IMG/VR virus record: IMGVR_UViG_3300020195_000060
Location: 1 to 41,577 of that record
DNA length: 41,577 nt
Origin: a virus
Direction: 5' to 3' (one strand)
In this document: positions 1-41,577 of the stretch, piece after piece
Layout: each line of letters opens with the position of its first letter
Numbering within the stretch: the stretch's first letter is position 1
Program-made: the position numbers and the translations under genes
The notes under the pieces: model-generated
Told to the model about the DNA's origin: nothing
Databases searched by the model: none
What the model saw: the letters and a program-made list of their open reading frames with translations, nothing else

Positions 1-249
1 GACGACTGCACGTCCGGCTGCCACGCCACCGACTGCGAGCATCACGGGCACGCCACCCGCGCCACTCTACCTGTACCCGGTGCCGGCGTGACTGCCGAGC
101 CGCTGACGGACACCCTCGACGTGGAGCAGGCACGGCGCTGCGTCGTTCAGGCGTCCACTTACATCGCCAACAACAATCTCGTGGCTGCCCAAGAGGAACT
201 CGCTGTCGCCCTCGCCGCCCTAGCCGCCACCCGTGAGGAGACCCCGTGA
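1..249 (+). CDS. Partial hypothetical protein, Cys/His-rich start, cut by window edge
   Basis: The reading frame is open from base 1 and stops at 247-249, so the 5' end lies outside the window. The visible 82 residues begin with a Cys/His-rich stretch (C3, C7, C12, then HHGH), continue with the TDTLDVE motif that recurs in the next genes, and end in an alanine-rich helix finishing LAALAATREETP. An internal GTG at 88 starts a MTAEPLTD variant of the MTEPL start found downstream, but no clear ribosome site precedes it, so either a longer gene or a short 88-249 gene is possible. The stop overlaps the next start (GTGA). Function unknown. Confidence 0.5.
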   Translation, partial: DDCTSGCHATDCEHHGHATRATLPVPGAGVTAEPLTDTLDVEQARRCVVQASTYIANNNLVAAQEELAVALAALAATREETP

Positions 250-692
250 GGCACAACGACCAGTACCGCGACGACCCGCAGCCCATCGGCGCTGACGGAT
301 ACTTCGCCGCCCACGACGCCGCCATCATGGTGATGAGAGAGAGAGAGCCGACCACCGCGTATCCGGCGCTTAGTGCTGAGACGCTGGCCGAATGGACGGA
401 GGCACTATCGCTGGTCATCGCCAAGGCCCGGTACGGCCCCGGAGTAGACATGGGCGGCAAGCACAACCCGTTGCCATCCGAGGTACGAGAGGCCCGCTTC
501 TTCCTTGAAGCAGTCCTAGCCCGCGCCGCCCCCACACCCCGATGGTGCGCCCGCTACTACGGCTCCGATGGGACGCTCTGCGCGACGCACAATCGTCGGT
601 TTGCTGACAACTACGCAGCATCGAAGTGCGCCCTCGCCCTCGAATACGACGCCCTCGCCGCCCTAGCCACCACCCGAGAGGAGATGCCGTGA
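246..692 (+). CDS. Hypothetical phage protein with ATTREE tail
   Basis: 148 residues from a GTG start that overlaps the previous stop by 4 bases; GTGAGGAG lies just upstream as a ribosome site. The middle part (about residues 45-95) looks helical, followed by a Cys/His patch (WCARYYG, TLCATH) and an alanine-rich C-terminal helix ending ALATTREEMP. That tail closely matches the tail of the previous gene and an inverted copy inside the next gene, so this protein belongs to a shuffled local family. No enzymatic motif was recognised. It could be a nucleic-acid or metal-binding accessory protein, but that is a guess. Confidence 0.6.
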   Translation: MRHNDQYRDDPQPIGADGYFAAHDAAIMVMREREPTTAYPALSAETLAEWTEALSLVIAKARYGPGVDMGGKHNPLPSEVREARFFLEAVLARAAPTPRWCARYYGSDGTLCATHNRRFADNYAASKCALALEYDALAALATTREEMP

Positions 693-1567
693 CCGAGCCG
701 CTGACCGCCGAGGAACTGGACAGGGTGCGTCAGATTGCCGGGACCGCGCCCGATACTGAGATTGGCCGACTGTTCGTCCGACTCGCCGCGCGCGCCACCC
801 CCACACCCGACACCCTCGACGTGGAGCGGCTGGCGATGGCGATGCGAGCCGTTTGGCCGGGTTGGTCCGAGGAAGCCTCCTCACGGGTGGCGGCGAGGAT
901 GGCGAGGGCGACGTATTCGGCGGCGATGAGGGCGGCGTACTCGCGCATCTCGCGTTGCGCTTCCTCCGTGGTCGACGCCGTGACCGAGCCGCTGTGTGAC
1001 CACGAGTGGAGCGGACCACTCGACAAGGCCCCGACGTGCGTCAAGTGCGACATGGCCTACCGCCACCCGAGAGGAGCTGAAGTGACCGAGCCGCTGAACC
1101 TGACCCCGGAACAAGCACTCGGAGTCGCGCTGTCCGTAGCCGCTCCGACGATGGTCATGGGCGACGCTCAGGCCGCCGCTCCCGACATGCTGGCCCACCT
1201 GAACGCGATGGGCTACACCCTCGCCGCACCCGAGCCGAGCGACCTTATCCATGAGGCATGGGGAGTCATCGCCAACGCTGGCGGTGGTGACTGGTCGAAA
1301 GAAACCCCGGAGTGGCGGTCCGCTGCCGCCAACTTCAGCGACAAGATGCACGCCGCCACTCTCGCCACCCCCACACCCGACACCCTCGACGTGGAGTGCC
1401 CGCATTGCGTCGTGAGCCATGAATGGCCCTGCCCGACCATCGGGCGCTGCGACGAGCCGGGCTGCGGGCGAGAGGCGACCTGTGGCTGGCCGACCAGACC
1501 GGGAGGGACCGGACCGAACGGCGGCTACCGGCGCACCTGCGGCGACCATATGCCGGTGATGTCGTGA
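689..1567 (+). CDS. Mosaic hypothetical protein with three in-frame MTEPL starts
   Basis: A continuous frame of 292 residues from the GTG at 689, which overlaps the previous stop. Two further GTG codons at 980 and 1082 begin the same ACCGAGCCGCTG (TEPL) sequence in frame. The one at 1082 has a good ribosome site (GAGAGGAG), so 1082-1567 (161 residues) may be the true separate gene. Segment 1 holds TPTPDTLDVE and a WPGW helix; segment 2 (980-1081) has CDHEW and CVKC, a likely zinc site; segment 3 has a helical DLIHEAWGVIANA region, a second TPTPDTLDVE and a Cys-rich end. Just before 1082 a different frame carries ATREELK-stop, so the fusion probably arose by recombination that shifted frames. 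Function unknown. Confidence 0.5.
   Translation: MTEPLTAEELDRVRQIAGTAPDTEIGRLFVRLAARATPTPDTLDVERLAMAMRAVWPGWSEEASSRVAARMARATYSAAMRAAYSRISRCASSVVDAVTEPLCDHEWSGPLDKAPTCVKCDMAYRHPRGAEVTEPLNLTPEQALGVALSVAAPTMVMGDAQAAAPDMLAHLNAMGYTLAAPEPSDLIHEAWGVIANAGGGDWSKETPEWRSAAANFSDKMHAATLATPTPDTLDVECPHCVVSHEWPCPTIGRCDEPGCGREATCGWPTRPGGTGPNGGYRRTCGDHMPVMS
869..966. repeat. 82-bp segment flanked by 8-bp inverted repeats, apparently inverted in place
   Basis: GAGGAAGC (869-876) and its complement GCTTCCTC (959-966) flank 877-958. The complement strand of this segment encodes AAEYVALAILAATREE, matching the tails that end the two upstream genes on the + strand (near 205-240 and 640-685). Flipping 877-958 in place keeps the surrounding frame open, because the length is unchanged, and restores that tail after WPGWSEEA and before SSVVDAVTEPL. 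Confidence 0.6.
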
Positions 1568-1677
1568 CCATCACCTACTTCGCTCTGACGCAGGTCGAGT
1601 CGCTGCTCGTCATCGCCTGCGCCCTGCTGGCCTTTGCGACGTTCAGCCTCTTGTGTCGCCGGGTGTTCCGGCGGTGA
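1564..1677 (+). CDS. Small single-pass membrane protein
   Basis: 37 residues from a GTG that overlaps the preceding stop (GTGA at 1564-1567). Residues about 10-30 (ESLLVIACALLAFATFSLL) form a clear transmembrane helix followed by the positively charged tail CRRVFRR, predicting an N-out/C-in peptide. Its stop overlaps the next GTG by 4 bases, so it is translationally coupled to both neighbours. Small membrane peptides of this size are common in phages; its role is unknown. Confidence 0.5.
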   Translation: MTITYFALTQVESLLVIACALLAFATFSLLCRRVFRR

Positions 1678-1808
1678 CCATCATCGGGAGACTCCTCTGC
1701 CGGCTCGGCTTCCATCGCTACGAGCTGGCGGGCGCGACATGGACCCGGGCCGTGTTCGTGTGCGACCGGCCTGACTGCTACGAGATACGGTCAGAGGACC
1801 GCGAGTAG
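1674..1808 (+). CDS. Small Cys-containing protein, DUF1660-like
   Basis: 44 residues from a GTG overlapping the previous stop. The pattern MTIIGRLLCRLGFHRYE followed by VCDRPDCYE resembles the small phage DUF1660-type proteins, which have an N-terminal C-x-x-x-x-H and a later C-x(4)-C that could bind zinc. Here the spacing is C9, H13 and a later Cys pair. The gene ends 10 bases before the terminase small subunit. Family assignment is by eye only and function is unknown. Confidence 0.45.
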   Translation: MTIIGRLLCRLGFHRYELAGATWTRAVFVCDRPDCYEIRSEDRE

Positions 1809-1818
1809 GATTGGGCTG

Positions 1819-2343
1819 ATGGTTGCACCAACCAAGCTCACGCCGCTCGTCCAGCAGGCCGTCGTCGAGGTTCTGCGCAGTACCGGATGCAGTCGCACGC
1901 AGGCCGCTCGCCACGTAGAAGTGGACCGGGACACGTTCGCTCGATGGATGAAGCGAAGCGCGGCATTCCGCGGCGCGGTGGAGAAGGCCGAGAACGACTA
2001 CGACATCGCCCTCATCGGCCGGGTGCGAGCGCACGCCACCCGGAGCGAGAAGACGGCCCAGTGGCTACTGGAGCACCATCCCCGCCATCGTGCAGAATGG
2101 GGCACGAAGGCCGAACTGACGCTCGTCGGCCCTGATGGTCAGGCACCACAGGTCGAGGTGAAACACACGCATGGCCTTGCCGCAGGAACGGCCGACGCCC
2201 TTACCCAGCTCACCGCTCTCGCGGCCAGCCTCGATGTCATGGTCCGAGTGGGTCTCATCGCTCAGCCCGGAGGAAGTGAGCCGCGCCTTGTCGGCAGTGG
2301 CTCCGCTGACGACCCCGAAGTGGACGAGGTACATCCCGCATAG
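1819..2343 (+). CDS. terS: Terminase small subunit
   Basis: 174 residues. The small terminase subunit recognises phage DNA and brings it to the large subunit for packaging. Residues about 22-45 (GCSRTQAARHVEVDRDTFARW) form a helix-turn-helix, followed by a helix (FRGAVEKAENDYDIALIGRV) and a region WLLEHHPRHRAEWG, the pattern seen in many phage TerS proteins. It sits directly upstream of, and overlapping, the ATPase subunit, as expected. TAGGAT at 1806-1811 lies 7 bases before the ATG and could be a -10 element giving a leaderless transcript, although AGGA can equally serve as a ribosome site. The C-terminal 60 residues are low in motifs. Confidence 0.8.
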   Translation: MVAPTKLTPLVQQAVVEVLRSTGCSRTQAARHVEVDRDTFARWMKRSAAFRGAVEKAENDYDIALIGRVRAHATRSEKTAQWLLEHHPRHRAEWGTKAELTLVGPDGQAPQVEVKHTHGLAAGTADALTQLTALAASLDVMVRVGLIAQPGGSEPRLVGSGSADDPEVDEVHPA

Positions 2344-3661
2344 CCCGCACCCTACGCAGCGGGCGTTCCTTCTCACCGACCATATCCTTGACGTCTTCTT
2401 CGGCGGCGCTGCCGGCGGTGGCAAGAGCGACGCGCTGCTCATGGCCGCGCTCCAATACGTCGACGTCCCCCGATACAACGCCATCCTGTTCAGGCGGACC
2501 TTCCAAGACCTGAGCCTGCCGGGCGCCCTGCTCGACCGAGCGCGTGACTGGCTCCAAGGGACCGACGCCAAGTGGGATGACCGCGAGCACACGTGGCGGT
2601 TCCCCAACCCTGAGTACGACGCGACCATCTACAAGGACGGCGCGACGCTGACGTTCGCCTACCTCCAGACCGAGAACCAGAAGCACCGCTACGCGTCGGC
2701 CGACTTCCAGTTCGTCGGGTTCGACGAGGTCACGTCGTTCAGCCGGAGCATGTTCACCTTCCTGTTCTCCCGGCTGCGCAAAGACGTAGACCTCGACGTA
2801 CCGCTGCGGATGCGCTCGGCGTCGAACCCCGGCAACAAGGGCCACGATTGGGTCAAGGCCCGCTACATCGACGGTGGCGAGCCGGCCGCCGTGTTCATCC
2901 CCTCGAAGGTGCAGGACAACCCAAGCCTGAACCTCGCCGAGTACCTCCTGTCACTGGGCCAGCTCGACCCGGTCACCCGGGCGCGCCTGCTCCGTGGCGA
3001 CTGGGACGTCCGAGAGGAGGGGATGTTCAAGCGCGAGTGGTTCGGCCAGACGTTGCGCGCTGCCCCGCAGGGCCAGCTCCGCACGGTGCGCTACTGGGAC
3101 TTGGCCGCCACGGAGGAGACCGACGACAACGACCCCGACTGGACGGTCGGGGCAAAGCTCGGCATCGACCCACACACCCGGCGCCTGTACATGCTCGACG
3201 AGCGCCGGGTGCGCTACGGTCCCGGGCGGGTCGAGAACCTCGTGCGGGCGACAGCCCAGCAGGACGGCCCCACCACGGCGGTCCGCATCGAGCAGGAGCC
3301 CGGTGCCGCCGGCAAGTCGCTCATCAACTACTACTCGCGCCACGTGCTCCAAGGCTTCAACGTCCGTGGCATCCCATCTACGCAGAGCAAAGAGACGCGC
3401 GCAGCCCCCTTCGCATCGCAGGCCGAAGCGGGTAACATCATCGTGGTCGAGGGGCCGTGGGTCACGGCGTTCCTCGACGAGGCAGAGGGGTTTCCGATGG
3501 TCGAGCACGATGACCAAGTCGACGCGTGGTCCGGCGCGTTCCATGACCTCATGCGTGGCGGGACCGCCAGCAGCGAGAGCTACATCGGGACGCCCCGCGA
3601 GGAGGTCGTCCGCAAGGGCGACCTGACCCTGCGCGGACCCCGCTACCTCGACAAGGAGTGA
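2234..3661 (+). CDS. terL: Terminase large subunit (ATPase/nuclease)
   Basis: The motor ATPase and nuclease that translocates and cuts phage DNA. Walker A is GGAAGGGKS (about nt 2401-2427), with a Walker B-like VGFDEVT near nt 2717. The RNase H-like nuclease motifs are RYWDLAATE (about 3090-3116) and DDQVDAWSGAF (about 3510-3542). ATG 2234 (MSWSEW) is chosen because family members usually begin close to this SPEE...W.RYIPH segment. ATG 2171 with GAGGTG upstream would add 21 residues but overlap terS by 173 bases, and GTG 2276 or TTG 2288 are shorter options. The order terS-terL-portal is the canonical packaging module. Confidence 0.92.
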   Translation: MSWSEWVSSLSPEEVSRALSAVAPLTTPKWTRYIPHSPHPTQRAFLLTDHILDVFFGGAAGGGKSDALLMAALQYVDVPRYNAILFRRTFQDLSLPGALLDRARDWLQGTDAKWDDREHTWRFPNPEYDATIYKDGATLTFAYLQTENQKHRYASADFQFVGFDEVTSFSRSMFTFLFSRLRKDVDLDVPLRMRSASNPGNKGHDWVKARYIDGGEPAAVFIPSKVQDNPSLNLAEYLLSLGQLDPVTRARLLRGDWDVREEGMFKREWFGQTLRAAPQGQLRTVRYWDLAATEETDDNDPDWTVGAKLGIDPHTRRLYMLDERRVRYGPGRVENLVRATAQQDGPTTAVRIEQEPGAAGKSLINYYSRHVLQGFNVRGIPSTQSKETRAAPFASQAEAGNIIVVEGPWVTAFLDEAEGFPMVEHDDQVDAWSGAFHDLMRGGTASSESYIGTPREEVVRKGDLTLRGPRYLDKE

Positions 3662-3664
3662 TGG

Positions 3665-5155
3665 GTGGCTGACCTCTATCCCGAGCCCATGCAGGCCGGC
3701 CAGAAGATGCTGGACACCCGCCTTGGGCCAGTCGACGAGGAGCGCCAGACGTTCCTCCGCAAGGCAGCGTTCATCGACCAAGCGCGGCTCGCCCGTTACG
3801 CCACCGCCGAGACGTACTACGACGGGCTCCAGACCACGTACCTGACCGACCGAGCGAAGACCTACCTCGAAGCGAACGGCATCGCGTATCAGGAGAACTT
3901 CTGCGAGGTCATCGTCGACGCCATGGTCGAGCGCCTCTCGGTGGTGGGCGTGCGCTCCGACAGCGAAGTGTTCGACGCGTGGGTCTGGACTGACTGGTGG
4001 GACCACAACGAGGGCGACGTCCTCCAGCTCACCGTCCACACCGAGGCCGCGAAGAAGGGCGACGCCTTTGTCATCCTCGAATGGAGCGCGAAGCTCGGTC
4101 GTGTCTGCGCACACTTCAACCGCCCCGAGCTGATGAACCCGGTCTATCGTGAGGGCCGGCTCATGTACGTCGCGAAGGTGTGGGACAGCGAGGCCGAGAG
4201 CCCGACCAACCCGACCGGCATGGCCGTGCGCCGGATGAACCTGTACTACCCGGACCGAGTCGAGAAGTGGTTTGCCACCTCGTCAGGCGACAAGGCGGCG
4301 TGGGGCCGCTGGCTCGACGACACCGACACTGAGTGGCCGGTCGCATGGACGTACGAGGGCAAGCCGCTGGGCATCCCGGTCATCCACTTCGCGAACAAGG
4401 CCCGCGGCGACCACTTCGGCCGACCCGAGCACTTGGGCGCCATCCCGCAGCAGAACCGCCTGAACAAGGAACTGCTGGACCTCTCGATGGTCCTCGACCA
4501 GCTCGGCTTCCCGCAGCGGTACGCCATCGGCGTCGGTGACACGAGCGGGCTGAAGAACGCCCCGGGCGAGGTCTGGCGCACGGACTCCACTGACGGCACC
4601 TTCGGGCAGTTCGACGCCGCCAACCCGGCGGGTCCGCTGGCCGCCATCGAGGCGACCCTCGTACGCATGGGCACACGCTCGAACACGCCGGCTCATCGCT
4701 TCACCCTCACTGGCGGCTACCCGTCAGGCGAGGCGTTGAAGGTCGCTGAGGCCGGGCTGACCGCCAAGGCGCGCAATCGGCACACCGTATGGGGAGGTGG
4801 CCCGTGGGCCGCTACGTTCCGCATGGCCGCCGCGCTGACCATCGTGTACGGCGCCGGCTCTGGCGCGGGGCTGACGATTGGGCTCGACGAGCTGATGCGT
4901 CTGTCCATCAACCCGACGTGGGCGGACCCGGAGTCGCGCAACGAGAAGGAACATCTGGAGACGCTGGGCCTGATGCACGGGCTCGGGGTCTCGAAGCAGA
5001 CGCTCCTCACGATGATGCCGGGCATTGACGCCACGCAGGAGATGAAACTGCGTGAGCGGGAGGAGGACGCGATGGCCGAGCGTCAGGGCCGGGTGATGGA
5101 CGCCGGCCTGCCGCCACCGAGCATCGCCGGAGGAGTCGGTGGCCCGGAGAGGTAG
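3665..5155 (+). CDS. Portal protein, SPP1 gp6-like
   Basis: 496 residues from a GTG start 3 bases after the terL stop (AAGGAG at 3653-3658 as ribosome site). The portal is the dodecameric ring at the capsid vertex through which DNA enters and leaves. Length, position after terL and sequence style (long helical N-terminus with RLARYATAETYYDG, later the EHLGAIPQQNRLNKELLD and GYPSGEALKVAEAGLTAKA segments) match the SPP1 gp6-like portal family of actinophages. The C-terminus (EREEDAMAERQGRVMDAG) is the usual charged helix. A MuF-type gene follows shortly, as in SPP1. Confidence 0.88.
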   Translation: MADLYPEPMQAGQKMLDTRLGPVDEERQTFLRKAAFIDQARLARYATAETYYDGLQTTYLTDRAKTYLEANGIAYQENFCEVIVDAMVERLSVVGVRSDSEVFDAWVWTDWWDHNEGDVLQLTVHTEAAKKGDAFVILEWSAKLGRVCAHFNRPELMNPVYREGRLMYVAKVWDSEAESPTNPTGMAVRRMNLYYPDRVEKWFATSSGDKAAWGRWLDDTDTEWPVAWTYEGKPLGIPVIHFANKARGDHFGRPEHLGAIPQQNRLNKELLDLSMVLDQLGFPQRYAIGVGDTSGLKNAPGEVWRTDSTDGTFGQFDAANPAGPLAAIEATLVRMGTRSNTPAHRFTLTGGYPSGEALKVAEAGLTAKARNRHTVWGGGPWAATFRMAAALTIVYGAGSGAGLTIGLDELMRLSINPTWADPESRNEKEHLETLGLMHGLGVSKQTLLTMMPGIDATQEMKLREREEDAMAERQGRVMDAGLPPPSIAGGVGGPER

Positions 5156-5393
5156 GGCCAAGCGCGGCCTGACCATGCGCTGGCACAAGGGAGACCGGAC
5201 CGAGTTCGTGCCGTTCAACCGCGACGCCGTAGTGGTATGGCGCGACCGCTTCGGCACCGTCAACGTAGCTGGCTGGGGACCGCCCGTCGACCCCGACAGT
5301 GAGGCGTTCAACGTGGCCGTCCGCTACGTCATCGTGTCGCTGGGCCTGAACCCCATCATCGAGCCGAGCGCCGACGAGCGCCTCGATGGCTGA
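5139..5393 (+). CDS. Small hypothetical protein between portal and MuF genes
   Basis: 84 residues from the GTG at 5139, overlapping the portal end by 17 bases, with GGAGGAG upstream. An ATG at 5175 (MRWHKGDR) would give a shorter form. The C-terminal half (VDPDSEAFNVAVRYVIVSLGL) looks compact and folded. The last 8 bases overlap the MuF gene start. Small genes are often found here in actinophages, but no function is recognised. Confidence 0.6.
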   Translation: MARRGRAKRGLTMRWHKGDRTEFVPFNRDAVVVWRDRFGTVNVAGWGPPVDPDSEAFNVAVRYVIVSLGLNPIIEPSADERLDG

Positions 5394-6276
5394 CCTCTAC
5401 CAGCTCGTCGACGAGCAGCGGTCGTACCTGTCCTCGCTGGACCGCGTCACAGCCAGCCAGATGCACGCTGCGTACTCGAAGGTGCTTGACCAAGCCCGCA
5501 TCGACTACAAGGGCTTCACGGCTCGTCTGGAGACGTGGCAGCAGGCGCACCCGTCGATGGACCCGCGCGGTGCCTCGCCGCCCCGCCACTGGGTCTTCCA
5601 GCAAGCGCGCTACCAAGACCTCGTCACGCAGCTCGAAACGAACCTCACCTACTACGCCAAGGTGAGCGCGCTCTCCATCACCGAGGCGCAGCGCGCCGCC
5701 ATGGGCAAGGCGCAGGGCGACATGACCGAGGTCATCCGGGCCTCGATGGGTGGCGACGAGAAGGCCGCCGGCCATATCTCGATGGCCGTCCTGCCAGAGG
5801 ACGCCATCGAGGCGGTCGTGGGCTTCACGAGCGACGGGACACCGCTGAACACCCTTCTGCGTGAACGGTCCAACCGAACGTGGCAGGACGCCAGCTCGAC
5901 CATCGTCAACGGAGTCGCGCTCGGGCAGGGTCCGGTGGAGGTGGCGAAGCGCCTCGACACGCAGCTCACCACGCTCCACTGGCAGAACCTCCGGCTCGCC
6001 CGAACTGAGTCCATGCGGGCCTACCGCGAGGCGCAGCGGGTGAACATGCTCCAGAACTCCGAGGTCATCGCCGGCTGGCGCTGGTCGAGCGCCGCTGACG
6101 CCCGGAGCTGCCCCATCTGCCTCGGCCAGCACGGCAAGGTCTTCCCGCTGAAGCACGTGGCGCCCGGCGACGTCCCGCCCGACCTCGCTCACCACAAGGG
6201 CTTGGGCGACATCCTGTCCAAGCCGCCCCACACCCACGCTCGCGTGGACCTCGACATCGAGGCCACGGTGCGCTGA
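5386..6276 (+). CDS. MuF/SPP1 gp7-like head morphogenesis protein
   Basis: 296 residues. MuF proteins are minor head components placed next to the portal and needed for DNA entry or exit. The signature is in the C-terminal part: LARTESMRAYREAQ (about residues 205-218), then GWRWSSAADARSCPICLGQHGK (about 231-252) with CPIC, and an ending PPHTHARV. Canonical members end H-x-N-C-R-C; here both cysteines are replaced (THARV), while the canonical HPNCRC motif appears at the start of the giant gene 2.5 kb downstream. The gene may therefore be one piece of a rearranged or duplicated MuF pair. The start overlaps the preceding gene. Confidence 0.85.
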   Translation: MADLYQLVDEQRSYLSSLDRVTASQMHAAYSKVLDQARIDYKGFTARLETWQQAHPSMDPRGASPPRHWVFQQARYQDLVTQLETNLTYYAKVSALSITEAQRAAMGKAQGDMTEVIRASMGGDEKAAGHISMAVLPEDAIEAVVGFTSDGTPLNTLLRERSNRTWQDASSTIVNGVALGQGPVEVAKRLDTQLTTLHWQNLRLARTESMRAYREAQRVNMLQNSEVIAGWRWSSAADARSCPICLGQHGKVFPLKHVAPGDVPPDLAHHKGLGDILSKPPHTHARVDLDIEATVR

Positions 6277-6279
6277 ACG

Positions 6280-6699
6280 ATGGTTCGGGAGGGGTATTGG
6301 CGGGAATATCGGGCAAGGAACCGGGAGCGCATCCGGGCACAGGAGCGAGCCCGACGCACACCCGAGAGCAGGAAGCGCCGGCATGTCGCCGAGGTGGCCC
6401 GACGGAAGCGGCTAAGGAACGACGCGCCGGACGGGCTGATGGCGCTGCCGCTCGGCGGGCACGAGCTGATAGAGCGGGCCATGGCGATGACCAAGCCCCC
6501 GGCGCCCGGCGGCGCCTTGCGCTGGTCGGGCGAGCTGGACTACGAGGACCGGGTCATGGCAGCGGTCGAGGCCATGCTGGCCGGCACCGACCCAGCAGAG
6601 GCGATGCGAGCGGTGGGCAGCGAAGCCATCGCATGGGCCAAGGGCACGGTTCAGGCCACGGACCTGTTCTGGAGCGGGTTGACAGACGCGGCGCAGTAG
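6280..6699 (+). CDS. Basic hypothetical protein with Arg-rich N-terminus
   Basis: 139 residues starting 3 bases after the MuF stop. The first 48 residues are strongly basic (YWREYRARNRERIRAQERA, then RKRRH and RRKRLR), resembling the Arg-rich helix often found at the start of phage DNA-binding or HNH-adjacent proteins; no HNH motif is present. The rest is acidic and helical (DRVMAAVEAMLAGTDPAEAM). It is the first gene of a nine-gene accessory block that separates the MuF gene from the giant gene. Function unknown; nucleic-acid binding is an inference from composition. Confidence 0.6.
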   Translation: MVREGYWREYRARNRERIRAQERARRTPESRKRRHVAEVARRKRLRNDAPDGLMALPLGGHELIERAMAMTKPPAPGGALRWSGELDYEDRVMAAVEAMLAGTDPAEAMRAVGSEAIAWAKGTVQATDLFWSGLTDAAQ

Positions 6700-6708
6700 T
6701 GAGACAGT
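6679..6708 (+). promoter_or_regulatory. Candidate promoter TTGACA-18-GACAGT
   Basis: TTGACA at 6679-6684 and GACAGT at 6703-6708 (spacer 18) lie at the end of the preceding gene. The -10 is weak, but the same NANANT form follows TTGACA at 7452 and TAGACA at 38723. It would drive the gene at 6825 with a leader of about 110 bases. Confidence 0.4.
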
Positions 6709-6735
6709 AGCCCAGCAAGGGAAGGCAGACCAGCG

Positions 6736-6774
6736 GGCGAGGCGCAGCGCAGTTCGGATAATCGCTGGCTCGCC
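6736..6774 (+). other. Leader hairpin upstream of the 6825 gene
   Basis: GGCGAG (6736-6741) pairs with CTCGCC (6769-6774) and, inside it, CAGCG (6745-6749) pairs with CGCTG (6763-6767), leaving a 13-base loop. It lies in the 125-base gap 6700-6824, between a candidate promoter and the ribosome site. No other feature was seen in this gap. Confidence 0.4.
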
Positions 6775-6824
6775 GTGAGGCATTGGGGACGCCCACGGCC
6801 CCTTGCGTAGAAGGGAGCAACGGG

Positions 6825-7226
6825 ATGGGATACATCGAGGCACTCGAAGCCGCCGGGGCCGTCGTCCACAGCGACGCAAGCTTCGGGTCGTATCAAGGCG
6901 ACTGGCTCGCGTTCGTCACGTACAAGGACCAGACTGGACTCGTGCGGGGGGGATACGGCTCATGCTCGGGCTGTGACTCGTTCGCGGCTGAGTTCGACGA
7001 CTCTGAGGGGTGCGACGAACACCGATGGCATGAGCAGCCCGAGACGTGCGAGCCGTGCGCCGTCGCTAGAGTCGAGAGCAAGAGCAAGCTCGCTGCGTTC
7101 GGGGAGAGATACTTGGACAGCATCGAAGCGCCCGACGAAGTCATCGCCGAGTTCGTGGAGCAGAGCGTGTGGGACATGAGTGCTCCAGAAGTCGTGGCAT
7201 GGGTCAAGGCGCTGACGCCGCCATGA
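6825..7226 (+). CDS. Conserved-type phage hypothetical protein, Cys-rich
   Basis: 133 residues. ATG 6825 is chosen over an upstream in-frame ATG at 6783 because GAAGGGAGC lies at the right distance before it. The sequence GSYQGDWLAFVTYKDQTGLV and CSGCDSFAAEFD, then CDEHRW and CEPC, is a pattern I associate with a widespread but uncharacterised actinophage family. The CxxC pairs suggest a bound metal. A helical C-terminus (APDEVIAEFVEQSVWDM) follows. The stop overlaps the next ATG by 4 bases. Confidence 0.7.
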   Translation: MGYIEALEAAGAVVHSDASFGSYQGDWLAFVTYKDQTGLVRGGYGSCSGCDSFAAEFDDSEGCDEHRWHEQPETCEPCAVARVESKSKLAAFGERYLDSIEAPDEVIAEFVEQSVWDMSAPEVVAWVKALTPP

Positions 7227-7444
7227 CCTTCGCCTACTACATCAAGCAGCACCCCGGCCCGAGCGAGGCCGCGGCCGTTCTCCGCGTCCGGGGCACCGAA
7301 GGCTGGTACCTCGACCGCTCGACCGGCGAGTGGGTCGCCGCGCCGTGGGTCCGCACCGAGGTCGACTGGGGCAACGAGACGTTCCTCGTGTCGCCCGAGC
7401 AGGCCGCCGTCGCCGCGAAGAAGTGGGGCCACGCTCTCGCGTAG
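7223..7444 (+). CDS. Small hypothetical protein
   Basis: 73 residues from an ATG that overlaps the previous stop (ATGA), so translation is coupled. It contains a compact WYLDRSTGEWVAAPWVRTEVDWG stretch rich in tryptophan and a C-terminal alanine helix (QAAVAAKKWGHALA). No known motif was recognised. It closes the first small transcription unit before the promoter at 7452. Confidence 0.55.
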   Translation: MTFAYYIKQHPGPSEAAAVLRVRGTEGWYLDRSTGEWVAAPWVRTEVDWGNETFLVSPEQAAVAAKKWGHALA

Positions 7445-7451
7445 AACCTAG

Positions 7452-7480
7452 TTGACATGGTGGCGCGCCCGTGGGACACT
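7452..7480 (+). promoter_or_regulatory. Promoter TTGACA-17-GACACT, probably leaderless
   Basis: A perfect -35 TTGACA (7452-7457), a 17-base spacer and GACACT (7475-7480). The expected transcription start falls at about 7487, which is the A of the next ATG; there is no ribosome site. This fits leaderless transcription, common in actinobacteria. Confidence 0.6.
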
Positions 7481-7486
7481 TACGCC

Positions 7487-7699
7487 ATGGCACGGAAGAA
7501 CCACTCCTGCACCAAGACCGAGGCGAGGGAGCACCGCATCGCGCGATTGGCGAACCGCGAGGAGGTCATCGCCCACGCCGGGCGCTCGCCCGAGCGGCTG
7601 ATGACCGGGCACGCGCTCTGCGGCGGCTGCTTCAAGCCGGTCTCCGTGTGCAGGATGGGTCGCTACCACCACGTCTCAGCGAAGGGAGAAACGGGATGA
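7487..7699 (+). CDS. Small basic Cys/His protein
   Basis: 70 residues, from the first ATG after the promoter at 7452. It has a basic N-terminal half (MARKNHSCTKTEAREHRIAR) and a CGGCFKPVSVC...YHH cluster in residues about 45-60 that could bind zinc. It starts a run of coupled small genes reaching 8588. A zinc-binding, nucleic-acid-associated role is possible but unproven. Confidence 0.55.
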   Translation: MARKNHSCTKTEAREHRIARLANREEVIAHAGRSPERLMTGHALCGGCFKPVSVCRMGRYHHVSAKGETG

Positions 7700-7869
7700 A
7701 CAAGGCAGATGTTCCCAATCGCCGGGGCGTCTACTACGGCCGGAGGTGCCAATGCGTCGCCGACCACAACCTCGACGGCAACCCTGCCCGCTGCCTGAAC
7801 CCCGTCATGGGCAAGGACCGCAAGTGCGCCAACTGCAAGGTCGCATACTGGAAGGGAAGCGCGCGATGA
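7696..7869 (+). CDS. Small Cys-rich protein
   Basis: 57 residues from an ATG overlapping the previous stop; GAAGGGAGAAACGGG precedes it, a strong ribosome site. Cysteines occur as RRCQC, ARC and CANCK, with a nearby His (DHNLDG), suggesting a small zinc-binding fold. The protein is positively charged. Function not recognised. Confidence 0.5.
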   Translation: MNKADVPNRRGVYYGRRCQCVADHNLDGNPARCLNPVMGKDRKCANCKVAYWKGSAR

Positions 7870-8120
7870 CCGCCCGGGGCCGCGCCGGCAACGGAAACGT
7901 CACCATGACGATGACTGACCGCCTGTTCACGGTCGACGCCAACGACGCCGCCGCACGGTCGATGCGTGCGCAGGGCTTCCTGTTGCGTGCGCAGGCCGTC
8001 GTCGCCATGGCGTCGACCATGGGCTGGGACACCAGCGAGGCCGAGGTGCTCATCAACCGGGGCAAGCGCGGCGTCGCCAACGCGGGCTTCGTCGTCACGC
8101 TCTGGAGGGCCGCCAAGTGA
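7866..8120 (+). CDS. Small hypothetical protein
   Basis: 84 residues from an ATG coupled to the preceding stop. The first 17 residues (TARGRAGNGNVTMTM) look disordered; the remainder is helical, with DAAARSMRAQGFLLRAQAVV and an alanine-rich core. An internal ATG (MTDRLF) may be the true start of the folded part. No motif was identified. The stop overlaps the next GTG by 4 bases. Confidence 0.5.
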   Translation: MTARGRAGNGNVTMTMTDRLFTVDANDAAARSMRAQGFLLRAQAVVAMASTMGWDTSEAEVLINRGKRGVANAGFVVTLWRAAK

Positions 8121-8404
8121 GGTTCGACGACGTCGACTACTCCAGCCTGCCGAACCATATGCAGGAGGGCGCCAGCGACTACGTTTCCAAGGGCTCTCTG
8201 CCCGGCGGCTTCTTGATGGCGGTGCTGTCCAACGACCTCGTCGGTGCCTTCGGGCAGGCGGACATCATCAACACTCACGCGATGCGCGATTGGGCGGCGT
8301 GGCTCCACAACGAGGCGCCCAGTGAGTGCTGGGGTTCACGTGAGAAGGTCTACGCGTGGGGCGTCGCGCGAAGGGCGGAAGCGGAGGTCGTTCCCCATGG
8401 ATAA
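8117..8404 (+). CDS. Phage hypothetical protein (LPGGFLMAVLSNDL family)
   Basis: 95 residues from a GTG coupled to the preceding stop. It carries the pattern LPNHMQEGASDYVSKG then LPGGFLMAVLSNDLVGAFGQAD and LHNEAPSECWGS, which I recognise as typical of a widely distributed small phage protein of unknown function usually found in accessory regions. The last 15 residues are charged and may be a tail. It overlaps the next gene by 8 bases. No catalytic motif is visible. Confidence 0.65.
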   Translation: MRFDDVDYSSLPNHMQEGASDYVSKGSLPGGFLMAVLSNDLVGAFGQADIINTHAMRDWAAWLHNEAPSECWGSREKVYAWGVARRAEAEVVPHG

Positions 8405-8588
8405 CTGCCCGGCGTGCGGCGACCCAATCGACTACTGCCAAGGCCACGGCGAGATTGGCGACCCAGCCGGGTTCGCCCGGCTGGAAGCCCACGACGACGG
8501 CGACCACTCGGACTGCCATCCCGACGGGTGCGAGGCGCTCACCGAGCGCACGCGGTCGCATTGGCAGCGGTCCATGGCGTCGTACTAG
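8397..8588 (+). CDS. Small zinc-knuckle-like protein
   Basis: 63 residues from ATG 8397. CPACG at the N-terminus, CQGHGEIGD, then HDDGDHSDCHPDGCEALTE give several Cys/His pairs, suggesting one or two bound metal ions. It is the last member of the coupled set begun at 7487. No known family name can be given. Confidence 0.55.
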   Translation: MDNCPACGDPIDYCQGHGEIGDPAGFARLEAHDDGDHSDCHPDGCEALTERTRSHWQRSMASY

Positions 8589-8591
8589 CCC

Positions 8592-8600
8592 TGATATCCT
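8592..8600 (+). promoter_or_regulatory. Extended -10 TGATATCCT, possibly leaderless
   Basis: TG-A-TATCCT lies 7 bases before ATG 8608 with no ribosome site between them. No good -35 exists at 16-18 bases, so it would rely on the extended -10. If active it could serve both the 71-residue gene and the giant gene. Confidence 0.35.
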
Positions 8601-8607
8601 CGCCACC

Positions 8608-8823
8608 ATGGCGAGAGGGGTCATCACCGTCACCGTCGGGTCGCGCATCCGGCCAAGGGGCATCTTGCTCCTCGCCCGAGTCGCGGCCCGTCTTGGCGCC
8701 CTGCGCGTGGCGGCGTGGGCCATCCGCCGCGTCCGGGTCGAGGTCAACTTCGACGGCGGGCCGTGGGTGCTGTCCGGCGTTCAGGTCTACCTGACCGTCG
8801 ACGGTCAGCGCCACCATGGCTGA
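8608..8823 (+). CDS. Small basic, partly hydrophobic protein
   Basis: 71 residues from ATG 8608. It contains an amphipathic or membrane-like stretch GILLLARVAARLGALRVAAW (about residues 18-37) followed by RRVRVEVNFDGGPW and a beta-like end. It overlaps the start of the giant gene by 8 bases, so translation of the giant gene is probably coupled to it. It could be a small membrane-associated protein; no specific role is known. Confidence 0.5.
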   Translation: MARGVITVTVGSRIRPRGILLLARVAARLGALRVAAWAIRRVRVEVNFDGGPWVLSGVQVYLTVDGQRHHG

Positions 8824-11800
8824 GGCGGTCGCCGCCCGAGTCCCGGTCGTCGACTACATGCACACGCACCCGAACTGCCGGTGCGTGATGGTCCCGGTCG
8901 CGAAGTCGTGGACGGAGCTTGGCTACCCTGAGATTGACGCGGCCATCGCCTCGGGCGAGCTGGATGGGCCGGCCAAGACTCAGAGCGGCGAGGACGTCCT
9001 GCGAGGCATGTCGGTCCGCCAGCAGCAGCGCACCCTCGGTCGAGGTCGCTGGGGCGCGTGGCGCGGCTCGACTGTTCCGGGCGCACCGGAGGGCGTCGGG
9101 CTCCCGCTGAGCAGGTTCTACGTGGACCGCTACAACGAGGAGTGGGGCTGGATGCTCCAGCTCCGCAACTTCGAGTCGACCATGACCGAGCTGGCGCAGG
9201 AGACCTCGCCAGAGGTCGCTGAAGCCGTCAGGACGTGGCGCTACCCGCCCAAGCAGCTCGTACGCCAGTACCGCTCGGAGATGCCCCTGCCGGCGCTCCC
9301 GCCGGCCGTTGCGGAGACCGTCCGCGAGGAGACCGAGATTGCCATGGGCCGCTGGCAGACGAAGATAGCGACCGAGATTGCCGACGACATCGGCGAGGAG
9401 GTCGCCACCGACGACGCGCGGGTCGACGCCAAGATTGTCCAACTGAACGCCGCCGTTCGGGCAGCCCTCGACCCGGTCAAGACCGAGGTGCGCATCCGCG
9501 TCCCCGAGGCCGTGCTCGGTAGCATCCTCGACGACGGACGGTTGAAGTCGCAGTTCGAGGTGGGCCGCTCCCGTGGGATGTTCGACCCGGACACACGGGC
9601 GAATACCGAGCGCATCCGGTTCGGCTACGAGGCCGTTTGGCCTGACGGCAATCCGCTCAACCGCATCGAGTTCCCGGTCGAGCAGCGGCCCATCTACGGC
9701 TACATCGGCGACGTGTGGGAGGACGGGGCGACAGACCACTACGGCAACGTGGTCATCCGCCTGCGTGACACCGTGGACGCACGAACCACCGTGACCGGCG
9801 TCGACTCGCTCATCTTCGGGACACGCACCGAATACTCGCAGGCCGCCGCTGTGCCGTACGTCGAACCGACAATCGCCATGATGCCGACCCTGCGCGGTGC
9901 CGCCGACGTCCTCGACTCCAGAAACCTCGAAGACCTCGGGCTCGGCGAATACATCGAGGCGCAGGTCCACGGTCAGGTCACGCTCGACGACATCGCCGAG
10001 GTGGTGTTCACGGAGTCGCTACCCGAAGCGTTCATCGGGGACGCGATTGACGAAGACGACTTCACGGAGATGCAGACCAACGCCAATCAGGGCAGGGAGC
10101 GGCGCGAGCAACTGAAGACCCGCCTGACTGAGCTGGGCATCCAGTGGCGCACCGTTCCTACGTGGAACGAGGACCGTGTTGCCGGCAAGGCCGTCGACCC
10201 CAAGCCCGCAATCGCCAAGCCCACCGCCAAGCCGCGCGCTGTTGCACGTGAAACACGGACCCCGGTGCGCAGGCGAGCGGCGGCGCCTGCGCCGATGTAC
10301 GGCCCGGTCGAGTCTGCGTGGGTCGACCCCGGCGAGAAGCCCAACGAGCGGATGCCCGAGGACATCACCTCGTGGCCGAACGACGTGGCGATGGAGTGGT
10401 TCGACGCGAAGCGCAAGCTCGTGCAGGCATGGACGAACGCCATCCAGACCGGGCTCTCCATGGGGCTCATCACCAAGGAAGACGCGGTCGAACGGGGCTG
10501 GGACTACCCGAGCGGGCGCATCGACAGCATCGGCCCGCTGCCGGCCACGCTCTACCACGCCACCACGGCGGTCAGCGCCATCATGGCGACGGGCCTGAAG
10601 ACGCGCGACGAGCTGTCCGGCGTCACGGCCCTCGGCGGCGGCCCGACCGACACCATCTCGTTCACGACCGACAGGGCCATCGCGGTGCGCATCGCCGAAG
10701 TGTTCATCGAGGCGCACGATGTCCTGACCGGCGCGCTGACGTTCGAGACGCTGGTCGAGCGGGCCGAGGCCGGCGGGTTCCTGAACGAGTGGATTGGCAG
10801 CGTGGTCGGTGGGCGAGACCTGCCAGTGGGGCCGGAGGGTGACGCCCGGCGGGCGACGTTCTACCGATTGTTCCGCGACCGGCTGAAGTACGAGCGCGCA
10901 TCCTTCCCCCTGCCGGCGAACGAGCTGCCGGCGGGGTCCATCCCTGACGCTGACGCGGCGTCGGTCGGTGGCGACGGCGTGGTGCGCTACTACGCATGGG
11001 ACCGGCCGATGACCGAGGACGAGTACCTCGAAGACCTGTTCGACGCGTGGCGCGGCCCGTACAACACGTGGCAGGAGGTCAAGGGTGGGCCGATGGACCC
11101 GCTGTTCTTCAGCCCGGACATCGAAGCCCTGAAGCGCATGGACGTGTCGCAGGTCGGCGTGGTCGAGGGGACGCCCGTGCCGGGTGCGGTCGGCGTGCAG
11201 GTCAGCAGCCTCGGCGAGTGGCGCACGTGGGCCGGCGCTGCCGTCACCGTCCAGCAGATGGTCATGCAGGGGCCGGCGGTGGCCGTGGAGGAGGCAGTCA
11301 GGTCGGAGGAGGAACAGCCCGAGGCAGGTCCACCGGCCGACTACGTGCCGGCGCCCATCGGCCTGCGCTTGGACCGCCCCAAAGACCCGCAGCGTGCCCG
11401 GGTGTTCGACACGGCGCTCGTCGCCCGCGAGGCCATCGCCAAGGCGCTCGGCATCAACCCGTCCGAGTCGCGCTGGTCGGGCGACGTCATCATCGAGAGC
11501 AACTCGTATCCACGTGGCGGGTACTTCAACTGGGAGGGCTCGCTCGCCATCCGCGATGCGACCGAGCAGTCCATCGCCCGGCGCATCGGGCTGGTCGTCC
11601 ACGAGATGCTCCATGCCGCGTCGGCCGGCTCGCACCCTGCCGCCTACCGCGTGTGGCCGGGCTGGGAGGAAGGCGTCGCCGAGGGGCTGACGCAGATACT
11701 CGTCGGCGAGGTCGCTACGACCATGGGCTACGACGCCGCGTCGGTCAACGAGACCCGCGGCATCGAGGGGTACGCGGAGTACACCGGCCCGCTGGAGACC

Positions 11801-14800
11801 ATCCGCGGGCTCCTCGGGATGACGCCCGAGGCGTTCTACGTGGGCCTCATCCGCACGCCCATCATGGACCGCCCCAAGCAGGTCAAGGACTGGGCCTACG
11901 ACAAGCTCACCACACCGAATGACTGGCGGCGCGTGTGGGCCGCCGTGCGGGCGCTGGACACCGCCAACCCCATCGCCAGCGAGGAGTACCGGGCTCCCGA
12001 GCGCATGGGCCGCCGCGGTCGACTGCGCGACCTGTCTGACGTGGTCGAGGAGCTGCGCCTGCTCGTCGACATGCCGGCCCCGAGCTTCTACGGCCCGATG
12101 CTGAACCTGCCCGGGCGCGACGTCGCCAACCGCCTTCAGGAGTACCTGAACGCCTACCAAGAGACCCGGCAAGCGTTGACCCCGGAGGAGCGCGAGGCGA
12201 CGCGCGAACAGAACAACCGGCTGCTGCGCCAGCTCGGCGGGGTGGGCGCGTCCGGCACCGTCTCAGTCGATGGGTTCGGGTTCGGCGTGGCGCCCGCTGA
12301 CACGCGCTCGCTCAACGAGGTGGCCCGCAGCGCCTACCAGCAGGCCGTGGTGGCCGAACCCGGCATCACGGCTGACGTGGTCGAGATTGGCGCGGCGCTG
12401 GGGCTGGACCCGGACTACGAAGGCAGGGTGCTCGACAACCGCCTGAAGTCGGAGTTGAGTCTGCGCAGGAAGATTGGCAACGACGCCGCGGCCGAGGCCG
12501 TGACGTTCGAGCAGGCGGCGGCCAATCTGAAGGACACGGTCCGATACACCTATGTCGTCGAGGTCGAGGGCTACGCGGCCTCGTATCGAGCGACCGAGGC
12601 GGCGTTCCTCGCCCGGGGCTACACCCTTCTGCGCACCAAGAACTTCTGGCATCCCGAGCCGCGCCAGTATCAGGGGCTCAACTCGGTCTTCATCAGCCCG
12701 ACCGGGATGCCCGTCGAGGTCCAGTTCCACACCGCCGACAGCCTGCGGGCGAAGAACCTCAACCACGAGCTGAAGGACGAGTTCGAGCTGGCGACCACGA
12801 CCGAGGAGCGCCGGGAGGAGCTGCTCCAGCAGATGCTCGACAATCAGGCGCCCATCCCCGACCCGCCCGACGTGTACGGCATCGGCGAGAGCGTCGACCG
12901 CACGCCCATGCTCGGCCCGGTCGAGAGCATCATCGAAGGCGCCATCGGCAGCGCCGCGCAGTCGGCCTTCACGGTCGTAATCCCCGACCTCAACACCGCG
13001 CGCCTCGAAACGCGCCTGCACGCGGTCGAGCCGAGCTGGAACATCCGGCGCAACCAGCGCGAGCTGGACGAGCTGGTCCTTGTCTTCGGCTTCCCGACGA
13101 CCGGCCAAGAGGGCACGGTGCTCCGCTCCGACTCGGGCCGGTTCCCGGTGTACGTGACGTATGCCATCGGCACGGGCGAGCCGTTGTCCGCCTACCAAGA
13201 CGGCAACCTCATCCTCGGCGCCAGCGTCAACCAGAGCGTCGTCACGGGCATGTACCAGCAGGTGCTCGCCCGAGAGGGCACAGCGGGCCTGACGCCCGCA
13301 GAGAAGGTCGACGCGGGTCCGACGCTGACGCTGGGCGGTGCTGGCGTGGTCGACTTCGAGATTGGCCGGGTCACGCCGGCAGAGGTCGAGGCCGAGGCTG
13401 AGTCCGACTGGGGCCGCGCGCCTGACTCCGTCCCGTGGACAGACCTCGTGTCGAACGTGATGCTCGACTATCCGACCGACGTGTCGAAGGCGGGGACCAT
13501 CGAGCGTATCGCATGGGTCGGAGGGCGCGCGTTCGACGGCACGGAGGGCTGGGTCTCCTACATCCGCCGTGACTCGCTCGGCGTCGCGGCAGCCATCTAC
13601 GCCATCGACGTCGTCAACGGCGCGCCGCGCTTCGCCGAGCTGGCGTTCCACCCCGACTACCCGAACATGCTGACGCCCGACACGACGCGCGAGCTGCGCC
13701 GCCATGCGTGGCTGGATGGCTTCGCGTCGCCGCCGGCTCCTGCGCCCGAGCGGACGCTCGTCCGGGCTAACGCCACCCGGAGGATGCGGTTGCGCACGAG
13801 CTGGAACGACTCCACTCGCCGCGAGAACGAGCTGGCGGCGGACCTGACCGGCGACCTCACGAACCAGTTGGTCGCGTTCTCGAACGGCGTGGGCTACTTC
13901 AACGCCGACTCGCGCCTCGTGATGTTCCGGCGCAACGGGGAGCGCGTCATCCTCGTGAGCCCTGACGTCACGAACCCCGATGATGCCGAGCTGCTCGCCA
14001 TCTTCAATCGGACGCCCTTCCCGACGACGCCCGCGCCGACGGGCGTGCCAGTGAGCTACATCTCCCGGGAGCGAGGCCGCTGGGAGTCGGTGTGGAGCGC
14101 CTACGGGACGGCTATCCGCGCGGACGCACACTGGAGCGACCCCGGTGTGTGGGAGCTGGACGTCGAGGGCCAGCCTATCCGCTACTGGGTCACGACCGAG
14201 GGCGTCGCCGGGGTGTGGGAGCTGCACATCGACGGCGACGGCTCGGTGAGCCTGAACCCCGACTTCGACATGACGGGCCTCGATGACGCCGCCATCACGG
14301 CGCGCTTCAGCATCGAGCCGAACACGCGCCCGACCGTAGTGGCCGGGCTTGGGCGCGAGCGCGCCGCGGTCACGATAGAGCGCGTGTCGTCCCCCGACTT
14401 CACGCGAAGGGCGATTGCGCTGGGCCTGCCGACGCATATGTCGGGCCGAGTTGGCCGGGCCATGCAGGCGCTCACTACCAGCATCGGAACGCAGGTTCTC
14501 GCCCTGTTCGACGGCGGCGCACTTCAGGCGTTCAGGGTCGACCATGGCGACCGAGTCCATGGCGACCGAGTAGCCATCGTGACCGACGACGCGTCGCCGC
14601 TCACGGACGCCGTACTGCACTCGTATCTCGCGGCGGCTCCCGGGGTCGTAGTGACCCCTCCAGACCCACTCATGGTGGACGACGACGTACTGTGGGCCGA
14701 CCTCGGTGCCCGCTCCACCGTCCGCGCGGGCGAAGACATCATCGCCGAGACCCCTGACGGCCTGCTCGTTTACTACGCCCTCGGGCTCGCGACAGCCACG

Positions 14801-17800
14801 AAGGACACAGCGACCGGCGTCATCCGATACCGCAGCGCCATCGGGCCGGTAGCCGCCCGGGCGGTCTGGAGCGACCCGAACGTGGACGGCAGCACCGGCT
14901 CGGCCCCAGCCGCCCCGGCCCCAGCCGCCGAGCTGCCGGCCGATTGGGACGAGGCGGTCGGCTCGTTCATCCTCGACCGCTGGGACGGCACGAACATCAC
15001 GGGCACGGTCACGGTCACGGAGTGGGACCGCAGCAACCCGGTCGAGGACGGCCCTGCCGGCGCCATCGTTCGCATCCCACCGCCCGGCGGCAACGTGGTG
15101 ATGTACGCGTCGTACGACGGCTTGGGCAAGCCTGACGGGTTCCTGTTCCTGCCGAGTGACGACGATGGCGAGCTGGGCATCGTGGTGACCAGACCCGGGC
15201 TCGACGACATCACGAGCGGCGCCATCGCAAGTGAGCTGCGCACCCGCGCCCGTCAGGCGGTCTTCATCCTGTCCGCGACGTGGGCTCGCGCCAACGAGGC
15301 CCAGCGTCAGACCGTCGGTGTCCGGGTCTTCATTCCGCCACCCGCGCCAATCCAAATCATCATTCCACCACTCGCGCCCCGGCCCGCCATGCCGACGGTC
15401 GCCGGCATGGGCTACGACGCCATCCAGACCGACTACGACTTCGACGCGACGATGAACACCGTCGCTGGTGGCATGGAACAGGACGGTCAGGTCAACGACA
15501 TCTCCGAGGTGCTGGACGGCCCGCCCAACACGTTCGCCCTGCACGGCCCGTACAGCTCACCGTGGAGCGGCGAGACGAACGGCGGCGTCGTCTACTACGG
15601 CCCGCACGGCGGGGCGGTGGCCGTGGCCCACATCGGCATGGCGCAGGGCGGTCAGACGACGCCCGACAACCCGGACGGAATGCGCTCGACCGGCGTTCAC
15701 TACATCAAGGTCCATCCGTCGTTCCGGCGACTCGGGATTGCCACGAGGCTGTATGAGTGGGCCACGCTGGCCGGGCTCCAGATTGAGGAGGAGTCGGGTC
15801 TCCACGGCCTGACCACTGACGGTGGCCGGTATTGGTCGGCCCGCCGAGCCAAGCCGTTCAGCCGGGTGTCCATGGCCGTCAGCCGGATGCGGCCCGAGCT
15901 GGGCGATGCGACCACGTTCGACGACGTCATCCATCTGCGCAAGAACAAGGTCATCGCCGAGGCGACCGACGCGCTCCCGAAGGAGCTGGCCGCCGACGGT
16001 GTCGACCTCATCGAGGGGGCGCCGGCCGCGTACTTCCTCGGGCGCCCGGGCTCCGCGTACGGCACAGCGAGCCCCTCAGCCACGCTCCCGAGCGAGATTG
16101 GCAAAGCGAACATCAAGCGCGTCATCCCGGCCAGCAACCCCGTCATCGGCCGCTTCGAGAACGGCGCGGAGCCGTCGCAGACCATCGAGATAGACCCGAC
16201 CGAGGCGACCCTCGACGACATCGACTTCGCGGGCGCGTATGCTGTCCGTCGGAACAAGCAGGATGCCGTCATCACCACGCTGGTCGGTGACGTGTTCGAG
16301 CGGCTTGGGCTGCCGGCCAACGGCGTGTCCATCCGCATCGAGGGCATCCCGCTGGGCCGCATGGCCGAGGTCTTCGCTGACGTGGGCGTCATCGTTCCGA
16401 TGGCGACCATTCACGACGCTACGGGCATGGTCGAGTTCAGCTCGTACGACGCGATGCTGACCGACGAGGTGAGGGCCGCGTTCGCCACGCTGGCGCAGAA
16501 GTACGGCGCCACGATGAACGTCCTGCCGGCGCATATCCGGTGGTACTGGCACGACCAAGAAACGCTCGACGCAGCAAAGGAATGGTTCAGTGGACCCCAA
16601 GACGCCAGCTTCCTCGCCAACGCCATCAAGTCCCGCCTTGTCGCTGCGGGAGATGCTCGACGCGCAAAGCGCATCCGAGCGCGCCGACGCCGTAGCCGCG
16701 TTCGACCGGGCGAGGGCGACGGGGCTGGAGGCGCACCGAGCGGGGACGGTCTCGCCGCGAGTGACGATGCTCGTGCCCAGCCTCTTGCCAGACGAGCCTT
16801 CCCTGCCGGAGCCATCCGACTCGACCCCGACCTGACCCGACCCCTTCGCGGGGAAAGCACGTTCCTGTTGGGCGAGGTCCGAACGCAGGCCGCGGGGGTG
16901 CTCGCGGAGGTCGAGGCTGCGACCGGGCTCGTGAACGTCAACTGGACGGGCCGGGTGAAGTGGCTTGTGCCCGGCGGCAAGCATGACGGAGCGCAGGCTG
17001 CGCTCGGCTGGGACGGCACCCTCTACGTAGACAAGAACCTCCTCCTCTCGACCGACACGGAGGCACTGCGCCACGTGCTCGTCCACGAGATGCTTCACGC
17101 GGTGAGCCAGACCACGGCTGAGAACTTCCAGCGCGACCCGTTGATGGAGGAGGGCATGGTCGAGGGTCTGGCTCGGGACATCACGGGCTACACGACTACC
17201 GCCTACCAGACCGCCTTGACCGCGTGGGAGCAGCTCCGTCAGGCGATGGACGTGCCCAAGCGAACGTTCTACGCAAAGGTCTTAGCGGAGCCGCTGGAGA
17301 CCCGGCGTGAGGTGCTGCGCGACTGGGCGGCGGCGCGCATGGGCGTGCCGGAGGGCTATCGGGCGGTCGTGCTGGCGACCTTCCGAAGCGAGGGTGCCGG
17401 CGACGCGGGACAGCGGACCATGCTGGCGCTCGATGCGTTCCGCATCCTGTTGGGCAAGCCCGCGGATAGCTTCTGGCGCGACATCGCCCAATCGGCTGAC
17501 CCGTGGCGGGCGATGATGGCCCTGTCGGCCGACGTCAGGGATGCAGCGGAGCGGAATGGGTGGCCGAGCTGGGCTGGTGCGCTGGGCATCGCGGTCGGGT
17601 TCGTGCGCGACATCGCCGAGGTCGACGGCCGTCCGTGGCCGCAACTGGCTATGGACATCATCGCGGGGCGTGTTACGCTGGCGCAAGCAGGTGCCAGCGT
17701 CCATGGGGCAGTTCCGCCGGACGGCGCCGCGCCTGCTGTTCGGGCTATGCGTGAGCGCCGAACGAAGCGAGCACTGGAGAAGCGGATGTCGAGACGGATG

Positions 17801-17878
17801 GCAGTCGAGGCGGCAGAGGTCGTGCGGGCGACACGCCGGCGCGGTGGTGGCGACTGGCCGCCCGTGGTGGCGCCATGA
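8816..17878 (+). CDS. Giant MuF-linked polyvalent/effector protein (3020 codons)
   Basis: The longest gene in the window, in the head module. In order: residues 16-60, HTHPNCRCVMVPVAKSWTELG and QSGEDVLRGM, the typical C-terminal end of a MuF head protein; 224-345, DUF3626-like (ILDDGRLKSQFE, RPIYGYIG, TVTGVDSL); 579-830, ADP-ribosyltransferase-like (LYHATT at 579, SFTTD at 615); 929-957, zinc-peptidase-like HEMLH plus EEGVAEG; 1239-1305, RelA/SpoT-like (KDTVRYTYVV, YQGLN at Y1285, EVQFHT at E1301); about 1460-2140, diverged beta-rich repeats near 100 residues apart; 2304-2309, GNAT motif RRLGIA; 2757-2784, a second HEMLH and EEGMVEG. Such multidomain proteins are thought to be packaged and injected with phage DNA to act on the host. 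All domain names are by-eye inferences. Coding character switches frame at about 16640-16835, so the end may be a separate gene. Confidence 0.8.
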   Translation: MAEAVAARVPVVDYMHTHPNCRCVMVPVAKSWTELGYPEIDAAIASGELDGPAKTQSGEDVLRGMSVRQQQRTLGRGRWGAWRGSTVPGAPEGVGLPLSRFYVDRYNEEWGWMLQLRNFESTMTELAQETSPEVAEAVRTWRYPPKQLVRQYRSEMPLPALPPAVAETVREETEIAMGRWQTKIATEIADDIGEEVATDDARVDAKIVQLNAAVRAALDPVKTEVRIRVPEAVLGSILDDGRLKSQFEVGRSRGMFDPDTRANTERIRFGYEAVWPDGNPLNRIEFPVEQRPIYGYIGDVWEDGATDHYGNVVIRLRDTVDARTTVTGVDSLIFGTRTEYSQAAAVPYVEPTIAMMPTLRGAADVLDSRNLEDLGLGEYIEAQVHGQVTLDDIAEVVFTESLPEAFIGDAIDEDDFTEMQTNANQGRERREQLKTRLTELGIQWRTVPTWNEDRVAGKAVDPKPAIAKPTAKPRAVARETRTPVRRRAAAPAPMYGPVESAWVDPGEKPNERMPEDITSWPNDVAMEWFDAKRKLVQAWTNAIQTGLSMGLITKEDAVERGWDYPSGRIDSIGPLPATLYHATTAVSAIMATGLKTRDELSGVTALGGGPTDTISFTTDRAIAVRIAEVFIEAHDVLTGALTFETLVERAEAGGFLNEWIGSVVGGRDLPVGPEGDARRATFYRLFRDRLKYERASFPLPANELPAGSIPDADAASVGGDGVVRYYAWDRPMTEDEYLEDLFDAWRGPYNTWQEVKGGPMDPLFFSPDIEALKRMDVSQVGVVEGTPVPGAVGVQVSSLGEWRTWAGAAVTVQQMVMQGPAVAVEEAVRSEEEQPEAGPPADYVPAPIGLRLDRPKDPQRARVFDTALVAREAIAKALGINPSESRWSGDVIIESNSYPRGGYFNWEGSLAIRDATEQSIARRIGLVVHEMLHAASAGSHPAAYRVWPGWEEGVAEGLTQILVGEVATTMGYDAASVNETRGIEGYAEYTGPLETIRGLLGMTPEAFYVGLIRTPIMDRPKQVKDWAYDKLTTPNDWRRVWAAVRALDTANPIASEEYRAPERMGRRGRLRDLSDVVEELRLLVDMPAPSFYGPMLNLPGRDVANRLQEYLNAYQETRQALTPEEREATREQNNRLLRQLGGVGASGTVSVDGFGFGVAPADTRSLNEVARSAYQQAVVAEPGITADVVEIGAALGLDPDYEGRVLDNRLKSELSLRRKIGNDAAAEAVTFEQAAANLKDTVRYTYVVEVEGYAASYRATEAAFLARGYTLLRTKNFWHPEPRQYQGLNSVFISPTGMPVEVQFHTADSLRAKNLNHELKDEFELATTTEERREELLQQMLDNQAPIPDPPDVYGIGESVDRTPMLGPVESIIEGAIGSAAQSAFTVVIPDLNTARLETRLHAVEPSWNIRRNQRELDELVLVFGFPTTGQEGTVLRSDSGRFPVYVTYAIGTGEPLSAYQDGNLILGASVNQSVVTGMYQQVLAREGTAGLTPAEKVDAGPTLTLGGAGVVDFEIGRVTPAEVEAEAESDWGRAPDSVPWTDLVSNVMLDYPTDVSKAGTIERIAWVGGRAFDGTEGWVSYIRRDSLGVAAAIYAIDVVNGAPRFAELAFHPDYPNMLTPDTTRELRRHAWLDGFASPPAPAPERTLVRANATRRMRLRTSWNDSTRRENELAADLTGDLTNQLVAFSNGVGYFNADSRLVMFRRNGERVILVSPDVTNPDDAELLAIFNRTPFPTTPAPTGVPVSYISRERGRWESVWSAYGTAIRADAHWSDPGVWELDVEGQPIRYWVTTEGVAGVWELHIDGDGSVSLNPDFDMTGLDDAAITARFSIEPNTRPTVVAGLGRERAAVTIERVSSPDFTRRAIALGLPTHMSGRVGRAMQALTTSIGTQVLALFDGGALQAFRVDHGDRVHGDRVAIVTDDASPLTDAVLHSYLAAAPGVVVTPPDPLMVDDDVLWADLGARSTVRAGEDIIAETPDGLLVYYALGLATATKDTATGVIRYRSAIGPVAARAVWSDPNVDGSTGSAPAAPAPAAELPADWDEAVGSFILDRWDGTNITGTVTVTEWDRSNPVEDGPAGAIVRIPPPGGNVVMYASYDGLGKPDGFLFLPSDDDGELGIVVTRPGLDDITSGAIASELRTRARQAVFILSATWARANEAQRQTVGVRVFIPPPAPIQIIIPPLAPRPAMPTVAGMGYDAIQTDYDFDATMNTVAGGMEQDGQVNDISEVLDGPPNTFALHGPYSSPWSGETNGGVVYYGPHGGAVAVAHIGMAQGGQTTPDNPDGMRSTGVHYIKVHPSFRRLGIATRLYEWATLAGLQIEEESGLHGLTTDGGRYWSARRAKPFSRVSMAVSRMRPELGDATTFDDVIHLRKNKVIAEATDALPKELAADGVDLIEGAPAAYFLGRPGSAYGTASPSATLPSEIGKANIKRVIPASNPVIGRFENGAEPSQTIEIDPTEATLDDIDFAGAYAVRRNKQDAVITTLVGDVFERLGLPANGVSIRIEGIPLGRMAEVFADVGVIVPMATIHDATGMVEFSSYDAMLTDEVRAAFATLAQKYGATMNVLPAHIRWYWHDQETLDAAKEWFSGPQDASFLANAIKSRLVAAGDARRAKRIRARRRRSRVRPGEGDGAGGAPSGDGLAASDDARAQPLARRAFPAGAIRLDPDLTRPLRGESTFLLGEVRTQAAGVLAEVEAATGLVNVNWTGRVKWLVPGGKHDGAQAALGWDGTLYVDKNLLLSTDTEALRHVLVHEMLHAVSQTTAENFQRDPLMEEGMVEGLARDITGYTTTAYQTALTAWEQLRQAMDVPKRTFYAKVLAEPLETRREVLRDWAAARMGVPEGYRAVVLATFRSEGAGDAGQRTMLALDAFRILLGKPADSFWRDIAQSADPWRAMMALSADVRDAAERNGWPSWAGALGIAVGFVRDIAEVDGRPWPQLAMDIIAGRVTLAQAGASVHGAVPPDGAAPAVRAMRERRTKRALEKRMSRRMAVEAAEVVRATRRRGGGDWPPVVAP
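16590..16835 (+). CDS. Overlapping frame, better coding signal than the giant gene here
   Basis: 81 residues from GTG 16590, in a different frame from the giant gene, with AAAGGAA 8-10 bases upstream. It reads as a normal protein (SLREMLDAQSASERADAVAAF, then a Pro/Ser-rich end), and most of its codons end in G or C. The giant frame across the same bases turns Arg-rich (RRAKRIRARRRRSR) with many A/T third bases. Either this is a separate small gene embedded in an accidentally open frame, or a one-base change moved the real frame and the upstream protein truly ends at 16835. Confidence 0.5.
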   Translation: MDPKTPASSPTPSSPALSLREMLDAQSASERADAVAAFDRARATGLEAHRAGTVSPRVTMLVPSLLPDEPSLPEPSDSTPT

Positions 17879-18108
17879 AGGACCAGCCGGCCATCCGCAA
17901 GCTCGTGCGCAACCGCATCCTCGGCGCTCGTACGCCCACGGACATCACCGAGGCCGAGGCGCTTCTCGACGAGTGGCTGGCCGCGCACCCCGACGACGAG
18001 GCCGTGCGCATCGAGGCGTCCGGTCTCCAGCGCATGAAGGACGCCCTGCGGCTCATCGACGCCGGCAAGGGCGATGAACGAGACCCGCGGAAGCGAGTCC
18101 TATCGTGA
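17875..18108 (+). CDS. Small helical hypothetical protein
   Basis: 77 residues from an ATG that overlaps the giant gene stop (ATGA), indicating coupling. The sequence is mostly helical and charged (IRKLVRNRILGA, EAEALLDEWLAAHPDDEAV, QRMKDALRLIDAGK). Its closeness to the giant gene could mean a chaperone or antidote role, but nothing in the sequence proves this. The stop overlaps the GTG at 18105 that precedes the next gene. Confidence 0.55.
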   Translation: MKDQPAIRKLVRNRILGARTPTDITEAEALLDEWLAAHPDDEAVRIEASGLQRMKDALRLIDAGKGDERDPRKRVLS

Positions 18109-18119
18109 TGGAGGAACCC

Positions 18120-18311
18120 ATGAGTCTCACGACCGACGAGCTAGCCCGCTACCCGACGTGGACACCGCGGGCGAGCCGCTGGGTGACTGAGGTCGAGGCC
18201 GTCATCGAAGTCGAGGTCGAGGAGCAGGTGAGCAATGCGTTCACGTTCTGGCTGTTTAGCCTCGCGGCGGGCACCATCGCCGGCATCGCTGTAGGTCTGG
18301 CCGTCGCGTGA
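18120..18311 (+). CDS. Small single-pass membrane protein
   Basis: 63 residues. ATG 18120 is preferred because GGAGGAA lies 5-6 bases before it; a GTG at 18105 would add five residues. The N-terminal 40 residues are acidic and helical (VEAVIEVEVEEQV) and residues about 43-62 (TFWLFSLAAGTIAGIAVGLAVA) form one transmembrane helix. Its stop overlaps the next GTG. Function unknown. Confidence 0.55.
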   Translation: MSLTTDELARYPTWTPRASRWVTEVEAVIEVEVEEQVSNAFTFWLFSLAAGTIAGIAVGLAVA

Positions 18312-18562
18312 AGACCGCCGTCGCGGCCGATGCGCCTGAGCCGACCGAGCCGAACATGGTCACGACCTCGGCGACAACAAGCGTCGCATCGTTCACTCTC
18401 ACCAACCTGACTCTTGCCGCGATGCCCAAGGCGCCCCTGACGTCGATGGCCTTTCAGTCCGCCGTCGCTGCGTGGGCGGCGCAGTTCGGCGCGGGCGGCT
18501 CGGCGCGGCTCACGGTCCGAGAACGCCCGGAGGGGTTCCTCTTTGAGCTGTGGGACCAGTGA
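18308..18562 (+). CDS. Hypothetical protein
   Basis: 84 residues from a GTG coupled to the preceding stop. The first 25 residues are Ala/Pro/Thr-rich and probably flexible; the rest has a small folded look (AFQSAVAAWAAQFG, ARLTVRERPEGFLFELWD). No family was recognised. It lies in the head module before the scaffold gene. Confidence 0.5.
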   Translation: MKTAVAADAPEPTEPNMVTTSATTSVASFTLTNLTLAAMPKAPLTSMAFQSAVAAWAAQFGAGGSARLTVRERPEGFLFELWDQ

Positions 18563-18834
18563 GGGTCGTGGCCCAGCGCGGCGGGCCGGGACTGCTCCTC
18601 GTGCAGACGCGCGTCGTCGACAAGCTGGCGTGGGGCCGTATCTGGAACGTACATCGCGGCGAGATGGGCCGAGAGACGCCTGTCGATGCAATCCTGAAGT
18701 TCGGATACTGGGAGGCGTACACTGGCCCGCAGCCGAGCGCCGAAGCTATGGCGTCCGCGAGGGCAATAGGAGGGTTCGATGGCGACAGCCAAGGCCGACA
18801 AGGCCAACGAGGTCAGTCCCGAGCATCCCGGTAA
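18559..18834 (+). CDS. Hypothetical protein overlapping the next gene
   Basis: 91 residues from GTG 18559 overlapping the preceding stop. The first 70 residues (RVVAQRGGPGLLLVQTRVVD, ILKFGYWEAYTGPQPSAEA) look like a real fold. The last 18 residues (GDSQGRQGQRGQSRASR), which overlap the next gene by 56 bases, look like an out-of-frame tail, so an ancestral stop may have been lost. Function unknown. Confidence 0.5.
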   Translation: MRVVAQRGGPGLLLVQTRVVDKLAWGRIWNVHRGEMGRETPVDAILKFGYWEAYTGPQPSAEAMASARAIGGFDGDSQGRQGQRGQSRASR

Positions 18835-19132
18835 CGACGTGATGCCATCGGTCAACAACAACGACCCGGTTCAGGTAGCCCCGGCTCCTGCCGCGGACCC
18901 TGCCGAGGGCCAGAAGGACGCTGCCAACGACGAGCAGCTCAACGAGAACCCGCAGCCCGAGGTGGCCGTCGGTCCCGACCGCGGCAAGAAGCTCGAAGCG
19001 GCCGGCTCCGCGCAGGACTCCCACAAGTCCGGCATCCGCACCAGCGTCAACACGGTCTGGTGCCCCGAGGACGGCCTCGGCCATCCCATCGGGACGCAGG
19101 TCTGCCCCGCCTGCGGAACCAAGCTGAAGTGA
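18779..19132 (+). CDS. Disordered protein with C-terminal zinc ribbon-like motif
   Basis: 117 residues; ATG 18779 has AGGAGG 5 bases upstream. Residues 1-85 are Ala/Pro/Asp/Glu-rich and probably unstructured. The end carries CPEDG...CPACGTKLK, a four-cysteine zinc-ribbon pattern. A flexible acidic arm plus zinc ribbon could bind a structural or nucleic-acid partner; that is speculative. The stop overlaps the following small membrane gene. Confidence 0.55.
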   Translation: MATAKADKANEVSPEHPGNDVMPSVNNNDPVQVAPAPAADPAEGQKDAANDEQLNENPQPEVAVGPDRGKKLEAAGSAQDSHKSGIRTSVNTVWCPEDGLGHPIGTQVCPACGTKLK

Positions 19133-19209
19133 GCATCGAGCGCGCCATCGTCATCGGCATCCTCGTGGTCATCTTCATCATCGTGCTGAAGGCGCTCAAC
19201 GTCTTCTGA
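19129..19209 (+). CDS. 26-residue membrane peptide
   Basis: GTG 19129 overlaps the previous stop (GTGA). After a short charged start (VSIER), nearly all of the peptide is a hydrophobic helix (AIVIGILVVIFIIVLKALNVF). It is the last gene before the hairpin at 19221. The coupling, the helix and its tight position support a real gene; role unknown. Confidence 0.45.
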   Translation: MSIERAIVIGILVVIFIIVLKALNVF

Positions 19210-19220
19210 CCGCAGGCCCA

Positions 19221-19264
19221 TTCAGGCCCGCCGCTTCCTTCGGCAGGAGAGCGGCGGGCCTGAA
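19221..19264 (+). terminator. Strong hairpin, 15-bp perfect stem
   Basis: TTCAGGCCCGCCGCT (19221-19235) and its exact complement (19250-19264) with a 14-base loop, 11 bases after a stop codon. There is no U tract, so it may end transcription weakly or stabilise RNA ends upstream of the scaffold and capsid genes. Confidence 0.7.
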
Positions 19265-19285
19265 CATTCCCTCTGGAGGTAACCC

Positions 19286-19531
19286 GTGGAAGCCCTCAAC
19301 CTTGGCCGCGTCGGCCACTACCACGTACCGTCGGGCGTCGAGGCTGGCTCATGCCAGATGGCGCTCGTGGCCCACGTCGAGACCGAGGCGACCGGACAGC
19401 AGCTCGTGAACCTGATGGTCGCGCAGCAGGACGGGGATACCTTCACTCGGCAGGACGTTCCAGCCATGCTCCCGCCGTCCCCCGAGCGCGCGTCGTTCCA
19501 CCTCAATCGGGACTGCCCCCACCGGCGCTAA
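19286..19531 (+). CDS. Hypothetical protein before scaffold
   Basis: 81 residues from a GTG with GGAGGTAA directly upstream, a very good ribosome site. It has a central HVETEATGQQLVNLMVAQQDG segment and a CPHRR end. It lies between the hairpin at 19221 and the scaffold gene, so it probably belongs to the capsid transcript. No known family was recognised. Confidence 0.6.
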   Translation: MEALNLGRVGHYHVPSGVEAGSCQMALVAHVETEATGQQLVNLMVAQQDGDTFTRQDVPAMLPPSPERASFHLNRDCPHRR

Positions 19532-19579
19532 GGTCTCGCGCAAACTCGTACTTGCATTCACGTAGCAGGAAGGAATACG

Positions 19580-20248
19580 ATGCCCGAAGCAAACCCCACT
19601 GGCACCGTCGGGCTGGACCCGAACGTGTCAGACCCGCCGGCCGGGACCGAGGGCACTCCGCAGGACGGAGCGTCGGATGGAAGTGGCATCACTGATGTCG
19701 TGGTCCTCCAGAAAGAGCTGGCGAAGGTTCGGCGAGAGGCGGCTGAGAACCGGGTGAAGCTGAAGGCGTTTGAGGACGTCAAGGCCGAGTCCGACAAGGC
19801 CCAACTCACCGAGCAGCAGCGCACCGAGCGTCGCGCAGCCGAGCTGGAGCAAAAGCTGGTACTGGCCGAAGCCAAGGCGCGCACGAAGGCTCTGGAAGCC
19901 GCAGTCGCCAAGGCAGCGACCAAGCTCGGCATCGTTGACCCCGATGCGGCGGTGAAGCTACTCGATGCCGAGTCCCTCGAACTGGACGACGATGGGGAAC
20001 CGAAGAATATCGACGTGGCGCTGAAGGCTCTGGTCAAGGAGCGCCCGTGGTTGGCCTCGAAGCCCGAGACTCCGACCCCGGGCTCCGTGAACGGAGCCGC
20101 TGGTGGCGAGGCTGGTCCTCCCCCGAAGCTCACGGCCGACGAACTCGCGGCTGCGCAACGGGCCGGCATGACGCCGGAGCGTTACGAGAAGCTGAAGGGC
20201 GTCAAGACACTGGACGACTGGAAGAAAGCCCAGCCGCCAGCGAAGTAG
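19580..20248 (+). CDS. Scaffolding protein
   Basis: 222 residues; ATG preceded by AGGAAGGAA. Scaffolds guide capsid assembly and are then removed. Evidence: disordered acidic N-terminus, long coiled coil (residues about 38-110, VVLQKELAKVRREAAENRV, AAELEQKLVLAEAKARTKAL), a KLGIVDPDAAVKLLD segment typical of phage scaffolds, a Pro/Gly linker and a short basic helical end, with position shortly before the capsid genes. An upstream CATTCACGTAG is shared with the promoter at 36241, but no good -35 is seen here. Confidence 0.8.
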   Translation: MPEANPTGTVGLDPNVSDPPAGTEGTPQDGASDGSGITDVVVLQKELAKVRREAAENRVKLKAFEDVKAESDKAQLTEQQRTERRAAELEQKLVLAEAKARTKALEAAVAKAATKLGIVDPDAAVKLLDAESLELDDDGEPKNIDVALKALVKERPWLASKPETPTPGSVNGAAGGEAGPPPKLTADELAAAQRAGMTPERYEKLKGVKTLDDWKKAQPPAK

Positions 20249-20282
20249 GCGGGGCAGCCCGCCATGGAGGTACAGAGGGGAC

Positions 20283-20699
20283 ATGCCGGGCTTCACGTTT
20301 CGCTACCGGACTTCCGGTGGTGCTCCGACCATCAAGGTTCTGAAGGCCAAGGACACCGAGACGCTCTCGAAGGGCGACCTCCTCAATCTGGAGTCGGGTG
20401 AGGTCGACCTTCTGGCGACCGCCGACACCGCCGCGCTCGGGGTCTGCCTCGACACGGGCGCCCGGACCGACTCCACGACCGACGTGACGTTCATCGCCGA
20501 TGACGACGCCGTGTACGCCGTCACGGACGCGAACGCGCGTCTGGCCGGAGCGACGCTCGATGTCGCTGGAGCCACGAGCGCGCAGACCGTTGCGGCCAGC
20601 TCGAACAAGAACTTCGTCGTCGTCGCCCCGTCGAGCGCCGCCGAGGAGACCCTCGTGCGCTTCAACGTCGGCAAGCATCACGACAACGTCGCCCTGTAA
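20283..20699 (+). CDS. Probable capsid decoration/stabilisation protein
   Basis: 138 residues with CAGAGGGG 3 bases before the ATG. The sequence is beta-rich and hydrophilic (TIKVLKAKDTETLSKGDLLNL, then ALGVCLDTGARTDSTTDVTF and VTDANARLAGATLDVAG), matching the style of small phage cement proteins encoded between scaffold and major capsid. It would bind the outer capsid surface. An alternative is an unknown minor head protein. Confidence 0.6.
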   Translation: MPGFTFRYRTSGGAPTIKVLKAKDTETLSKGDLLNLESGEVDLLATADTAALGVCLDTGARTDSTTDVTFIADDDAVYAVTDANARLAGATLDVAGATSAQTVAASSNKNFVVVAPSSAAEETLVRFNVGKHHDNVAL

Positions 20700-20708
20700 G
20701 CGGCCTGA

Positions 20709-20718
20709 GAGAGAGGGG
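20709..20718 (+). promoter_or_regulatory. GAGAGAGGGG ribosome-binding cassette
   Basis: This exact 10-mer precedes the major capsid gene (20709-20718), the gene at 21756 (21732-21741), the gene at 22389 (22370-22379) and the second major tail gene (25650-25659). Spacing to the start is 8-9 bases, except 14 at 21756. It looks like a copied strong translation signal for abundant structural proteins. Confidence 0.65.
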
Positions 20719-20726
20719 AATACCCA

Positions 20727-21662
20727 ATGACCATGGCCGCCGCCAACTGGGCGGAACTGCTCACGCCACAGACCACGGAAGCGTTCTACACCGGGTTCAC
20801 CGACAGCGGACGGCGCTCGTCGATGGTGGAGTCCATCTACCGCATGGAGACCTCGGAGCGCGCATTCGAGGAGCACATCGGTATCGGCCAGTTCTCCTCG
20901 CAGGGCTGGGAGTTCGAGAAGACCGGGCGCGTCGAGTACGACGACCGGAACAAGGGCTACGCCAAGCGGTTCACGCACGTCGAGTTCGCCAAGGGCTTCA
21001 TCGTCCAGCGGCGCCTCATCGACGACAATCTCACGAGCGTCGTCTTCGACGATGCACGCGAGCTGGGTGACGCTGCTTTCCGCAAGCGCGAGAAGTCGGC
21101 CGCCGCCATCTTCAACAACGCGTTCACCGACTCCGGCACCGACGCCGAGGGCTTCGCCATCGCTGGAGCCGACAGCGTCGGTCTGGCCTCGACCGCCCAC
21201 CCGTACAACCCGGGCGATACGACGACGCAGTCGAACGAGGGCACGCTCGCGCTGACGAAGGACAACCTGCGGTCGGTGCGACAGGACCATATGTCCTTCG
21301 TCGACGACCGGGGCGACATCCTCAACATCATGCCCGACACCCTTCTGGTTCCGCCGGAACTGGAAGACGACGCGCTGACCCTCATGCGCTCCTCGATGGA
21401 CCCGACCTCGGCGAACGGGGCCATCAACCCGCAGGCCGGCCGCTTCAACGTGATGACGTGGCACTACCTGACGGACGCCAACGCGTGGTTCCTCATCGAC
21501 TCGGCCCGGATGAAGCGTGACCTCATCTGGTACGAGCGCATCCCGGTCGAGTTCGGCCGCGAGGAGGACTTCGACACCTTCCAGACGAAGTTCCGCGCGT
21601 ACATGCGCTACAGCCGCGGCTTCCGCGACTACCGCTGGGTGTTCGGCCAGAACCCGAGCTAG
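20727..21662 (+). CDS. Major capsid protein (Mu gpT/HK97-fold type)
   Basis: 311 residues; ATG 20727 lies 8 bases after GAGAGAGGGG, and an in-frame ATG at 20733 is the alternative. It follows scaffold and decoration genes and is followed by a strong hairpin, as expected for the most abundant product. N-terminal segment AELLTPQTTEAFYTGFTDSG, the motif GYAKRFTHVEFAKGFIVQRRL (E-loop-like region), then SAAAIFNNAFTDSG and the C-terminal YSRGFRDYRWVFG resemble Mu gpT-like major head subunits. The length fits the HK97 fold without an additional protease domain. Confidence 0.82.
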   Translation: MTMAAANWAELLTPQTTEAFYTGFTDSGRRSSMVESIYRMETSERAFEEHIGIGQFSSQGWEFEKTGRVEYDDRNKGYAKRFTHVEFAKGFIVQRRLIDDNLTSVVFDDARELGDAAFRKREKSAAAIFNNAFTDSGTDAEGFAIAGADSVGLASTAHPYNPGDTTTQSNEGTLALTKDNLRSVRQDHMSFVDDRGDILNIMPDTLLVPPELEDDALTLMRSSMDPTSANGAINPQAGRFNVMTWHYLTDANAWFLIDSARMKRDLIWYERIPVEFGREEDFDTFQTKFRAYMRYSRGFRDYRWVFGQNPS

Positions 21663-21684
21663 GCCCGGGCGGGGCAACCATCTG

Positions 21685-21723
21685 ACGGCCCGGTCGAGTA
21701 GGAGGGTGACTCGACCGGGCCGT
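21685..21723 (+). terminator. Strong hairpin after major capsid gene
   Basis: ACGGCCCGGTCGAGT (21685-21699) pairs exactly with 21709-21723 around a 9-base loop. It begins 22 bases after the capsid stop, with no U tract after it. It could reduce readthrough or protect the capsid mRNA. Confidence 0.7.
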
Positions 21724-21755
21724 TGCTCACTGAGAGAGGGGTTGACGCAGACATC

Positions 21756-22199
21756 ATGGGTACGACGAACTTCCCTGATGGCATCTCGGCTGGTGCCGGG
21801 GCAGCCATCACCACTTCGGACGGCATCTACAGCGGCCACCGCCGCAAGGTCAACCTTGCTGCCGCCACGCAGTCGCTCACCGCGGCCCAGTCCGCCGAGA
21901 AGTTCGTCGGAGCCGTGGACGCTGTGTTCACCCTGCCGGCAGCCTCGGCGGCCACGGCGGGCGTCTGGTACGAGTTCGAGACCGGGTCACTGAGTGCCGC
22001 CACCGGGCTCTCTGTCTCGCCTGCGGCGGCTGACGCCATCGGCGGCGACGGCATGACCTCGGTGATTGACAAGGACATCATCAACACTGGCGCGACCGAC
22101 CGACTCGGCGACTCGGTTCGTATCTACTGCACGGGTGTCGCGGGCACCACGGCATGGCGCGTCGAGACCGTCGTCGGGGCGTGGGCCAAGGAAGCGTAG
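21756..22199 (+). CDS. Probable minor head/decoration protein
   Basis: 147 residues. ATG 21756 follows GAGAGAGGGG at a long spacing of 14 bases. The product is beta-rich and Ala/Thr/Gly-rich (KVNLAAATQSLTAAQSAEKFVGAVDAVFTLPAASA, read here as separate short strands, then TGLSVSPAAADAIGG and AWRVETVVGAWAKE), in the style of small structural proteins that coat capsids or form trimeric beta assemblies. Its place right after the capsid gene supports a virion role. No specific family is claimed. Confidence 0.55.
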   Translation: MGTTNFPDGISAGAGAAITTSDGIYSGHRRKVNLAAATQSLTAAQSAEKFVGAVDAVFTLPAASAATAGVWYEFETGSLSAATGLSVSPAAADAIGGDGMTSVIDKDIINTGATDRLGDSVRIYCTGVAGTTAWRVETVVGAWAKEA

Positions 22200-22203
22200 T
22201 CCG

Positions 22204-22383
22204 GTGAGTGAAGCCGAGAAGGCCCGGCGGTACGAGAAGTCGTACCCGGGCGCGGTCAACGACGAGTCGCAGGCGGCGGCTCGTCAGGACCGGATGGACT
22301 ACAAGGACCGGCAGCAGGGCGGACGGCGAGGCTCGCGCTTCGTCTCCGTGCCCGAGCTGCCGTGGCATCGAGAGAGGGGCTGA
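22204..22383 (+). CDS. Small charged hypothetical protein
   Basis: 59 residues from GTG 22204, shortly after the previous stop. It is strongly charged and probably helical or disordered (SEAEKARRYEKSYPGAVN, DRMDYKDRQQGGRRGSRF). Its 3' end contains the GAGAGAGGGG ribosome site of the next gene. It is probably a small head-associated protein by context; no motif is known. Confidence 0.5.
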   Translation: MSEAEKARRYEKSYPGAVNDESQAAARQDRMDYKDRQQGGRRGSRFVSVPELPWHRERG

Positions 22384-22388
22384 GACGC

Positions 22389-22745
22389 GTGCAGTACGAC
22401 CGGGTTGCCATCACGACCGACGGCGCGGGCGCTGCCACGGTCTACTCCAAGCCGTTCGCTGGCCTCATCGCGGGCATCTATCTGGAGCGGGACGCAGTCA
22501 CGCCGCCGGACGGGACCGCTGACTTCACCATCACCGACCACGCGACCGGCGCCGCCATCGTGACGGCCACCAACCTCGCGGCTTCTGCGCGGTTCGTTCC
22601 TGCCGAGCTGGCTGACGACCTCGCCGGGGCGGACCGGGCCGGCGTCCCGGCGCTCATCCCGGTGCATGGTGCCATCAAGATTGTGGTCGCTCAGGGTGGC
22701 GCGTCCAAGCTCGCCTACGCGCACATCTACGTGAGGGACTGCTAG
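22389..22745 (+). CDS. Probable small structural protein
   Basis: 118 residues from GTG 22389, with GAGAGAGGGG 9 bases upstream. It starts MQYDRVAITTDGAGAATVYS, followed by a beta-rich pattern (FAGLIAGIYLERD, DGTADFTITDHATG) and ends IKIVVAQGGASKLAYAHIYVRD. Such small beta proteins with ITTDGSG-type starts are common in phage head regions as cement-like components. The family is not certain. Confidence 0.55.
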   Translation: MQYDRVAITTDGAGAATVYSKPFAGLIAGIYLERDAVTPPDGTADFTITDHATGAAIVTATNLAASARFVPAELADDLAGADRAGVPALIPVHGAIKIVVAQGGASKLAYAHIYVRDC

Positions 22746-22783
22746 ACCAGCTCGGGTCGGACCATGAGCCAGCGGAGGAACTG

Positions 22784-23449
22784 ATGGCGTTCACAAACGC
22801 GGAGCTGGTTCGAGCAGCCGCAGGCGACCCCGGCCGATGGGTCCGAGACGTCGCCTCGGGTGACGCTGCGTCGACAGAGTTCTACGTGAGCGCCACGCCG
22901 CTCATCGGGAACTCGCAGACCATCACGGTCGGCGGCGCGGCCCGGACCGAGGTGGCGGCGGCGCCCGGCGCGACCGAGTACACCATCAACGACGAGTCGG
23001 GACGCATCATCTTCGGGACCGCCCCGGCGACCGGCACCGACAACATCATCGTCGTCTATAAGTCAGTCCGGCTCACTGACGCTGAGGTCACCGAGGCCAT
23101 CCGCCAGTTCGGCCTCGTCGCCGCCGACACGGCCGAGGTCGGACCGACGACAGCGGTGTACAGCATCGCCGCGTGGCTGTGTGACTGGATGGCTGCGGCC
23201 ACCGCGGGCGACTACGACTTCGAGACGGACGGGCAGAGCTACAAGCGCGGCACCGTGTCGGCGTCGTGGGCCGCCCGAGCCGAGGTCAACCGCGGGCTGG
23301 CGCGACGGTCCGGCGGGCTGATATCGGTCCCGGTCACTCGGATGGACGGCTACGCTCGACGCGGCGAGTACACGACGCAGGACATCGGCGACGTGTCCGC
23401 GCGGAACCCGCGCCGTCGGTTCTACGGTGAACAGGACGTCCTGCCGTGA
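22784..23449 (+). CDS. Head-tail connector (adaptor) protein
   Basis: 221 residues; ATG has GGAGG 6 bases upstream. By position, first gene after the capsid cluster and just before stopper-, gp10- and tail-terminator-like genes, this should be the adaptor that binds under the portal. The C-terminal half is helical as in gp6/gp15-type adaptors (LTDAEVTEAIRQFGLVAAD, VYSIAAWLCDWMAAATAGD). The N-terminal 100 residues form an extra beta domain (STEFYVSATPLIGNSQTITV), a fusion seen in some actinophages. Its stop overlaps the next GTG. Confidence 0.65.
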   Translation: MAFTNAELVRAAAGDPGRWVRDVASGDAASTEFYVSATPLIGNSQTITVGGAARTEVAAAPGATEYTINDESGRIIFGTAPATGTDNIIVVYKSVRLTDAEVTEAIRQFGLVAADTAEVGPTTAVYSIAAWLCDWMAAATAGDYDFETDGQSYKRGTVSASWAARAEVNRGLARRSGGLISVPVTRMDGYARRGEYTTQDIGDVSARNPRRRFYGEQDVLP

Positions 23450-23817
23450 CCCGCGGACTCAGCGGTCACGAGCTTGCGCAGATGCGTCAGACCGCCGACG
23501 AGTACCTGCCCGACGCCATCTCGGTCTGGCGTGCCACACGGGCGTCGGATAGCGGCGGCGGCCAGACGTCGACCTTCGCCCGAGTGGCCTCGCTCCGTGG
23601 GCGCAAGTCGCCGCTGACCACGGTCGAGTCGGAGGAGCAGGTGTACGCCGACCGGCTCGGCGGCAACCAAGGGTGGTGGCTCTCGCTCCCTCGCGGGACG
23701 GACGTGCGGCTGGGGGACCAGCTCCGCAGCGACGGCCTGACGTTCGAGGTCGTGTCCACCGACGCGAGCCGCTCGTGGGACATCACCCTGCGTGTGATGG
23801 GCAAGGAGCTGGTGTAG
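23446..23817 (+). CDS. Head closure (stopper)-like protein
   Basis: 123 residues from a GTG overlapping the previous stop. The pattern YLPDAISVWRATRASDSGGGQT, then GGNQGWWLSLPRGTDVRLGDQLRSDGLTFEVV, matches the small beta-barrel stopper proteins (gp16/HCP type) that close the portal channel. Position between adaptor and gp10-like gene supports this. The next GTG follows its stop immediately. Confidence 0.65.
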   Translation: MTRGLSGHELAQMRQTADEYLPDAISVWRATRASDSGGGQTSTFARVASLRGRKSPLTTVESEEQVYADRLGGNQGWWLSLPRGTDVRLGDQLRSDGLTFEVVSTDASRSWDITLRVMGKELV

Positions 23818-24276
23818 GTGGCGAACAGCTCCGTCACGGTCACCAAGGTCGCGTTCAACCGTATCCCGGCCATCGCCCGGGCGCTGACGCGCGAGTCGAA
23901 TATCATCGTCCAGAAGGTCGCGACCGACATCCACTACGAAGTCGTCGCGAGCTTCGAGGGTCCGAAGTCGGGCCGCTACTACGCCGTCCCGGGCGTCCGC
24001 TCCAGCCGCAAGGGCGGCGGCGGCCGGCGGCACCGCGCGTCGGCTCCGGGGCAGGCGCCGGCCCGGATGTTCGGACTGCTGGCCGCGTCGACCGCCATCG
24101 GCCGGTCCTACAACCAAGCCGTCATCTACGTGGGCTCGAAGTACGCCGCCCATCTGGAGTACGGGACGAGCCGGATGGCCGCCCGGCCGTTCCTGCGCCC
24201 CGTCGCCCGCAAGTACCAAGCCATCTTCAACTTCGCCATTCGCATCATGGTCGAGCGCGCCACGGGTGCGAGGTGA
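23818..24276 (+). CDS. Neck/tail-completion protein, HK97 gp10-like
   Basis: 152 residues from a GTG directly after the preceding stop. Features of the gp10-like family: an N-terminal helix (IPAIARALTRESNIIVQKVA), a basic RSSRKGGGGRRHRAS loop, then YVGSKYAAHLEYGTSRMAARPFLRPV, the hallmark EYGT...RPFLRP motif. These proteins join the neck to the tail tube. The 3' end overlaps the next GTG. Confidence 0.8.
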   Translation: MANSSVTVTKVAFNRIPAIARALTRESNIIVQKVATDIHYEVVASFEGPKSGRYYAVPGVRSSRKGGGGRRHRASAPGQAPARMFGLLAASTAIGRSYNQAVIYVGSKYAAHLEYGTSRMAARPFLRPVARKYQAIFNFAIRIMVERATGAR

Positions 24277-24686
24277 GCGTCGCCGCCTTCGCCGCTGGCA
24301 TCTACGCAGTCCTCAACCACGCGTCGGTCACGTCGCTGGCGACGGGTGGCGTGCATCGCGCCAAAGCGCCGCTCGGGACCGCCTACCCGTACGTGGTGTT
24401 CACGCCCGAGCCGGCGCCCGGGCTCGGTGACGTGCTGACCGGCGAGGCGTGGCTGGACATGGCATGGGACGTCAAGGTCATCGACAAGTCCGACTCGGCG
24501 GCGGCGGCTGACGCGGCCTACGCAGCGGTCCACGCGCGCCTTCAGGACGCCGCCCTGAGCATCGCTGGGCACTCGCTCATGTACTGCCGGCGCCGTGGCC
24601 TCATCGCCTACGACGAGGACGGCGAGGGCGGGGTCACCTACCAGCACGTCGGCGGGCGCTACCGCATCATGGCGCAGGCGACATGA
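24273..24686 (+). CDS. Tail terminator protein (DUF3168-like)
   Basis: 137 residues from GTG 24273 overlapping the previous stop. The pattern GIYAVLNHASVTSLATGGV, then APLGTAYPYVVFTPEP and WDVKVIDKS plus a helix of alternating Ala/Asp (AAAADAAYAAVHARL) and RRRGLIAYDED matches the tail terminator/DUF3168 group, which caps the tail tube at the head-proximal end. Context between gp10-like and major tail genes agrees. Confidence 0.75.
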   Translation: MSVAAFAAGIYAVLNHASVTSLATGGVHRAKAPLGTAYPYVVFTPEPAPGLGDVLTGEAWLDMAWDVKVIDKSDSAAAADAAYAAVHARLQDAALSIAGHSLMYCRRRGLIAYDEDGEGGVTYQHVGGRYRIMAQAT

Positions 24687-24689
24687 GTC

Positions 24690-24718
24690 TTCACGTGAGG
24701 GCTTGCAGGCGTTATCCT
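24690..24718 (+). promoter_or_regulatory. Possible promoter TTCACG-17-TATCCT
   Basis: TTCACG (24690-24695), 17 bases, TATCCT (24713-24718) in the 51-base gap before the gene at 24738; TCACGTGA here is a palindrome. The -35 is a poor match. It would boost the tail genes. Confidence 0.3.
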
Positions 24719-24737
24719 GCGGGCAGGAGGGGTATCC

Positions 24738-24926
24738 GTGGCTGAGTTCTTCATCGCGACGACCGGGCTCGACTGGGTCGACCCAAAGACCGGGCGAGGG
24801 GTCCGGGTCGAGCCGGGTGAACGCGCCGACGCCGTCCCTGAGAAGTCTCGCCACTGGCTCATCGAGCAGGGGCTCATCGAGCCGTGCGACGCCAAGGGTG
24901 AGCCGCTCCCGAAGAAGGGTGGGTAG
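24738..24926 (+). CDS. Small tail-region protein
   Basis: 62 residues from a GTG with GGAGGGG upstream. The sequence TTGLDWVDPKTGRGVRVEPGERADAVPEKSRHWL is read here as two strands and a helix, followed by WLIEQGLIEPCDAKG. Small proteins of this kind before major tail genes are common in actinophages, with unknown role. Only 3 bases separate it from the next ATG. Confidence 0.55.
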   Translation: MAEFFIATTGLDWVDPKTGRGVRVEPGERADAVPEKSRHWLIEQGLIEPCDAKGEPLPKKGG

Positions 24927-24929
24927 GTC

Positions 24930-25649
24930 ATGGCATTCGTCCACGGCTCCAAGGCGAAGCTCTACGCGAGCGGGTTCGACCTGACCGCGTTCTTCAAGAG
25001 CGCGTCGGTCCAGCGGACCGCCGACATGGCCGAGACCTCGGCCTTCCTGACGTCAGCCAAGTCGTATATCCCCGGGATGCACGACGCGACCTTGTCTGCG
25101 GACGGCATGTACGAGGGCACCGCGACGGGCGTCGACGCCATCCTCTCGCCGCTGCTTGGGCAGGAGACGCCGCTGGTGGTGGCGCTCGACGTCGGCGTCG
25201 AGGCGGTCGGGTCGGTGTGCCATTGCATGGTCGGGACGCAGAACACGTACGACGTCGACACCTCGACCGACGACGTGGCGGCCGTGAGCATCGAGTTCCA
25301 GAGCAACGTAGGCGCTGAGCGGTGCCTCATCCACAAGGTGCTCGGCGCCATCACCACGGCCAACGACGGCAACGGCGCGTCCATCGACAACGTTGCGTCC
25401 AGCGCGAACGGCGGCGTCGGGTACGTCCAAGTCACCGCGGCCTCGGGTACGCCGACCCTGACCGCCAAGGTCCAGCACTCGGTCGACGACTCGGTGTGGG
25501 CCGACCTCATCACCTTCACGGCCGTCACCGTGGTCGGCGCCGAGCGAGTGGCCGTGGCTGGCACCGTGAACCGTTACACGCGGTCGACCGAGACCATCGA
25601 CCAAGGCTCGGTGACCTACATGATGGCGTTCGGCCGCAAGGCATTCTAA
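24930..25649 (+). CDS. Major tail protein 1, with additional C-terminal domain
   Basis: 239 residues, 3 bases after the previous stop. Tail-tube subunit: MAFVHGSKAKLY, RTADMAETSAF, SYIPGMHDATLSADG, ILSPLLGQETPL. The same elements in the same order are present in the next gene, so these two are paralogues. About 100 extra residues follow (residues about 137-239) with VQVTAASGTPTLTAKVQHS and WADLITFTAVT, a beta-sandwich-like domain common on phage tail proteins. It may decorate the outside of the tube. Which paralogue is the bulk subunit is not clear. Confidence 0.75.
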   Translation: MAFVHGSKAKLYASGFDLTAFFKSASVQRTADMAETSAFLTSAKSYIPGMHDATLSADGMYEGTATGVDAILSPLLGQETPLVVALDVGVEAVGSVCHCMVGTQNTYDVDTSTDDVAAVSIEFQSNVGAERCLIHKVLGAITTANDGNGASIDNVASSANGGVGYVQVTAASGTPTLTAKVQHSVDDSVWADLITFTAVTVVGAERVAVAGTVNRYTRSTETIDQGSVTYMMAFGRKAF

Positions 25650-25668
25650 GAGAGAGGGGTTCCGACCA

Positions 25669-26085
25669 ATGGCGTTCACTCATGGCTCCAAGGCAAAGTT
25701 CTCGGTCCACGACAGCTCGGCCACGCTGCGCGACATCTCCAGCTACTTGACGAGCACCGGGCTCTCGCGCATGGCCGACATGGCCGAGACGTCCGCGCTC
25801 GGGACCACGGCCAAGACCTACATCCCGGGCATGACCGACGGGACCATCCCCCTTGATGGGCAGTTCGACCCGACCATCGACGGCTATCTGTCCCCGCTGC
25901 TCGGGTTCGAGACCCCGCTGTCGTGGGAATACTTCCCGGCCGGGACGCCCGTTGGCGTGACCAAGCCGAAGTACAGCGGGGCGGCGTTCCTGACGAGCTA
26001 CGACATCGAGACCGGCACCGACGACAAGGCCGGCATCAGTGGTGAGCTTCAGCTCACCGGGGCCGTCACCCGCGCCACCGCGTAA
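25669..26085 (+). CDS. Major tail protein 2 (paralogue)
   Basis: 138 residues with GAGAGAGGGG 9 bases upstream of ATG. It shares MAFTHGSKAKFS, RMADMAETSALG, TYIPGMTDGTIPLDG and LSPLLGFETPLS with the upstream gene but lacks the extra C-terminal domain. The stronger ribosome site suggests it may be the more abundant tube subunit, with the longer protein incorporated as a decorated minor form. Tail chaperone genes follow, as in most siphoviruses. Confidence 0.75.
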   Translation: MAFTHGSKAKFSVHDSSATLRDISSYLTSTGLSRMADMAETSALGTTAKTYIPGMTDGTIPLDGQFDPTIDGYLSPLLGFETPLSWEYFPAGTPVGVTKPKYSGAAFLTSYDIETGTDDKAGISGELQLTGAVTRATA

Positions 26086-26103
26086 CTGAAAGGAACCTCA
26101 CCC

Positions 26104-26466
26104 TTGGCACCCTCCAAGAGCCCCCGCATCCTCTCGGTCGAGGACATCCTCAGCTCCGACGACCTGCCCGAGCAGGTGGTCGAGACCCCGGAATGGGGCG
26201 GTGCGGTTCGCATCAAGCCATTCAGCAAGGCCAAGAGCGTCCAGCTTCGCGAGGAAGCCGGCGGCACCGAGCTGGACATGGGCAAGTTCGAGATGCTCCT
26301 GTTCATCCACGGCGTCATCGAGCCCCAGTTCACGGTCGAGCAGCTCTCGGTCCTGTCGGAGAAGTCGGCGCACGTCATCGACCGAGTCCTCTCGGTCATC
26401 ATGCTCGCGAGCGGTCTCACAGAGGAGGCCCGGCAGAAGGCCAAGGGCACGTTTCCTACGGGATAA
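26104..26466 (+). CDS. Tail assembly chaperone, upstream (G-like) part
   Basis: 120 residues from TTG 26104, with AAAGGAA about 10 bases upstream. The gene sits between major tail and tape measure genes, where the lambda G/GT-type chaperones lie. The protein is acidic at the N-terminus, with a helical core (KFEMLLFIHGVIEPQFTVEQ, HVIDRVLSVIMLASGLTEE). Translation in frame ends at TAA 26464; a downstream open frame continues to 26641 and is probably joined by ribosomal frameshifting. These chaperones bind the tape measure during tail assembly. Confidence 0.75.
   Translation: MAPSKSPRILSVEDILSSDDLPEQVVETPEWGGAVRIKPFSKAKSVQLREEAGGTELDMGKFEMLLFIHGVIEPQFTVEQLSVLSEKSAHVIDRVLSVIMLASGLTEEARQKAKGTFPTG
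26449..26466 (+). other. Putative +1 (or -2) ribosomal frameshift site
   Basis: The 0-frame reads ACG TTT CCT ACG GGA TAA; the downstream frame reads CTA CGG GAT from 26456. A +1 slip at TTT-C lets tRNA-Phe re-pair perfectly with TTC. A -2 slip after ACG would reach the same frame. The usual -1 slip does not. Confidence 0.55.
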
Positions 26467-26641
26467 CGGCAAGCGGTTCGACTTCATCCTCACTCGCGAA
26501 CTGAAGCTAGGCACCGTCGCCGACATGAGGCGGCGGATGAGTTCACGTGAATGGACGGAGTGGTCCGCGTTGTACGAGCTGGAGCAGGACGAGCGCGAGC
26601 GGGAGGCCCGTAAGGCCAAGGCCCGACGAGGCCGCCGATGA
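26456..26641 (+). CDS. Tail assembly chaperone, downstream (T-like) part
   Basis: About 61 residues in the frame +1 to the upstream chaperone, from CTA 26456 (LRDNGKRFDFILTRELKLGT, then MSSREWTEWSALYELEQDER and a basic REARKAKARRGRR end). No good start codon or ribosome site lies at its beginning, supporting expression as a fusion of about 178 residues. The SSREWTEWSALYELE helix is typical of actinophage T-like parts. It overlaps the tape measure start by 4 bases. Confidence 0.65.
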   Translation, partial: LRDNGKRFDFILTRELKLGTVADMRRRMSSREWTEWSALYELEQDEREREARKAKARRGRR

Positions 26642-28923
26642 TGGGCGGGGCGGGCGAGGCAGCCCGCCTGTTCATCACGGTCGGCATGAACGCGGCCGGC
26701 GCGGTCGCGGGCATGAAGGCGCTCGGGACGCAGGTCGACGACATGGGCGGCAAGGTCCAGACGTGGGGCAAGACCGTCGGCGCTGCCTTCCAAGGGCCGC
26801 TCGATGCGTTCGGGCGCATCGGTGACGCTGCCGACGGGATGCGCTCCGTGGCGGGCGCTGTGGCCGGGCTGGCGCAAACGCTGTTCTCAGGCGCGGCGCG
26901 CAACGAGCAGTACGCCATGTCGTTCGAGGTGCTCATGGGCAGCACCGACAGGGCCACGTCGCATATCGAGGAACTGAAGCGGTTTGCGGCCGAGACGCCG
27001 TTCACCATGCCCGGCATCGTCGACGCCAGCAAGCAGCTCGAAGTGATGGGCGGCAGCGCGCTGAACACCATCGAGAACCTGCGCACGGTCGGCGACGTCG
27101 CCGCCGGCACGGGGACCGACATCGCAGCGGTCGGCGTCCAGTTCGGCCGGCTCTACGACGGCATGAAGAACGGCACGCCCTTTGGCGAGGTGATGATGCG
27201 CCTCGGGGAGATGGGCGCCCTGTCCGGCGAGTCGAAGCGGAAGATATTGGAGCTGGCCGAGCAGGTCGAGTCCGGCGGGATGACCATGGAGGACGCGTGG
27301 AAGGGCGCGACCAAGGAGTTCGGGCGGTTCGCCGGCATCACGGCCAAGCAGTCCAAGAGCCTCGGCGGCCTGTGGTCGACGTTCACCGACACCCTCGACG
27401 ACGGGTTCGCGAGGATTGGCACGAAGCTCCTGCCCATCGTGAAGCCCGTGCTGGAGGGCGCCATCGCCCTGTTCGGGAAGCTCGCTGACGCGGCGCTCGT
27501 CGTGATGGACAACTTCGAGATATTCGCCCCGTTCGTGGTCGCCATCCTCGTCCCGGCCGTGTGGGCGCTCACCGCCGCGGTGTGGGGTCTGGCGTCTGGC
27601 GTCATCGCGGCGACGTGGCCGTTCCTCGCGCTCGCGGGCATCCTGACCGTCACGTTCTTGGCCGTGAAGACGCTCATCGAGGCCGGACTCAACCTCATGG
27701 GCTGGCTGCTAGAGACCATCCCCGCCCTTCAGGCCGTCATCATGCCGTTCACGGCGCTCGCGGAGGTCATCGGCTTCGTCGGTGGGGTCATCGGCGACTT
27801 CGTCGGCACCACGGCAGAGGCGTCGGCCCAAGCCGTGGCGAACACGGGCTACATGGCGACCGCGATTAGGGACGACATGTACGACCGCGCGCCGGAGATT
27901 GACGCCGCCGCGAAGGCCATGGCCGCGCCCATCGAGGCCCGAGTCTATATGTCTGCGTCAGCGGCACAGGCGCACGTGCGTTCGATGGCTCGGACCATCC
28001 TGTCTGACCTCGACGCGGCCCGGGAGGTGATGTCCGGCTCGGCGAGCGCCTACGCAGATGCGATGTACGACCCCATCATCGCCGCAGCCGACCTGTACCT
28101 CGTGCGCCAGCAGCAGAAGGACAAAGACCTGCTGGCCGACCTCCAGTCGAGCAACAAGGCCACGGTCGCCGAGGCTCGCAAGAAGGTCGCCGAGCTGGAG
28201 AAGCAGGAGATTGCGCTGACCACGCTCCTGATGACCTACGGCACCGACCAGCAGCAGATTGCCGCCATTCAGGGCTACCTCACGTCGCGCGACTGGGCCA
28301 AGGCGTACGCGAAGGGCACGCCCGAGCAGAACGCCGCTCTACGTGAATACGAGGCCAACCTCCGGGCGCGGCTGGTCGAACTCCAAGCGACGGGCAAGAA
28401 GGGCGGCGAAGCGGCCGGCTACGACACCGGCATGGGTGTCAAGTCCGGCATCGGACAGTCGACCACGGGCGCCTACAACTGGGGTATGCGGACCATGGGC
28501 GCCTACGCCAACGGCATCCGCGACAGCGCCGCCACCGTCACGCAGGCGGCGAGGACCGCGGTGTACGGCGCGAACGGTGTGCTGCGAGCCAACTCCCCGC
28601 CCGGTCCCGAGTCGCCGCTCCATGACATCGACCGCTGGGGCTTCCGTACTGGCGAGACCTACGTCCAAGAGCTGGCTCGCGGCCTGTCGGGCGCCGGGGC
28701 GGCCGTGGCGGCGGCGTTGCGGCCTGCCGGGGCTCCGCTGGCGGCGGCACCGTCGCCGGCCGCCATGGGCGCTCCACGGGGCGCTGGCGGCGGCGGGGCG
28801 ATGACCCTCCAGTTCAACTTCCAGTCGGTCACCCCGTACAGCCCGGGTGAGCAGGTCGAACTGGGCAACCGGGTCGGGCCGGCGGTCTACGAGTACCTGC
28901 GCTCACGGGGAGCCGTCGGCTAG
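26638..28923 (+). CDS. Tape measure protein
   Basis: 761 residues; sets tail length and is ejected ahead of the DNA. ATG 26638 overlaps the chaperone stop. Visible features: N-terminal FITVGMNAAGAVAGMKALGTQ, the tape-measure-like EVLMGSTDRATSHIEELKRF and AAETPFTMPGIVDASKQLEVM, hydrophobic segments at about residues 300-390 (FVVAILVPAVWALTAAVWGL, FLALAGILTVTFLAV), coiled-coil (about 500-525) and a C-terminal SPPGPESPLHDIDRWG motif plus a Gly/Ala-rich end. By the usual 1.5 angstrom per residue rule the tail would be near 115 nm. Confidence 0.88.
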   Translation: MMGGAGEAARLFITVGMNAAGAVAGMKALGTQVDDMGGKVQTWGKTVGAAFQGPLDAFGRIGDAADGMRSVAGAVAGLAQTLFSGAARNEQYAMSFEVLMGSTDRATSHIEELKRFAAETPFTMPGIVDASKQLEVMGGSALNTIENLRTVGDVAAGTGTDIAAVGVQFGRLYDGMKNGTPFGEVMMRLGEMGALSGESKRKILELAEQVESGGMTMEDAWKGATKEFGRFAGITAKQSKSLGGLWSTFTDTLDDGFARIGTKLLPIVKPVLEGAIALFGKLADAALVVMDNFEIFAPFVVAILVPAVWALTAAVWGLASGVIAATWPFLALAGILTVTFLAVKTLIEAGLNLMGWLLETIPALQAVIMPFTALAEVIGFVGGVIGDFVGTTAEASAQAVANTGYMATAIRDDMYDRAPEIDAAAKAMAAPIEARVYMSASAAQAHVRSMARTILSDLDAAREVMSGSASAYADAMYDPIIAAADLYLVRQQQKDKDLLADLQSSNKATVAEARKKVAELEKQEIALTTLLMTYGTDQQQIAAIQGYLTSRDWAKAYAKGTPEQNAALREYEANLRARLVELQATGKKGGEAAGYDTGMGVKSGIGQSTTGAYNWGMRTMGAYANGIRDSAATVTQAARTAVYGANGVLRANSPPGPESPLHDIDRWGFRTGETYVQELARGLSGAGAAVAAALRPAGAPLAAAPSPAAMGAPRGAGGGGAMTLQFNFQSVTPYSPGEQVELGNRVGPAVYEYLRSRGAVG

Positions 28924-31319
28924 TGGCCTTCGCATACGTTCAGGGCGCCGCATCGGGCAATAGCGGTTCGGACGGCGGCGGCAAGGTCACCACGCTCGGG
29001 TCGGTCCCGACCATCGGCAACCTTCTCATCGGCTCGGCCATGCATCGCGGCGGCGGTACCGACAGTTGGCCGCTCGATTGGACGCAGCTCATCCCGCAAA
29101 CCAAGCGCATCGCCGCCGAGACTGGCGGGTTCTCGTTCTACTACAAGGTCGTGGACAACGCAAGCGACCAGACGCTGACGTTCCTCGGGGCCAGCGCGGT
29201 TACATGGCCCAACCAGACCGTCCTGATGGAGTTCTCGGGCATCGCCGGAACGCCCACGGTGGACATCTCCGCCGAGCAGCTATTCGTCACCGACACGACG
29301 CCCGACATGCCAGCCATCACGCCGACGGCGGGCATCGAGATGTTGTTGCTTGCCGTTCAGACCAAGCAGCCAGCCACGCCCAACCCGGGGCCGCAGACCA
29401 TCACCGGCTGGACGGCCGCGAGCGGTGCGGACACGGGGTATGCCTTCTTGGGCAACCGCCACCGAACGAACGCGTGGTATCGGATTGTCTCCAGCGCATC
29501 GGGGACGTACGGCCCCGTCACGCTGTCGGCAAGCTCCGAGTCCGAGGACGGCAACATCGTCCACATCGCCATCATCTCCGGCCCGATGATGGCGAACTTC
29601 TCGGCCACACCGCTGACCGGCACGCGCCCGCTGGCGGTCCAGTTCACCGACCTGACCACGAAGGTCCCCACCTCGTGGGAGTGGGACTTCGGCGACAGCT
29701 CGGTCTCGACCGAGCAGAACCCGCTTCATGTCTACGCAGAGGCCGGCACCTACACCGTCACTCTCATCGCCGCGAACGCCACCGAAACCGACACCGAGAC
29801 CAAGGTCGCGTACGTCGTGGCGTCCATCCCGACGGCCTCGGACCCGACTGACTCGCCGACTGCGGGATGGTGGGTCGACTGGGGCGATGACGGGTTCGAC
29901 GCGGCCGGCTCGTCCGGCGATGAGCTGGCGCGCTCCCTGCCGCAGAGCACGGGCGCGACGGCCAACGACGACATCACCTCGAAGGTCAAGTCCGTCACGT
30001 GGCAGCGCGGCGGGCAGGCGGACCTCATCGGCGGCCAGACGCCCGGCGGGTGCATCCTCACCGTCGACAATCAGGACGGGAGGTTCAACCCCGACAACAC
30101 GGCCGGCCTGTACTACGGGCTGCTGAAGCCGGGCCGCAAGGTGTGGGGCGGCGCGCTGCGCACGACTGGCACGACCAAGGGGTTGTTCGGCGGCTACCTG
30201 AAGGAGGTCGTCCCCATCCCGGGGCCGGCTAAGGAGGCGCAGCTCATCTGCCACGACGTGTTCGGGCTCTGGAAGGACGTCCGACTGAAGGTCGGGTTCT
30301 CATCGAACCGGACGGCGCTGGAGTACCGGAAGGACATCCTGACCGCGCTCGGCGTCCCCGATGCAGCTCGGGTGCTCGCGCCGGAGGACGCCGAGCTGCG
30401 GGTCTCGGGCGCGGACGAGAAGAACGCCATGAGCGTGCTCGACCGGCTCAATCAGGCGACCGCCACTCGGCACGTCATCATCCCGGCCGACAGCAAGAAC
30501 GACCTGTACTACTACCGGACCATCGGACGCAACGACAACCTCGGCAACGCCGTCCCGGCCGCCACGCTGACCGACCTCGACATCACCGGCATGTCGGGCC
30601 TGCGGCTGACGCTCGACACCATCGTCAACTATCAGCAGGTCACGCTCCACCCGTACGTGTTCGACGCCTACACCCGGGTATGGGAGTACGGCGACATCCC
30701 GTTCTCGCTCTCGGTCAACACGACCAAGACGGTGACCGCGGTCTTCGGCTCGTGGGTCAAGAACCCGACTGTCGTCGTTGCCTCGTCGGGCGCTGCGGTC
30801 ACGGCCGTCGCGGTCAACTATGGGCGCTCCCTTGCCATCACGCTGACCGCGGCCGGCGACGCCAACGTGACCCTGCTGTACGTTCAGGGCCAGCTTGCGA
30901 CTGAACTCGGCCAGACCACCGAGTTCGCCGAAGACTCCGCATCGCAGGCCGACTACGACACCATCCGTGAGGGCGGCGCGGTGGACGTCGAGTTCATCGC
31001 CGAGTCAGGTATCGCGAGAGCCGTGGCGGATGCCATCATCGGGCGCAGCTCCCGACCGCGCTACCGACCGCAGGTCACGATGCGCAATCGGTTCGACAAG
31101 GCGCTGACCTATGACGTAGGCAACGTGGTGCTCCAGACCGTCGACGAGCTGAGTCTGACCCGGCGCTTCGAGATTGTCGGCTGCACGGGCTCGGTGTCGC
31201 AGGGCGGCAAGGTATGGGACTTTGGTTGGACCTACCTAGAGACGCCGCTTCAGACTACACTCGCTCTGTTCACCCTGAACTCGTCGGTGCTCGACGGCCC
31301 CGACCTGCTCGGCTTCTGA
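28923..31319 (+). CDS. Tail-tip/minor tail protein with PKD domain
   Basis: 798 residues from a GTG overlapping the tape measure stop by one base. Residues about 1-220 look like a beta-sandwich (FSFYYKVVDNASDQTLTFLG, WYRIVSSASGTYGPVTL). Residues about 222-302 form a clear PKD domain (PLAVQFTDLTT, WEWDFGDSS, HVYAEAGTYTVTLIA), often involved in surface carbohydrate or protein contact. The rest contains the tail-tip motif WQRGGQADLIGGQTPGG, LTVDNQDGRFNPDN and GLLKPGRKVWGG, typical of actinophage minor tail proteins acting as distal tail or hub component. The N-terminal domains may bind the host. Confidence 0.75.
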   Translation: MAFAYVQGAASGNSGSDGGGKVTTLGSVPTIGNLLIGSAMHRGGGTDSWPLDWTQLIPQTKRIAAETGGFSFYYKVVDNASDQTLTFLGASAVTWPNQTVLMEFSGIAGTPTVDISAEQLFVTDTTPDMPAITPTAGIEMLLLAVQTKQPATPNPGPQTITGWTAASGADTGYAFLGNRHRTNAWYRIVSSASGTYGPVTLSASSESEDGNIVHIAIISGPMMANFSATPLTGTRPLAVQFTDLTTKVPTSWEWDFGDSSVSTEQNPLHVYAEAGTYTVTLIAANATETDTETKVAYVVASIPTASDPTDSPTAGWWVDWGDDGFDAAGSSGDELARSLPQSTGATANDDITSKVKSVTWQRGGQADLIGGQTPGGCILTVDNQDGRFNPDNTAGLYYGLLKPGRKVWGGALRTTGTTKGLFGGYLKEVVPIPGPAKEAQLICHDVFGLWKDVRLKVGFSSNRTALEYRKDILTALGVPDAARVLAPEDAELRVSGADEKNAMSVLDRLNQATATRHVIIPADSKNDLYYYRTIGRNDNLGNAVPAATLTDLDITGMSGLRLTLDTIVNYQQVTLHPYVFDAYTRVWEYGDIPFSLSVNTTKTVTAVFGSWVKNPTVVVASSGAAVTAVAVNYGRSLAITLTAAGDANVTLLYVQGQLATELGQTTEFAEDSASQADYDTIREGGAVDVEFIAESGIARAVADAIIGRSSRPRYRPQVTMRNRFDKALTYDVGNVVLQTVDELSLTRRFEIVGCTGSVSQGGKVWDFGWTYLETPLQTTLALFTLNSSVLDGPDLLGF

Positions 31320-31329
31320 GGGGAAGACC

Positions 31330-31869
31330 TTGGCGTACACGACCATGAAGACGTGGGCGGCGCTCGTGACGCTCACTGCGGCCGAACTGAACACGTATCT
31401 GCGTGACAACATGGAGTACGTGAAGGGTCGCCTCGACGGGCTGGAGCTGTCGGGCGTCACGGTCTCCCGCGGGTCCGCGCAGAGCATCCCCGACTCGACC
31501 GAGACTGTGGTGTCGTGGACGGCAATCCGGGTCGAGGTGAACGACTGGTGGACGTCGGGCACCAACGTCGTCGTTCCGGTCGGGACCGTGCCGGGCTCGG
31601 CGACCGCTGTCGGCTGCCTCGTCTTCGGGACCGTCACGTTCACGGCCAATGCCACCGGCTCCCGGCGCATCGGCATCTACAAGAACGGCACGGTCGTTCG
31701 GGAGAAGACCCTCAGCGCGCTCACCGGAGAGGCGACCGAGGTCGAGGTCATCTTCTTCGAGACCATGGACGACGGCGACATCTTCACTGTTCAGGCGTGG
31801 CAGTCGTCCGGTGGCGCGCTCAACGCGACGGCCATCTTCAGCGCCATCCGGCTTGGCCCGGTCGACTGA
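31330..31869 (+). CDS. Minor tail/fibre protein
   Basis: 179 residues from TTG 31330 with GAGGGGAAG upstream. N-terminus WAALVTLTAAELNTYLRDNM is the short helical segment that starts many actinophage fibre or baseplate proteins; residues 65-179 are beta-rich with GTVTFTANATGSRRIGIYKNG and FTVQAWQSSGGALN, resembling a TNF/C1q-like jelly-roll receptor-binding head. It probably forms a trimer at the tail tip. Receptor unknown. Confidence 0.65.
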   Translation: MAYTTMKTWAALVTLTAAELNTYLRDNMEYVKGRLDGLELSGVTVSRGSAQSIPDSTETVVSWTAIRVEVNDWWTSGTNVVVPVGTVPGSATAVGCLVFGTVTFTANATGSRRIGIYKNGTVVREKTLSALTGEATEVEVIFFETMDDGDIFTVQAWQSSGGALNATAIFSAIRLGPVD

Positions 31870-31880
31870 GAGGGGATTAG

Positions 31881-32447
31881 ATGGCGAGAGCGACGGAGCT
31901 ACTGAACTCGAACACAAAGGCGGTCGACGTCCTTGTCATCGGGGCGACCTCGTACTACAAGGAAGGCATCGTTGGGCGGGCGGGCTCGCTCGACCACGGC
32001 ATCGCCGCGACCCGCATCGGGACGCACGCCGACGACGCCGCCTTCGCGGTCGCGACCGATGCCGTGGTCGCCATCGGTGCGCTGGCTGACCAGACCAGCC
32101 CGGACAGCGTCGACGAGGGCGACATCGGCGCCCTGCGCATGACCCTCGCGCGGATGCTCGAAGTCGTGTCCGTCGCTGACGTGGCGACGCTGTCCAACCT
32201 CGCCAGCGCGACGGCCAGCGCGACCGCGCTGGCTGCCAACGCCAACCGCATCGGGGCCACGTTCTACAACGACGACGCCAATGGCGTGTACCTGAAGTTC
32301 GGCGCCACCGCGTCGGCCACGAGCTACACAATCCTCATGGCGTCAGGCACCTACTACGAGCTGCCGGCGCCGGTCTATCGCGGCGTCATCGACGCCCTGT
32401 GGGTCGCCGACGGGGCCGGCTCCCTGCGCATCACAGAGCTGACCTAA
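31881..32447 (+). CDS. Hypothetical tail-region protein
   Basis: 188 residues; ATG 31881 lies after GAGAGGGG. Ala/Asp-rich helical N-terminus and middle (DDAAFAVATDAVVAIGALAD, GDIGALRMTLARMLEVVSVA), then a small beta domain (GVYLKFGATASATSYTILM, YYELPAPVYRGVIDALWVAD), which resembles virion surface modules placed near fibres. Its neighbours suggest a baseplate or fibre accessory. No specific function is claimed. Confidence 0.6.
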   Translation: MARATELLNSNTKAVDVLVIGATSYYKEGIVGRAGSLDHGIAATRIGTHADDAAFAVATDAVVAIGALADQTSPDSVDEGDIGALRMTLARMLEVVSVADVATLSNLASATASATALAANANRIGATFYNDDANGVYLKFGATASATSYTILMASGTYYELPAPVYRGVIDALWVADGAGSLRITELT

Positions 32448-32448
32448 G

Positions 32449-33768
32449 ATGCCGTACTACGGCTCCAGCGGGTCCGCCATCACCGTCAAGGAGGAAGGCG
32501 TCGCCCTGACGACCGCTGCCTCGTCGCTCGACTTTGCCGGGGCAGGCGTGGTCGCGACCGGCACCGGGGTCGACAAGCTAATCACCATCGCGGGCGCCAG
32601 TGGTGGTGGTGGCAGCGTCGCGCACTCTTATGTTGGCTACAACACCGTAGGCGGCACGGTCGAGGACGCAGTAGCCAACCGCCATATCGCCAAGCAGGTC
32701 ACACTCGCTGCGGAGTGTGTCGTGGCGTCGGTCGCCGCATACGTTCAGGTTGACACAGGCCCCGACACGTCCGGCTTCGGCGTCGGCGTCTGGAGCGACA
32801 ACGCGGGCGCCGTGGGCAACCTCATCGCGTTCAATATGCCGCGCGGCGCTGGCTCGTCCGGCTCGCCGGGCGCTCCATTCGTAATCGTCGCGTCGGCGCC
32901 TCGCTGGATAGACGTTCCGCTGGGGGTGTATCTCCCGGCCGGGACGTATTGGGTGGGCATCCTCACCTTCGCGCTGGGCTCCGGCGGCAACCGCCTGAAC
33001 ATCTACTACGACGCCAGCGGCACCGACCGGCGCTTCGACTCGGCCGACTCCTACATTGCGGACGGTGCTGTAGCGGCGCAGACGGACACGACCCGCAAGT
33101 ACAGCATCCGCGCGTCGGTGCTCGCACAGGGCGGCGCGTCCGACCCTATCGCCACCCAGTTCGGCACACCCGATACGGCCTATGAGTTCGCCACCACTAG
33201 CTTCACCGGGCTGACCGCGATGGGCACGCTCGACTCCGAGTCCATGCACGGGACTGTTCTCGGGCACTACTACGCGAGCGACAACGACGCGGCGCAGGCT
33301 GGCCGCTACGCCGCCGTGTCGGCGCCGTTCACTGCCATCGTCAGAGTGTCGGACGCGGCGCTCCGCGCCAACTACCAGTACGTCGGGATGTTCTGCGGGG
33401 TCGCCACACCGGGGAAGATGGTCTGGCTGGGGACCGGCTGGGCCGATGGCGGGGTAGTCAAGACCTTCACGTTTGCAACACCCACGGACGCCTCGCCCGG
33501 AAGTCCGGGGGTTCTACAGGCGCCACCCGCAAGCGAGGCGTTCGGCGGCTCCTATCTGGCTATCGTCGCCACCTCGAACACGAACATCTCCTACTACTGG
33601 AGCAGGAATGGGGTCTTGTGGTTCACCATCCTCTCGGCTCACGACAACTCGATGACGGTCGGGGCGGTGGGCATGTCTATCGGCGTGTACGGCAGTGGGC
33701 CAGCCGTGGCGGGGGCGTATGACTTCATGCGTATCTGGAACTCAGTACTGACCATCCCCGGCACATGA
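32449..33768 (+). CDS. Tail fibre / receptor-binding-like protein
   Basis: 439 residues, ATG 1 base after the previous stop. The N-terminus (GSAITVKEEGVALTTAASSL, DFAGAGVVATGTGVDKLITI) is a widespread phage tail-fibre beta motif. The next 180 residues are beta-rich with FGVGVWSDNAGAVGNLI and LPAGTYWVGILTFALGSGGN, and the last 180 residues form a second beta-sandwich (FGGSYLAIVATSNTNISYYW) reminiscent of lectin-type carbohydrate-binding folds. It is the last structural gene before the lysis cassette. Binding partner unknown. Confidence 0.65.
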   Translation: MPYYGSSGSAITVKEEGVALTTAASSLDFAGAGVVATGTGVDKLITIAGASGGGGSVAHSYVGYNTVGGTVEDAVANRHIAKQVTLAAECVVASVAAYVQVDTGPDTSGFGVGVWSDNAGAVGNLIAFNMPRGAGSSGSPGAPFVIVASAPRWIDVPLGVYLPAGTYWVGILTFALGSGGNRLNIYYDASGTDRRFDSADSYIADGAVAAQTDTTRKYSIRASVLAQGGASDPIATQFGTPDTAYEFATTSFTGLTAMGTLDSESMHGTVLGHYYASDNDAAQAGRYAAVSAPFTAIVRVSDAALRANYQYVGMFCGVATPGKMVWLGTGWADGGVVKTFTFATPTDASPGSPGVLQAPPASEAFGGSYLAIVATSNTNISYYWSRNGVLWFTILSAHDNSMTVGAVGMSIGVYGSGPAVAGAYDFMRIWNSVLTIPGT

Positions 33769-33920
33769 GCGTCGAGTGGCTCTCCGGGTTCGCCGCGGGC
33801 ATGGTCGTCTACGCGCTCATCGACGCGTACCTCTTCCCGCGCATCGCCGCCCGGCTGGCTGACCGTCGCCGGGTCGCGCTCCCGGTCCGGGTCGAGCGAC
33901 GGTCGCGCGGTGGCGAATGA
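33765..33920 (+). CDS. Small membrane protein
   Basis: 51 residues from an ATG overlapping the fibre stop (ATGA). Residues about 5-25 (WLSGFAAGMVVYALIDAYLF) form one membrane helix, followed by a strongly basic tail (RRRVALPVRVERRSR). It starts the lysis-like cluster and overlaps the next gene by 11 bases. A holin or spanin-like accessory role is possible. Confidence 0.55.
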   Translation: MSVEWLSGFAAGMVVYALIDAYLFPRIAARLADRRRVALPVRVERRSRGGE

Positions 33921-34143
33921 GACCCCGCCGGACCGACTCATCCAGCGATTGCGGGCGGTGTCGGCGGCGGTCATCCTCGCCCTCATCGTCTTCCTCGTGG
34001 TCGTCGACGCGGTCGGCCGTCTGTTCATCACGGCCGACTTCCGCGTCTCCGAGGTGTTCCTTGGGACGCTGGTCGGTGCGTTGATGCTGGTGCTCGGCAT
34101 CGAGGTCGCGTCGCGCATCCCGCGGGTCGGGGGTCCGAAGTGA
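33910..34143 (+). CDS. Holin-like membrane protein
   Basis: 77 residues from GTG 33910. Two hydrophobic helices (about residues 18-34, AVSAAVILALIVFLVVV, and 47-66, EVFLGTLVGALMLVLGIEVA) separated by a short polar loop, and a basic end. Size and topology fit small phage holins that permeabilise the membrane at lysis. Several other membrane peptides nearby compete for this role. Confidence 0.55.
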   Translation: MANETPPDRLIQRLRAVSAAVILALIVFLVVVDAVGRLFITADFRVSEVFLGTLVGALMLVLGIEVASRIPRVGGPK

Positions 34144-34193
34144 CTGGCGCGACCATCGGCGCGGCCATCGCCATCCTGAGTCTGCGTAGATAG
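34140..34193 (+). CDS. Possible 17-residue membrane peptide
   Basis: GTG 34140 overlaps the previous stop and TAG 34191-34193 abuts the next ATG. It encodes MTGATIGAAIAILSLRR, a single short hydrophobic helix with a basic end. Tight coupling on both sides is the only support; it could also be just a translational bridge. Confidence 0.3.
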   Translation: MTGATIGAAIAILSLRR

Positions 34194-34484
34194 ATGGACG
34201 TCACCGTCACCCTGCCCCTCTGGCTGCCGGCGAGCAACCTGTTCCTCAGCATCATCATCTGCGTCGCCGCGCTATGCCTGACCGTCAGGGCCATCCACCG
34301 GGGCGCTCGCGGCCCCGCGGCCCTCGTCCGGGGCGCGTTCGTGTGGGCCTGCGTCGCTGTCATCCTCAGCGGCTCCCTGAGCCAGCTCGGGTTCCTCAGC
34401 GTCGAGGTGTGGACGGCCCTCGGCACGGGCGGTCGTGTCGCCATGGCGGTGACCCTTGTCACGCTTGTTACTATTCGGACATGA
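34194..34484 (+). CDS. Multi-pass membrane protein, holin-like
   Basis: 96 residues; ATG directly after the previous stop. Three likely membrane helices: about 10-32 (ASNLFLSIIICVAALCLTV), 45-64 (AFVWACVAVILSGSL) and 76-94 (GRVAMAVTLVTLVTI). It overlaps the start of the peptidase gene by 4 bases, the classic coupling of holin and endolysin. Holin is a context-based call. Confidence 0.55.
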   Translation: MDVTVTLPLWLPASNLFLSIIICVAALCLTVRAIHRGARGPAALVRGAFVWACVAVILSGSLSQLGFLSVEVWTALGTGGRVAMAVTLVTLVTIRT

Positions 34485-35167
34485 CCTACGCTGCCCGCGC
34501 CAAGAAGGCCATGGCCCTTCGTAACACCGACCCGTTCCAGCAGTTCGGCACGACTGACGACGAGTCGACCCGCAACGGAGCCGACGGCTGCACCCACACC
34601 GTCATCCGCTACCTCGCCAAGCTGTGGCTCAGGCGGACGCTCTCGCATGACCAGATATCGGTCCTCGCGGGCTGGGGCACCCAGCGCCCCGGGCGTGGCC
34701 TGTACCCGTCCGAGGTCCAGCGGGTGTGCGACCGCATCGGCCTGCCGTATGACGTGCGGGGCGGCCTGACCGCCTACCATCTCCTCCTACTCTCGGCTCG
34801 CGGCCCCATCGGCTTCGGCCACAAGTACGACTGGTGGCCCGAGGAGCACGGCTTCGTCTACTACGGGACGCGCGCCGACGGCTACCCCAACGGCTATGCC
34901 ACCCCATACGGAGCGGCCGGCCGGACCCAGCTCAAAGGCTTCAGTGGAGCGCACTTCGGCCTGCTCATCGGCTGGGACCGGACCATGTCGGACACCAGCC
35001 GCCGCGTCGTGGCATGGGAGCCCAACCACAACAGCCCCAGCCGACCCGAGAACCCGCCGTATGACCAGATGACCTCGCGCCAGTTCCGGCGGGTATACGA
35101 GTCCTACAATCGGAAGCTGGGCCGGACGCCCTACGCGCTCGTGCCCACGAGGAGCCTGCCGCTATGA
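34481..35167 (+). CDS. Cysteine peptidase, candidate endolysin
   Basis: 228 residues from ATG 34481 coupled to the upstream membrane gene. A papain/C39-like catalytic set is visible: Cys37 in ADGCTHTVIRYLA, His158 in FSGAHFGLLIGWD and Asn182 in WEPNHNS. Other conserved-looking parts are GLPYDVRGGLTAYHLL and ADGYPNGYATPYGAAGRTQL. Its place among small membrane proteins suggests a peptidoglycan-peptide hydrolase used for lysis, but no separate cell-wall-binding domain is present. An alternative is a virion- or cell-targeting peptidase of this fold. Confidence 0.6.
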   Translation: MTYAARAKKAMALRNTDPFQQFGTTDDESTRNGADGCTHTVIRYLAKLWLRRTLSHDQISVLAGWGTQRPGRGLYPSEVQRVCDRIGLPYDVRGGLTAYHLLLLSARGPIGFGHKYDWWPEEHGFVYYGTRADGYPNGYATPYGAAGRTQLKGFSGAHFGLLIGWDRTMSDTSRRVVAWEPNHNSPSRPENPPYDQMTSRQFRRVYESYNRKLGRTPYALVPTRSLPL

Positions 35168-35328
35168 GCAAACACCCCCGCACCTACGTTGGCTTGGACG
35201 GCGAGCCCTACACGGTGGACATGCACGACGGTTTCCCTGACGCCGCCGACCCCGGCACCGACCCCATCACCGAGCCCGAACCCGAGGATGACCCTTCGGT
35301 CGGCCACGAAGCGCCAGAGGAGGACTGA
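35164..35328 (+). CDS. Small acidic protein with duplicated C-terminus
   Basis: 54 residues from an ATG overlapping the previous stop. N-terminus PRTYVGLDGEPYTVDMHDGF, then a Pro/Asp/Glu-rich tail PITEPEPEDDPSVGHEAPEE, encoded by a 65-bp sequence that is repeated exactly at the end of the next gene. The tail is probably disordered. Function unknown. Confidence 0.55.
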   Translation: MSKHPRTYVGLDGEPYTVDMHDGFPDAADPGTDPITEPEPEDDPSVGHEAPEED

Positions 35329-35536
35329 CGTGCTGGACGTGGTCCGCACCCGCGTCTACATCAACGGCGTCGAGATTGGTCCGCCGCCGCACAGATGTTG
35401 GTCGGCGACGGGGGTGCCGACCATCTTCACCCGCGTCTACATCAACGGCGCATGGACCAAGCCCAACGACGCCGACCCCATCACCGAGCCCGAACCCGAG
35501 GATGACCCTTCGGTCGGCCACGAAGCGCCAGAGGAG
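35258..35536 (+). repeat. 65-bp exact direct repeat plus 23-bp exact repeat
   Basis: 35258-35322 and 35472-35536 are identical over 65 bases. Between them, CACCCGCGTCTACATCAACG plus GCG occurs at 35347-35369 and 35428-35450. The copies are 214 and 81 bases apart and keep the coding frames, consistent with recent nested duplication. Confidence 0.85.
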
Positions 35537-35539
35537 TAG
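35330..35539 (+). CDS. Small protein with internal TRVYINGxE/W repeat
   Basis: 69 residues from GTG 35330. It holds two TRVYING units (residues about 7-14 and 34-41) encoded by a 23-bp exact repeat, and the same acidic tail as the previous gene. The gene looks assembled by local duplication. TRVYING-type short proteins occur in other phages near lysis or tail genes; function unknown. Confidence 0.5.
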   Translation: MLDVVRTRVYINGVEIGPPPHRCWSATGVPTIFTRVYINGAWTKPNDADPITEPEPEDDPSVGHEAPEE

Positions 35540-35544
35540 ACATC

Positions 35545-35790
35545 ATGGGTAGCATCTTCGGCCGTGAACCGGCGGCCATCGCCGCGTTCGTCGCCATCGC
35601 CATCAACCTCGCCATGACCTTCGGGCTTGGCCTGACCGTTCAGCAGGTGGCGCTGGTCAACACGCTCGTCGTGGCCGGCCTCGGCCTCATCGTGCGCCAG
35701 AGCGTCACCCCGGTCGGCTCGCCGCAGCTCCCGGCCGGCACGAGCGTCTCGACCCCGGACGGGGCGTCCGCAACCGTCACGCCGAACTGA
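35545..35790 (+). CDS. Two-helix membrane protein, holin-like
   Basis: 81 residues, ATG just after the previous stop. Helices at about 10-29 (AAIAAFVAIAINLAMTFGLG) and 34-50 (QVALVNTLVVAGLGLIV), followed by a Pro/Ser/Thr-rich tail. This looks like the small two-helix holin type seen at the end of lysis cassettes. It is the last gene of the long rightward late block, as a perfect terminator follows. Confidence 0.6.
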   Translation: MGSIFGREPAAIAAFVAIAINLAMTFGLGLTVQQVALVNTLVVAGLGLIVRQSVTPVGSPQLPAGTSVSTPDGASATVTPN

Positions 35791-35797
35791 CCCACCG

Positions 35798-35831
35798 AAA
35801 GCCCGCCGAGACCCCCAGCTCGGCGGGCTTT
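35798..35831 (+). terminator. Intrinsic terminator at end of late genes
   Basis: AAAGCCCGCCGAG (35798-35810) pairs exactly with CTCGGCGGGCTTT (35819-35831) around an 8-base loop, and TCTCTTT follows. This is the best rho-independent terminator in the window. The A run on the left makes it partly usable in both directions. Confidence 0.88.
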
Positions 35832-35866
35832 CTCTTTGCGGGCGACTGTCTGGCTGGCGCGCCTAC

Positions 35867-35896
35867 TTGACAGGCATGAGACAATGGTTGTACGCG
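35867..35896 (+). promoter_or_regulatory. Candidate promoter with perfect TTGACA
   Basis: TTGACA (35867-35872), 18-base spacer, TACGCG (35891-35896), located just after the terminator and before the gene at 35930. The -35 is perfect, the -10 weak. The rest of the gap 35791-35929 shows nothing else. Confidence 0.4.
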
Positions 35897-35929
35897 AGGA
35901 CGTGCCTCGCCGGGAGCTGGAGGAACGGG

Positions 35930-36244
35930 ATGCTCGACAAGGTGCTCGAAGACATCATCAACGGCGACGCGTCGCTCCGGGGTCTGTTCATGGCTGCGCG
36001 CGTGCCGCGCTACCGCTACTGGCAGGCCAGCGACGGGGCCATGTTCGTCTGGACGACCGAGCGGTTCAGCGACGGCAAGTTCGGCTCGGCGGTGCTCGTG
36101 CCGACCGGGCCGGGCGCTCGCTCGGGCCGGCGCAAGGTGACGAGCTGGCGGACCACGCGTGAGGTCCATGTGCAGTCGAGGGCGCTCGCCAAGGCCCGCG
36201 CTCTCCGCCTGTTCAAGCAGCACGAGCTGAAACTGCGTGCTTGA
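35930..36244 (+). CDS. Hypothetical protein
   Basis: 104 residues. ATG 35930 is chosen because GGAGGAACGGG stands directly before it; an in-frame ATG at 35876 overlaps the promoter-like region. The protein contains RVPRYRYWQASDGAMFVWTT and RKVTSWRTTREVHVQSRALA and is basic, suggesting possible nucleic-acid contact. It is the first gene after the late terminator. Family unknown. Confidence 0.55.
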   Translation: MLDKVLEDIINGDASLRGLFMAARVPRYRYWQASDGAMFVWTTERFSDGKFGSAVLVPTGPGARSGRRKVTSWRTTREVHVQSRALAKARALRLFKQHELKLRA

Positions 36245-36269
36245 CGCGCCAGTGTGCCGGTAGTACCAT
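36241..36269 (+). promoter_or_regulatory. Promoter TTGACG-17-TACCAT
   Basis: TTGACG (36241-36246), 17-base spacer, TACCAT (36264-36269), matching the actinobacterial TANNNT -10. The following TCACGTAGAACCCCGG leader is shared with the promoter at 37874. It drives the DUF932 gene. Confidence 0.72.
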
Positions 36270-36279
36270 TCACGTAGAA

Positions 36280-36296
36280 CCCCGGTCTCACCGGGG
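36280..36296 (+). other. Leader hairpin CCCCGG-TCTCA-CCGGGG
   Basis: A perfect 6-bp stem with a 5-base loop near the predicted 5' end of the mRNA. The same stem after the same preceding sequence occurs at 37913-37930, so it is probably functional (RNA stability or control). Confidence 0.6.
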
Positions 36297-36310
36297 GCTG
36301 GGTGAAAGGG

Positions 36311-37303
36311 ATGACCAAGATGGCACACGAAGTAGAGACCATGGCCTACGTCGGGAACCGCGGGCTGCCGTGGCATATCGGCGATACCAAGGATGTCTCG
36401 ACCGAGCTGGACGACCTCGTCACGGGTGACGAGATGCTCGTCGCTGGCGGGCTCAACTGGGTCGTCGACCAGCGCAAGCTGTTCATCCCGGGCAGCGACG
36501 GCGGGTTCGTCGAGGTGCCGGGCTGGGTGTCGAACACCCGCATGAGCGACGACAAGTCGCTGGGTGTCGTCCGACCGTCCTACCGGGTGCTCCAGAACGA
36601 CGTCCTCACGCAGTTCGGTGACGCGCTCGTGGACGACGGTGGGGCCAAGTACGAGACCGGCGGGTCGCTTCGCGGCGGCCAGATGGTCTTCATCTCGATG
36701 GAGCTGCCCGAGCATATCAAGGTCGCGGGCGACGACTCCGAGTACCGAACCTACCTGCTCCTGACCAACGGTCACGACGGGTGGCACAAGTTCAGCGCCG
36801 TGGTCACCATCGTCCGGGCGGTGTGCATGAACACCGTGTCGGCCGCGCTGGCCGGCGCGCAGCACCGCTTCAACATCAGCCACCGCTCCGACCTCGACGG
36901 CCGGGTGGGTGAGGCCCGCAAGGCGCTCTCGCTGACCTTCGAGTTCGAGGAGCGGTTCCAGACCACCGCGTCGGCGCTGGCGGCCAAGACCCTGTCCGAG
37001 CGACAGGTCGAGGCCATCCTCACCGACCTGTTCCCCTACGCCGAGGACATCAAGCCCGGCAAGTTCGAGCAGACCACGTTCGCCAAGGTCTTCGAGAACT
37101 GGAAGACCAGCGACACCATCGCTCCCGACATGCGCGGGACCGGCTGGGGCGTCTTCAACGCGGTGACCGAGTTCCTCGACCACAACGCCGACTACAAGGG
37201 CGGCAAGCGGGTCGACGCCGGCTCGGCTCGCGCGGAGTCCATCATCGCGGGCCGCGCGGCGGCCACCAAGGACCGGACGCTGGCGCTGCTGCTGAAGGTC
37301 TAG
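36311..37303 (+). CDS. DUF932 / phage-plasmid-like protein (TIGR03299 type)
   Basis: 330 residues; ATG 36311 with GAAAGG upstream. The N-terminus (HEVETMAYVGNRGLPWHIGD) and the later KSLGVVRPSYRVLQNDVLTQFGDAL-type region, then YLLLTNGHDGWHKFSAVVTI, RAVCMNTVSAAL and ERQVEAILTDLFP match the DUF932 family, common in phages and plasmids. Its biochemical role is not established. In this window it is driven by its own promoter and followed by a hairpin, so it forms a single-gene unit. Confidence 0.8.
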   Translation: MTKMAHEVETMAYVGNRGLPWHIGDTKDVSTELDDLVTGDEMLVAGGLNWVVDQRKLFIPGSDGGFVEVPGWVSNTRMSDDKSLGVVRPSYRVLQNDVLTQFGDALVDDGGAKYETGGSLRGGQMVFISMELPEHIKVAGDDSEYRTYLLLTNGHDGWHKFSAVVTIVRAVCMNTVSAALAGAQHRFNISHRSDLDGRVGEARKALSLTFEFEERFQTTASALAAKTLSERQVEAILTDLFPYAEDIKPGKFEQTTFAKVFENWKTSDTIAPDMRGTGWGVFNAVTEFLDHNADYKGGKRVDAGSARAESIIAGRAAATKDRTLALLLKV

Positions 37304-37316
37304 CGCATACACCCTC

Positions 37317-37349
37317 GGGAGCCCGGTCGCTGGGGAGCGCCGGGCTCCC
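37317..37349 (+). terminator. Hairpin after DUF932 gene
   Basis: GGGAGCCCGG (37317-37326) pairs with CCGGGCTCCC (37340-37349); an inner CGCT/AGCG extends the stem beyond a one-base bulge, with a GGGG loop. There is no U tract. It starts 13 bases after the stop. Confidence 0.65.
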
Positions 37350-37372
37350 GCCAACACAGACGGGAGACAGGG

Positions 37373-37711
37373 ATGGCTTCACTCACCAAGGACAACACCG
37401 ACGGCGCGGGCGACTGCTACGACACCGCGGCTGCCTTTGTCGTCGAGGCGTCGGACCCGAACACGGTGCTCTGCCACGGCACCGCGCTAGGGACCGGCGG
37501 CGAGGCGCTGGGCCTGCGCTACGGTCATGCGTGGGTCGAGGTCGAGGTCGCGGGCGAATGGCTCGTCATCGACCGAGCCAACGGCTTCGACTACCTCGGC
37601 CGGCGCGACCGCTACTACGCCGCAGGGACCATCCGCGAGGTCAAGCGGTATCCGAAGGCGCTGGCGATGCAGATGCTCCTCCAGCACCGGCACTACGGGC
37701 CGTGGCGATGA
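37373..37711 (+). CDS. Small papain/transglutaminase-like protein
   Basis: 112 residues; ATG with GGGAGACAGGG upstream. Cys15 (GDCYDTAA), His52 (RYGHAWVEVEV) and Asp67 (LVIDRANG) are in the order and spacing of a minimal papain/transglutaminase-like Cys-His-Asp site. Similar small proteins occur in actinophage early regions and are uncharacterised. It could process a peptide or simply use the fold for binding. The stop overlaps the next ATG. Confidence 0.6.
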   Translation: MASLTKDNTDGAGDCYDTAAAFVVEASDPNTVLCHGTALGTGGEALGLRYGHAWVEVEVAGEWLVIDRANGFDYLGRRDRYYAAGTIREVKRYPKALAMQMLLQHRHYGPWR

Positions 37712-37899
37712 CGTTCGGACCGAAGCCCGGCTCGCGCTGCCCGGTCGTGGAGTGCCTCTGGCGCCCGACCAAGCCGATGTGGGAGCCCGGCGGCACCGTC
37801 GAGGTCGATGACCATATGGTCGACCGCCACCCGACGACCGAGTGGGCCAAGCGGGTCGTGATGCGCCGAAGCATTGACACAGTGGCGCGCCAGCAGTAA
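37708..37899 (+). CDS. Small hypothetical protein
   Basis: 63 residues from an ATG overlapping the previous stop. It has C-x(4)-C near the start (RCPVVECLWRP) and a MVDRHPTTEWAKRVVMRRSID segment. The promoter at 37874 lies within its 3' end. Possible small metal-binding protein; unknown. Confidence 0.5.
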   Translation: MTFGPKPGSRCPVVECLWRPTKPMWEPGGTVEVDDHMVDRHPTTEWAKRVVMRRSIDTVARQQ

Positions 37900-37902
37900 G
37901 GT
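37874..37902 (+). promoter_or_regulatory. Promoter TTGACA-17-TAAGGT
   Basis: Perfect TTGACA (37874-37879), 17-base spacer, TAAGGT (37897-37902). The initial transcript is TCACGTAGAACCCCGG..., identical to that of the promoter at 36241. It drives the gene at 37948 and coupled followers. Confidence 0.78.
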
Positions 37903-37912
37903 TCACGTAGAA

Positions 37913-37930
37913 CCCCGGATGGAACCGGGG
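37913..37930 (+). other. Leader hairpin CCCCGG-ATGGAA-CCGGGG
   Basis: Same stem as at 36280, with a different 6-base loop. Conservation of the stem and change of the loop suggest selection on structure. The ribosome site GGAAGGAA follows. Confidence 0.6.
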
Positions 37931-37947
37931 CAACGGAAGGAACTGGG

Positions 37948-38421
37948 ATGAACGAGATGAACGACACCGAACGACGAGACCGCTGGAGCGAGGCATTCCG
38001 GGGCGGGCAGATGCTCCGGGTCCGCTCGTTCCGCTCGCGCAGCGACCGCGAGGACGTCCTGCGCTGGTCGACTGCGGACGCCAAGCACGGCGCCGCGGTG
38101 CGCGGGGAGTACGCCACGAACAGCGCCGGCCAACGCGAGCACGTCGGTTGGTCGGTCATAGAGCCGACCGAGCGCCGGGTGATGCTGCCCGAGTCGGCGT
38201 TCGACTGGCCCATCTACGTCGAAGCGAACCTCGGCAACCGGGACGCGGCGGTCGGAATGGAATGCTCCGGTCCCGACATTCTCGCGGCGGGCTTCGACTA
38301 CTGGGCCGGCTACCAAGCCGTCGCTGATGCGAAGGCGATGGACGAGGCGCTCGCGAAGGCGCTGGAGACGGCGGTCGTCATCACCGAGTCCGAGATGCGG
38401 GCTCTGGATGGCGACCGATGA
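37948..38421 (+). CDS. Hypothetical early protein
   Basis: 157 residues; ATG after GGAAGGAACTGGG. N-terminal half is charged (DTERRDRWSEAFRGGQMLRV, RSDREDVLRWST) and the C-terminal half has PESAFDWPIYVEANLGNRDA followed by a helix (QAVADAKAMDEALAKALE). No known motif. It is the first gene from promoter 37874 and overlaps the next ATG by 4 bases. Confidence 0.6.
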   Translation: MNEMNDTERRDRWSEAFRGGQMLRVRSFRSRSDREDVLRWSTADAKHGAAVRGEYATNSAGQREHVGWSVIEPTERRVMLPESAFDWPIYVEANLGNRDAAVGMECSGPDILAAGFDYWAGYQAVADAKAMDEALAKALETAVVITESEMRALDGDR

Positions 38422-38630
38422 ACGTCCGCGTGACGGCGGCCAGCGTTCCGCGCTGGTCGCCCATCGGCTACGGCTGGGGCCACACCGAGACCGAGGACGT
38501 CGTGTTCGTCGGTGACCATCGCCCGATGCGGGCACTTGTCGAGGCGCTCGGGGAGCAGGGGCCGGGCATCGAGGTGGACCTCGATGACTGGCAGCTCCTC
38601 GGCGTGACAACACGGGAGGAACTGACATGA
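38418..38630 (+). CDS. Small hypothetical protein
   Basis: 70 residues from an ATG coupled to the previous stop. Contains WSPIGYGWGHTETEDVVFVG and an acidic second half (GPGIEVDLDDWQLLGV). No domain was recognised. It is coupled to the small membrane gene that follows. Confidence 0.5.
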   Translation: MNVRVTAASVPRWSPIGYGWGHTETEDVVFVGDHRPMRALVEALGEQGPGIEVDLDDWQLLGVTTREELT

Positions 38631-38725
38631 CCATGGACCCCGCCACGAGCTGGCTCGTCGCCATCCTCGTCACCACTCTCGTCGTCTACGTCGTCCTGAT
38701 GTTCGCCAAGGCGTTCATCCGGTAG
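38627..38725 (+). CDS. 32-residue membrane peptide
   Basis: ATG 38627 overlaps the previous stop. After MTMDPATS a single hydrophobic helix (WLVAILVTTLVVYVVLMFAK) ends with AFIR. Its stop overlaps the -35 of the next promoter. Real by coupling and helix; role unknown. Confidence 0.45.
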   Translation: MTMDPATSWLVAILVTTLVVYVVLMFAKAFIR

Positions 38726-38751
38726 ACAACCTCGCGGGTCTCGGGCAGACT
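38723..38751 (+). promoter_or_regulatory. Candidate promoter TAGACA-17-CAGACT
   Basis: TAGACA (38723-38728), 17 bases, CAGACT (38746-38751). Same NANANT -10 form as at 6703 and 7475. The start would fall in the left arm of the hairpin at 38750, placing that structure at the extreme 5' end of the RNA or as an operator in DNA. Confidence 0.45.
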
Positions 38752-38788
38752 ACGGGCTGGCATGGCAATACGCCACGCCAGCCCGTAG
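38750..38788 (+). promoter_or_regulatory. Long hairpin / operator-like inverted repeat before HTH gene
   Basis: CTACGGGCTGGC (38750-38761) pairs exactly with 38777-38788; after one mismatch TGGC/GCCA extends the stem, leaving a loop of 5 bases. Lying over the start site and upstream of a helix-turn-helix gene, it could be an autoregulatory operator or a 5' RNA structure. Confidence 0.6.
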
Positions 38789-38806
38789 CTGTATCTGGAG
38801 GAACGT

Positions 38807-39001
38807 GTGGACGAACTACGTGACGACGTGAAGTACGCGATGGCCTGCCCGAGCTGTGGTCGCCAGAAGGTGACGACCGAGCAGCTCGCTCGCGACGTCG
38901 GCCTGAGCCTGCGCACCGTGTCGAGGTTCGTGACCGGCGAGCAGGTCTCGGCGGGCACTCGGAAGAAACTGGAAGCGTGGCTCGACGCCGCGACAGCCTA
39001 G
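38807..39001 (+). CDS. Small helix-turn-helix protein
   Basis: 64 residues from GTG 38807, with GGAGGAAC directly upstream. A CPSC pair near residues 14-17 is followed by a Xre/LacI-like HTH (TTEQLARDVGLSLRTVSRFV, then SAGTRKKLEAWL). It lies next to a large inverted repeat and just upstream of the recombination genes, so it may regulate them. With one domain only it would act as a dimer. Not evidence by itself for lysogeny. Confidence 0.65.
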   Translation: MDELRDDVKYAMACPSCGRQKVTTEQLARDVGLSLRTVSRFVTGEQVSAGTRKKLEAWLDAATA

Positions 39002-39030
39002 CTGTCGCAACGGAGCGAGAGGATGAACGC

Positions 39031-40032
39031 ATGACCCACCCCCGCGAATGGCACGAAGAACGACGACGAGGCATCGGCGCCTCGGACGTTGCCGCCGTGC
39101 TCGGCATCTCCCCATGGAAGTCCCCGGCGCAGGTCTGGCGCGACAAGGTCACGCCGCTGCCTGATGACTACGTGGAACCTCCGACTCACCTGAAGCTCTG
39201 GCTCGGCACCCGGCTGGAGGAGGTCATCGCCGAGCTGTACACCGCCGACACCGGCATCAACCTGCGCCGCCCACCCGGTGCGTACTGGCACCGCAACGGC
39301 GTCATGTTCGCCAACCTCGACTTCATCCGGCTGAACCATTCCGGGCACGTCGAGGCCAAAGTCGCCAGCTTCGGCGAGGCGTGGGGTGAGCCCGGCACCG
39401 ACGAGGTGCCCAAGCACTACTACCCGCAGGTGCAGGCGCAGCTCGCCTGTCGGCCGGCGGAATACGCCGAGATGGCCGTCCTCTGGCACGGTCAGGAGTT
39501 CCGGCGCTATCCCGTCCCGATGGACGACGACTACGTCGCCGACCTCGACGAGTACCTGACGTCGTGGTGGAACCAGTACGTGGTCGGCGAGGTCGAGCCA
39601 CCGCTGACCGCCATGGACATCGGCGAGGTCAAGCGCCGGTTCCCGCGGGACGACGAGACCGAGATGGTCGCGACGCCCGAGCAGACGTTGACCGTCGACG
39701 AGCTGCGACTGGCGCGGGTCGCGACCAAGGCGGCCGAGCGGGTCGAGGGCGACATCGAGGTCGCCATCCGGGCGGCCATGGGCACCGCAGCGAAGCTCGT
39801 CGGCCCGGGCTTCAACATCACCTATCGGACGTCCAAGCCGTCGACGTCGGTGTCGTGGGAGCAGGTGGCCGCCGCATGGCGCTCGGCCATCACCGACGCT
39901 CGGCTGATGCCGCTCGAACAGCAAGCCGCATTCCTCGACGGGCTGGACCTCGATGCTGTCGAGTCCATCTACACCGCGACCAAGGAAGGCAGCCGGGTAT
40001 TCCGGCCGACATGGAAGGAGCACAAGGGATGA
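39031..40032 (+). CDS. YqaJ-type (lambda exo-like) recombination exonuclease
   Basis: 333 residues; ATG 39031 preceded by GAGAGGA. A PD-(D/E)XK nuclease: RRRGIGASDVAAVLGISPWK at the N-terminus is the family signature, followed by LKLWLGTRLEEVIAELY, Asp97 (ANLDFIRL), Glu108-Ala-Lys110 (VEAKV) and YYPQVQAQLAC. It degrades one DNA strand to produce tails for the RecT partner, whose gene overlaps its stop by 4 bases. The last 100 residues are helical with SKPSTSVSWEQVAAAW, common in phage members. Confidence 0.9.
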   Translation: MTHPREWHEERRRGIGASDVAAVLGISPWKSPAQVWRDKVTPLPDDYVEPPTHLKLWLGTRLEEVIAELYTADTGINLRRPPGAYWHRNGVMFANLDFIRLNHSGHVEAKVASFGEAWGEPGTDEVPKHYYPQVQAQLACRPAEYAEMAVLWHGQEFRRYPVPMDDDYVADLDEYLTSWWNQYVVGEVEPPLTAMDIGEVKRRFPRDDETEMVATPEQTLTVDELRLARVATKAAERVEGDIEVAIRAAMGTAAKLVGPGFNITYRTSKPSTSVSWEQVAAAWRSAITDARLMPLEQQAAFLDGLDLDAVESIYTATKEGSRVFRPTWKEHKG

Positions 40033-41093
40033 CGCAGAACAATCGAGGCGGGCGCGGGCGCGCGGCGCCGCCGGCCAGTCGGGCGGTCGCCATCGACCCG
40101 CGTGAGGCGTACGCGTCCATCGAGGAGTCCATCGTCCGCCGCCAGCAGGACATCGTGGCGACGCTCGCCAAGGGGCTCGACCCGGTCCAGTTTATGAAGG
40201 TCGCCCTTCAGGCCATCACGCGCACCCCGAAGCTGCTCGCGTGCACGCCGGCATCGTTCGTGCTGGCGCTGCGCGACGCGGCCGAGCTGGGCCTGATGCC
40301 GTCCGGCCTGCTGGGCGAGGGCTACCTCGTCCCGTACCGCAACGACGGCGTGATGCAGGCGCAGTTCCAAGCCGGCTACCTCGGGCTCGTGAAGCTCGCT
40401 CGCCAATCAGGCGAGGTGCTCGACGTCGAGGCCCGGATGGTCCGTGAGCGCGACGAGCTGGACATCGTGTTCGGCACGGGCGGGCACGTCATCCACCGGC
40501 CGTACATCCAAGGCCGGCACGGCACCGAAGGCCCGGGCGACCGGCAGGGTGTCTGGTTCCGGGCCGCGCTGCGCTCCGGGGTCGAGCATATCGGCTGGAT
40601 GTCGATTGCCGAGGTCGACGCCATCCGGCGCCGGTCCAAGGCGGCCGACAGCGGGCCGTGGGTCTCCGACTACGAAGCGATGGCCCGCAAGACCATCACC
40701 CGAGCGGAGCTGAAGTGGCTGCCGCGCTCGACGACGCTGACCCTCGCCATGGAGCGCGAGGACGTCATCGAGGGTTCTGCGGAGATGGTCGCTGAGACCG
40801 TCGCCATCCAATCCGATGCGCAGCGTCGGCTGCTGGAGCGCGGTGGCATCAAGGTCGTCGGGTTGCCGGACGACGACACGACCCCGCCAGATGCCCCACA
40901 AGACCCCGAGCCGCCCAAAGCGGACGAAGACGTCACCGCTACGCCCATCGAGCCACAGGGGCAGCCAGCGGCGGGCACGGGCCGTTGTGGCGCGATGCAC
41001 CCGGCCACCGGGCTCGGGCCATGCGTCAACGAGGCCGGCCATGAGGCGGCCGGCGCGCCGCACACCGACGCCAACGGGACGGACTGGACGTGA
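40029..41093 (+). CDS. recT: RecT-family single-strand annealing protein
   Basis: 354 residues from an ATG overlapping the exonuclease stop. RecT proteins bind single strands and promote annealing in phage recombination. Signature regions: VQFMKVALQAITRTPKLLAC, SFVLALRDAAELGLMPSG, GEGYLVPYRNDGVMQAQFQA, GYLGLVKLARQSGEV and later DYEAMARKTITRAELKWLP. After an acidic/Pro-rich linker the C-terminus has an unusual RCGAMHPATGLGPC plus GHEAAGAPHTD motif, a Cys/His set of the kind found in small actinophage proteins, which may be a fused metal-binding module. Confidence 0.88.
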   Translation: MTQNNRGGRGRAAPPASRAVAIDPREAYASIEESIVRRQQDIVATLAKGLDPVQFMKVALQAITRTPKLLACTPASFVLALRDAAELGLMPSGLLGEGYLVPYRNDGVMQAQFQAGYLGLVKLARQSGEVLDVEARMVRERDELDIVFGTGGHVIHRPYIQGRHGTEGPGDRQGVWFRAALRSGVEHIGWMSIAEVDAIRRRSKAADSGPWVSDYEAMARKTITRAELKWLPRSTTLTLAMEREDVIEGSAEMVAETVAIQSDAQRRLLERGGIKVVGLPDDDTTPPDAPQDPEPPKADEDVTATPIEPQGQPAAGTGRCGAMHPATGLGPCVNEAGHEAAGAPHTDANGTDWT

Positions 41094-41326
41094 CGAGGGC
41101 CGTCTACTGCGGCCACGCGCGGATGGTGGTTGCGAGCCACGGCACCCGGCTGGAGTTCGGGGTCGACCGCTTCGTCGTCCCGCCCATCTACGGCGTGGTC
41201 GACGTGCGCTGGCGACCACGCCGCAAGTACCCGTCGCCCCGCTGGCCCAAGGCTTGGCCCAAGCCGCCAACATGGACCTATACGTGGTTGGTGGTGGGCC
41301 TTGCCGCCAGCCCCGAAGCCGAGTAA
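41090..41326 (+). CDS. Small Trp/Pro-rich hypothetical protein
   Basis: 78 residues from a GTG overlapping the RecT stop. It starts AVYCGHARMVVASHGTRLEF and ends with a Trp/Pro/Lys-rich stretch (RWPKAWPKPPTWTYTWLVVG). It overlaps the next gene by 26 bases. No known motif; the coupling supports it as real. Confidence 0.5.
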   Translation: MTRAVYCGHARMVVASHGTRLEFGVDRFVVPPIYGVVDVRWRPRRKYPSPRWPKAWPKPPTWTYTWLVVGLAASPEAE

Positions 41327-41577
41327 GCCACCGAAGCGCCGTCCCGAACGAGTCGACCCGGCTGACGCTGAGTTCGTTCTACGCAGAGACGGCGAGTGCA
41401 TCATCGCCAAGCTGGAGCGGCGAGGCTGGCTGACGCCGGCCAAGCTGCGTTCTCGTCCTGAAGGCGAACCCGACGAACCGAGCGAACCGCGAGAACCGAT
41501 GAGAACGACGTGCTCCGGCCGGCTGACCATCGAACACACGGAGCGATACGCCGGCAGGAGGGTCCACGGCGTCTCCG
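41301..41577 (+). CDS. HNH-type endonuclease, N-terminal part, cut by window edge
   Basis: Frame from TTG 41301 (GGTGGTGGG just upstream) open to the end of the window, at least 92 residues. The pattern RRPERVDPADAEFVLRRDGE, CIIAKLERRGW, then CSGRLTIEHTERYAGRRVHG matches the first half of the actinophage HNH-like endonuclease/recombination nuclease family, in which LTIEH supplies the first histidine. The catalytic second half lies beyond the window. Position after exo and RecT fits a DNA-processing role. Confidence 0.6.
   Translation, partial: MPPAPKPSKPPKRRPERVDPADAEFVLRRDGECIIAKLERRGWLTPAKLRSRPEGEPDEPSEPREPMRTTCSGRLTIEHTERYAGRRVHGVS

Follow-up and report, generated by a model that had tools for sequence, protein, structure and literature searches.

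How does a stretch of DNA inside one tiny phage gene come to carry, on its opposite strand, the tail codons of the genes that precede it? The question is raised by positions 877–958 of a 41,577-bp uncultivated phage record (IMGVR_UViG_3300020195_000060; record class: linear), the whole of which is referred to here as the window. The initial annotation, made from the sequence, offered two answers: a fossil micro-inversion produced by template switching, or a small invertible switch that swaps a protein segment.

The segment lies within positions 1–1700, a string of tiny overlapping genes directly 5' of the gene for the terminase small subunit (1819–2343, PHROG match). This is followed by the terminase large subunit (2171–3661), an SPP1-type portal (3665–5155) and a Mu F-like protein (5386–6276), and the window terminase is 35–49% identical to the terminases of Gordonia, Brevibacterium and methanogen phages. 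Near the right end of the record, at 38977–41093, a gene for a RecE-like YqaJ exonuclease adjoins a RecT gene. The record also contains one 3020-aa open frame (8816–17878), very large for a phage genome of 41.6 kb; its sole match is DUF3626, and repeated internal motifs are suspected in it.

The boundary repeat of the tiny-gene array

The joints between the tiny genes carry a common repeat of ~45 bp, consisting of tail codons, a ribosome site (GAGAGGAG) and a GTG start, with a full form close to GCCGCCCTAGCCACCACCCGAGAGGAGATGCCGTGACCGAGCCGCTGAC. The repeat encodes the last codons of the upstream gene (ALATTREEMP*) and the first codons of the downstream gene (VTEPL, from the GTG). Its core, CCRCCACCCGNGAGGAGNNNNNGTGA, occurs in three copies in the window with none expected in shuffles, and in the three window copies of the repeat GAGGAG is followed by 5 nt and then by GTG. 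Sequence matches place the tail half of one forward copy at 205–249 (..ALAALAATREETP*, with the next GTG at 246) and a full forward copy at 650–704 (..LAALATTREEMP*, the GTG start of gene 689, VTEPL). A third forward copy, at 1060–1097 (GAGAGGAG, GTG start at 1082), is out of frame with the upstream gene and reads ..YRHPRGAEVTEPL in the frame of that gene.

Another phage record, G002 (29,140 bp), contains three copies of the same repeat, up to 98% identical over 51 nt, and record G003 has a weaker form; no relative of the window terminase was found in the portion of G002 covered. One G002 copy is translated in a different frame (..RRPSHHPRGDAVTEPL..), and because this copy and the window copy at 1060 are both read in other frames, the repeat seems to be kept as DNA, beyond its role as a mere protein tail. 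In phage record L033 the repeat at 105–560 (minus strand) is also out of frame, and two small genes there form one open frame (..RRPSHHPRGDAVTEPL..), an arrangement comparable to that at 1060–1097 in the window. When 84,980 genomes were scanned for the pattern, 11 scattered actinobacterial chromosomal matches emerged, which share the TTREE/GAGGAG core only and are weakly similar outside it; since the core alone is held in common, no host or prophage can be named from them.

The repeat recalls the start-associated sequences (SAS) of cluster K mycobacteriophages, 13-bp elements with the consensus GGGATAGGAGCCC that precede mostly ATG starts (PMC3203893). Both are non-palindromic repeats with AGGAG, located a few bases 5' of many small-gene starts and nearly always in one orientation, and each of the three window copies sits a few bases before a start and contains the ribosome site. 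In contrast to the SAS, the repeat described here is ~45 bp long, spans the upstream tail codons as well as the downstream VTEPL, uses a GTG start and has a different sequence, its core CCRCCACCCGNGAGGAGNNNNNGTGA departing from the 13-bp consensus.

Other short modules occur in the same record. An exact 65-nt direct repeat at 35258–35322 and 35472–35536 covers the last codons of two consecutive genes (DPITEPEPEDDPSVGHEAPEE*) and ends in a ribosome-site-like GAGGAG, and is thus a further duplicated tail-plus-ribosome-site module outside positions 1–1700. A second module, encoding TPTPDTLDVE, lies mid-gene in two of the tiny genes (784–826 and 1354–1396, 43 nt at 93%), and 29 nt of it are exact in L033 (12913–12941). 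Short tail and linker modules move between these phages, and the tiny-gene array looks like a mosaic of them. RecE/RecT-type enzymes act on short homologies. As a single-strand-annealing pair, the RecE-like YqaJ exonuclease and RecT of this phage could recombine short repeats and help to shuffle the boundary repeats, and the boundary repeat, common to phages that otherwise show little resemblance, probably offers a handle by which small genes are shuffled in RecT/RecE fashion.

The reversed segment, its arms and its ends

Segment 877–958 lies, as first described, between 8-bp inverted repeats, GAGGAAGC at 869–876 and GCTTCCTC at 959–966; the arms are exact at these places and cannot be extended. 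The description of its minus strand as encoding the tail of the neighbouring genes (..AAEYVALAILAATREE; tail codons QREMREYAALIAAEYVALAILAATREE) is borne out by inverted matches to two forward copies. The reverse strand of 877–958 is 92% identical to 205–240 over 36 nt, and that of 877–926, the core of the homology, is 84% identical to 634–683 over 50 nt. The match to 205–240 (E = 4e-7) is the sole strong inverted match in the 41.6 kb besides a local palindrome at 19221–19264. This last is a 45-nt near-perfect palindrome (GGCCCGCCGCT..AGCGGCGGGCC), intergenic and terminator-like, without a T run.

The reversed segment corresponds to the left half of the boundary repeat, with a tail unique to it (..EEAQREMREYAALIAAEY..). 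The right half, GCCGTGACCGAGCCGCTG, is still forward at 977–994 (GTG start at 980), where it is identical to the 687–704 region and to another phage record, and it stands 18 nt downstream of the reversed piece without a left half of its own. The spacer between the two, CGTGGTCGAC (967–976), is absent from the other repeat copies, and no close donor for it was found in the window, where the best matches carry 1–2 mismatches.

Codon usage gives a second line of evidence. A codon table built from 15 larger genes of the phage gives a poor −6.5 bits over 877–958 to the plus frame of gene 689 and +19.6 bits to the minus frame. Reversing 877–958 yields a codon-usage gain of 25.7 bits for the region; in 135 control stretches of real genes, the best reversal of similar length gained 0.8 bits on average and never more than 17.3. 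These gains are not exact probabilities, as the table was built from the control genes themselves, a circularity that biases their gains downward, and tiny genes may differ in codon use. Three L033 open frames, partly spurious, were dropped from the controls. In a free scan of gene 689 the best 82-bp reversal fell at 875–956, and the other window genes gave at most 16.8 bits.

Two properties of the arrangement were discarded as evidence. Both orientations of the segment are indeed open, as had been pointed out, but 62% of random 82-bp flips in the genes of this phage stay open too. Arms of 8 bp are likewise uninformative taken alone, 8-bp inverted repeats at 70–95 bp spacing occurring about 1.2 times per kb here. 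What is unusual is that one arm stops just where the homology does (p = 0.003 for that very position, 0.03 if a few bases of play are allowed).

The claim that exactly 82 bp were inverted holds at one end. As judged from where the homology stops, the left end is fixed at 877; the right end is doubtful, boundary spacing and codon usage both preferring a position at the far end of the right arm or beyond, ~966–976. The minus-strand reading keeps good codon usage beyond the 8-bp arm to ~976 (..ASTTEEAQREM..), which favours a right end at 966 or beyond. Turning over 877–958 does bring the tail (..VWPGWSEEAQREMREYAALIAAEYVALAILAATREE) back in frame with gene 689, as proposed, but it restores no stop and leaves 18 nt between GAGGAG and GCCGTG versus the usual 2. 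Flips whose ends sum to 1851 (for example 875–976) bring back the 2-nt spacing but not the frame, and have no flanking repeat. Because no simple flip restores reading frame and boundary together, in-place reversal on its own only partly recreates a normal gene end, and at least one more small change (an indel) is needed.

Origin of the reversed segment

These observations are probably best explained by a single, now fixed micro-inversion, most likely of the template-switch type, through which several small genes came to share an open frame. The ancestor would have carried an ordinary boundary repeat at the end of gene 689, with tail codons, GAGGAG and the GTG of the next gene, so that the unflipped end would have read as a forward ..EEAQREMREYAALIAAEYVALAILAATREE.. 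tail followed by GCCGTGACCGAG. A piece of ~80–100 bp with the left half of the repeat would then have been turned over in place, most likely as replication changed strands where a short inverted repeat allowed it and later returned (template switching, giving a spacer inversion). The bases gained at the right junction may be the left arm copied in reverse or the product of a second small change. One template-switch event would give most of this: if reverse copying had continued through the left arm, it would have produced the right one, which would then be a copy rather than a pre-existing arm; such copying would account for 8 of the 16 surplus bases, and the ancestral gene would have had an ordinary frame and stop.

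For the micro-inversion itself, the homology, the forward right half and the codon usage all argue, and the in-frame return of the tail and the position of the arm at the end of the homology speak for it as well. Template switching is a reasonable mechanism for it. DNA polymerase template switching between short inverted repeats has been described as the source of spacer inversions in yeast coding genes (PMC8604942; also PMC8794818). In both cases a piece between short inverted repeats is reversed within coding sequence and the protein is changed, with no dedicated recombinase. In yeast, however, the arms are ~10 bp or more, the spacers are a few bp and the inversions are seen against the ancestral sequence (PMC8604942), whereas the phage spacer is 82–100 bp, the arms are 8 bp, the right junction carries extra bases and the searches brought up no ancestral form. 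The segment equals the reverse complement of the expected sequence, which is known from the paralogous copies alone. The short arms and the 82-bp spacer, set against the yeast values of at least 10 bp and a few bp, count against the micro-inversion.

The orientation of the segment could be compared in one relative. IMGVR_UViG_3300020057_000220 (L001/L029), the sole other record covering the site, is 99.1% identical to the window over 7.2 kb, including a 50-nt indel; over 680–1370 it is identical, with the reversed piece in the same orientation. The same junction in this second, non-identical contig excludes an assembly error. The second orientation, which the initial annotation had suggested looking for, was not seen in the two contigs, a sample that a rare minority form could escape. 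No unflipped relative was found through terminase-based loci, among which only L001/L029 covers the site, nor through exact patterns, the flipped protein searched against phages and viral contigs, the downstream gene or plasmids. The one relative available for a sister-sequence comparison already has the derived form, and because no unflipped relative was found, we infer both the direction of the change and its in-place origin.

A turnover in place is probable because the left half of the repeat is reversed while the right half (977–994) is forward. An orphan forward right half is what an in-place reversal leaves, and an added inverted copy does not predict one. This bears directly on the strongest alternative, in which a piece of ~877–976 from the tail of another gene replaced the original tail with no turnover in place. 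The good minus-strand codon usage past the arm to ~976 would fit a donor gene, and short modules of this kind do move between these phages; this history is nevertheless unlikely, since the window, the related contigs and the viral collection were searched and yielded no donor with STTEEAQREMREY, the orphan right half is explained more simply by in-place reversal, and the presence of an 8-bp arm at the boundary would be due to chance.

A recombinase-driven switch that exchanges the C-terminal segment of gene 689 is highly improbable. Like programmed inversions (phase variation by site-specific recombinases), the locus has a segment between inverted repeats, and both of its orientations are open; unlike them, it has arms of only 8 bp, a single orientation in two contigs and no recombinase found in the record, and openness in both orientations is shared by 62% of arbitrary flips. 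Known invertase sites are far longer than 8 bp. The earlier remark that no recombinase is seen nearby extends to the entire, possibly incomplete phage record, in which neither a serine resolvase/invertase (PF00239) nor a tyrosine integrase (PF00589) domain was matched while positive controls were detected; a recombinase of the host could still act on the site. The reversed piece is most likely a scar left by a single error of replication and since fixed, not a working switch.

Equally improbable is a genuine minus-strand gene that shares the tail motif, such as the 107-aa frame 1053–730: the minus-strand coding signal over 877 to ~988 would suit it, but the signal is lost on both sides, the frame has no stop at the end of the tail but reads on into ASSDQPG.., no family was matched by it, and elsewhere the tail motif is always a gene end adjoining a ribosome site.

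The probable gene fusion and its meaning

In its present arrangement the locus reads as one open frame of 292 aa (689–1567, plus strand), joining what were units 689, 980 and 1082; it belongs to no PHROG family, and no PHROG relatives of it were found. Under the micro-inversion, the GTG at 980 would have lost the stop and the ribosome site that preceded it, and genes 689, 980 and 1082 would thereby have become a single frame.

The change may also affect the mRNA. In predictions for naked RNA, in which pairing that translating ribosomes may prevent is allowed, the reversed piece pairs with the region around the start of gene 689. Again for naked RNA, the ribosome site of this gene is predicted to be 13% unpaired in the present form, 52% when the segment is turned over and 63% when the segment is shuffled, and the predicted minimum energy is −279.5 kcal/mol for the present form versus −225.7 kcal/mol for the turned-over form. 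One reading goes further: by pairing with the ribosome sites of genes 246 and 689 (36–50 nt) and of gene 1082 (~17 nt), the reversed piece would lessen their translation. It is very doubtful, though, that the reversed half-repeat has been retained as a cis-acting translation damper, a built-in antisense to the surrounding boundary repeats; were this model true, a reversed start-associated repeat would act as a damper of translation in cis.

Neither the inversion nor the boundary repeat overturns current views. The finding illustrates a known type of mutation well, in surroundings that allow it to be read. Small inversions within genes are easily missed, as alignments show them as mere clusters of mismatches, and it is the several paralogous boundary-repeat copies in the phage that bring this one to light. 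For tiny phage genes, it means that one accident can delete a stop and a ribosome site together, fusing them into one open frame.

What the first reader, a model, noticed from the sequence alone, without database searches (positions are those of the whole stretch)
8816..17878. 3020-codon MuF-linked polyvalent protein with at least seven different domain-like regions
The longest reading frame in the genome lies in the head module, not the tail, and is four times longer than the tape measure. Its N-terminus carries HPNCRCVMVPVAKSWTELG and SGEDVLRGM, the end of a MuF head protein; then DUF3626-like, ART-like, HEMLH zinc-peptidase-like, RelA/SpoT-like, repeated beta-rich, GNAT-like and second HEMLH regions. 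Known families: MuF-linked toxins of temperate phages and polyvalent proteins of phages and conjugative elements. Inference: it is packaged via the MuF end and enters the host with the DNA, where several activities would attack or protect at once. The combination of DUF3626, ART, RelA/SpoT, GNAT and two peptidases in one frame may be undescribed.
Basis: partly seen in the sequence, partly recalled or inferred. Interest (0 to 1): 0.92.

Follow-up and report, generated by a model that had tools for sequence, protein, structure and literature searches.

The report
Giant phage effector with split carrier
A phage gene encodes a 3,020-residue chain of enzyme domains that look built to be carried in the virus head, and it begins with the torn-off last piece of the head protein that normally carries such cargo, so carrier and cargo are probably two proteins that fit back together.

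Summary
The open frame is real (8816-17878, 3020 aa, head module). Domains tested: a DUF3626 region that folds as an ADP-ribosyltransferase (ART) close to SopF/DarT; a second ART-like region, supported by one homologue and motifs only; two paralogous gluzincin-type metallopeptidases; and a small alarmone synthetase of the kind found in MuF toxins. GNAT is unproven, the beta-rich region unidentified. Several of these domains sit behind MuF in other phages, so this is a MuF-linked polyvalent protein, a known kind. The MuF body (CPIC) is a separate gene, 5386-6276; the giant starts with the rest (HPNCRC plus MuF tail); 2.5 kb of small ORFs lies between. In two more lineages the halves are also separate: touching as TGATG in L005, 0.8 kb apart in L002. 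In 48 of the 51 viral loci found through the right half the motif is whole in one frame. The giant's only two cysteines are those of its half-motif; the carrier's only two are the other half. Best reading: a two-chain MuF whose portal-bound half carries the giant into head and host. Docking is inferred, not shown. New variant of a known kind.

The parts
5386..6276 (+). MuF-N: MuF body, 296 aa, with the first half of the Cys motif (CPIC, residues 242-245, 6109-6120); its own stop codon
   Evidence: Phage_Mu_F PF04233 8.5e-11; PHROG_4728 positions 148-287, PHROG_241 83-261; only 2 Cys, both in the motif
6277..8815 (+). 2539 bp between the MuF halves, with nine small ORFs (6280-6699, 6825-7226, 7223-7444, 7457-7699, 7696-7869, 7866-8120, 8117-8404, 8397-8588, 8608-8823); TTGACA hexamers on the + strand at 6679 and 7452; four of the products are Cys-rich
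   Evidence: no Rfam match at the gathering cut-off in the window, and two snoRNA hits far below cut-off in a permissive search of 6000-9100
8816..17878 (+). P0001, 3020-aa polyvalent protein; its start overlaps the end of the small ORF 8608-8823
8816..9145 (+). MuF C-terminal piece (residues 1-110): HPNCRC at residues 18-23 and the MuF tail; C21 and C23 are the only Cys of all 3020 residues
   Evidence: PHROG_241 263-332 (6.6e-5), PHROG_4728 284-306 (0.047); alignment A1; Cys count; 54 phage records match this piece at E<=1, the 25 listed all from residue 18 on
9383..10060 (+). ART-1, DUF3626 (residues 190-415), with conserved YIEAQVHG at 379-386
   Evidence: PF12294 9.1e-9; AlphaFold2 pLDDT 80; Foldseek SopF 7.7e-7, DarT 4.5e-3; VIA Z 12.6 to SopF, 8.4 to DarT
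10442..11320 (+). ART-like-2 (residues 543-835): LYHAT 579, DTISFT 612, EWRT 801; fold not modelled
   Evidence: Streptomyces plasmid protein WP_143626642.1: tblastn 1e-6 against the collection, pairwise BLASTP 7e-14, 27% identity, alignment A8; model pLDDT mostly under 50 here
11408..11995 (+). gluzincin-type metallopeptidase 1 (residues 865-1060): HEMLH 929-933, 18 residues, E952
   Evidence: MuF-gluzincin homologues L058, L059, L060; VIA Z up to 9.4 to M1 peptidases such as LTA4 hydrolase
12308..12895 (+). small alarmone synthetase (residues 1165-1360): RLKSELS 1209, DTVRYT 1240, YQGLN 1285, VEVQFHT 1300
   Evidence: PHROG_7625 4.1e-17; MuF proteins of Streptococcus phages; PDB 8vx3 4.1e-12 by sequence, Z 19.1 by fold
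12953..15295 (+). beta-rich region (residues 1380-2160; beta by eye, not predicted), unidentified; a unit is duplicated in L001
15383..15835 (+). GNAT-like region (residues 2190-2340), RRLGIA at 2304; unproven
   Evidence: PF13508 0.011, below cut-off; no support
16796..17305 (+). gluzincin-type metallopeptidase 2 (residues 2661-2830): HEMLH 2757-2761, MEEGMVEG 2777
   Evidence: paralogue of gluzincin 1, 29% identity; profile 2e-68, but this copy was one of the four in the profile
17875..18562 (+). three small overlapping ORFs behind the giant (17875-18108, 18105-18311, 18308-18562); candidate immunity genes by position only
   Evidence: no family match above a cut-off

Best explanation
P0001 is a virion-borne polyvalent effector attached to the phage head by a two-chain MuF. 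MuF-N (5386-6276) plays the part of SPP1 gp7: it binds the portal and enters the procapsid in a few copies (inferred from family). P0001 starts with the other half of the MuF Cys motif and the MuF tail; the four cysteines (CPIC in MuF-N, CRC in P0001) and the His of HPNCRC would form one metal knuckle across the two chains (inferred), so the giant is pulled into the head. It would then enter the next host with the DNA, where two ART modules modify host targets, an alarmone synthetase drains ATP into (p)ppApp or (p)ppGpp, and two gluzincins cut the chain apart or cut host proteins. Shown: the split, its sharing by three lineages, the conservation of both half-motifs, the predicted ART-1 and SAS folds, the gluzincin motif with supporting fold matches, and MuF linkage of the same domains elsewhere. 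Inferred: docking, packaging, injection, all activities, the second ART.
For: MuF profiles are covered by the two proteins in neighbouring stretches: PHROG_241 83-261 by MuF-N (1.6e-5) and 263-332 by P0001 (6.6e-5); PHROG_4728 148-287 (4e-16) and 284-306 (0.047); PHROG_1657 77-281 and 283-304 (P0001 0.46); PHROG_595 100-285 and 281-303 (P0001 0.31). Halves separate in window/L001, L002 and L005; CxxC and CRC in one frame, 23-28 residues apart, in 48 of 51 loci, and whole in one frame in MT835568. After the split both half-motifs stay invariant in 3 lineages and are the only Cys of both chains in the window, L002 and L005 (right halves of L002 and L005 cut by contig ends). Domains. MuF linkage of the same domains. 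SPP1 gp7 is bound by the portal and targeted to the procapsid interior (PMC6316719, passages); Apk2 makes (p)ppApp (PMC12226406, first quarter of the text).
Against: No structure of the two-chain complex could be made here, and I have no virion data. The 2.5 kb between the halves, with TTGACA hexamers, could uncouple their expression. Low Cys counts are common in this phage's packaging and virion genes (TerL 0 of 496, tape measure 0 of 761; expectation for P0001 about 8 from 16 such genes). No immunity protein was recognised. DUF3626 occurs without MuF in many loci (25 of 44 with none in the fetched stretch). No activity of any domain is shown here.
Confidence: 0.55

Rival explanations
1. The MuF piece on P0001 is a relic. 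MuF-N works alone as head protein, and P0001 is packaged by another signal or acts in the producing cell.
For: MuF-N keeps its own C-terminal end, similar in the window (ARVDLDIEATVR) and L005 (GRVDVEAMP), so it may have become self-sufficient; intervening ORFs may separate expression.
Against: DYMHTHPNCRCVM is an invariant block of 13 residues among the split lineages, while L002 and L005 are 61% and 46% identical to the window over this piece; a relic should have decayed. CxxC and CxC are kept in the window, L002 and L005.
Confidence: 0.25
2. The halves are rejoined: the 2.5 kb is an intron, a split-intein arrangement or a bypassed stretch, or there is a frameshift or an assembly error, and the mature protein is an ordinary fused MuF-polyvalent.
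For: Split point lies inside a motif that is whole in most loci; HTH codons occur at both junctions in the window. MuF-like genes are named among frameshift predictions counted as false positives in PMC10885494 (one passage).
Against: Same arrangement in the contig L001, and other spacings in L002 and L005; no intron family in Rfam searches; extensions of about 35 and 17 residues look too short for intein halves (sizes recalled, no profile run); in L005 the halves overlap as TGATG, in different frames; HTH is absent at the left junction of L002 and L003.
Confidence: 0.07
3. P0001 is mainly a toxin for rivals or a brake in the producing cell, with the small downstream genes as immunity, as in MuF toxins of prophages.
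For: The SAS domain is homologous to the end of MuF proteins whose gene order is that described for Apk2; small ORFs follow the giant, as they follow 89.4% of 191 MuF toxin genes in PMC5576092 (passages).
Against: No HD-hydrolase gene recognised behind it, whereas a small gene and an HD or metal-dependent phosphohydrolase gene follow the Streptococcus and Pasteurella phage genes; no integrase seen among scanned ORFs.
Confidence: 0.13

Closest known systems
Polyvalent proteins of phages and conjugative elements (Iyer et al. 2017, PMC5512222, passages)
   Same: Many enzyme domains in one chain in the late/head gene region; zincin peptidases, ARTs, GNATs and RelA/SpoT domains are described there; often tied to MuF
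   Different: Here the link to MuF is by a half-motif on the giant, with the MuF body on another gene; the term DUF3626 occurs in only 2 held papers, both on Salmonella
MuF polymorphic toxins, Apk2 type (PMC5576092, passages; PMC12226406, first quarter)
   Same: MuF followed by an alarmone-synthetase domain; the first 110 residues and residues 1165-1360 of P0001 both match proteins of that make-up
   Different: One toxin domain on one chain there; here several enzyme modules, MuF in two chains, no recognised immunity gene
SopF (DUF3626 effector) and DarT, ART superfamily
   Same: Predicted fold: SopF Z 12.6, DarT Z 8.4
   Different: Phage module inside a polyvalent protein; target unknown; not tested for activity
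SPP1 gp7 and its neighbours
   Same: Portal of SPP1 gp6 type followed by MuF; ORFs 8-10 follow gp7 in SPP1 too (PMC6316719, passages)
   Different: In SPP1 those ORFs lie behind the gp7 gene, not within it

Membership tests
Polyvalent protein | Several unrelated catalytic domains in one polypeptide of a mobile element | tested here: met
   ART, gluzincin-type, SAS in one frame
Polyvalent protein | Gene beside virion/packaging genes | tested here: met
   TerS, TerL, portal, MuF-N before; scaffold, major head protein after
Polyvalent protein | Delivered into the host | not testable with these tools
   needs virion proteomics and an injection assay
MuF toxin | Complete MuF domain at the N-terminus of the same chain | tested here: not met
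   MuF body is a separate ORF; only the last piece is on P0001
MuF toxin | C-terminal toxin domain of a known class | tested here: inconclusive
   SAS domain of a known toxin class is present but in the middle of the chain
MuF toxin | Small downstream immunity gene | tested here: inconclusive
   small ORFs present, no family match above a cut-off
ART superfamily (DUF3626 region) | ART fold | tested here: met
   Foldseek and VIA to SopF, DarT and other ARTs
ART superfamily (residues 543-835) | ART fold | tested here: inconclusive
   one plasmid homologue and motifs; model uninformative
Gluzincin | HExxH plus downstream Glu | tested here: met
   both copies, HEMLH with EEG 17-18 residues on
Gluzincin | Zincin fold | tested here: met
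   first copy: all 23 of the 50 rows shown that span this part are M1 peptidases, Z 7.8-9.4; a middling Z, and Foldseek's own top 50 shows none of them; second copy by homology only
Small alarmone synthetase | Fold and conserved positions (motif roles recalled) | tested here: met
GNAT | Profile match above cut-off or fold | tested here: inconclusive
   0.011, below cut-off; not folded
Group I/II intron in MuF | Covariance-model match | tested here: not met
   no intron family at the gathering cut-off in the window or in a permissive search of 6000-9100

The most novel reading that the evidence does not exclude
A two-part MuF: a portal-bound socket protein and a separately encoded plug that completes the metal knuckle in trans. 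This lets the phage exchange a giant cargo of ART, peptidase and alarmone-synthetase modules without touching the head protein, and leaves a site between the two genes where gene cassettes of 0 to 2.5 kb collect.
Probability: 0.45. Interest if true: 0.78.

Novelty: new variant of a known kind. Interest (0 to 1): 0.6.

Why it matters
How phages load enzymes into the head is mostly inferred from fused genes. A carrier cut in the middle of its Cys motif, kept intact on both sides in three lineages, would give a small, testable docking pair (the end of MuF-N and about 110 residues of the giant) and a possible way to address cargo to a phage head. It also places the SopF/DarT-like DUF3626 fold among head-linked phage enzymes: MuF stands in the same frame in 13 of 44 loci, near-duplicates included.

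Tried and rejected
Intron: Rfam at two thresholds gave no intron family. Intein halves: extensions too short (recalled sizes; no profile run). Frameshift fusion in L005: the halves are in different frames with a TGATG overlap and I saw no standard slippery heptamer by eye; not computed. Promoters: the generic scan found none in window 5200-9000 (shuffles 0.3) and one each in L002 and L003, both in the insert (shuffles 0.6 and 0.3). TTGACA on the + strand lies in the insert in 2 of 6 cases in the window, 2 of 2 in L001, 1 of 1 in L002, 3 of 3 in L003 (one of them, 4853, inside a small ORF), and at no junction in L005 (0 of 2). Suggestive only.

Residues 1501-3020 have no match in the phage collection at 1e-5; residues 2156-2615 none in viral contigs. 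The ART-like slice found only its near-copy in viral contigs, nothing in phages, one plasmid. GNAT: weak hits to Lactobacillus phages at E 0.2, not credited; plasmids and PDB nothing. Gluzincin by sequence: nothing in phages or PDB. DUF3626 by sequence against PDB: only dUTPases at E 0.37 and 0.78, not credited. Host: the genome scans gave no relative and one distant locus in an Azonexus MAG, so the host is unknown. PADLOC gave nothing for P0001 and four small ORFs.

First structure alignment A5 placed gluzincin and SAS rows on the DUF3626 part and was not used. The MuF profile held only 6 sequences through a faulty pattern, and one gluzincin row there was out of frame; both were redone. Copies of L001 (L057, L061, L062) and the window extract L004 were dropped from counts. 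The 48 and 44 loci are not all independent (for example L047-L049, L050-L051; L065-L066, L072-L073, L094-L096). The scan that found the 51 used P[VA][VA]DYMH and THPNCRC as patterns, so it favours loci with that half-motif. Papers PMC5512222, PMC5576092, PMC6316719, PMC6682159, PMC7302621, PMC9503650, PMC10885494 and PMC12691689 were seen in passages only.
Full report
What is there. The window is a viral record of 41,577 bases with a tailed-phage gene order: terminase small subunit 1819-2343, large subunit 2171-3661, SPP1-type portal 3665-5155, MuF 5386-6276, the giant ORF, scaffold 19580-20248, major head protein 20727-21662, tail genes, tape measure 26638-28923, RecE and RecT.

The MuF gene is split. 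MuF-N (296 aa) has the MuF body and CPIC at residues 242-245 but then ends in its own stop. The missing end, HPNCRC plus the tail that follows it in other MuF proteins, is at the start of P0001. In four PHROG MuF profiles the two proteins cover neighbouring, hardly overlapping stretches: 83-261 and 263-332 (phrog_241), 148-287 and 284-306 (phrog_4728), 77-281 and 283-304 (phrog_1657), 100-285 and 281-303 (phrog_595). The P0001 matches have E 6.6e-5, 0.047, 0.46 and 0.31, so only the first is strong by itself. Between the halves lie 2539 bases with nine small ORFs.

It is not an accident of one assembly. L001, a contig with many differences, has the same order with 2414 bases between the halves. 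L002 (65% identical MuF-N) has 779 bases. L005 (43%) has none: the stop of one half overlaps the start of the other as TGATG. L003 has the left half, then at least 1830 bases and no right half before its contig ends; its left half is read in two frames. In 48 of the 51 viral loci found through the right half, CxxC and CRC lie 23-28 residues apart in one frame; the three others are L001, L002 and L005. In the phage collection 54 records match residues 1-135 at E<=1; the 25 listed all begin at residue 18, the His of HPNCRC; most of these are weak. In one of them, MT835568, both halves are in one 400-codon frame. So the fused form is widespread, and the split form was seen only in this group. The end of MuF-N is alike in the window and L005, which suggests one old split followed by insertion of different small genes. 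A short match (23 residues, 5.7e-7) joins one small ORF of the window's insert to one of L002's.

Selection on the two half-motifs. CPxC is invariant in the left halves, and DYMHTHPNCRCVM in the right halves, of three lineages. The only Cys in the left halves counted are those of CxxC (window, L002, L005, and the part of L003: 4 of 4). The only Cys in the right halves are those of CRC: 2 in 3020 residues in the window, 2 in 1928 in L001, 2 in 146 in L002, 2 in 205 in L005, the last three cut off by contig ends. At the rate of 16 other packaging, head and tail genes (14 Cys in 5061 residues) about 8 would be expected in P0001; this is only mildly unusual, since TerL and tape measure have none. 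I read it as two chains sharing one metal site. That CxxC/HxxCxC binds zinc in MuF is my inference; the one search for it found no held paper.

The modules. (1) Residues 190-415, DUF3626: Pfam 9.1e-9; a model from 32 sequences has pLDDT 80; best PDB matches are SopF (7.7e-7; Z 12.6, rmsd 4.8 over 219), then DarT (Z 8.4, rmsd 3.7 over 164) and other ARTs. SopF carries DUF3626 (PMC6682159, passages). E381 of YIEAQVHG is nearly invariant. (2) Residues 543-835: homologue in an 895-aa Streptomyces plasmid protein (tblastn 1e-6 in the collection) that has a GNAT-like N-terminus (2e-4, below cut-off) and lies next to a gene with ART-PolyVal and 2H domains; LYHxTT, SxT and EWRT are shared. ART is inferred from motifs (recalled), and the model is uninformative here. 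(3) Residues 865-1060, gluzincin type: the three other viral loci found have MuF and this domain in one frame of 524-552 codons, two of them identical. HEMLH-18-E fits (positions). In the second-look alignment all 23 of the 50 rows that span this part are M1 peptidases, Z 7.8-9.4 (best rmsd 4.0 over 180); the Z is middling for a helical part, and Foldseek's own top 50 lists none of them. (4) Residues 1165-1360, alarmone synthetase: homologous to the C-terminal domain of Streptococcus phage MuF proteins, one of which is followed by a small gene and an HD hydrolase gene, the order described for Apk2, which makes (p)ppApp (PMC12226406, first quarter of the text); PDB 8vx3, an exported synthetase of Streptomyces albidoflavus, 4.1e-12 by sequence and Z 19.1 (rmsd 3.6 over 194) by fold. 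Exported enzymes of this kind are reported to make both (p)ppApp and (p)ppGpp (PMC12691689, abstract and passages), so the product here is open. (5) Residues 1380-2160, beta-rich by eye, unidentified. (6) Residues 2190-2340, GNAT-like, unproven. (7) Residues 2661-2830, a second gluzincin, paralogue of the first.

Modular exchange. Between the window and L001, residues 1-130 show no codon difference, residues 130-540 (ART-1 and linkers) differ at 0.18-0.37 of synonymous sites, and residues 540-1380 at no more than 0.013 (uncorrected). ART-1 has been exchanged as a block. L001 also has an extra copy of a beta-rich unit (repeat motif at 1771 and 1876).

Known neighbours. In 44 DUF3626 loci (near-copy of the window excluded) 13 have MuF in the same frame, 6 in another frame of the fetched stretch, 25 none seen within it. 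D29 gp2 and a Nodularia phage protein have DUF3626 without a Pfam MuF. L097 has MuF, DUF3626 and alarmone synthetase in three adjacent ORFs in that order, the same order as here. L098 fuses portal, MuF and DUF3626. MuF joined to VIP2 toxin or portal, and giant genes of 13 kb, are described in Microbacterium phages (PMC7302621, passages). A split MuF was not found in print in searches of the held library, which lacks most subscription papers; the nearest is a remark that MuF-like genes appear among frameshift predictions counted as false positives (PMC10885494, one passage).

How it may work. SPP1 portal targets gp7 into the procapsid in few copies, and a toxin behind such proteins is proposed to be delivered (PMC6316719, passages). 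By analogy MuF-N sits on the portal and P0001 plugs into it. After entry the gluzincins could cut the chain, a theme proposed for polyvalent proteins (PMC5512222, abstract and passages). None of these steps is shown here. A split carrier would allow an unequal ratio of carrier to cargo and free exchange of cargo. Against this, the inserted ORFs may uncouple expression, and the piece could be a relic, though its strict conservation speaks against decay.

Verdict. Not an artefact and not ordinary, but of a known kind.

Noticed in passing
window 6825-7226, 7457-7699, 7696-7869, 8397-8588: Four of the nine small products in the insert are Cys-rich (4-5 Cys in 57-133 aa) while the packaging and virion genes nearly lack Cys; perhaps small zinc proteins.
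   Followed up: no
L097:1218-5948: MuF, DUF3626 and alarmone-synthetase ORFs side by side in the order seen in the split MuF and giant: a possible pre-fusion or broken-up state.
   Followed up: partly
L102:562-12510: An open frame of 3983 codons with a DUF3626 domain; other domains not examined.
   Followed up: no
L098:2116-7767: Portal, MuF and DUF3626 in one 1884-codon frame.
   Followed up: partly
L003:3578-4397: The MuF left half is read in two frames; whether real or an assembly error is open.
   Followed up: no
L107:3413-8583: A Streptomyces plasmid has neighbouring genes with ART-PolyVal and 2H domains (above cut-off) and ART-like, GNAT-like and ParB-like regions (the last two below cut-off); perhaps a polyvalent locus.
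   Followed up: partly
window 24930-25649 and 25669-26085: Two adjacent genes both match major tail protein families.
   Followed up: no
L034:8189-15517: A fused MuF frame of 2443 codons with DUF7178 and 25 Cys: a giant MuF protein of another make-up.
   Followed up: no
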